NCBI GenBank assembly: GCA_014381825.1
Contig: JACNKX010000134.1
Span: forward strand, 1-33,333
Origin: Planctomycetota bacterium
Lineage (GTDB): Bacteria > Planctomycetota > Planctomycetia > Pirellulales > Pirellulaceae
Length of the DNA: 33,333 nt
Direction of reading: 5' to 3'
Shown: positions 1 to 33,333 of the stretch, one piece after another
Layout of the letters: each line of letters starts with the position of its first letter
How positions within the stretch are numbered: the first letter of the stretch is position 1
Program-made: the position numbers and the translations under genes
Notes under the pieces: model-generated
Databases searched by the model: none
What the model saw: the letters and a program-made list of their open reading frames with translations, nothing else
Told to the model about the DNA's origin: nothing

Positions 1-1075
1 GCGCTTCTTCACACGCCGGTACAATCGATCCGCCAACCGGCACAAGCACGACGCAACGCGCCGTGTCCATATCGACTTTGGATCGCGAGCCATCGTAGGA
101 CGGGTTTCCAGGCCCGTCGTTCTGTTCTTCAACAGGGTGCCTCGTGACCGCGACGTTCTTTGCGTCATTCGAATACCCCAATGACTCTGCCATCTCATGC
201 ATCGCATCACCAAGTTCGGCGAACTCCGCATTGGGAATTGCTTCAATAGGCTTTGGCCCGTCGTTCGGACGAATTTTTGCCGCATCATGATTCAACGAGA
301 AACCTAGATACGCTTCAATCGGTTCGTAGTTTTCTGCTTTCAAATCTTCATAGCGAACGCCGTGTGCATCAAGAGTTTCCGCTTGATCAATAAAGCTGCC
401 AGCCAGTTCACACCACAACCGGCCAAACAATCGAGCTGTCACTGGCTGATCAGGCCAACGGTAGAACCACTTCCAATCAGCGTTCCGCCTTGCCGCCCAC
501 GATCGATACGCGTCATAAGGATTACGAATCAGAAACAAAAACTTGCTGTCGGGATACAGCAGCTTTAAGTAGTGCGCGTAGTCTGCTGACAACCGCACTT
601 CCTTGAATCCCCAGCGATCCGTGCCCGCCTCGTGACGCTCGTAGGCTGGGTCGCGACCCAGCGCCTCGCCCCCGTCCACTTTTGCAGGATACTTAAACAA
701 CGTCGCAAAGTACGCTCGATGAGCCTCCACGAGCGACTTCACGCTCGGATACATGTTCGCAATGAATCGTTCGGTGACCGAATCTCGATTGGAGTCGTTC
801 AGGAAGAAATGTGGTTCCGGCCAATCGTTTGTCATACAACGCAACGGTTCCGCCAAGTGTTCCAGCATGCACGCGTGCCCATACGGCTCGCCCCAGATCA
901 TGCATTCAGGCATCAGCATGCGTTGCAGTAGCGTCGAGCCAGACCGCCAACCGGCGGCAAGCACGAAGACCGGCGAGTCATCTGGTGCCGCGTCATTCAA
1001 CTCGGGCCAACGAGTCCGCATTAGATGTACAGCATTTGCAAAGCCACGACGACTTGCTCCTTGACTTGCTGCCAC
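1..1075 (-). CDS. Sulfotransferase-domain protein, 3' part outside window (probable fusion)
   Basis: An open frame on the minus strand runs without a stop from about 1075 to the left edge, so the C-terminus is missing. The N-terminal part has the sulfotransferase PAPS-binding loop (VFVLAAGWRSGSTLLQRML, about residues 36-54), a 3'-phosphate-binding segment (FLFLIRNPYDAYRSW, about residue 180) and a later VRYEDL motif, in the usual family order. Such enzymes move sulfate from PAPS to a sugar, lipid or protein. Near the edge, after about residue 335, the sequence turns into a new hydrophobic strand start (CVVLVPVGGSIVPACEEA). This resembles the first strand of a GT-A-type glycosyltransferase, so a two-domain protein is likely. 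The start chosen is GTG at 1075, with GAGG just upstream and an in-frame stop directly before it. ATG at 1021 is an alternative. Sulfotransferase is firm; the second domain is a guess. Confidence 0.85.
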   Translation of the reverse strand, partial: MAASQGASRRGFANAVHLMRTRWPELNDAAPDDSPVFVLAAGWRSGSTLLQRMLMPECMIWGEPYGHACMLEHLAEPLRCMTNDWPEPHFFLNDSNRDSVTERFIANMYPSVKSLVEAHRAYFATLFKYPAKVDGGEALGRDPAYERHEAGTDRWGFKEVRLSADYAHYLKLLYPDSKFLFLIRNPYDAYRSWAARRNADWKWFYRWPDQPVTARLFGRLWCELAGSFIDQAETLDAHGVRYEDLKAENYEPIEAYLGFSLNHDAAKIRPNDGPKPIEAIPNAEFAELGDAMHEMAESLGYSNDAKNVAVTRHPVEEQNDGPGNPSYDGSRSKVDMDTARCVVLVPVGGSIVPACEEA

Positions 1076-1426
1076 GCTTCAGCCCTCAATTCGATTGCCA
1101 CGTGTCAAATCGTATTCTACCATTTTCCCGCGTTGCCGAACGACGACGATATGAATGTTATCACGGTACGGTATCAAGATGCAAAAGAGATATACCTCCA
1201 GTGTCGAATTCATTTAATCGCAGGGCCATCAACAAGCGACGGGTGGCAGAAAGTGAGATCTGCGATAATCCACCTGATGCGGAGAACGTTTAACGACCTC
1301 AACTGTTTGCGAGACGAGGCGACTACGGCGCGAGTGGAAAATTCGTGTCATAGAATCAGCAGCTGCCAAAAGTTTAATCTATTAGCCAACGCAACCACAC
1401 AATGATGATGTTAACGCCATCTCGTC
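1076..1426. other. Intergenic region, no gene seen
   Basis: This 351-bp stretch lies between the start of the sulfotransferase gene and the end of the next minus-strand gene. Short open frames cross it, but they have no recognisable motif, no convincing ribosome site and overlap in conflicting frames. It presumably holds the promoter of the sulfotransferase gene. I see no clear -35/-10 pair or strong terminator hairpin. Confidence 0.5.
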
Positions 1427-2257
1427 CTAACGCATTTGATTTATTCGGTCGAGATCCGGAACAATGGTTTGCACCCAAACGTCCGATGCTCCAAATTCCG
1501 TGAAGTGTTCAATATTCAAATTCTTAATGAGGTCAAGTCGAACTTGTACTGGAAAAACAAAGCGCTTGTCTCGTTGGTAGTACCAGACCAGAGCATCTTC
1601 TGTGGGGCCAATCTTGTCGTTTCCGTTAAGATATATCGCGTGCCGAGTTAACCGAACATCTTTTTTTGAGTTCGTGAGTTGATTGGATACTTGTTGAATC
1701 AATATGTATTGCAGAGTCAGGCGATATCCATCAGATGCCCACATCCCGTCGCACATATATCGATCGGTAACGAAGGTTCGCCGTGCTTCTTGCGGGGGTG
1801 CATCCCAGTGAATGCGAATATCAGGTCGCACTTTATTGAATTGTTCGACTGTGTTTCCTGATAGTTGTATGTCGAAAGCGTCTACTTGCTTCAGTCTTGG
1901 AAGCGATGCTAGATCTAAGAACTGTTGGTTCGAAATACTGCACTTGTTGAGGTCGATATGCTCCAGAGTGCGGGCCTTTCGTAGCCATTCGATTTCTTCT
2001 TGTACTGCATCGGTATGAACTGTCACCGAGACAACTTCGTGTCGCGAGGTTGGAGCTCTTACTACAACACAACTAGAAACAGATCGCAGACGTTCGTTGA
2101 CGATTGTTTGTCTTCGTACTTGATTCCCGTACCAAACCATCGGTAACGATAGAACGGTAATGGCGAATAGCAACGCGGCGAGTCTGAATCGAATTGTCGG
2201 CCGTTGCACAGCTTTGCTCCTTGCGAGTTTGGCATGTGCATTTTGGTGGTAAGTCAT
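1427..2257 (-). CDS. Membrane-anchored hypothetical protein, LRR-like segment
   Basis: A 276-residue protein of unknown function. Residues 1-21 are basic and are followed by one hydrophobic segment (about 23-45, LAALLFAITVLSLPMVWYG), so it is probably anchored in a membrane with the rest exported. This RFRL-x-LLL...W opening is common in small planctomycete proteins. Residues about 92-130 (EEIEWLRKARTLEHIDLNKC, then LASLPRLKQVDAFDIQLSG) have the spacing of one or two leucine-rich repeats. The C-terminal half has no motif I recognise. It begins with ATG 21 nt after the stop of the preceding Ser/Gly-rich secreted protein, so the two are probably cotranscribed. Function unknown. Confidence 0.75.
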   Translation of the reverse strand: MTYHQNAHAKLARSKAVQRPTIRFRLAALLFAITVLSLPMVWYGNQVRRQTIVNERLRSVSSCVVVRAPTSRHEVVSVTVHTDAVQEEIEWLRKARTLEHIDLNKCSISNQQFLDLASLPRLKQVDAFDIQLSGNTVEQFNKVRPDIRIHWDAPPQEARRTFVTDRYMCDGMWASDGYRLTLQYILIQQVSNQLTNSKKDVRLTRHAIYLNGNDKIGPTEDALVWYYQRDKRFVFPVQVRLDLIKNLNIEHFTEFGASDVWVQTIVPDLDRINQMR

Positions 2258-2278
2258 TTCTCGTACATCAACCGAGGC

Positions 2279-3826
2279 TCAACCGAAAAAAGTTGTACTC
2301 GTGCCTCCTCCATAAGCGGCGACCAAGCTAGTGAGGTGTGTGTTGGCAAGGTTTGCTACGCGAGCTACGGCTCCAGTTGCTGTAGCGTACTCACCTTTCA
2401 TCAGCCCATTTTCGTAAACGCCAAATCGGTCCTCCCACCCTTCGGCTGAGTTGAGAGACATTGACGTAATCACATCGTACTGCGCGGTGAAACTAAAGTT
2501 TGGATAATTTGCGGCTACGTTAAGCACTGATGGATGCTCGTCGGCACCAACGGTATAAATGGTTTGTGTACCCGTGCCAGGCAGGGTTGATATAGCCAAG
2601 TTAACGTCCGCTTCGTCGTACTTAGTACTCACGATGCCAGTTGCATCTAGTATATCACCGACGTCAGTACTTGCCGTAACGCCAGTACAATTAACATCTT
2701 GCCTCATCGTGATAATCCGAATTAGGTCCAAGTCGTGCGATATGCCATCTATTTCATAGTCAACCCACTCATGATGGAGAATACTCCTATATTGGCCGTT
2801 CCCAAGCGGAGTAGCAGGTGTAAAAAAAGCTAACCGTCGATTTCGTGTGCTTTCCCACCAAAAGTCAGTGGACAATTCAGGATTCAATGACGCTGGAAAC
2901 AAACTGATTCCACCGCCGCCCCACATGCCAACATACGCTTGTTGGACCTCTAGTGGAGCGCCAGGTGGCACATCTCCAGGCAATTCGGAAACCACTCTAA
3001 AAACAGGATTATCAGACGCAAAAATCTCGGCAGTGGCACCAAATGTGAACCATTGCTGTTGAATCTCGTGTTCGACGGCGTCACCATCTTCCTCGCACGC
3101 CAACCCACCGCCTGATGGTGTGCCACCTGATGACGAAGCACTGCTAGATGCGCTTGCCGAACCACTCGATGACGAGCCGCCTTCACCTTCGCCACGCGTC
3201 CAGGCCGGCATCGAAGAGGCCGAGGCGACCGAGCTAGCAACATTCGATTGCGGCAATTCTGCTCCCGTCACATTGTATCCTTGGCCGGAGCCTCTACCGA
3301 CGCCAGCTCCAAGTTGGCTGATTGGCGAACTGAAGGAACGCGAGGGATTGGCGAGAGGGGGAGTTTGAGCGATGGGGAGAGTGGAAGTCGTGTCGACGAA
3401 TTGGTTGCTGGCGAAGAAGGAATCTACGAAGGATGCCGCGACGAGTGTGTTCGTTGTGGCGTTGGATTCCGGTGTCAAAACGTGAGCGTTGTCGGCTTTG
3501 GTCAGGTCGGCAGTTACTTCATTCTTCTCACGGTCACTGTCTTTCTCGCGGTCGACGCCCAGAGCGGACAAATCGGTTTGTAACAACGCTTGATTTGGCT
3601 GACGGCTCATCACGGTCTCGTTGGAGTCCGCCTCGATTTCTTCCGGTAGGAATTGCTCGTCAGGGAGCAGATCGAATGTTGATGCGATGGCGGCTCCAGC
3701 GAGCAGGTCGAGAAATCCGCCGGGAAGAATTCGTTTGTCGAGTTGTTCAACGCCATTGCGAATCTGGCTGCGACGGCTGCGGATCTGCTTGTTTCGCTTC
3801 ATTCGTTTGCGACGCTGCTTGCTCAT
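2279..3826 (-). CDS. Secreted Ser/Gly-rich hypothetical protein with planctomycete N-terminal motif
   Basis: A 515-residue protein of unknown function. The open frame extends upstream to 3961, but ATG at 3826 is the better start because GGAGG lies 7 nt before it. The N-terminus is strongly basic (MSKQRRKRMKRNK), followed by VEQLDKRILPGGFLDLLAG at about residues 27-45. That resembles the LEpRxLL-type motif seen at the N-termini of many planctomycete exported proteins. A region of about residues 150-235 is low complexity, rich in Ser, Gly and Ala, and probably an extended linker. The C-terminal 270 residues look folded, with many aromatic residues and beta-type patterns, but match no family I know. 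It is followed after 21 nt by the small membrane-anchored protein. An extracellular or surface role is inferred. Confidence 0.78.
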   Translation of the reverse strand: MSKQRRKRMKRNKQIRSRRSQIRNGVEQLDKRILPGGFLDLLAGAAIASTFDLLPDEQFLPEEIEADSNETVMSRQPNQALLQTDLSALGVDREKDSDREKNEVTADLTKADNAHVLTPESNATTNTLVAASFVDSFFASNQFVDTTSTLPIAQTPPLANPSRSFSSPISQLGAGVGRGSGQGYNVTGAELPQSNVASSVASASSMPAWTRGEGEGGSSSSGSASASSSASSSGGTPSGGGLACEEDGDAVEHEIQQQWFTFGATAEIFASDNPVFRVVSELPGDVPPGAPLEVQQAYVGMWGGGGISLFPASLNPELSTDFWWESTRNRRLAFFTPATPLGNGQYRSILHHEWVDYEIDGISHDLDLIRIITMRQDVNCTGVTASTDVGDILDATGIVSTKYDEADVNLAISTLPGTGTQTIYTVGADEHPSVLNVAANYPNFSFTAQYDVITSMSLNSAEGWEDRFGVYENGLMKGEYATATGAVARVANLANTHLTSLVAAYGGGTSTTFFG

Positions 3827-3833
3827 CTTGTTG

Positions 3834-3838
3834 CCTCC
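3834..3838 (-). promoter_or_regulatory. Ribosome binding site that fixes the start at 3826
   Basis: On the minus strand GGAGG sits 7 nt upstream of ATG 3826. The longer open frame to 3961 has no comparable site, and its extra residues look like translated leader, so this site decides the start. Confidence 0.75.
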
Positions 3839-3975
3839 AGAACATGGGAAGATCGTGGGATTCGCTATTGAACTCGACGGGCTCATCACTCGGCGAGTGA
3901 TGGCTACCTTCGGAGAATCGCGAATGGTTAACGCGAATCTATCCGTTGAAAGTGGAGGCACAATCGTTATTTTGT

Positions 3976-4341
3976 CTATAAGTCATAGTTATTTTGTCTA
4001 TGCGTCTTTCCCTCTAGCGACGAGTACTCGGACACCGTAAACAGCGTGATCGTGACGATACTCACTAGCTCGTGCAGCGAGCCGACGTCGAATTTGTGCT
4101 TTAAGCTGCCGATCTGGCTCCGCACGGTGGAAGACGATACTCCGGAATCACAGGCGATCTGCTTCGGATCTTTTCGACCAACGAGCATATCCAAAACGCG
4201 GCGTTCGGCGGGTGGCAACCTGTCGTAGATTCGATAGACCGTCGCCCAATCCAACTCGTCGAGATGCAAAGGTGCTATCGGATGCGAACCTTCGTGACGA
4301 TCATGCGCGCCAACACGTCCCGTCTCAGCGTGTGTTGCCAT
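3976..4341 (-). CDS. LuxR/GerE-type helix-turn-helix protein
   Basis: A 121-residue protein with a LuxR-family HTH at about residues 40-95. It has LPPAERRVLDMLVGRKDPKQ, then IACDSGVSSSTVRSQIGSLK, the usual pattern of a scaffold helix followed by turn and recognition helix. It has no receiver or ligand-binding domain; the first 38 residues are short and His/Asp-rich. It could be a stand-alone DNA-binding regulator, or an effector that gets its signal by protein contact. The ATG start at 4341 has a G-rich stretch (GAGGTCAGGTGGG) before it that is partly made of the heptamer repeat. It is divergent from the oxidoreductase gene at 4780 and lies upstream of the secreted-protein gene on the same strand, so either may be its target. 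Confidence 0.8.
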   Translation of the reverse strand: MATHAETGRVGAHDRHEGSHPIAPLHLDELDWATVYRIYDRLPPAERRVLDMLVGRKDPKQIACDSGVSSSTVRSQIGSLKHKFDVGSLHELVSIVTITLFTVSEYSSLEGKTHRQNNYDL

Positions 4342-4351
4342 GCTTGCCCAC

Positions 4352-4410
<59 letters not shown>

Positions 4411-4779
4411 CTAAGTCTTGCCACTGCCTCGTGCCTCCTCCAAAGAACTACCCTGATGAACGTGAAGTATGTGATCCTTAGGGAACAAATGTCAAGTAGA
4501 TTTTTTGGGGAGCGGCGATTTGCAAACGGATCGGTTGAGCGGCACAATGAGCAGCGAGTGCATGCTCCCCGGTGGGATCGCGTTCGACGAAGGATTCGTT
4601 TTTATGCACCGCTACACAAAAAATCAGGGCTTGGACGTTGCAAGGTAACCCGATGCGTGAGCGAGGGAATGGAATGGTTATCCGCCTCATCCCTCGCTCG
4701 CGCGTCGGGTTACCACGAACACAGCGTCCCTACCATGACGCTGTGACAAATCAGTAACTTGCGATTAAGGAACTGAATC
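4411..4779. other. Divergent intergenic region
   Basis: This stretch holds no convincing gene. It separates the LuxR-type gene (minus) from the oxidoreductase gene (plus) and must hold the promoter of the latter. Its one clear element is the palindrome at 4644-4714. The open frames that cross it come from the repeats and should not be annotated. Confidence 0.7.
4644..4714. repeat. Long imperfect palindrome, REP/MITE-like
   Basis: Two 25-bp arms (4644-4668 and 4690-4714) are inverted copies with two mismatches, separated by a 21-bp spacer. The left arm begins GGTAACCCGATGCGTGAGCG and the right arm ends GCGTCGGGTTACC. In RNA both mismatches would form G-U pairs, so the stem is effectively complete. 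From memory, elements of this type (GTAACCCGA-CGC-GAGCGAGGGA arms) occur in many copies between genes in Rhodopirellula-like genomes. That is recollection and was not searched. No target-site duplication is obvious. Confidence 0.85.
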
Positions 4780-5880
4780 GTGCCAAACAAGTATCGGATC
4801 GCTGTTATCGGTCACACAGGTCGAGGTAACTATGGACACGGAGTCGATACGGTTTGGCTGCAAATGCCCGATTGCGAGATCGTTGGAGTTGCCGACGCGA
4901 ACGAGCAGGGACTAGCCGCTGGCGTCAAGCGACTGTCTGCGCCGAAAGGCTTCGCGGACTATCAACAGATGCTCGACGAAACAAAGCCAGACATTGTGGC
5001 GATCGGGCCGCGGTGGCTGGACCAGCATCGCGACATGGTGTTGGCTGCGGCGCAGCGAGGCATGCACATCTATATGGAAAAGCCAATGTGTCGAACGCTC
5101 GAAGAAGCCGACGAAATGGTCGCCGTGTGCAAGGAACACAACGTCAAGCTCGCACTAGCACACCAGACTCGATACAGCCCGAAGTTGCACGTAATCAGCG
5201 ATATGATTTACGACGGTCGCATCGGCAAACTGTTGGAGCTACGAGGACGTGGCAAGGAGGATCGACGCGGAGGGGGCGAAGATTTGTGGGTCCTCGGCAG
5301 TCACGTCATGAACCTAATGCATCACTTCGGCAGCGAACCGAACTGGTGCATGGCCAAGGTGATGCAAGATGGCAAGTCCGTGACGAAAGAACACGTCGCT
5401 GAAGGCGCGGAGGGAATCGGGCCACTCGCTGGAGATTCGCTGACCGCGATGTACGGAATGGATGAAGGCGTAACAGCCTACTTTGCTTCGACGCGAAACA
5501 TGGGTGTCGGCAAACGCTTCGGCTTGCAGATTTGCGGTTCGGAAGGCATCATCGAAATCCTGACCGGCTACTTGCCTGCGGTGAACTATCTTCCGGATCC
5601 AACTTGGTCGCCGGGAAGAAGTGGAGCCAAGTGGATTCCCGTCAGTTCCGCAGGTGCTGGCCAGCCTGAACCGTTACCAAACGGGGGATCGAACGCAGGA
5701 AATCTACTCGCCTGCAAAGATCTAATTGCCGCGATCGAGGAAGATCGCCTGCCCGAATGCAGCGTCTACGAAGGTCGTACCACCGTTGAGATGATCGCTG
5801 CCGTGTTCGAGTCACACCGCGTTGGAGCGTCGGTCGCGATGCCACTCGAGAATCGAGAAAACCCACTTACGATGCTGTAA
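4780..5880 (+). CDS. Gfo/Idh/MocA-family NAD(P)-dependent oxidoreductase
   Basis: A 366-residue protein, the usual length for the family. The N-terminal Rossmann fold begins at residue 5 (RIAVIGHTGRGNYGHG, a variant of the glycine-rich loop) with an acidic residue after strand 2 (VGVADANE). The family signature EKP is at 100-102 (YMEKPMCRT). The C-terminal alpha/beta domain has the helix with GSHVMNLMHHFG, where the catalytic His normally lies. It probably oxidises or reduces a sugar or cyclitol derivative in the cytoplasm; the substrate cannot be read from the sequence. The start is GTG at 4780, with AAGGA 8 nt upstream. It stands alone on the plus strand, between the divergent LuxR-type gene and a convergent methyltransferase gene. 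Confidence 0.92.
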   Translation: MPNKYRIAVIGHTGRGNYGHGVDTVWLQMPDCEIVGVADANEQGLAAGVKRLSAPKGFADYQQMLDETKPDIVAIGPRWLDQHRDMVLAAAQRGMHIYMEKPMCRTLEEADEMVAVCKEHNVKLALAHQTRYSPKLHVISDMIYDGRIGKLLELRGRGKEDRRGGGEDLWVLGSHVMNLMHHFGSEPNWCMAKVMQDGKSVTKEHVAEGAEGIGPLAGDSLTAMYGMDEGVTAYFASTRNMGVGKRFGLQICGSEGIIEILTGYLPAVNYLPDPTWSPGRSGAKWIPVSSAGAGQPEPLPNGGSNAGNLLACKDLIAAIEEDRLPECSVYEGRTTVEMIAAVFESHRVGASVAMPLENRENPLTML

Positions 5881-5900
5881 GCATGCGGATTGCAATGTGA

Positions 5901-7403
5901 TCACTTTACGAGAAATGCTCGATTATTGAGTTCGGTCAATGCGAGGTCGAGTCGTTGCTCTGGTGTTCGTCGTGTTTCATCGGGACTCGACACGAGTTGC
6001 TGCTTCAACTGCTCTCGATCGTCGCGGCCGTCCAAGTGCGATAGTATCAGCGCCGCATCATTGCTTAGGCTGACGTTTTGATGACAACGATTCGCGACGA
6101 TCGCAGTTCGCTTGGCCAGTGCACAAGCGAGCGGCGACGCGGCGGGTCTGTCGCTGATCGTTTGCACGAATTCCGGCGGACGAACGCAGACTTGAATCAA
6201 TCCCGCCTCCAGCGAACCAAGCATGGCACTTGCAATGAGATCCTGGCCTCGGTCTCTGTCAACTCGCAAATGTTGAGCGGTTGGCGGGAGCAACGAGTTC
6301 GCACCGTCGCATAGTTCCGATATTGACACTGGACGCGGATACACGTCGATCAAATGTCTGAGTGCGGCCTTTCCGAACGGTGCCGCGACGCCAAGGCTTC
6401 CGCTTTCATACTTGAACGTGAGAACGTCCGAACTTCCAATTTCAAAGTTTGACGGAGTGGGAATCTCACGGAGTGAGAGACGCATCGTCTTCAACTTCGC
6501 TGGATCGATCGACTCGGACATTTCGACATCGCCGCGACAGAGAATCGATTTACGATACGCCGTATTATTCAGAAAGTCGAGCATCTGACATCGCTCGACC
6601 AACGGCAAATCGGCCATTGCGGTTCGTGAGGTGGTCGCATCGGGAGGCAAATTGTTCCGGGCAAAATTGGTTTCGCCGACGTACTTCAGATCGTGTTCCG
6701 TCGCTCGCCGATAAAACTCGTGGAAGTAAAGCGGATAGCTGGCGTCCGTTAGATAGTCGTGAAATAGGTAGTCGTCTTGCGCATTGCCGAGAAACTTATG
6801 TTCGTCGCGATAGATGCGCCCCTGCACGGAATTCGCTTGGGTCTCGCGGGCGAACAGCTCCAGCGTCTTTCGTGCGTCACGAATTCTATCTGGCGGATCG
6901 TGGGATTTATCTGTGTGATAGCGCATTGCATCACGCACAATGTTCAAGTGATGCCAACCGGGAAACGTCTTGTAAGTGACAGCGGCAACGCCTTGAGCCG
7001 TCAGACTCTCCCTGATGACACGAAAAATCTGATCCTGGACCTCCGAGGGTACCCAAGACAAAACGCCGATACACAGAATGTAATCGAACTCTCCCCAAGT
7101 CTCATCCACTTCCGTCAATGAGCCCTGACAAAACTCGACGTTTTTCAAGCCAACTTCGGACGCAATTGCTTTGGCTTCATCGATCCGACCGCGTGCCAAA
7201 TCTACGCCGATGAATTGGCTAGTGGGAAACTCCTCGGCGAGTTGCAACAACGTCTTGCCAGCGGCGCATCCCAACTCGAGCACACGACACCCATCGAGTG
7301 ACGCCGGTTGTATGCCGCGCAGCATCGCGACAGCTTCGAGATACCGTGGATGCGTTTCGGCTTCCACGGCTCCCGAATATGGCAATTGGTCGTAAGCAAA
7401 CAC
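5901..7403 (-). CDS. Class I SAM-dependent methyltransferase with regulatory domain
   Basis: A 500-residue protein. Residues about 38-150 form a class I methyltransferase fold, with motif I VLELGCAAGKTLLQLAEEFP (41-60), an acidic end to strand 2 (FIGVDLARG) and a later FDYILCIGVLSWVP. Residues about 215-300 (LYFHEFYRRATEHDLKYVGE) match the methyltransferase regulatory domain that follows this catalytic domain in a known bacterial family. The C-terminal 200 residues are less conserved. Start is GTG at 7403, with AGGA about 9 nt upstream. The gene begins 35 nt after the end of the RNase G gene and is probably the last gene of that cluster. The methyl acceptor is unknown. Confidence 0.88.
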   Translation of the reverse strand: MFAYDQLPYSGAVEAETHPRYLEAVAMLRGIQPASLDGCRVLELGCAAGKTLLQLAEEFPTSQFIGVDLARGRIDEAKAIASEVGLKNVEFCQGSLTEVDETWGEFDYILCIGVLSWVPSEVQDQIFRVIRESLTAQGVAAVTYKTFPGWHHLNIVRDAMRYHTDKSHDPPDRIRDARKTLELFARETQANSVQGRIYRDEHKFLGNAQDDYLFHDYLTDASYPLYFHEFYRRATEHDLKYVGETNFARNNLPPDATTSRTAMADLPLVERCQMLDFLNNTAYRKSILCRGDVEMSESIDPAKLKTMRLSLREIPTPSNFEIGSSDVLTFKYESGSLGVAAPFGKAALRHLIDVYPRPVSISELCDGANSLLPPTAQHLRVDRDRGQDLIASAMLGSLEAGLIQVCVRPPEFVQTISDRPAASPLACALAKRTAIVANRCHQNVSLSNDAALILSHLDGRDDREQLKQQLVSSPDETRRTPEQRLDLALTELNNRAFLVK

Positions 7404-7438
7404 GGGCAGTTCCTATCGGCTGTCATCCGCGTCGTCGA

Positions 7439-9058
7439 TTACTTCGCCGAAAGGCCTAGTGAAATCTCTTGGCCCTTGTCATCGCGGCAGTCAAGCTCAA
7501 GATGCTCGGGGTAGAGCCCTTCACTTCCGAGGATCTGAACAGCCATGCCGCCTTCATCTTCCAACTGATGGATTTCTTTACGCTTGCGATTGTTCAAATA
7601 AGAAGCCACTTCATCGTTGACGCGCACGGCTACCCGAGAAATATTCGGTTGTTGACTGGCGAGCATAAGCATGCGAATGACTTCAATCGACATGCTTTCT
7701 GACGTCTTAACCACGGCACGCCCATTACAACACGGACAGTCGGAATAGACGCTTCGTTTCAGACTCGGTCGAATCCGCTGACGCGTCATCTCGATCAACC
7801 CAAACGGACTCGTGCGGAGGATCTTTGTGCGGGCGCGATCTCGCTTCATCGCGTCTTTGAGAACTCGCTCCACGCCTCGGCGGTGCTTTTCTTGCCGCAT
7901 GTCGATGAAGTCGTTCACGATGACTCCGCCGAGATCTCGCAATCGAAGTTGCCTCGCAATTTCCTTCGCGGCTTGAATGTTCATCTTAAAGGCCGACTCT
8001 TCCGCCGAGTTGGAAGTTCGGAAAGTCCCGCTATTCACGTCGATCGCGACGAGCGCTTCGGTTTGGTCAATGACGATCGAGCCGCCCGCGCGAAGTGGAA
8101 CTTCTCGCTTATGGATGCGTCCGATCTCGGATTCCAACTTGTACTTATGGAACAATGGCTCCTTGCCTTCATAGAGATGAAGCCGATTGACGAAGCGAGG
8201 CATGACGAGTTGCAAGAACTCTTTAGCCCGTTCATAGGCAGCCTCTTGATCGATATAGATCGCGTCGACATCGGAATTGAAGATGTCGCGAATCGTTCGG
8301 ATGATCATGTCGCTCTCTTCATAGATGTCGATCGGAGCGGGATGCGTCTTGATTCGCCGGACGATGACCTTCCATAGTCGCAGAAGATACGCCATGTCGC
8401 GTGACAGCTCTTTTTGATTCCTATCGATACCGGCGGTGCGAACAATGAACCCAAGTCCCTTTGGTGGATTCAATTCGAGCAACGTGTCGCGCAATTTGCG
8501 ACGTACCGCGTCGTCTTCGATCTTGCGCGAGACGCCCAGTCGACCGAGTGCAGGCATGAGGACAAGGTAGCGTCCCGGGATGCTGATATACGTTGAAAGT
8601 GTCGGACCTTTCGTCCCGAGTCCCTCTTTGATGACCTGAATGAGGACTTCATCGCCACGCTTGAAGATCTCCTGAATCGGAGGTTTTACACGTGGACGAG
8701 CGCCCGGTCGCTGACGCCGCGGAGGACGACCATCGGAGCTTTTTTCATCTCCATTTTTGTCTTCGCCATTCGCCGATCGATCTTCACCGATCGGTTTGCT
8801 CGGATCGTATCCGCCCTGACGAAAGTACTGCGATTCGACATCGCTGATGTGAAGAAAGCCATTCCGACCAACGCCGAAGTCAACGAACGCCGCTTGGATG
8901 CTTGGCTCGAGATTGACAATGCGTCCTTTGTAGATATTTCCAACTAAATTGTCTGCGCTCGCACGCTCGATGTAGAGCTCTTCAAGCAGTCCATCTTCGA
9001 TAATCGCAATCCGACATTCTTCGGGTTGCGAAACGTTGACCAACATTTCTTTTTTCAT
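7439..9058 (-). CDS. rng: Ribonuclease G/E family endoribonuclease
   Basis: An endoribonuclease that cuts single-stranded A/U-rich RNA in rRNA maturation and mRNA decay. The S1 domain begins near residue 35 (NIYKGRIVNLEPSIQAAFVD) and is interrupted at about 83-125 by a charged insertion, acidic then Arg/Pro-rich. The catalytic core has both metal-binding Asp motifs (VAIDVNSGTF and GGVIVNDFIDMR). They are followed by the zinc-link CPCC at about residue 441. At 539 residues it is close to RNase G length and lacks the long RNase E scaffold tail. ATG 9058 is preferred over the upstream TTG 9073, which has no ribosome site. It lies 69 nt after ptsI in the hpf-ptsN-ptsH-ptsI-rng order. Confidence 0.95.
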   Translation of the reverse strand: MKKEMLVNVSQPEECRIAIIEDGLLEELYIERASADNLVGNIYKGRIVNLEPSIQAAFVDFGVGRNGFLHISDVESQYFRQGGYDPSKPIGEDRSANGEDKNGDEKSSDGRPPRRQRPGARPRVKPPIQEIFKRGDEVLIQVIKEGLGTKGPTLSTYISIPGRYLVLMPALGRLGVSRKIEDDAVRRKLRDTLLELNPPKGLGFIVRTAGIDRNQKELSRDMAYLLRLWKVIVRRIKTHPAPIDIYEESDMIIRTIRDIFNSDVDAIYIDQEAAYERAKEFLQLVMPRFVNRLHLYEGKEPLFHKYKLESEIGRIHKREVPLRAGGSIVIDQTEALVAIDVNSGTFRTSNSAEESAFKMNIQAAKEIARQLRLRDLGGVIVNDFIDMRQEKHRRGVERVLKDAMKRDRARTKILRTSPFGLIEMTRQRIRPSLKRSVYSDCPCCNGRAVVKTSESMSIEVIRMLMLASQQPNISRVAVRVNDEVASYLNNRKRKEIHQLEDEGGMAVQILGSEGLYPEHLELDCRDDKGQEISLGLSAK

Positions 9059-9127
9059 GATTGTTGTTTCCAATAAATGTTTCGTTTAGTTCCTGTCACG
9101 CCGACGCCTGAAATGAGACGACGGAGA

Positions 9128-10867
9128 CTAGTTGTCTCCAAACTCTGGCGCAACCTTTCTTAGTTCCTCGCGCAGATAGGTATCGATCTCGCGAGCGCTA
9201 TCCATGGTCATCGCACGGCGAGCCACTTCTTCGCATTGGGTGATCGAGATACTGCGACAAATCTTCTTAATCTCTGGCACGGCGCTTGGTGGTACGCTCA
9301 ACGTGCGCAACCCAAGGCCGAGCAGCAACATGGTGTAACGAGGCTCGCCGCTCATCTGTCCACAGACAGACGCGGCAACATCAGCAGCTTTCGCCGCGTC
9401 GAGCGATTGCTCGATTAGTCGCAAAACGGCTGGGTCACTTGCTTGATACCGGTCAGCAACTTCATTGTTGCCCCGATCGACGGCCAAGGCATACTGAATC
9501 AGATCGTTTGTCCCGACGCTGATGAAGTCAACTTCCTTCAGAAACCGATCCAGCATCGTAACCGCCGCCGGTACTTCGACCATCATCCCGACATCCACGT
9601 CCGCGTCAAACGCAATCCCCGCTTCTTCCAAATCTTCGATCGCATCAGCCAGTACCATTTTCGCTTGCCGCAGGTCCGCCAACGTTGAGACCAGAGGAAA
9701 CATGATGCGAACCGGACCAAGCGCACTCGCGCGCATGATCGCTCGTAACTGAACGAGAAACAGTGGCAAGTTGCGTAACGACAGCCGAATGCTGCGCAAA
9801 CCCAAGAACGGATTTTGCTCGTCCTGCGGAAGCTGCCCAAGCTTATCCGCTCCGAGATCCAAAGTCCGAATCACGACCGGACGCCCCTGCATCTGCCGAA
9901 TCACTTCAGCGTAAGCCGCGTAATGATCCTCTTCGGTTGGCTCTACTTCTGCCCCTAGGTAAAGAAACTCCGTTCGATACAGTCCGATCCCATCCGCGCC
10001 ACGTTCCAGGCAGGACTCGGCTTCGCGAGGAAACTCGATATTGGCGTGCAACGTTATCCGTGTTCCATCTGTGGTTTGTGCCGGTAGATCACGAAGCGTT
10101 CCAAGTTGAGCAACTAAGTTCTGATGCTCTTCGACTTCATAGCGATAATGTGCGATGGTTTCTTCGTCGGGCTGCAGAATCACCCGACCGTGATTGCCGT
10201 CGACGATGACGAGTTCACCTCCAGACAAGTCCGTGAGGAACCGCCCCATTCCAACAACCGCTGGAATCTCGAGGCCCTTCGCCACAATTGCCGTGTGTCC
10301 TCCCGCGCCACCAATCTCCGTGACAAAGCCCAATACAAAACGTCGATCAAGGTTTGCGGTTTCGGTCGGTGTCAAATTGTGCGCGAGAATGATTGCAGGC
10401 GACGTTATGTGTGAAAACTCTTCGCGTCTTTCGCCAAGCAACTTGCCCAACAGGCTGCGTTCGATATCGACAATATCGTGCGCGCGTTCCGACATGTAGA
10501 TGTTGTCCAAGTCCTCGAAGACTTTGGCGAACCGGCGAAGGGTTTGACTGACCGCGTATTCGGGCGAGTAGTGCTTCTGCCGAATGAGACCTTCGATCTC
10601 CGCGAGCAAACTCGGATCTCGTAGCATCTGGAGGTGCGCGGAAAAGATCGCGCCGCATTGATCGCCAAGCTGAGCAGTGACGGAGTCACGATTACGAGCG
10701 ATTTGCCCCGCGACAGCTTCAACCGCGTTGTTAAGACGTTGTAGCTCGTCGTCGACAGCGTCGCGCATTACGAACCGACGAGGGATGCGAAATCCCTCGT
10801 TGTCAACTATCAGTGCTTCGCCAATGGCTACGCCCGGCGAAACCGCAATTCCCTGCAACGTTCGCAT
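9128..10867 (-). CDS. ptsI: PEP-protein phosphotransferase (PTS enzyme I)
   Basis: Enzyme I takes phosphate from PEP and passes it to HPr. The protein has 579 residues, normal length, with no GAF domain at the front. The phosphohistidine domain has GGAGGHTAIVAKGLEIPAVV, with active His191; most enzyme I proteins have TSHT where this one has GGHT. The PEP-binding TIM barrel has GLYRTEF (Arg297 region), VEVP (431-434), SVGTNDLIQYALAVDRGN and CGQMSG with catalytic Cys502. ATG 10867 is a good start by alignment, although no strong ribosome site is visible. It follows ptsH after 174 nt that include a hairpin. No sugar permease lies nearby, and PtsN is in the same cluster. A regulatory phosphate relay is therefore more likely than sugar uptake. 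Confidence 0.96.
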   Translation of the reverse strand: MRTLQGIAVSPGVAIGEALIVDNEGFRIPRRFVMRDAVDDELQRLNNAVEAVAGQIARNRDSVTAQLGDQCGAIFSAHLQMLRDPSLLAEIEGLIRQKHYSPEYAVSQTLRRFAKVFEDLDNIYMSERAHDIVDIERSLLGKLLGERREEFSHITSPAIILAHNLTPTETANLDRRFVLGFVTEIGGAGGHTAIVAKGLEIPAVVGMGRFLTDLSGGELVIVDGNHGRVILQPDEETIAHYRYEVEEHQNLVAQLGTLRDLPAQTTDGTRITLHANIEFPREAESCLERGADGIGLYRTEFLYLGAEVEPTEEDHYAAYAEVIRQMQGRPVVIRTLDLGADKLGQLPQDEQNPFLGLRSIRLSLRNLPLFLVQLRAIMRASALGPVRIMFPLVSTLADLRQAKMVLADAIEDLEEAGIAFDADVDVGMMVEVPAAVTMLDRFLKEVDFISVGTNDLIQYALAVDRGNNEVADRYQASDPAVLRLIEQSLDAAKAADVAASVCGQMSGEPRYTMLLLGLGLRTLSVPPSAVPEIKKICRSISITQCEEVARRAMTMDSAREIDTYLREELRKVAPEFGDN

Positions 10868-11016
10868 TGCGACGTCGGCGGCGACCGCGGTCAGCCCTTG
10901 CGGGCTTCGATTATGATCCGGCTGTTAATCGATTGATCATTTTCGGTCTGTGGATCGCCTACCGTCTCGTTGTGTGCTCGTGTCGTCATAGGTAGCGTCT
11001 TCGCGACAGCTTTCGT

Positions 11017-11037
11017 CGTTGGCGAATCTCGCCAACG
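11017..11037 (-). terminator. Hairpin between ptsH and ptsI (attenuator or processing site)
   Basis: A perfect 9-bp inverted repeat (CGTTGGCGA / TCGCCAACG) with a 3-nt loop lies 4 nt after the ptsH stop codon. No U-run follows, so it is not a classical terminator. It may act as a partial stop or as an RNA end that keeps ptsH mRNA above ptsI mRNA. Confidence 0.45.
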
Positions 11038-11041
11038 GGCA

Positions 11042-11374
11042 TCACGAGTCGTTACCTACCTGTGTGTGATTCGTGTCGTGCGCCTCGTCACTGTTCTCGC
11101 GAAAGCCTGCCGCGAACAATGCCTCGATCGCGTTAAGTGCGTCGTTGGCATCGTCACCGGTTGCAAGAATTGTAAGCTGGACGCCTTGTTCTGCCCCTAG
11201 CGTTGCTAGAGACATAATACTCTTTCCATCGACGGTCTCGCCGCGATAGGAAACCTGGATCGCACTGCAATACTTCTTGGCGAGCGAAGCGAGCGCATTG
11301 GCGGGTCGGAGGTGTAGTCCCTCCGCGTTTGTGACCGTCACAACCCTTGTACGCGATTCGCTGGCCATGGCCAA
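11042..11374 (-). CDS. ptsH: HPr phosphocarrier protein
   Basis: HPr receives phosphate from enzyme I and passes it to EIIA-type proteins. The active-site motif is NAEGLHLRPANALASLA, with His21 counted from the TTG start. The HPr-kinase-type serine motif GKSIMSLATLGA is also present, with Ser52. At about 110 residues it is longer than the usual 85-90 because of a hydrophilic tail (about the last 20 residues, ENSDEAHDTNHTQ...). TTG 11374 is chosen because AGAGG lies 7 nt upstream. ATG 11368, two codons later, is an alternative with a 13-nt spacing. The gene lies between ptsN and ptsI. No HPr kinase gene is seen in the window. Confidence 0.94.
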   Translation of the reverse strand: MAMASESRTRVVTVTNAEGLHLRPANALASLAKKYCSAIQVSYRGETVDGKSIMSLATLGAEQGVQLTILATGDDANDALNAIEALFAAGFRENSDEAHDTNHTQVGNDS

Positions 11375-11475
11375 TTCTGTACCTCTTGAAGCTCACGAAC
11401 AACTTCGCTCAAGAATCGAGCGAGTTGAACGTGCTTGCTGCTTTCAATCTGTATCGCATGTGCTACGAGGAGCAC

Positions 11476-11952
11476 TTACGATACAAATTGGTTGTTGTCT
11501 GCCTCTTCCAACAACTGCTGAATGTCATCAGCATTCTTGGACTGCTTTAAGAACCGACAGAAAGTCTCGTCACGCAATTGGCGCGAGATATTCTCGAGGG
11601 CTCGCAGGTGGTCACCTGGACGGTCTGGTGGTGAGACGAGTAGGAACAAGAGTTGTACCTTTTCTCCGTCCAGGCTATCAAAATCAACGCCTTCGCTACT
11701 CACGCCGACCGTGCCAACAAGCTGGTCAACGCTGGGATGCTTTGTGTGGGGCACAGCAATGCCGCGTCCGATCCCTGTGCTGCCAAGCTCTTCACGTTTC
11801 ATAATCGCTTTGACAATGCTCTCGCGGTCATCTTCTTTGATCGAGCCTGCATCGACTAAGGCTCCAACAAGTTCGTTAATAGCGTCTTCTTTGTTGTCCG
11901 CCGTCAGTTCCGAGCTGATGGCCTTCACATTCATGAAGTCTGAGAATTTCAT
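11476..11952 (-). CDS. ptsN: PTS EIIA-type protein, nitrogen-regulatory (PtsN-like)
   Basis: A 158-residue single-domain EIIA of the fructose/nitrogen-regulatory class. The phosphorylated histidine is His69 in GIGRGIAVPHTKHPSV, the classic GxAxPH motif. It also has LLFLLVSPPDRPGDHLRALE, the conserved C-terminal core. It has no attached EIIB or EIIC domain, which fits a regulatory role in which phosphorylation state controls other proteins. ATG 11952 has AGAGGA about 10 nt upstream. It lies 65 nt after hpf and before ptsH, an arrangement that echoes the hpf-ptsN pairing near rpoN in Proteobacteria. Confidence 0.93.
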   Translation of the reverse strand: MKFSDFMNVKAISSELTADNKEDAINELVGALVDAGSIKEDDRESIVKAIMKREELGSTGIGRGIAVPHTKHPSVDQLVGTVGVSSEGVDFDSLDGEKVQLLFLLVSPPDRPGDHLRALENISRQLRDETFCRFLKQSKNADDIQQLLEEADNNQFVS

Positions 11953-12017
11953 AGGCCGTATATCCTCTGTTTGTCTGTTTCACGCTCGCCGCTCAGGATG
12001 ACCGAGCGGTTCCAGCG

Positions 12018-12383
12018 TCACTCTTCGGCTTCGCCGTCGTCGGCCGTATCGTCTACGGCAGGTGGCTCAAGCTGTTTTCGCCCGGGTTTCCGATGCCCAT
12101 CTTGAATCTTTTCTTTGTGCTTCCGTAATTGCTGTTCCAATTTGTGAACCACGCTGTCGATAGACGCAGAAAGTTCGCCCGTGTCGGATGCCACGAAATC
12201 CGAAGTGTGTTCTGCCGACACACACACCTCCACATGAGGTGCTTCGCGATTCTCTAGATTGACCGTCACCTCAATGCGGGTGATACGATCGAAGAACCGT
12301 CGCAGCTTTTCAACCTTCTCAGTGACTTTCTCTTGAGTCGCCGTACTCAGTTGGCCATGTCTGGCCGATACAATGACCTGCAC
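12018..12383 (-). CDS. hpf: Ribosome hibernation promoting factor, short form
   Basis: A 121-residue HPF/YfiA protein that binds the 30S decoding region of idle ribosomes and blocks translation. The beta-alpha-beta-beta-beta-alpha fold is visible from VIVSARHGQLS to VVHKLEQQLRKHKEKI (about residues 3-95). The C-terminal dimerisation domain of the long form is missing. Instead there is a short acidic tail (PPAVDDTADDGEAEE). The start is GTG at 12383, supported by AAGGAG 8 nt upstream. It is the first gene of the hpf-ptsN-ptsH-ptsI-rng cluster. The 276 bp before it (12384-12659) hold no gene and probably its promoter. Confidence 0.93.
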   Translation of the reverse strand: MQVIVSARHGQLSTATQEKVTEKVEKLRRFFDRITRIEVTVNLENREAPHVEVCVSAEHTSDFVASDTGELSASIDSVVHKLEQQLRKHKEKIQDGHRKPGRKQLEPPAVDDTADDGEAEE

Positions 12384-12391
12384 TCGGTATT

Positions 12392-12397
12392 CTCCTT
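12392..12397 (-). promoter_or_regulatory. hpf: Ribosome binding site of hpf, supports GTG start
   Basis: AAGGAG on the minus strand lies 8 nt before GTG 12383. The next in-frame ATG would cut into the conserved first strand, so this site decides the start. Confidence 0.75.
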
Positions 12398-12659
12398 GCC
12401 CTGTAAACCCAAAGCCTGCTTAACCTTACTGTAACACAATCAATGTGAGTCAGCGGTCTATTCTAGCCACGGCCACTGCTGGCCACAAATCCAAAACCAT
12501 GTAGCGATGCTGAACCAACTGACCTAGTCTACCCATTCCGAGAGTGACCGATAAGGGGCTAAGAGCTTGCTGGCGACCGCTAAAAGGAGTGTCAACCAGG
12601 CGTCCTAACGCATCGATACATTGAAAAAGCGGTAAAACTCGATGTGACGCCCGAACGAG

Positions 12660-14909
12660 CTACTCAGTAGCTGGTGATTCACCGCTCGTATCCGTAGTGA
12701 CCGCACGACGAGTTGGCAACGCCGCTGGTGGATCTTGATAGAGGATCGCGCCCGCACTTAAATTTCGCCGCCACTTCATTACCTCCCCCTTTTGCTGAGC
12801 GGGAGGCTGTTCGGGGCGGAACAATTGCGTTTTGTCCGTGATCCGACGTAGGTTCTCGTAGGCGAGCACTCGCGTGGCGACGCGTTCGCTCTCCAAGGCG
12901 TCGACTAACTCCTTCGCTCCTCCGGCCCCCAACTGATCAGGATCAAAGCCACATAGTAACTCGTACATCAACTCCGCATCGTCACCCGCAATCTTCTCGA
13001 GAGACCGCTGTAACTTGATCGCTGATTCAGGACTGCGAGCTAACGCGCCGCGGAGCGCATCGAACTGTGCGTACCAATACGAGCGAAGTTTTGCACCATC
13101 AAGTGCCTCAATCGCTCGATCAAACATGTCTAGGGAACAAAGCGAGCGACACGCTAACGAACGGACCTCAACTTGCCGAAACTCCGTCAGCTCTAACAAA
13201 GAAAGGCCCAACGGTCTGTCTGTCGCCAAGTCGCGGCGCAGTTCTGCTGAGGCAAGTCGATCGATGTCCGCCAGGTCCTTGCCGACGATCCATTTGGGAA
13301 GTTCTCCCGCCTCGTACAACGTCGGCGAGCCATCGCCGGCAATCGTCAACACTTGGCCAGCGCTCACGACGAACTCACCTGACCCCTCCTCTTTCCAGGA
13401 CACTTGCCCGCTTACCGCGAACAATTGAATCATTGGGACCGAAGGCTCTAACTGAGGCTGTTGTCCCGGAGGCAGGTATTGCATCACGTGAACTGCCAAC
13501 TTAGAATCGGCGTCGCCAAACGACACGCTTCCGATACGACCGGCCGCACTCAAATGAACAACCGCTTCGGGATCGCCGAGTGGCACAATCGTGGCTCGTC
13601 CCGTTTCGATCTTAAGCATCGGTGCCGTCGGCTCTTTCTTTTGCCCGAACTCAACATAAGACTCGCCGACAAGTGTCACTCGAATGTTCGGAGACAATAG
13701 CAGCTTTGGTCGATAAGTCGGCAGAGCGATGACTCGCTGTCCCGCCAGCACCGGCGCATCCGGCGCAACTCGGAACCAATCACCAGCCGTCTCGTCAAAT
13801 CGCGCCAAGACTTCTACTTCGGAGATGTAACTTCCAACCGGAACTTGTCGAGTTGGCTCGACGGCAGCGACTTCCGCCCGCTCAGACGGATCGCTAATTG
13901 CGGCACCATCCACCTTGGCAACCTCTCCAACTACACCAGGGGGAGCCACTTCGTCACCGGTCGCAATCTCACCGCCCGCGACCGGCGGTCGATCGACGAC
14001 GCTTGCACCTGCAGCATCCGTCAGCGATGGATTATCGATTGAAGTCTCCAATGCCGGGCTTACCGGTCCCGCTTCAATCGGCGACACCATCGGCAAAGAT
14101 GCCGCGGCCTCTCCCTGTCGCAAATCGGATGATGCATCAATTTCAAGACGCGGCTCGACGTTCGCCTCGCCGGATCCAGGCGATAACGATTCGGCATTCG
14201 CAGACGACGTGATTTCCGGCTTCGCCGTTTCCGTCGACGAGGGCGATGAACCGTCGGCAACGTCAGCTGCCGAAGACAGACCAATCCAACTTCGAAGCCT
14301 GCTGACGCCAACCGCTTGCAGCGCGACGACCGCGAGCAAAAATCCTAACAACACCGTAATCGCGAGTGACTTTGGCGAAAGCTGCGATGGTTGTCGAGAA
14401 CTCCTAGACTTAACCACTGCCGCAGTTCCCACTTCAGCGGATGACGCACTCGCTCCGCCGTGAGCCGCAACGGACCTAGCACCATTCCGGGAAGCGGCTG
14501 GCGGCTGATTCGATTGCCGATTGTCTGGATGACCAACTCGGTAAATCCGCTCACGCATCGCGGTATCGACGTCCGCCGGTTCGCCGAGAACCAATGTCAA
14601 AATCTGATGACATGAGGCAACTTCCGCCAGATGCACGTCCGATTCAAGACAAACTTTTTCGAATTCAGGAACTCGTTCCGGAGGGAGCGTGCTATCGAGA
14701 TAATCTGCGACCGTGTTCGGGTCCAACCCCAAACCGCGTCCGTCCAACTTCGGCGCCCCTAAACGCATACGTCGCATCGAGTCGCGAACACGATGGACCA
14801 GACCGCTGGCAAAACTGCTCTCTTCGATTTTCTGTTCCAATTCCTGGGCATCAGCCGGATCGAGAACATCGTCGAGGTATGCCAGCATCGTTCGCAAGGT
14901 TAGTCGCAT
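12660..14909 (-). CDS. Single-pass membrane protein, anti-sigma/FecR-like
   Basis: A 749-residue protein of a planctomycete type without a known function. The N-terminus has two similar helical segments (LRTMLAYLDDVLDPADAQEL at 5-24 and VADYLDSTLPPERVPEFEK near 67-85). They resemble the cytoplasmic zinc-less heads of anti-sigma factors. One transmembrane segment lies at about 183-205 (LAITVLLGFLLAVVALQAVG). A long Ser/Pro/Ala/Glu-rich linker follows (about 215-350). The C-terminal half has a FecR-like beta region (YRPKLLLSPNIRVTLVGESY, and VSGQVSWKEEGSGEFVVSAG), then a helical region to the end. Such proteins may sense envelope state and hold a sigma factor. No sigma factor gene is adjacent, so this is only an inference. 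ATG 14909 has AAGAGAG about 9 nt upstream. Confidence 0.8.
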   Translation of the reverse strand: MRLTLRTMLAYLDDVLDPADAQELEQKIEESSFASGLVHRVRDSMRRMRLGAPKLDGRGLGLDPNTVADYLDSTLPPERVPEFEKVCLESDVHLAEVASCHQILTLVLGEPADVDTAMRERIYRVGHPDNRQSNQPPAASRNGARSVAAHGGASASSAEVGTAAVVKSRSSRQPSQLSPKSLAITVLLGFLLAVVALQAVGVSRLRSWIGLSSAADVADGSSPSSTETAKPEITSSANAESLSPGSGEANVEPRLEIDASSDLRQGEAAASLPMVSPIEAGPVSPALETSIDNPSLTDAAGASVVDRPPVAGGEIATGDEVAPPGVVGEVAKVDGAAISDPSERAEVAAVEPTRQVPVGSYISEVEVLARFDETAGDWFRVAPDAPVLAGQRVIALPTYRPKLLLSPNIRVTLVGESYVEFGQKKEPTAPMLKIETGRATIVPLGDPEAVVHLSAAGRIGSVSFGDADSKLAVHVMQYLPPGQQPQLEPSVPMIQLFAVSGQVSWKEEGSGEFVVSAGQVLTIAGDGSPTLYEAGELPKWIVGKDLADIDRLASAELRRDLATDRPLGLSLLELTEFRQVEVRSLACRSLCSLDMFDRAIEALDGAKLRSYWYAQFDALRGALARSPESAIKLQRSLEKIAGDDAELMYELLCGFDPDQLGAGGAKELVDALESERVATRVLAYENLRRITDKTQLFRPEQPPAQQKGEVMKWRRNLSAGAILYQDPPAALPTRRAVTTDTSGESPATE

Positions 14910-15690
14910 CGAATTCGCTCTCTTAGTCAGACTTGTTCTTACAGAACCCAGGAATTAAGGCCATCTGTAACTAATAGTGCGGAGCTAGCACCGAATCCGT
15001 ACACGATTTGGCAAGAAAGCACAAAAAGAGTTCGACCCAACGTCCAAAGATGGATCTCAGCGCCGTCTAACACACCGAGCCGGGGTGCCAGCCACGAGGG
15101 CACCAACCGAGATCAACAACTCGAGCGAAGCGATAACCAGCGGGTGGACAGCGGACGCCGAGGCGGGGTTTGGGTGAGGCCGGGATTCGAGCTGCCAGTG
15201 CGATGCACGCTCCCACCCGAGATTGGTCCGCCTCCAGCCTGCTGGACGGCGACTCGAATCTCCGTCCCCTCTTGCCTCCGAAATTGGATAAATCGCCGCC
15301 GGGAGACAGCAGGCGAGCGAGAAGCAGGCAAGTAGGAAGACAAAACGTGGCAAGGAACACTCGAATGTGAAAAGTTGACGCCGTGAAGAGGAGAGTCCAC
15401 ATCAATCGCAAGGCCCGCGCCAACTGCCGAAGAAACGGTCGATCAGCTTGTAAGAGATGTTGTTCGATTGGTTCGTGCGAGTTGTGCCGAATCGACGATC
15501 GATGCGATGTTGCCGATCCGCAACGATCCGTGATGCCTAAACACAACGCGGCCTTCGCGTAGCAGGATGATCCGAGATACGACTGTTTGCCGTCTGCATC
15601 GGTGTGGCCTATGTTTCATACAGGCTTCCTTGATCGCGAACTGTGCAGTCAAGAATGATCAACCGACTCATGCAAGTGGGGCAATAACAG
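14910..15690. other. Gene-free region of 781 bp, possible dispersed repeat
   Basis: This region lies between divergent genes. It has several overlapping minus-strand open frames of 70-160 codons (15057-15353, 15067-15546, 15113-15400, 15443-15652). None has a recognisable domain, and they overlap each other in different frames. One begins like a signal peptide (MPRFVFLLACFSLACCLPAA) but then becomes Arg/Pro-rich without a fold pattern. The segment 15075-15220 is compositionally distinct and may be a repeated intergenic sequence. I cannot support a gene here. Confidence 0.5.
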
Positions 15691-16614
15691 ATGGCCATCG
15701 ATCGCGACAACACACAACTCGAGGAATTGCTGACGGGCGCACAGCTTCCGGCGTTACCCCAGAGCGCAATTCGCTTGTTGGAACTCTCGCAAAATCCAGA
15801 TCATACTTCTGCTGACTTTGCGGTTCCGATCGAATCCGACCCGGGCCTCACGGGCCAAGTCCTGCGATTCGTTAACTCGTCGTACTTTGGATTCTCTCAC
15901 GAGATCTCCAGTATCAAACTCGCTATCTCGTTGGTTGGCATTCGCACGATTAAGAATTTCGCCCTTTGGAGCGCTGTCTTTAGCTTGATGCCGAATCCAA
16001 AATGCGGTCCGTTCGACTTGAAGAGTTTATGGCAGGATTCACTACGTCGCGCCGTCTTTTCTCGCCGGTTTGGCAAGTTACTTGGCTTGTCCGACGCGGA
16101 GGATCTGTTCGCGGCGGCATTGCTCCAGGATATGGCCGTGCCGTTGCTGGCGAAAGAACTTCCGACGGAGTACGAAACGCTTCTAGAGCGTCGCCAGGAT
16201 GGTCAATTCAGATTGGCGCAACTCGAAGCTGATACGTTTGGCTGGACACACGCTGACGCTGGAGCGCTTATTGCTCGAGGCTGGCACTTGCCCGCAGCGT
16301 TTGCTTCGCTCATCGAGAGCCATGGCTCGGTGGACGATTACCTCGATGATCCTTCAAACAATCGAGAAGCGTTAGCGGTCAGTCTGTCAGCGCTGCTACC
16401 AACCGCAGTGGATGACGAATGGTTCGATCGTGAACGATTCCTCGCGGCGTATGAACGGTGCGCACCGGCAAACGCAGCGCCGGTCCCTGTGTTCTTTAAA
16501 GCGATCGATAACGAGTTCGCGGAGTTCGCTCCCGTCCTTAAACTCTCCGCGCCTGCCAAGCCACTCGCAGAATGGTTCGAGTCAACGCCGGAGCCACAAG
16601 AAGTGGCTGGGTAA
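15691..16614 (+). CDS. HDOD-domain protein
   Basis: A 307-residue protein with an HDOD domain at about residues 15-215, a helical relative of the HD phosphohydrolase fold without the metal-binding residues. Characteristic parts are LPALPQSAIRLLELSQNP, IESDPGLTGQVLRFVNSSYF and ISSIKLAISLVGIRTIKNFA, followed by AALLQDMAVPLLAKELP where a catalytic HD protein would have HD. HDOD proteins usually take part in signalling (cyclic-di-GMP, stress, chemotaxis) as adaptors. There is no attached output domain. The ATG 15691 has GTGGGG about 9 nt upstream. The TPR gene follows 233 nt later on the same strand. Confidence 0.88.
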   Translation: MAIDRDNTQLEELLTGAQLPALPQSAIRLLELSQNPDHTSADFAVPIESDPGLTGQVLRFVNSSYFGFSHEISSIKLAISLVGIRTIKNFALWSAVFSLMPNPKCGPFDLKSLWQDSLRRAVFSRRFGKLLGLSDAEDLFAAALLQDMAVPLLAKELPTEYETLLERRQDGQFRLAQLEADTFGWTHADAGALIARGWHLPAAFASLIESHGSVDDYLDDPSNNREALAVSLSALLPTAVDDEWFDRERFLAAYERCAPANAAPVPVFFKAIDNEFAEFAPVLKLSAPAKPLAEWFESTPEPQEVAG

Positions 16615-16847
16615 TTCGAGTCGCCAACGGGTTCGACCTCATTTGCCTGACTGTTACGACCGATCTCTTTGTGCATCGATCGGTCGTGAAGTCAAGTGTC
16701 TTAACGGTTGCGCCGCGAGAATTCTTTGCTTTTTGTCTTGGCTAAAAACAACTGTTTGGATTCGTCTGCGCAGCGGTTAGAATTGACGTTGATCGAATGC
16801 AGTTGGGGGCAGGATGATTCGTCGCATGTTCCGTTCGGAGCAAAACC

Positions 16848-17411
16848 GTGGTTAACTATGACCGCACGAAACGACAGCAATTACTTCGAGAAGCCGAAGG
16901 CTATCTCGATCTAGTTACTTCCTGCGCGGATGACTTTCCGTTGCAGCCAACGCTCCGCGACAGACTCGCCGAACGTGCCGTGACTGTCCTCAGCTCGATC
17001 AGCGCAGAAGGCATCGAACGAGAAGATTTATTCTACCTTCGTGGGCAAGCTTATCGAGTCATGGAGCGGCACCATGAAGCGATTCAATGGTTGGAAGAAG
17101 CGGCTGAGGTAAATCCGGACAACCTTCATACGTGGTTGGCGCTTGCCTGGTGCCAGAAACGCGTCGGTCGCCTGGACCTCGCGATCCAATCGCTCGAAGA
17201 AGCCCTCTCGGTCGCCTCCGACCACGCGATCATCTATTACAACTTGGCTTGTTACTGGAGTCTCGCGAAGAACTCGAAACTCGCGATCGCGTATCTGGCT
17301 CGATCCTTTGACATCGATTCTAGCTATCGCGACTTGGTCGCCGGCGAAACGGACTTTGACGCAATCCGGAATCACCCCAGCTTTCTTGAACTGACCAGCG
17401 TCATCGTTTAG
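16848..17411 (+). CDS. TPR-repeat protein
   Basis: A 187-residue soluble protein. Tetratricopeptide repeats run from about residue 60 to 150, with the best copies at EDLFYLRGQAYRVMERHHEA, LHTWLALAWCQKRVGRLDLA and AIIYYNLACYWSLAKNSKLA. Each repeat has the W/L-G/A-Y-A-P spacing of the motif. The C-terminus (FDAIRNHPSFLELTS) is the usual cap for this kind of planctomycete protein. TPRs bind other proteins; the partner is unknown. The start is GTG 16848 with CGGAG 8 nt upstream. It converges on the kinase gene, with a hairpin between them. Confidence 0.87.
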   Translation: MVNYDRTKRQQLLREAEGYLDLVTSCADDFPLQPTLRDRLAERAVTVLSSISAEGIEREDLFYLRGQAYRVMERHHEAIQWLEEAAEVNPDNLHTWLALAWCQKRVGRLDLAIQSLEEALSVASDHAIIYYNLACYWSLAKNSKLAIAYLARSFDIDSSYRDLVAGETDFDAIRNHPSFLELTSVIV

Positions 17412-17439
17412 CCATCTCGTAAACGCCTGTTCGCAGATG

Positions 17440-17460
17440 CGATCATCGATTCGACGATCG
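17440..17460. terminator. Bidirectional hairpin between convergent genes
   Basis: An inverted repeat with 9-bp arms (CGATCATCG and CGACGATCG, one mismatch) and a 3-nt loop lies between the TPR stop and the kinase stop. It could end transcription from both sides, but no U-run follows on either strand. Confidence 0.5.
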
Positions 17461-17465
17461 TGCGG

Positions 17466-18998
17466 CTACTCTTCGGTCGGCGAACGCACAGCGACGTCCA
17501 AAACAACGCGAGTGTCGAAAAGAATATCATGCAAAGAGCGACCATCGCGTCGTATGAACGCTAGCGCGGAGTCAGCAATAACTGCCAGCGTAAGGCCGAT
17601 GGCGGCCACCGCTAAGATGACATCGGCACCTAGCAGTTGCAGTCCCAATCCCAGCGCACCCGCCCAAAGCGGCAACATCTGAAAGACCATTCTGGCTGCC
17701 AGCGTCGCTTGACTCGGTACAAGTCCGTGACGATCGACAACTCGTATTTGAAACAACTTCTTGCCTGGCGTGATGCCCCAATAAGCTTGAACAGCAGATG
17801 CCAAAAGCGGAGCCGCCGCACCAACTAACAAAACAAGGGGCGTCACAAGCAAGCGTCCGTCGAGCATTTGTCGCAATTCATCACCGACAAAAGGATTCGT
17901 GAGTACCTGAAGCACGGTGTTGACGAGCGCGAGGTCTACCAACCAAGCCAGAGCACGTTGAACGCGTCCCGCCTTCGGAACGTCGACCGGTCGCAACGCT
18001 CGCAGGTCTAACAATAATGCGTCATAGTTTTGATAGCGATCTTCCGGCGACTTCGCCAACAACCGTGCCAGAACTGCTCGCCAACGCGCCGGCACTTCAA
18101 TAGGCCAAGGATCTGGAAACTCAACCGCCGCAGTCTTGTGCTTCTCCATGCAATCGGCAACTGTGCCACCACCGAAATCGTAGGGCAGACGGCCAAACGT
18201 CGTTTCAAATAACGTCACGCCAAGCGAATACATGTCGCTCCGAACGTCTGTCACGTCCGGATGCATCGATTCAGGCGCCATGTAGATTGGCGTTCCGGCA
18301 ATCCCAACTTCGCCATCTGCCGCTTGCGACAATCGCCTTGCCAACCCGAAGTCCGAAAGCTTTGCGACTCCGTGTGGTGCCAACAGGATGTTGCTTGGTT
18401 TGATATCACCGTGCAAGATGTCATAGCGAACCGAGTGTCGCAGCGCGTCAGCGACTTGAATCGCAATATTGACGACCTCCACGAATGGCAGTGGTCCGTC
18501 CGCGAGTTGATCGGATAGCGTCTCGCCTTCGACAAGCTCCATCGCCAGAAACGGCGAGTCCTCGTTGCGGCCCACATAATAGATATGGACAACGTTCGGA
18601 TGATTCACACGCGCCTGGGCGATGGCTTCTTGGAAAAGCCGCTGCAGTTGCTGCGTATCCTTCGCCGATTGCTCGCCCGATCGAATCACCTTCAGCGCGA
18701 CGTACCGTTGCAACGATTTGTCGAGCGCGCGATAGACACTGCCCATTCCACCTTCACCAAGGGAAGCGATGATTTCGAAGTGATCAAATGTCTTCCCGAT
18801 CCGAGCATCTTGTTCGGCTCCACCAGAAGAAGGCCCTCGAGGTTCAGCGCCAACTTCCCCTAATGGCATCGTCTCAGCAAACGCAGTGCGCAGCACGTCG
18901 CTAGAATAATGTCGGCCACAACTCGCACAAACGCCCCCATCTGCATCGTCCATCGGAACCATTTCACCACAAACACACCGATAAGAAACAACAGACAA
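17466..18998 (-). CDS. Serine/threonine protein kinase with N-terminal zinc ribbon and RDD membrane domain
   Basis: A 510-residue Hanks-type kinase. A zinc-ribbon-like cluster (C8, C10, C24, C27) precedes the kinase domain at about 74-335. The domain shows the G-loop GEGGMGSVY (81-89), Lys103 (ALKVI), the catalytic loop HGDIKPSNILL (196-206), DFG 216-218 and APE 241-243. The usual HRD is HGD, so it is a non-RD kinase, often regulated without activation-loop phosphorylation. After about residue 345 an RDD-type domain with several hydrophobic helices (LAWLVDLALVN, WGITPGKKLFQIRVVD) anchors it in the membrane. The start is TTG 18998 with GGAG 6 nt upstream; the first internal ATG (codon 13) would split the zinc ribbon. 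It lies 132 nt after the AMMECR1-like gene on the same strand and could be cotranscribed. Confidence 0.93.
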   Translation of the reverse strand: MSVVSYRCVCGEMVPMDDADGGVCASCGRHYSSDVLRTAFAETMPLGEVGAEPRGPSSGGAEQDARIGKTFDHFEIIASLGEGGMGSVYRALDKSLQRYVALKVIRSGEQSAKDTQQLQRLFQEAIAQARVNHPNVVHIYYVGRNEDSPFLAMELVEGETLSDQLADGPLPFVEVVNIAIQVADALRHSVRYDILHGDIKPSNILLAPHGVAKLSDFGLARRLSQAADGEVGIAGTPIYMAPESMHPDVTDVRSDMYSLGVTLFETTFGRLPYDFGGGTVADCMEKHKTAAVEFPDPWPIEVPARWRAVLARLLAKSPEDRYQNYDALLLDLRALRPVDVPKAGRVQRALAWLVDLALVNTVLQVLTNPFVGDELRQMLDGRLLVTPLVLLVGAAAPLLASAVQAYWGITPGKKLFQIRVVDRHGLVPSQATLAARMVFQMLPLWAGALGLGLQLLGADVILAVAAIGLTLAVIADSALAFIRRDGRSLHDILFDTRVVLDVAVRSPTEE

Positions 18999-19004
18999 CG
19001 GGCG

Positions 19005-19008
19005 CTCC
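19005..19008 (-). promoter_or_regulatory. Ribosome binding site supporting a TTG start for the kinase
   Basis: GGAG on the minus strand lies 6 nt before TTG 18998. It supports this start because the next ATG would remove C8 and C10 of the zinc ribbon. Confidence 0.65.
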
Positions 19009-19130
19009 GCCAGGTTGAGGAATAGACGACCTATGTTTACCGTTTGATTATGAGTCGCGATGAATCGTCACGAAAGACCCTTGCCCGAAGAGCAATGCTC
19101 GCTTGGCCAAACAGAATAACTCGATTGGCA

Positions 19131-21179
19131 CTACGTGTTGGATGCGCTCTCAGAAATCTCTTCACTAGTTGTTGCCAACAGCTTTAGATAGAACGAAGCG
19201 ACATGCTGAATCGTATCGACGCGGAACCACTGTCGTGTCAACTTGAAGCGTATGCCCCCCATCGCTCGCTCGGGATTCGCCGCCGAGTAGACAGAATCTG
19301 CCGTATTACACAGTCGTAGTGTTGCGGCGGCAACTTGATAACAGGCATGACGATAACACTCGACTCGTCGCTGATCGCCCACCTTCAAAGCAAGCTGATA
19401 AGCGCTGAGCAGTCCTTCGGCACGAGCACCATCGGGATAAGGATGGTCACCGTAATGGTAGTAGAACGAGCCAACATAGTCCGGGTAGATCGCGTCTTCT
19501 TCCGTATACATCAGGCGTACCATTTGATCAGCATCGTCAAAGACGAACTTCTTGTACTCCTCTTGCTGAAACTCAGCGACATCCCATAGATCGTTAATTC
19601 CCATCATCAACCACGAATCGGACGGCAGCGTTTGGTAATGCTCTTTGTGAAGGTGAGGTCTTTCGCAGAGCAGGAATCGCAACGCTTGATGAGTCTTGGC
19701 GTAAATCGCTTGCCGCTCCGCGTCGGCTTGGCAAACGTGTTGGCAGTATTGCGATAGGCCAAGAATTGCTTCGCCCGGATAATAGAACGAGAAGTATTTC
19801 TGATTGTCCTCCCACCCAACCGGCTTGTCCAAGTAGATGTGATAGTATCGAAACTCGCCATGTTCGTTGATCTCGTTACGCAGATGATGGGCAAGCCGCG
19901 CAGCAACGTCCGCAAATCGATCGTCTCGAAACAGTCGCTGATACATCGCAAGTGCGCACAACCCGATGCCGCTGCCGCCGAGCTTCGCCTTTCGATTGTA
20001 CAAAGCATAGGCGGCCTTCGTACCGTCCGCCGCTTGGTAGTCGACAAGCTGCTGAACCAAGAAGTCACTTGCCCGTTCGATAACTTCACGTCGCTGATCC
20101 GCGATAGCGGACGGCGTCGGGAGGCTTTGTGCCTGCCCCAATTGTTCGTCCAGAAGCAAAGTGATCACCCCGCCACCATGGCGCAGCAAGTTGTAATACG
20201 GATCAGTTTCCGGATCGCGTCTGGGATGCTCGTGATCTCGCTGCGTATCCGTCGCCGCATCATAGTAGTAGATGAATCGACCATCGGTTTGCAAACTATC
20301 CGCAATCCATTTCGTGCCAGCCCGCGCGGCGCAAGTTAATGAGACGTCATTCACTGCCGGAATCGGCGGCAGCCCACGATAAAGCGGAAGCCACGATCGA
20401 GGCTCTCGATCGTCCGACACGTCCTCGTTGAACCGAGTCGCATCGCGACCGCTGTCCCTCTCCGATTCCACTACTCCACTTACGAAACTCAACGACCGAA
20501 ACCGATAGTACTTCAGCGTCTCAATATCGTCGCCAGGAAACAGACGTTGAATATGCCGACGAAGTTGTGAGATTCCAAGGATCGATCGAACAAACGCATC
20601 CCCAGGCAAAACGTACCGTCGCTTTCCTTCCTTAACAATTCGAAGCCCATCAACGCCCAGTTCGAAGCGAGCTAAATTCTTCGGCACTGGTAGGGCTGAA
20701 ACTACTTGTACCTGCCAGGACGCAGCATCTCGCCAGACGATCGGCTCGCCATTTTGTCGAGCGTGAATCGGAAGCTCAGTCTTAGGTCCCGTTACGTCGA
20801 TAGTAGAATCGGAGAATTCGGAAAGCTCGACTGCCTCGGGTTCATGCACGATGAAGTCAATTTGGACTCGGCAACGCTTGAGGTCACCTAAGTCGAAATC
20901 GTCGAAGCGTTCGTGTGCAGTAGTTCGATTAATCGCCTGCCGAATGTTCTCGTATGTTGAAGAGTTAGTCGCTCGCACGACCATCAGGCGCGGGCTGTCT
21001 GGCTGATAGAGCGTTATTGCCACACCCCACAAGAACTGCGGGAGCGATGATTCCTTGAATAGCGCCGCCGCAGCGCTGGACTCTGCGTTCACACCGTTGC
21101 GGCTAACCAAACAGTTCCGGAGGTAATCGAGGAATACCACGTCGGGAGACGAAAGCAAAGTATGTTGCTGTCGCGTCAT
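19131..21179 (-). CDS. Two-domain protein: AMMECR1-like plus alpha/alpha-toroid-like
   Basis: A protein of 682 residues from ATG 21179. The N-terminal 235 residues resemble AMMECR1: RFDDFDLGDLKRCRVQIDFI followed by VHEPEAVE, then RFELGVDGLRIVKEGKRRYV and LPGDAFVR, and finally YYRFRSLSF. The family signature LRGCIG is absent at the matching place. The C-terminal 400 residues (about 280-665) look like a toroid of paired helices, as in glycosidases, lyases and epimerases acting on uronic-acid sugars: GSGIGLCALAMYQRLFRDDR, YYPGEAILGLSQY, YPDGARAEGLLSAYQLAL. I see no signal peptide. The frame is open upstream to TTG 21329, with GTG 21194 as another start (AAAGGA 10 nt before it). It is the last of the five-gene D-alanine set. 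Activity is unknown; both domain calls are by pattern only. Confidence 0.72.
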   Translation of the reverse strand: MTRQQHTLLSSPDVVFLDYLRNCLVSRNGVNAESSAAAALFKESSLPQFLWGVAITLYQPDSPRLMVVRATNSSTYENIRQAINRTTAHERFDDFDLGDLKRCRVQIDFIVHEPEAVELSEFSDSTIDVTGPKTELPIHARQNGEPIVWRDAASWQVQVVSALPVPKNLARFELGVDGLRIVKEGKRRYVLPGDAFVRSILGISQLRRHIQRLFPGDDIETLKYYRFRSLSFVSGVVESERDSGRDATRFNEDVSDDREPRSWLPLYRGLPPIPAVNDVSLTCAARAGTKWIADSLQTDGRFIYYYDAATDTQRDHEHPRRDPETDPYYNLLRHGGGVITLLLDEQLGQAQSLPTPSAIADQRREVIERASDFLVQQLVDYQAADGTKAAYALYNRKAKLGGSGIGLCALAMYQRLFRDDRFADVAARLAHHLRNEINEHGEFRYYHIYLDKPVGWEDNQKYFSFYYPGEAILGLSQYCQHVCQADAERQAIYAKTHQALRFLLCERPHLHKEHYQTLPSDSWLMMGINDLWDVAEFQQEEYKKFVFDDADQMVRLMYTEEDAIYPDYVGSFYYHYGDHPYPDGARAEGLLSAYQLALKVGDQRRVECYRHACYQVAAATLRLCNTADSVYSAANPERAMGGIRFKLTRQWFRVDTIQHVASFYLKLLATTSEEISESASNT

Positions 21180-21394
21180 GTCCGAGCCCTGCACTGTTGC
21201 CGAATCCTTTGCGAAATGGGATCGGACTGCGATCGCACCGTAAGAGTCACTCTGAATTGACGCATAGTCAGCGGCGATCCTACGGTAATCAATATTGCCC
21301 GATCCAATACCCGACGATCTATCAAACAACTCGCTTATATTCTGCCTTGGGTCACGGAGCGCACAAACGTCATGCCTCCCGTGCTAGTGCCGGT

Positions 21395-22843
21395 CTATTG
21401 TGCAGCTGCAGGCACGATCGGAAACGCCTTGAGTATCGCCTCCGACACCTTCACGAATCCCGCCGCGCCCTGCGCTTTTAGAAGTAACACGTCTCCAGAT
21501 TTGAGAATGGAAACCAAGGCATCAGCAACTTCGTGCGTCGAATCGAAATGCCCTTGGTGTAATCTCGTATGATTCAAGAGTTGTCGCATGGGATGAATGT
21601 TCTTCCCGAAGGTGTAGACAGCATCTAAATCCGAACGTGCGAGTGACCTTGCAACTCGCACGTACGCGCCTTTAGCGAAACGCACATGGTCATTGAATCC
21701 ACCGATGACTGCAATTTTCTTTCCCACAGATGTTGTGTTGCTCAAGTCGTCAACGGCCGACAAAAGTGCGTACTCATTGTTGCTGTAGTGTTGATCGTAA
21801 AAGACAAAGTCACCATCTGGGTGGCGCAGCGTAAATCGCCGGCCCGTCGACTTGTACGAAGACCTAAACTGTACCGCATCATGAACCGCCTGGTCGATGT
21901 CCAGACCGAGCAGTCCAACGGCAAGTAGTGCCCCCAACGTGCTTGCTGGCGCGTGCGAATGAAACAGGCCTAACTGATATCGATACCGCTCTCCCAGAAT
22001 GTCCGCCTCGATATTCCATTTACCGTTCTCGAACCGACTGGCAATAAGCCTCGCATCACAGCGTGATTCACGGCCATATGTATAACATCTCGAATCCGGG
22101 CGCCTCTGCGAGATAGCTGCCCTCAGCTGCGGGTAGAAGAATGATTCACGATTGATAATGATCGTACCGTTTGCTTGCAAACCGGATACTGCGTCAGCCT
22201 TATCGACGATGACATTCTCCAACCCACCATGTGTTCCGAGATGGCACGGATTCGCGTTAGTAAAGACGCAGATGTGCGGCCTGATAAGCTGAGATCGACG
22301 AGTACCTACACCTCGATCTGACACAGCAGCTTCAACTAAACAAATTCGATGCTCGTCGGATAGATTACCCAGTGACAAGAGCACGGGAACATCTAAGTTA
22401 GCGGACGATCGGGAATAATAGACTGGTACAGTTTGCTTACTGATCAACTCGCCAAGGAGAAGTTTGCATCCTGTCTTACCTTGCGTTCCCGTTATCAATA
22501 CTCGTTCCGCCCTCGATGCGTCTCGCGCGGCTAACGCGATTCGTTCGAGGGCGAGCCTCGTGTTTTCGACAATGAGAGTTGGAGCCGTAGTGTGCTTCGC
22601 TTGTTCTGGCGTGGCAACGATTGCCGCTGGTCTCTTGGCCAAGATCGCGTCTAGTTTTGAAAAAGTGTTCGGAACTTGCCGGCCCCATTGGCGTGGAGTC
22701 GTGATGAATACCAAGTCTCCTTCCTTCACTAGATCGACAACAACTGACAGCCCCGAGATCGACAGTTTATCGCGTAGCAAGTTTACCCATATTCCACCAG
22801 TAACTTGTGCGATTGTTGCGGGAGACAAGATGATTAGTGACAT
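21395..22843 (-). CDS. Mur ligase family protein, MurF-like
   Basis: A 482-residue ATP-dependent amino-acid ligase of the Mur family. It has an N-terminal MurF-like domain (VTGGIWVNLLRDKLSISGLS). Its P-loop is VLITGTQGKTGCK (about 115-127), with GKTG where most Mur ligases have GKTT/S. The central domain has TNANPCHLGTHGGLENVI then DKADAV (equivalent to TNxxxxHL and the AKxE lysine region). The third domain has YDQHYSNNEYALLSAVDDL and KIAVIGGFNDH, matching the DDSYNANP and AVLGDM segments of MurF. MurF joins D-Ala-D-Ala to a UDP-MurNAc tripeptide; the sequence is divergent enough that the acceptor may differ. It starts 10 nt after the CapA-like gene and is followed by the AMMECR1-like gene. 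Confidence 0.88.
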   Translation of the reverse strand: MSLIILSPATIAQVTGGIWVNLLRDKLSISGLSVVVDLVKEGDLVFITTPRQWGRQVPNTFSKLDAILAKRPAAIVATPEQAKHTTAPTLIVENTRLALERIALAARDASRAERVLITGTQGKTGCKLLLGELISKQTVPVYYSRSSANLDVPVLLSLGNLSDEHRICLVEAAVSDRGVGTRRSQLIRPHICVFTNANPCHLGTHGGLENVIVDKADAVSGLQANGTIIINRESFFYPQLRAAISQRRPDSRCYTYGRESRCDARLIASRFENGKWNIEADILGERYRYQLGLFHSHAPASTLGALLAVGLLGLDIDQAVHDAVQFRSSYKSTGRRFTLRHPDGDFVFYDQHYSNNEYALLSAVDDLSNTTSVGKKIAVIGGFNDHVRFAKGAYVRVARSLARSDLDAVYTFGKNIHPMRQLLNHTRLHQGHFDSTHEVADALVSILKSGDVLLLKAQGAAGFVKVSEAILKAFPIVPAAAQ

Positions 22844-22853
22844 GACGGATCGC

Positions 22854-25046
22854 TCAGTGAGATAAGAGCGCCTTCTGGCAAAAGGGGGTATCGACGAGTT
22901 GTGTCACGTTGTCGTTGCGATGGATCACGATCGTAGAATGCAGCAATCTGGCCGCGATTGTTCTTCTTTCAATTCGTTCTAAAACGTAGTTAGTATCCAG
23001 ACGATTTGCCTCGCAAATGAACGACACTTTGTCGGCCACGCTTGCGGCTTGATTTTCTTGGGCGGTGCTGGGTGACAATCGCAGGGTCTTCCCATTTACA
23101 TCAAATGACAAGCCGGACATCTTCAGTTCGTGTTCCCCAATCACAACGGCTGGGAGCGTTTCGCCCCGCTTAACGACTTCGATAAACATCCCCGTCTGGG
23201 GGCTGTCCAGATCGAAATCCGCGAGGCCGCTGTTGCTTCTCAACGCTTCGACATTACGGCGAAATACGGCGTTCAGGCTCCTGCGAGAGCTGCCCCATCG
23301 AAGCATGGCCCCAACCTGGTCATAGACGCCTATGAAAACAAGATCTTGTTCAGGAATGATTTCGTACTTCGCTCGAAACGCTGAAAGCAATTGCCCCCAA
23401 GACACTGCGAATCCTTGCAGTTGTTCACGGAGATTAAGCAGCACTCGCTCTTCAGTCTTGTACAAACAATCGTGCAACATTCGATTCTTCACGGAATGCG
23501 GTAACCGCCCACTCCAGTCGACACCAGCGCACGTTGCAGGAATCTCACCATCAAACACGTAGAGCGGTCCCACATAGAAATGGTCCAATCCTTGAATAGT
23601 CTTGAGATGATACGAAGTCTCTGAATCGTATAAGCCCCAAAAAAGATCGTAGCATCCCGGGACCATTCGCCGTGGCGGCCTGACGACACAGATCTCGCGC
23701 GTCGCGCCTTTTTCCTCCCACTGACACGGCAAGGCGGTGCCTTGCGCAAACGGATGTCGTTCGCGACACTCAAGCGTCCCCTGACGCGAGCGTAGCAAGA
23801 CCTCAACGACCCAGTTGCCATCCATGGGACGCGTATTCGTAAGCTCGACATCAAGTCGAAATCCACTCCGATGTCCCACCGCCTCAGCGCTGCTGACGGA
23901 CGACAACATAATCCCATTCTCGAAGCTGCATCCCCAGTCCGCATCGGCCTTGGGCAAAGGATCGCTAACGTTTCCACTCGGTTCATCCCGTATCTGAGAC
24001 GCCCATTGATACTGAGAATTCATATCAACTTCATGGACTCGAGCACGCTCTTGTTCTTGTCGTCGGCCATTAGTCAGGATAGTAAATCCATCGTCCGTTT
24101 CTTCAAGAGTTGCTTCTTCCCTTAGGTCGCGTTCCAAGACCTGCCTAACGTGACTCACAGTTTCTGAATCAGCGAGATCGACGCGGCACGGAGCCAGAGT
24201 TACCGGTGTGATGTCAACTGACGTTATGTAATGTTCGTCGATTGTCAGCTTGAAGATCGCTGAGCGGGGCATGAGACGATGTCCCGAGACGCGGTCACTG
24301 AGGAATGTCCCCATGTCATAGATGATGGGCTTGCCCTGATAGATTTCGACGCCGTGCATTAAGTGCGACGAATGTCCCAGGATGCCGTCAAATCCCATAT
24401 CGATGAGCTGTCGTGCCGCATCTCTGACGTGCTTCGGCGGCTCGACAACCCAGTTCTCGATCCAGTGAGGCGATAGCAAAACGATGTGTGCGTTTCGCTT
24501 CGCTTCATTCATCGTCGCGGCGACAAATTCGGGAATCTCGGCGGAAGTGTCAGTTCTTGCTACGCCAGGAGTCTCGGCAGACGCGCACGGTAGCCGCGGT
24601 TTAACACAGCAAACACTAATAATGGCGACGACGGTCTTACCGCAATTAAAGTATGCAGGCGCTAGGGCTTCATCGAGATTGTTGCCGCTCCCAGGCGCCA
24701 GGACGCGATTCGTCGTCAACCAACTGCGGTGATCGCCCAAACCTCGGATACCGTAGTCCAACGTGTGATTGTTAGCCGTGGTAACGACCGAAAATCGAAG
24801 GTCACTTAATAGCGTCGCCAATCCATCAGTCAGTCGAAAGTAATACGGCTTGTGCTCTCCCTTTGACATTGGAATGTCATGCGGTGTAATGACAGCTTCG
24901 ACATTCCCGACGACGCCATCCGCAACTTCGAACATCTTTCGGATTTCAGGCGCAACGATTCCATCGATTCCAGCCTGAAGGTAGGGGTAGTGCAAGTCAC
25001 GGGCGAGCAACATGTCGCCGACGGCGATTAATGACTGCGCTGTCAT
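22854..25046 (-). CDS. CapA/PgsA-family metallophosphoesterase-like protein with long extension
   Basis: A 730-residue protein. Residues 1-285 are a PGA_cap (CapA/PgsA) domain of the calcineurin-like fold, with AVGDMLLARD (8-17), VVGNVEAVIT, VTTANNHTLDYG, IVLLSPHWIENWV and GHSSHLMHGVEIYQGKPIIY. These supply the metal-binding Asp, Asn and His residues. In Bacillus the family is needed for poly-gamma-glutamate synthesis and is membrane-anchored. This protein has no N-terminal hydrophobic segment, so it is probably cytoplasmic. The 445-residue C-terminal part has a beta-sandwich-like stretch (FRLDVELTNTRPMDGNWVVE) and a helical end and is unassigned. It starts 12 nt after alr and ends 10 nt before the MurF-like gene, so these are coexpressed. 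Confidence 0.9.
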   Translation of the reverse strand: MTAQSLIAVGDMLLARDLHYPYLQAGIDGIVAPEIRKMFEVADGVVGNVEAVITPHDIPMSKGEHKPYYFRLTDGLATLLSDLRFSVVTTANNHTLDYGIRGLGDHRSWLTTNRVLAPGSGNNLDEALAPAYFNCGKTVVAIISVCCVKPRLPCASAETPGVARTDTSAEIPEFVAATMNEAKRNAHIVLLSPHWIENWVVEPPKHVRDAARQLIDMGFDGILGHSSHLMHGVEIYQGKPIIYDMGTFLSDRVSGHRLMPRSAIFKLTIDEHYITSVDITPVTLAPCRVDLADSETVSHVRQVLERDLREEATLEETDDGFTILTNGRRQEQERARVHEVDMNSQYQWASQIRDEPSGNVSDPLPKADADWGCSFENGIMLSSVSSAEAVGHRSGFRLDVELTNTRPMDGNWVVEVLLRSRQGTLECRERHPFAQGTALPCQWEEKGATREICVVRPPRRMVPGCYDLFWGLYDSETSYHLKTIQGLDHFYVGPLYVFDGEIPATCAGVDWSGRLPHSVKNRMLHDCLYKTEERVLLNLREQLQGFAVSWGQLLSAFRAKYEIIPEQDLVFIGVYDQVGAMLRWGSSRRSLNAVFRRNVEALRSNSGLADFDLDSPQTGMFIEVVKRGETLPAVVIGEHELKMSGLSFDVNGKTLRLSPSTAQENQAASVADKVSFICEANRLDTNYVLERIERRTIAARLLHSTIVIHRNDNVTQLVDTPFCQKALLSH

Positions 25047-25058
25047 GAAACTTACGAT

Positions 25059-26300
25059 TTAACGTGACTGCGGCGCGTGACTGAGATCACCTGCGCCTAG
25101 GTTTATTGGCCGGCCTATCGCTCGTTCGAAACTTGCTGAATGGCTTCCGCGAGTTAGCACTCGTGGAAGCCGATATTTAAATCCGCAAAGAATTTCCCAG
25201 GTAACGGTCGGCATTCGATCAGCCCAATCGTCAACGGTGATCGTTTCCCCTCCATCAGTGCCAAGGAGCGTTACGACGTCGAGTGGTCGTACGGATGACA
25301 TATCGGTCACATCAATCATGAGTTGATCCATCGTGATCGCACCGATTTGACGAGCGCGTTGGCCGTGAGTGAGAACGTCGATTTGTCCGGACAAGGCCCG
25401 TGGAACTCCATCGGCGTATCCGATGCTCACGACCGCGATTCGCATTGTCGATGGTGCAGTAAACTGTCCGCCGTAACTGATGCTCGTCCCGGCTGGAACT
25501 TCCTTGACTTGTGATACGCGGGCCCTTACCCGGAGCGCGGGCTTCAGTGAAGTCTGTACTTCCAGACTGCAAAACGGAGTTAAGCCGTAGATCCCCAGTC
25601 CGACCCGCACCATATCGAAATGCGTCGCTGGATCGCGGATCGTTCCCGCCGTGTTCGCCAAATGTGTTAGCACCCGCCCCATTCCGTCACGTTCCAGCCG
25701 CGCGAGTACATTCGCGAATTGCTGATGCTGGAGCCGCATGACCTGAGAGTCTCGCTCCTCTGCACAAGCGAAGTGCGAGTAGATCCCTGTGGTCGAGAGA
25801 TTTGGGTCGCATTTGATATGTTGCCAAAGTGTCCGAGCATCGCACGTCGGCGTACCCAGTCGCGACATCCCCGTGTCGATGTTCAAGTGCACATCGACAC
25901 GGGGACGTTCTCCCATCTCAATTGATTCGGAGAGTTGACGGGCATGCTCTACGTCGCAAACAGTCGCACATAACGCATAGCGTGAAAGCTCGCGTATTTC
26001 CTGTTTATCTCGCACCGCGCCGAAGATCAGAATTGGGGCATCAACTCCCGCATCGCGGATTTCAATCGCCTCAGGGACGGTCGCGACGCCCAGCCAACTC
26101 GCGCCAGCAGACAAAGCTTCGTGAGAGATCGCGACAGCCCCGTGCCCGTACGCGTCGGCTTTGACGACGGCCATCAGTTCTGTCTGCGGTGACAGAAGCT
26201 CCCGCAGATTGCGCACGTTCGAGTTCACGGCATCGAGGTCAACCTCGATCCACGCACGTCTTTTCCGAGCGTCGCTTGGCGTTCTATATGGTTGGAGCAT
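25059..26300 (-). CDS. alr: Alanine racemase
   Basis: A PLP enzyme that interconverts L- and D-alanine. The PLP lysine is Lys47 in AVVKADAYGHG, and the second catalytic base is Tyr276 in TSISYGGQFTAP. Other family features are HLNIDTGMSRLGT (about 138-150), GYADGVPR and MDQLMIDVTDM. At 413 residues it is somewhat longer than typical (about 370), mainly because of a C-terminal extension of about 30 residues. The ATG at 26300 overlaps the last 17 nt of ddl, so its translation is coupled to ddl. Together the two genes should provide D-Ala-D-Ala. It may be the general racemase of the cell or a dedicated second copy; that cannot be decided from this window. Confidence 0.96.
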   Translation of the reverse strand: MLQPYRTPSDARKRRAWIEVDLDAVNSNVRNLRELLSPQTELMAVVKADAYGHGAVAISHEALSAGASWLGVATVPEAIEIRDAGVDAPILIFGAVRDKQEIRELSRYALCATVCDVEHARQLSESIEMGERPRVDVHLNIDTGMSRLGTPTCDARTLWQHIKCDPNLSTTGIYSHFACAEERDSQVMRLQHQQFANVLARLERDGMGRVLTHLANTAGTIRDPATHFDMVRVGLGIYGLTPFCSLEVQTSLKPALRVRARVSQVKEVPAGTSISYGGQFTAPSTMRIAVVSIGYADGVPRALSGQIDVLTHGQRARQIGAITMDQLMIDVTDMSSVRPLDVVTLLGTDGGETITVDDWADRMPTVTWEILCGFKYRLPRVLTRGSHSASFERAIGRPINLGAGDLSHAPQSR

Positions 26301-27357
26301 ACTGATATGTCCGCTTCAGCGTTTTCTTCTCGTGATGTCTCTCAAGTCCCAGAGCGATCAATTGGTCCAACAGTTCTGAATAACCGATTCCAGACGCTGT
26401 CCAAAGCTGGGGATACATGGATATCTCGGTGAATCCGGGAATAGTATTTATCTCGTTCACGTAGAGTTGATCGTCGGTCAGCGAAAGGAATAAATCGACT
26501 CGCGCCATCCCGGCACAATCGATCGCGCGATAAGCGTCAATCGCCAACTTCTGTGCCTGTTGGGCCAGTTGAACATCCAGTGGAGCGGGAATCAGCAGTT
26601 CCGAGTCGTCACTAACGTACTTGGCCGCATAGCTGTAGAACGCTGCCTTGGGTCGGATCTCACCAATCGTACTTGCTTGTGGATCGTCATTTCCCAAGAT
26701 TGCAATCTCAAGTTCACGGGGCCGAATTCCCTGCTCGACCACGATACGGTGATCGTAGCAGCATGCCTCTTCTAGCCCTGCGATCAGCTCCGTCTGATTG
26801 TTGCAACGGGATATCCCGACGCTCGATCCAAGGTTGGCAGGTTTCGTGAAAACAGGATACGACACAGCCGCTTCGATACGTTCGACAACTCGATCGGCAG
26901 AATCAGATAACTGCTTCGACGTAACAAGGATCCACGGCAGGATCGGGAATCCATGTGCTTGCATGATCTGTTTGAAGACGGCTTTGTCCATCCCAGTCGC
27001 CGAAGCAACAACGCCCGGGCCGACGTATGGAACGTCCATCATCTCAAGCAGTCCCTGAATCGCTCCATCTTCGCCGTGAGTTCCATGCAACACCGGAAAA
27101 GCGATGTCTGTTTGGTGAGCAAGCAACGGAAATGGATCGGTCGCCGACCCGATGATCCCCTTTTGCGCGTTGTGGGGCGTCGTGTGCGGGATCCAGTTTC
27201 CCTGCTGGTCGAGATAGACCGGAAGTGGATCATACCTCTGCCGGTTCAGTGTATCGATAACCGACATAGCTGAAGCAATGGAGACGTCATGCTCCCCAGA
27301 CCGACCGCCGAAGAGGATCGCGACGCGCAGCTTTTCGTGAAGACTACGTTGAACCAT
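26284..27357 (-). CDS. ddl: D-alanine--D-alanine ligase
   Basis: An ATP-grasp ligase that joins two D-alanines. It has 357 residues, with GGRSGEHDVSIASA (start of domain 1), HGTHGEDGAIQGLLEMM then VPYVGPG and MDK, the ATP-binding VFTKPANLGSSVGI, and the C-terminal NEINTIPGFTEISMYP. In the omega loop it has FYSYAAKY, the Tyr-containing form typical of D-Ala-D-Ala ligases, in contrast to D-Ala-D-lactate enzymes. The start is ATG 27357, with GGGGGC just upstream. A longer frame begins at TTG 27378 with no better site. It starts 17 nt after the DUF1559 gene and overlaps alr by 17 nt. Confidence 0.96.
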   Translation of the reverse strand: MVQRSLHEKLRVAILFGGRSGEHDVSIASAMSVIDTLNRQRYDPLPVYLDQQGNWIPHTTPHNAQKGIIGSATDPFPLLAHQTDIAFPVLHGTHGEDGAIQGLLEMMDVPYVGPGVVASATGMDKAVFKQIMQAHGFPILPWILVTSKQLSDSADRVVERIEAAVSYPVFTKPANLGSSVGISRCNNQTELIAGLEEACCYDHRIVVEQGIRPRELEIAILGNDDPQASTIGEIRPKAAFYSYAAKYVSDDSELLIPAPLDVQLAQQAQKLAIDAYRAIDCAGMARVDLFLSLTDDQLYVNEINTIPGFTEISMYPQLWTASGIGYSELLDQLIALGLERHHEKKTLKRTYQYAPTI

Positions 27358-27374
27358 AAGTGCCCCCAAGACTC

Positions 27375-28337
27375 TCAAAAGTCTCCGATAGGTTCCCCAT
27401 CAGCCCGAACTCCCAGTTTTTGGTATGTTCCCCAAGTGCTGGGGCTGTTCACGTTGCCGATTCGCGACTCGATGGTTTCCGAAATAAATCGCACGGCTCC
27501 GTCCGACATGGCAAACATTACTCCGCCGGGATGCTGGCTGCTGTAGCCCCAAGACGCACCCGGTAAAAGCAAGTTGCCGATTCCCGTGCCCGATTGCAGT
27601 TCGAAGCTCACATTACCGTAGAATCCGACCGTACAATGATTGGGCAGGCCTACGTTGCAAGGGAAATCAGTTGCTCCAGCCCAGATCCCAGCGCCGGGTT
27701 TGGAGGTTCCCTTCTTAATTTCTAAGGTTGCTCGTTCACCAACTGCAAACGTGTTGCTCAAACCGTCCAAGATATCGCGAAACTGATGACTGCTCCGAAA
27801 GTAGAACAGGCCATCGGCTGGAGAAACATTGTCAACGCCCATGCAGCCAATATAGTTCGTCTTGGAGACAGCAATGTCCAGGCCGGCAGGATCAAGATGC
27901 CGATCGTCGTTGAGGTGGTTTCCGGTATCGCTAGGACAGATGAACCCTTTAATGGGCGTCGCAAGAACATCAACTTTCACGGGATCTGCCAATGCCTCTA
28001 GAAGACTTTGCGGTCGGTTCGGTCGTAGCGTATCGTGCGCGGGTCCCTGCTCGATCATCGGCATCAGCAGCACATGCCATGACCACGAAGAAAGGTCGCC
28101 TGGAAAACGGCTCGACGGAATTGCTCCGGGCGGGAGGCGTTTGAACGTATCATGATAGTTGTGCATTGCCAGAACAATCTGTTTCAAGTTGTTACGACAA
28201 GACATTCGCCGCGCCGCTTCGCGAGCCGCTTGAACCGCAGGCAGGAGCAGCGCCACAAGCACGCCGATGATGGCGATGACGACGAGGAGTTCCACGAGCG
28301 TGAAGGCAGCACGTCGAGATTCGAGTATGGGTTTCAT
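27375..28337 (-). CDS. DUF1559 pseudopilin-like secreted protein
   Basis: A 320-residue member of the large planctomycete DUF1559 group. The N-terminus is a prepilin signal: a short basic leader, then FTLVELLVVIAIIGVLVALL (residues 12-31), including the conserved Glu. The following AVQAAREAARRMSCRNNLKQ stretch and the C-terminal HPGGVMFAMSDGAVRFI are the family marks. It is probably cleaved by a prepilin peptidase and sits at the cell surface or in a pilus-like structure. The ATG 28337 is 30 nt after the end of the LRR membrane protein, and ddl begins 17 nt after its stop. A 5-bp-stem hairpin overlaps its stop codon. Its role in the neighbouring D-alanine genes is not apparent; it may be there by chance. 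Confidence 0.94.
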   Translation of the reverse strand: MKPILESRRAAFTLVELLVVIAIIGVLVALLLPAVQAAREAARRMSCRNNLKQIVLAMHNYHDTFKRLPPGAIPSSRFPGDLSSWSWHVLLMPMIEQGPAHDTLRPNRPQSLLEALADPVKVDVLATPIKGFICPSDTGNHLNDDRHLDPAGLDIAVSKTNYIGCMGVDNVSPADGLFYFRSSHQFRDILDGLSNTFAVGERATLEIKKGTSKPGAGIWAGATDFPCNVGLPNHCTVGFYGNVSFELQSGTGIGNLLLPGASWGYSSQHPGGVMFAMSDGAVRFISETIESRIGNVNSPSTWGTYQKLGVRADGEPIGDF

Positions 28338-28367
28338 AATGACTCGCTTAGATGGAGGAGTGAACGA

Positions 28368-29468
28368 TTAGTCCGACGACGGGGGGCCATTGTCAGGCAT
28401 GGGGCGTTTGCGAGGTCGCGTTTTATAGCCAGGAAAATAGATTAGGCAGTCGGGGAGAGACTCTTGAAGTTCCTCGATCGCCTCGACGGAAACATTGCAC
28501 CCTTTGAGACGGAGTGAACGAAGGTGTCGGAACTCCGACAAGACTTGCAGGCCGTTGTCGGATATCTTTGTTCCTTCTAGGTGCAATGTATCTAGGGATG
28601 CTAACGACTGAAGTGCTTTCAAGCCCTCGTCGGTGATGGCCGTGTTGTCGAGCGAGAGCCGTTCAAGGGTGCTCAACGAGGCTAGGCTGGCAAGACCCTC
28701 TCCCGTGATTTGTGTTCGTGAGAGCACCAAGGAACGTAGTGCGTGGCACTCGCCAATATGCTGGAGGCCCTTATCAGTGATCCGCGTCCCGTCTAGCCGC
28801 AAACTGATCAGATGCAGGAGATTTCGGATGTGAATTAGATCATCATCCACAATGAGTGCCTCTTCGCAAATCAACGTCTGAAGTGATGTGGTGGACGCGA
28901 GCGGCGCTAATCGTTTGCCCTTGACGTCACGGTACGAAACTCCGATTACGGTTCCACTTCCCCAAGTGATTGAAGGATCCGCACCGACCGCGTTCCAGTC
29001 GTCGCGGATTTGCTGATCTCGGTAAGGTTGCCACACCTGCCATCCTTTGATTCCAAGTGCGCCAAACATAGGTAGCAGAAGGACCGTAGTCCGTACGACA
29101 ACACCCATCGTCGAAACATTTGGCGCGGACTTCCAAGGCTCGTGCGAATGCCAACCTGTCAAGATCGTAAACAGCAAGACGATCCCAGGCAGATAGCACA
29201 AAATCCACCGCGGAAGGCCAAAGTAGACGAACTCAATCCCGACGAACCCATCTTCAGGGACGGAACCGAGGTTAAAGTAACGACGCATCACGAGGATCGC
29301 GAACACCGACCAGCAAGCAGCAACAATCAGGAGAACGACGCGCAAGGGTCGATGGTGTCGATATGCAAGTAAAGGGAGGTACAATGCCCTGGCCCATGGC
29401 CACATGGTCATGCCGAGTACCACTCCGACGAGTAATAGAAAGAGTCCCATAATTTGAACGAGCGTCAT
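28368..29468 (-). CDS. Leucine-rich-repeat membrane protein
   Basis: A 366-residue protein with four probable transmembrane segments in the first 150 residues (for example MGLFLLLVGVVLGMTMW, VVLLIVAACWSVFAILV, WILCYLPGIVLLFTILTG). From about residue 195 to 345 come about six 24-residue leucine-rich repeats of the form LxxLxLxxTxITDxGL, with clear copies at LRLDGTRITDKGLQHIG, LVLSRTQITGEGLASLAS and LSLDNTAITDEGLKALQ. The repeats probably face the outside or periplasm and bind a partner. The tail is basic and Pro-rich. Its ATG overlaps the stop of the giant Asp-rich protein as ATGA, so the two are translationally coupled and likely work together. Function is unknown. Confidence 0.9.
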   Translation of the reverse strand: MTLVQIMGLFLLLVGVVLGMTMWPWARALYLPLLAYRHHRPLRVVLLIVAACWSVFAILVMRRYFNLGSVPEDGFVGIEFVYFGLPRWILCYLPGIVLLFTILTGWHSHEPWKSAPNVSTMGVVVRTTVLLLPMFGALGIKGWQVWQPYRDQQIRDDWNAVGADPSITWGSGTVIGVSYRDVKGKRLAPLASTTSLQTLICEEALIVDDDLIHIRNLLHLISLRLDGTRITDKGLQHIGECHALRSLVLSRTQITGEGLASLASLSTLERLSLDNTAITDEGLKALQSLASLDTLHLEGTKISDNGLQVLSEFRHLRSLRLKGCNVSVEAIEELQESLPDCLIYFPGYKTRPRKRPMPDNGPPSSD

Positions 29469-32400
29469 TGCCCTCCGCTAATTGCCTTGATCTGTTTCCA
29501 AAACGCCCAAGTCGTGTGGATATCGTAGTGGAACTGGTAGGAGTGGTTGGATCGATCCAGCCCGCCGACCATTGTTGTGGCGTAACCGAGTGTGTTCAAA
29601 TTAATATTGATAAAACGGTCCGTTGGATCTTCTATCTGTCCGAGTGGCTTAGCGTTTGAAACCCCGAGAAAAGCTAGGACCTCGTAGGCGTCCCTGTATT
29701 CACCGTCTTCATAAAAGATGAGATCCGTCCACGGTTCATTGGGGTCATCTAATCGCCGTTGAAGTACATCGCCAATGCTCCGGTAGATGTAAGGCCAACT
29801 GGGAACGGCTACGATTCCAAGGTTAGTGTGCTTCCCCCAATTGTTGACTTCCCACCACCCCAATGCGTTATCGTGCTCGTTATGAATGTTGTACCATTCG
29901 CCAGATGCCTTTCCGGTTTTTTGGAACAGGAACTTATCAGCGGTCTGGGCTGTGACCACATCACTGGTCGGAAAGTGGTGATAGAAGTCCCGGTTGCTGC
30001 CATTGAAGAACCGGGCATCATTCGCATCATTTCCATATGCTCCTGACGAAACCGCAGCCTCCATTGCGACGTAATTGCTTATGAGTTGCGTATCCAGATT
30101 CTCGTTCGACCACAGTCGGAGTGCTTCGCCCGCGACCACATTACCCATGCTGTGTGCGATAACGGTCACTTCGCGACCGTCATTCTTCAACTCTGCCAAG
30201 ACATTTTTGAGCGCGGCTCCAGAGCGAAAAGCTTGAAGCTCGCTCGCGTTATATGTCTGATTAACTTCCTCAATAGGTACAGGCCACGGTCCATCTAGTT
30301 CATCGGCAAGAGTCGGCCAGTTGAAGGCACCGAATCGCCCAGTATACCCTTGCCAATACATACGTTTCACGGCTGTCTGTGCGGATGCTGCCTTATCAAA
30401 TGGAGTCACGTTCCAACCGTGGACAAGCAGCACGTAGTCGTCGCCATCAAAGCCTTCGTGTTGGTTGATGGACGCCGTCTGAACCTGAGAATAGTCGGGA
30501 TATGTTCGGAAGAATAGGCTTTGAACCATCGCTTGATCTGCCAACACCTCGTAAACGTCGTAAAATGCTCTAATGTCGTTCAACCCTACCATCACGCTAT
30601 CCTCCAACTTGCGAGTGCGCCCCGTCGGGTATCGAATTTCGGCTTCGTACCCCAAACTGTTCCAGTCGGGCGGCGGCGTCTCCCATTCCGGGCCAGTCGA
30701 AACGGCCTCAAATAGGAATGGGTTGTAGCCAGCCGTGATTTCCGGCGGTGCGACAATTGTGGGCGAATTTGGGCCAGTCTTTTCAAGCTTCGCGACGCGA
30801 TTGGAGAAGTGAGGATTCGTCGTGCGATCCGTGATCTGTCCCTGATTCGTCACATGACTTAACGCGTTGGTGTGCTGTCCGCTGAAGTCTCTGAATAAAT
30901 TGATGCGGAGTTCGTCTTTCATCAGGTTTTGGAATCCAGTAGTCAAGATGAGTCCCGATGCATCACTCGATAGCGCAATGAGCGATTCATCCAGAAAGAC
31001 GTTGAAAGGAGCGAGATCTTCTAAATCTCGGGAGCGGCTAACGCTCCCATCGGCTCCGTCCGCCTGCAAGATATCCTCTAACGGCTCGTCCGACTGAACA
31101 CCGTCTACTAGTTCATAGTCCCCGTCGTGGTCGTTGTTGTACCAGAATATGAGGCTTGAGTCGGCCACATTAGCATGATCGATCGTACCATCACGATCAC
31201 CATCGACTGCCGCGTTAATATCGACGACGGCAAACTTCGCTTCGTCTTTCAGATCGATCACTTTCTTCGAATAGTCCGAAATTGGTTTCACTTCGACGGA
31301 GATGGAATCGCCTTTCGCTTGCCCGGTACTGGCCAAGCCTTCGACCCAAATCCTTAGCTCTTTCTGTGATGCGGGAAGAGTTAAGGTGGTTGAAGGCAGC
31401 AGTCGCACTTTGCCGCTGGGAGCTATCCCAGGAATCCAGACGCTGATGTTGTCTGGAAAACTCAAGTCCAGACTGACATCGCCAGAAATGTCCGAGTCGA
31501 ACTTAATGAGACCCTCAGTATAGCCGCTGCTGTCGTCGGGAATCTCGGTCGCCGTAAAATCTTGCACCAGGACACCATCAACCTTATGTCCTTTCGAGAA
31601 GTCAGCGTTAGTCTGAATGAAGGCGCCATACTCCTGCTCCTCCCATTCGTTAAGCCCTTCATCAATGAAGCCGATCGGGATTGCTGGGATGTCCAGCTGA
31701 ACGTCGATGTCGATCGCTTCCACGCGTGCCGAGTCGCTCAACAGGCCGCTGGGATTGTCAGGAACAAAGTTCGCAACGATCAGTTGCTCGCTCGACGAGG
31801 AAATGCCCTCGATTAGTAGACTTACGGACAGATCTGTTGTACCGCCTGAATCGATCTGCCGAGCGTTTGAAAAACTGGATGGCGCGGGCGTGATGACCGT
31901 GCCGGTATCTGCCTCTTGAATCTCATAAATCCTAAAGTGCCCATTCGGATAACTTAACCACCACTTCCCGTCGGTGCCGTTAGCGGCTCCGATCGTGAGT
32001 GTCGCGTGGACGACTTCTTCGTCCTCTGGATCAGCCGAGTGGGGCGACGAGACAGTCTCTTTGGGCTCGGTTACTGTCGCTGGGCAGACGTTGTTGTCCG
32101 TGACAGGCTGCGAACAGGATCCGTCTGAGTTTTGTTCATCGTGGTCGTCGTTCACCGGGATGAGAGCCACAAGATGGTCTTCTTCATATTCACTAATATT
32201 CGGAATCACAAGATCGATGGAGAGGACTGACAGTTTCAATTCGTCCGTTCCCGTGCCGCTGGCTTCGGAAGGTGCGAACGTCAGCTTCATTTCTCCCGGA
32301 ACGCCCGTTGTGATTGAGACACCTTCGATCATCACGCTCAGATCTACAACTTCGGCCTCTTGATCCGACGCGAGGTCCTCGCTGGGCACGTTCAACGTTC

Positions 32401-33333
32401 CGCCAGTCACTTGCACCCACTCGCCGTCATCTTCGCTTTCTTCGTCATCCACCAGCGTCCAGACTTTCGTTCCTTCGGCGGTCGAAAGCGTCCAGGTGCC
32501 TTTTAATTTCGCCGGATTGATAATGATGGTTCCAGCCTGCAGCTCGCTATCACCCGAGACAATCATATCTTCGCCTTGGTGATCTGGTATTGGCTGGTCG
32601 CCGCCCTTCTCTTCGTCGTGGTCTTTGTTCAAGGGCACTAAACCGGAGACATCCGCGTCGTCTTCTTCCCACCAATTGACCATCACTTTTAAGTCAACAT
32701 CGATAACGGTCGCGACCTCCGTGGCAGTGGCAGGTTCGGGCTCATCATCAGTTCCTTCTTCGGGATCCCCGGCAGACGCCTCGCCAGATGGAGTGAATGT
32801 TACGGTAAGCGATTGATCCCACGGCGAGCCACTAACGCTTACTCCATCCACGTAAAGCGTGAAGGAAATCCCGGCTTCTGTAGCAGTGATCTCGTCTGAT
32901 TCGTCTCCGTTGGAGATCTTCTCGCGGTCTTCACTTTCTGATGATTGCCGATAAACGCGCAGGCCCCCGCCAAAACTGATTTGGTACGTCCCAGTAACGT
33001 CTTTTCCTGTTATCGAGACACTCCATTGCTTGACTTCGTCGTCTCCGTCTTCGAGAGGTCCAGTTGCCAAGTAGTCGTGAATCGCGTTCCCATCGTCATT
33101 ATGTTTTTCACGATCGAAATCGTTATTCCATTGCAAAAGTAGCGGTCCGCCTGAGATTGCTACGTTGTAGCTTGGGCCATCACAGCCCCCGCCATCGTCG
33201 TCGCTATCCGTATCAGTGTCGGAGTCCGTATCGCAGTCGGTATCTGCGTCGGTATCTGTGTCGCAATCACTGTCGGTATCGCAGTCCGTGTCGCTATCCG
33301 TGTCCGTGTCACAGTCGCTATCGGTGTCGCAGT
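29465..33333 (-). CDS. Giant Asp-rich modular surface protein with alpha/beta-hydrolase domain, 5' end outside window
   Basis: An open frame of about 1,288 residues runs to the right edge with no stop, so the start is missing. It opens with about 46 residues of an Asp-X repeat (X = Thr, Ser, Cys, Ala), likely a calcium-binding stalk. Then come four or five related beta-rich modules of about 150 residues. Each has an N-x-D-H/F-D motif (WNNDFDRE, LNKDHDEE, VNDDHDEQ, YNNDHDGD) and a strand pair of the WTLSTAEGTKVWTL / VEGVSI type. The last 390 residues hold an alpha/beta-hydrolase: YVLLVHGWNVTPF (the oxyanion region) and VTVIAHSMGNVVAGEALRL with the nucleophile serine near 30150. An acid and a histidine should follow. 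It is probably exported and acidic. It is coupled to the LRR gene by an ATGA overlap. Confidence 0.88.
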   Translation of the reverse strand, partial: CDTDSDCDTDTDSDTDCDTDSDCDTDTDADTDCDTDSDTDTDSDDDGGGCDGPSYNVAISGGPLLLQWNNDFDREKHNDDGNAIHDYLATGPLEDGDDEVKQWSVSITGKDVTGTYQISFGGGLRVYRQSSESEDREKISNGDESDEITATEAGISFTLYVDGVSVSGSPWDQSLTVTFTPSGEASAGDPEEGTDDEPEPATATEVATVIDVDLKVMVNWWEEDDADVSGLVPLNKDHDEEKGGDQPIPDHQGEDMIVSGDSELQAGTIIINPAKLKGTWTLSTAEGTKVWTLVDDEESEDDGEWVQVTGGTLNVPSEDLASDQEAEVVDLSVMIEGVSITTGVPGEMKLTFAPSEASGTGTDELKLSVLSIDLVIPNISEYEEDHLVALIPVNDDHDEQNSDGSCSQPVTDNNVCPATVTEPKETVSSPHSADPEDEEVVHATLTIGAANGTDGKWWLSYPNGHFRIYEIQEADTGTVITPAPSSFSNARQIDSGGTTDLSVSLLIEGISSSSEQLIVANFVPDNPSGLLSDSARVEAIDIDVQLDIPAIPIGFIDEGLNEWEEQEYGAFIQTNADFSKGHKVDGVLVQDFTATEIPDDSSGYTEGLIKFDSDISGDVSLDLSFPDNISVWIPGIAPSGKVRLLPSTTLTLPASQKELRIWVEGLASTGQAKGDSISVEVKPISDYSKKVIDLKDEAKFAVVDINAAVDGDRDGTIDHANVADSSLIFWYNNDHDGDYELVDGVQSDEPLEDILQADGADGSVSRSRDLEDLAPFNVFLDESLIALSSDASGLILTTGFQNLMKDELRINLFRDFSGQHTNALSHVTNQGQITDRTTNPHFSNRVAKLEKTGPNSPTIVAPPEITAGYNPFLFEAVSTGPEWETPPPDWNSLGYEAEIRYPTGRTRKLEDSVMVGLNDIRAFYDVYEVLADQAMVQSLFFRTYPDYSQVQTASINQHEGFDGDDYVLLVHGWNVTPFDKAASAQTAVKRMYWQGYTGRFGAFNWPTLADELDGPWPVPIEEVNQTYNASELQAFRSGAALKNVLAELKNDGREVTVIAHSMGNVVAGEALRLWSNENLDTQLISNYVAMEAAVSSGAYGNDANDARFFNGSNRDFYHHFPTSDVVTAQTADKFLFQKTGKASGEWYNIHNEHDNALGWWEVNNWGKHTNLGIVAVPSWPYIYRSIGDVLQRRLDDPNEPWTDLIFYEDGEYRDAYEVLAFLGVSNAKPLGQIEDPTDRFININLNTLGYATTMVGGLDRSNHSYQFHYDIHTTWAFWKQIKAISGGQ
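33194..33333. repeat. Asp-X dipeptide-encoding DNA repeat (6-bp period)
   Basis: On the minus strand the last 140 bp is a degenerate 6-bp repeat, GAC/GAT followed by ACG/ACC/AGC/TGC/GCA. It encodes an alternating Asp-X stretch and continues beyond the window edge. The X positions are Thr, Ser, Ala and about six Cys. Such arrays change length by slippage. Confidence 0.9.

What the first reader, a model, noticed from the sequence alone, without database searches (positions are those of the whole stretch)
19131..27357. Five-gene D-alanine ligase cluster of unknown product: ddl-alr-capA-murF-like-AMMECR1/toroid
Five minus-strand genes sit together: ddl and alr overlap by 17 nt, alr and the CapA-like gene are 12 nt apart, that gene and the MurF-like gene 10 nt apart, and the AMMECR1-like gene follows. 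Alr and Ddl make D-Ala-D-Ala, and MurF is the enzyme that uses it. The MurF-like protein is divergent. CapA-type phosphoesterases belong to poly-gamma-glutamate synthesis, and AMMECR1 has no established biochemical role. No other peptidoglycan gene lies in the window. The combination suggests a dedicated peptide or polymer pathway using D-alanine, or an added peptidoglycan modification. The gene order is seen; the product is inference.
Basis: partly seen in the sequence, partly recalled or inferred. Interest (0 to 1): 0.82.

Follow-up and report, generated by a model that had tools for sequence, protein, structure and literature searches.

The report
D-alanine ligase cassette without peptidoglycan pathway
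A planctomycete whose genome shows no sign of the usual peptidoglycan pathway carries an operon-like set of wall-type enzymes that could build a D-alanine-containing decoration, tied to genes for a pilin-like protein and a huge aspartate-repeat surface protein, which suggests a so far undescribed way of modifying the cell surface.

Summary
The five genes and their spacings are real. They end a co-directional eight-gene run: giant Asp-repeat protein, LRR protein, DUF1559 pilin-like protein, ddl, alr, capA-like, murF-like, toroid. The host genome (99.93% complete) has no other alr, PGA_cap or canonical ddl. Six E. coli murein probes gave nothing better than 2.4e-13 in 19 genomes of its family, host included, but 1.6e-58 or better in 58 of 58 other planctomycetes. 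So this is not the ordinary wall set. A second locus (C180) keeps the shell, with the closest DUF1559 paralogue (71%; next by score 45%) and a 61% toroid, but has DegT and a very different MurF-like domain fused to the toroid. Asp-X repeat proteins lie upstream of the toroid in 6 of 6 evaluable loci of the close toroid group (about four independent contexts), against none in 800 kb and one in 569 kb of own-genome controls. The full five-gene order was seen only here. Best reading: a non-murein, amide-forming cassette that decorates surface material with D-Ala-D-Ala. Reactions and acceptor are inferred.

The parts
29465..33331 (-). giant protein, 5' end off the contig; begins with an acidic Asp-X dipeptide run (33200-33331) and has a DUF900-type alpha/beta hydrolase domain near its C-terminus
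   Evidence: no clear homology to the C180 giant (best E 0.05)
28368..29468 (-). leucine-rich-repeat protein (366 aa) with a hydrophobic segment near its N-terminus; overlaps the giant by 4 nt
27375..28337 (-). DUF1559 pilin-like protein (prepilin N-methylation motif, H-X9-DG)
   Evidence: 80% to same-genus G001:C359, 71% to own C180, next own paralogue by score 45%
26284..27357 (-). ddl: D-alanine--D-alanine ligase, catalytic stretches kept; ORF can start at TTG 27378
   Evidence: NF002528 423.8 bits over cut-off 262
25059..26300 (-). alr: alanine racemase, the only Ala_racemase_C gene found in the genome
   Evidence: TIGR00492 380 bits over cut-off 168; own-genome search
22854..25046 (-). 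CapA/PGA_cap-like metallo-enzyme (6-251) with a long C-terminal part, of which about residues 562-662 resemble the N-terminal domain of the toroid family (suggestive); no signal peptide or anchor by hydropathy
   Evidence: capA-toroid neighbours in PLM2.Bin2
21395..22843 (-). MurF-like ligase; GTxGKT and the Lys carbamylated in Mur ligases (recalled) kept, HNxxN and YNAN motifs altered
19131..21329 (-). AMMECR1-like domain plus alpha/alpha toroid resembling sugar 2-epimerases and glycan-active barrels by fold (start may be ATG 21179)
   Evidence: fused to a MurF-like domain in own contig C180

Best explanation
The run 19131-33331 is a cassette that builds an amide-linked, D-alanine-containing decoration in the cytosol for cell-surface material encoded or handled at its 5' end; it is not a murein pathway. 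Inferred steps: Alr makes D-Ala; Ddl makes D-Ala-D-Ala; the MurF-like ligase uses ATP to join the dipeptide to a carboxylate that is not UDP-MurNAc-tripeptide; the toroid (AMMECR1-like domain plus sugar-epimerase-like alpha/alpha barrel) and the CapA-like metallo-enzyme process or epimerise the acceptor or product; the product ends up on a surface protein or its glycan. The Asp-X repeat protein and the DUF1559 pilin-like protein are the best candidates. [quoted passage not shown] The C180 locus would be the same machine with another amine donor (DegT) and another ligase. Shown: gene content, single copies, missing murein genes at the sensitivity used, shared shell with swapped enzymes, toroid/Asp-X association. 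Inferred: reactions, acceptor, destination.
For: (1) The only Ala_racemase_C and PGA_cap genes and only canonical ddl of a 99.93% complete genome lie here; only four Mur_ligase_M genes were found: MurE-like, the C180 fusion, this one and one I read as FolC. (2) Joined probe of E. coli MurA, MurC, MurD, MraY, MurG and FtsI: own best E 1.6e-9, no family genome of 19 (host included) better than 2.4e-13; 58 of 58 other planctomycetes at 1.6e-58 or better. (3) Shell duplicated with swapped enzymes: DUF1559 71% against 45% for the next by score, toroid 61%, Mur ligases 20% over 116 aa at E 0.015, MurF-toroid fusion in C180. (4) DUF1559-ddl junction kept in the same genus at 80% and 64%, pN/pS 0.16 and 0.35. 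(5) capA 41 nt upstream of a toroid in another genus. (6) Asp-X runs upstream of the toroid in 6 of 6 evaluable loci of the close group, 0 of 16 distant-toroid loci, 0 of 21 other loci, 0 in 800 kb of own genome, 1 in 40 own contig starts; mixed synonymous codons, so the run is kept as protein. (7) CphA1 precedent (PMC9262961, passages).
Against: No direct evidence of any reaction or acceptor. The complete set is seen in one genome only. In G001 the contig ends inside ddl; no alr or capA was found there, and only a 27% MurF-like piece at another contig edge. Ddl/Alr together with an Asp-X protein is seen only here. Three of the six Asp-X loci (MAG-46, MAG-47, M30B19) are one syntenic group, so about four independent contexts remain. 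Four loci with short toroid C-terminal pieces of 30-90 aa (L045, L046, L047, L050) were counted among the 21 'other' loci and have no run; two of them (L046, L050) do have several kb upstream. Another own-genome Asp-X giant (contig C3) sits at a contig edge with its downstream side unassembled. No transporter is recognised in the run, although the enzymes look cytosolic by hydropathy and the candidate acceptors look secreted. The MurF-like HNxxN motif is altered, so activity is not assured. The murein absence rests on six E. coli probes. Against it, published work says that the planctomycetes investigated hold the genes needed for peptidoglycan (PMC5147048 and PMC4432640, passages) and reports DAP in Rhodopirellula baltica, whose relation to this family was not established here.
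Confidence: 0.42

Rival explanations
1. Glycan version: D-Ala-D-Ala is joined to a carboxyl sugar of a capsule or LPS-like glycan; the toroid acts on the sugar, and the pilin-like and Asp-X genes are not the acceptors.
For: Toroid fold resembles a glucose 2-epimerase and a GH76 enzyme among its 12 best chains and cellobiose 2-epimerases just below; a 33% toroid relative (L101) sits beside glycosyltransferase genes and rfb-like genes read from sequence; DegT enzymes commonly make amino sugars (recalled).
Against: No glycosyltransferase or sugar-nucleotide gene among the eight genes of the run; DUF1559 (two own loci) and Asp-X genes go with the toroid.
Confidence: 0.22
2. Small-molecule pathway: the cluster makes a soluble, secreted D-Ala-D-Ala conjugate (signal, decoy or antibiotic-like product).
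For: CapA-like protein resembles the lasso-peptide epimerase MslH (E 6.6e-20; 7.5e-13); one close toroid locus (G066) lies near a type I PKS read from sequence.
Against: No peptide synthetase or exporter among the 17 window ORFs scanned with Pfam; recurring partners are surface-type proteins. Short precursor peptides were not looked for.
Confidence: 0.15
3. Ordinary or residual cell-wall set: a last remnant of murein synthesis, or a full pathway missed in the assembly.
For: Alr and Ddl are canonical; a MurE-like gene remains on C236; published statements that planctomycetes hold peptidoglycan genes, and DAP in R. baltica.
Against: No canonical match for six murein enzymes in 19 of 19 family genomes while the same probe works elsewhere in the order and phylum; MurF-like protein far below the MurF cut-off; sibling locus C180 lacks ddl and alr.
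Confidence: 0.08
4. Poly-gamma-glutamate-like homopolymer: MurF-like ligase as CapB-type polymerase with CapA.
For: PGA_cap domain next to a Mur-ligase-fold protein.
Against: CapC not found in the genome; no membrane anchor on CapA by hydropathy; ligase is MurF-like; Ddl and Alr unexplained.
Confidence: 0.05

Closest known systems
Murein precursor synthesis (Alr-Ddl-MurF branch)
   Same: Same three enzyme families that make and use D-Ala-D-Ala
   Different: No canonical MurA/C/D/MraY/MurG/FtsI detected; MurF-like protein far below family cut-off; linked to pilin-like and Asp-X proteins
Cyanophycin synthetase CphA1 (Mur-ligase-like M domain amidating Asp side chains)
   Same: Mur-ligase fold plus Asp-rich backbone: a chemical precedent for the proposed acceptor
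   Different: Backbone here would be a ribosomal protein and the amine D-Ala-D-Ala; no ATP-grasp G domain fused to the ligase
Poly-gamma-glutamate synthase PgsBCA/CapBCA
   Same: PGA_cap domain beside a Mur-ligase-fold enzyme
   Different: CapC not found, CapA without anchor, ligase MurF-like
Lasso-peptide C-terminal epimerase MslH
   Same: PGA_cap/calcineurin-fold enzyme; most catalytic residues align
   Different: MslH metal ligand His261 is Ile here; 70.9 bits against an equivalog cut-off of 700; no lasso genes among the window ORFs scanned
VanG/VanI-type D-Ala-D-X clusters
   Same: ddl-like gene with a racemase
   Different: Ddl has the D-Ala-D-Ala type pocket; van models shown lie below their cut-offs; no van partner genes among the window ORFs scanned
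N-acylglucosamine / cellobiose 2-epimerases and GH76 (alpha/alpha barrels)
   Same: Predicted barrel fold of the toroid
   Different: About 8-14% identity, extra AMMECR1-like domain; other alpha/alpha proteins (polysaccharide lyase, squalene-hopene cyclase, complement C4) match about as well

Membership tests
Murein precursor synthesis | MurA, MurC, MurD, MraY, MurG present to make and use the acceptor | tested here: not met
   (own best E 1.6e-9; none of 19 family genomes better than 2.4e-13) with positive controls
Murein precursor synthesis | MurF of equivalog/subfamily strength | tested here: not met
   152.2 bits against 288.6 for TIGR01143
Murein precursor synthesis | Canonical Alr and Ddl | tested here: met
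   TIGR00492, NF002528 and TIGR01205 over cut-off; pocket stretches
Poly-gamma-glutamate synthase PgsBCA | CapC/PgsC | tested here: not met
   PF14102 no match in own genome; of 14 controls it rings in Bacillus subtilis only
Poly-gamma-glutamate synthase PgsBCA | Membrane-anchored CapA with PGA_cap domain (anchor recalled) | tested here: not met
   PGA_cap domain present but no anchor by a hydropathy scan
MslH lasso epimerase | Ca-binding/catalytic residues D11, E44, N87, H88, D91, H259, H261, H295 | tested here: inconclusive
   N93, H94, D97, H194, H228 align; D11 and E50 placed by reading; H261 aligns with I196
Cyanophycin synthetase | Fused N, ATP-grasp G and Mur-like M domains | tested here: not met
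   Domain scans
Cyanophycin-like chemistry | Amide formation on Asp side chains | not testable with these tools
   needs mass spectrometry
Van-type resistance ligases | D-Ala-D-Lac or D-Ala-D-Ser ligase family membership | tested here: not met
   Van models among the 25 of 48 families shown are all below their cut-offs; FYSYAAKY keeps the D-Ala-D-Ala type Tyr (residue role recalled)
AMMECR1 family | Pfam PF01871 over gathering score | tested here: not met
   E 0.12 in window protein; 22.5 bits against 25 in L077; fold match to 1zq7 E 1.7e-4
Close AMMECR1-toroid group with Asp-X proteins (described here) | Asp-X run protein upstream of a full-length toroid gene | tested here: met
   6 of 6 evaluable loci, the window included

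The most novel reading that the evidence does not exclude
A planctomycete without murein uses murein chemistry on a ribosomal polymer: a giant Asp-X repeat surface protein is the backbone, and an exchangeable set of enzymes (Alr-Ddl-MurF-like here, DegT-MurF-like in the sister locus) amidates its Asp side chains, giving a protein-based, D-Ala-D-Ala-bearing counterpart of a cell-wall polymer or a cyanophycin-like envelope layer.
Probability: 0.12. Interest if true: 0.93.

Novelty: new variant of a known kind. Interest (0 to 1): 0.7.

Why it matters
Mur ligases, Alr and Ddl are read as wall genes almost by reflex. Here they occur in a genome with no detected route to murein, in a duplicated locus whose enzymes are swapped while a pilin-like gene and a toroid enzyme stay. 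If the reading holds, it shows wall enzymes recruited to surface-protein or glycan modification, gives a genomic handle on DUF1559 (68 paralogues of unknown function in Planctopirus limnophila, PMC10632474, passages) and on the AMMECR1-like domain, and makes the question of what planctomycete envelopes are made of testable by mass spectrometry.

Tried and rejected
Contamination of the contig: rejected, because DUF1559 and toroid have close paralogues on C180 and an independent same-genus assembly holds the DUF1559-ddl junction. Horizontal island by composition: cluster gene GC 0.51-0.57 against window 0.54, no sign. AlphaFold model of the CapA-like protein: useless (mean pLDDT 31.6, 2 sequences), not used. 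PDB sequence search with the C-terminal 348 aa of the CapA-like protein: nothing below E 0.5. hhalign of the CapA C-terminus with the toroid N-terminal domain: probability 57.8, E 1e-4, only suggestive; a BLAST hit at 6e-9 was against a database of 15 proteins. Promoter scan 7 found against 11.5 in shuffles, terminator scan 21 against 14.4: not informative. Large genome searches scored only two candidates per genome, and five, so absences there are soft. Asp-X enrichment first looked absolute; a second sample aimed at contig starts, because such repeats may break assemblies, found one more run, and the claim was softened. The control stretches were chosen by me, not drawn at random; five of the 40 'interior' stretches begin at a contig start, and several distant-toroid contigs are only 3-7 kb long. 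dS is saturated or high in the comparisons, so only pN/pS is quoted. Paper searches that bear on novelty: (one search was too broad to help: 53,034 papers). I judged them by titles and starts of abstracts; none named such a cluster. They cover open-licence PMC papers only.
Full report
Observation. The window carries five minus-strand genes at the stated places with the stated overlap and gaps. Pfam supports Ddl, Alr, PGA_cap and a Mur ligase; NCBIfam puts Alr and Ddl over cut-offs and the Mur ligase well under the MurF cut-off. The last protein has no Pfam family over threshold (AMMECR1 at E 0.12). Its predicted fold (mean pLDDT 69.8, 8 sequences) has an N-terminal alpha/beta domain and a helical toroid. 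Foldseek against the PDB gives 12 chains at E 0.001 or better: 1zq7 over the N-terminal domain (1.7e-4), a glucose 2-epimerase, a GH76 enzyme, a polysaccharide lyase, complement C4 and a squalene-hopene cyclase; cellobiose 2-epimerases follow at 1.3e-3. So the barrel fold is clear and its exact kin is not. The same strand continues upstream with DUF1559 (17 nt from the ddl ATG), an LRR protein (30 nt) and a giant protein (4 nt overlap) that runs off the contig. The unit is thus eight genes long.

Host background. In the host genome (9.69 Mb, 238 contigs, 99.93% complete, 2.71% contamination) Ala_racemase_C and PGA_cap are found only in the window. PF07478 hits the window (242.5 bits), a Ddl-like ATP-grasp on C227 (107.8 bits, over the Pfam cut-off) that differs from canonical Ddl in key stretches, and C87 (35.7 bits), which I read as a biotin carboxylase. 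Mur_ligase_M is found four times: a MurE-like gene on C236 (32% to E. coli MurE), a MurF-like domain on C180, the window gene, and C98, which I read as FolC. A joined E. coli probe (MurA, MurC, MurD, MraY, MurG, FtsI) gave at best 1.6e-9 in the host, from the MurE-like gene, and nothing better than 2.4e-13 in the 19 genomes of its family, host included. Of the 11 genomes from other families of the order, three (G019, G028, G029) gave MurA, MurC and MurD matches down to about 1e-110, three (G020, G023, G024) gave a strong match for MurG only, and five gave weak matches only. Across the phylum 58 of 58 other genomes had a best match of 1.6e-58 or better. MurB, MurI, MurJ, GT51 and LD-transpeptidases were not probed. 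Loss of peptidoglycan genes in many Planctomycetales has been reported (Mahajan et al. 2020, recalled; not held; seen only in a reference list). Against this, PMC5147048 says that all planctomycetal species investigated hold the genes essential for peptidoglycan synthesis (passage), and PMC4432640 reports such genes, DAP and lysozyme effects, R. baltica included (passages).

The shell and its exchangeable core. Contig C180 holds giant (1566 aa) - ankyrin-type protein (by reading) - DUF1559 - DegT aminotransferase - MurF-like domain fused to toroid. Among 20 own DUF1559 matches at E 1e-30 or better, the window gene included, the C180 gene is the closest paralogue at 71% over 314 aa; the next by score is 45%, and some shorter N-terminal matches reach 56-67% over 97-134 aa. 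The toroids are 61% identical, but the Mur ligases share only 20% over 116 aa at E 0.015. So DUF1559 and toroid travelled together while ligase and donor enzymes changed. In the same genus, G001:C359 keeps giant - 248-aa protein - DUF1559 (80%) - ddl (64%), where the contig ends; pN/pS is 0.16 and 0.35. G001 also has several further toroid pieces and a 27% MurF-like piece at contig edges. G002, the other same-genus genome, shows of this set only a broken toroid. In PLM2.Bin2, another genus of the family, a capA (33%) cut by the contig edge lies 41 nt upstream of a toroid (52%). Search for the set: 1 of 241 family genomes holds it (two candidates scored per genome). Toroid matches: 15 of 392 phylum genomes at 1e-10 and 2 of 396 order genomes at 1e-25, the host included in each count.

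Asp-X proteins. Runs of at least ten Asp-X dipeptides (X = S, T, A, C, N, G, M, L) were found among 59 held loci (771 kb, duplicates included) only in window, C180, G066, MAG-47, MAG-46 and M30B19. Of 12 entries of the close toroid group, L040 and L041 are one contig, and L042, L043, L048, L049 and L094 have little or no sequence upstream of the toroid (or, in L094, of its capA); so 6 of 6 evaluable loci have the run. In all six a run protein lies upstream and co-directional with the toroid; M30B19 has a second one downstream. Controls: 0 of 16 loci with distant toroids (213 kb, several contigs short), 0 of 21 other planctomycete loci (307 kb; these include L045, L046, L047 and L050, which hold 30-90-aa toroid C-terminal pieces, and L044, whose giant is cut by the contig end), 0 of 40 own-genome stretches of 20 kb, 1 of 40 own contig starts (569 kb; contig C3, run at the contig edge, giant 33% similar to the C180 giant over 116 aa). 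MAG-46, MAG-47 and M30B19 are one syntenic group (toroids 80-88% identical), leaving about four independent contexts. At the sampled own-genome rate (1 in 1.37 Mb) a chance run within 20 kb has a probability near 0.015, so four independent ones are very unlikely by chance (my arithmetic). The runs use mixed synonymous codons (GAC 97 / GAT 88 in C180), so they are kept as protein, not by simple DNA slippage.

Enzymes. Ddl keeps the SSVG loop, the FYxY..KY stretch and metal-site residues of E. coli DdlB, so D-Ala-D-Ala is expected. The MurF-like ligase keeps GTxGKT and the Lys that is carbamylated in Mur ligases (recalled) but has HA..S for HN..N and YSNN for YNAN; a changed acceptor or weak ATP binding are both possible. 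The CapA-like protein resembles MslH (7.5e-13) and aligns at N93, H94, D97, H194 and H228, with Ile in place of MslH His261. By a hydropathy scan it, the toroid and the other enzymes have no membrane segment, while the DUF1559 and LRR proteins do; two relatives of the toroid (L077, L095) have a moderately hydrophobic N-terminal stretch. The CapA C-terminal region resembles the toroid family's N-terminal domain, which, if right, puts the same AMMECR1-like domain in two proteins of one run.

Mechanism. Best supported is a cytosolic amide-forming cassette with D-Ala-D-Ala as amine and an unknown carboxylate, serving the surface proteins encoded with it. A Mur-ligase-like domain that adds an amine to Asp side chains is established for cyanophycin synthetase (PMC9262961, passages), so the Asp-X run is a chemically reasonable acceptor, but nothing here shows it. 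The glycan rival is a serious one, given the epimerase-like toroid and the L101 locus with glycosyltransferases.

Novelty. Membership in murein synthesis, PgsBCA, cyanophycin synthetase and van ligases fails on tested features. The parts are known families; the combination, in a genome without a detected murein route, and the toroid/Asp-X link were not seen in the paper listings named under Tried and rejected. I rate it a new variant of the known kind 'Mur-ligase pathways outside murein', with a bolder reading kept at 0.12.

Noticed in passing
L078:1986-3476; L095:8199-9812; L096:8241-9947; L097:8136-9764: An HTTM protein (vitamin-K-carboxylase-like, recalled) lies directly upstream of the toroid gene in four loci, two of them checked by Pfam, the other two by evident similarity.
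   Followed up: partly
G000:C236:68309-68908 (L055:9974-11473): A MurE-like ligase persists in a genome without detected murein acceptor genes, with similar 507-aa frames in G001 and G002; its DNPR-type motif (recalled) reads differently, so it may have another substrate.
   Followed up: partly
L101:5929-7869: A 33% toroid relative in an uncultured bacterium sits in a locus with glycosyltransferases and rfb-like genes.
   Followed up: partly
G000:C3:2-1453 (L192): Another Asp-X giant in the host genome, cut by the contig edge, 33% similar to the C180 giant over 116 aa; its downstream partners are not assembled.
   Followed up: partly
G002:C192 (L048:5925-7099): Toroid relative matched in two pieces with in-frame stops and an unmatched middle, apparently decaying in a same-genus genome.
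   Followed up: no
G000:C227:154330-154887: A Ddl-like ATP-grasp protein; similar hits at 28-33% identity to the window Ddl appear in many of the 30 relatives. Not a canonical Ddl by alignment.
   Followed up: partly
17466-18998: Ser/Thr kinase with an RDD membrane domain, co-directional and 132 nt downstream of the toroid; membership in the run is open.
   Followed up: no
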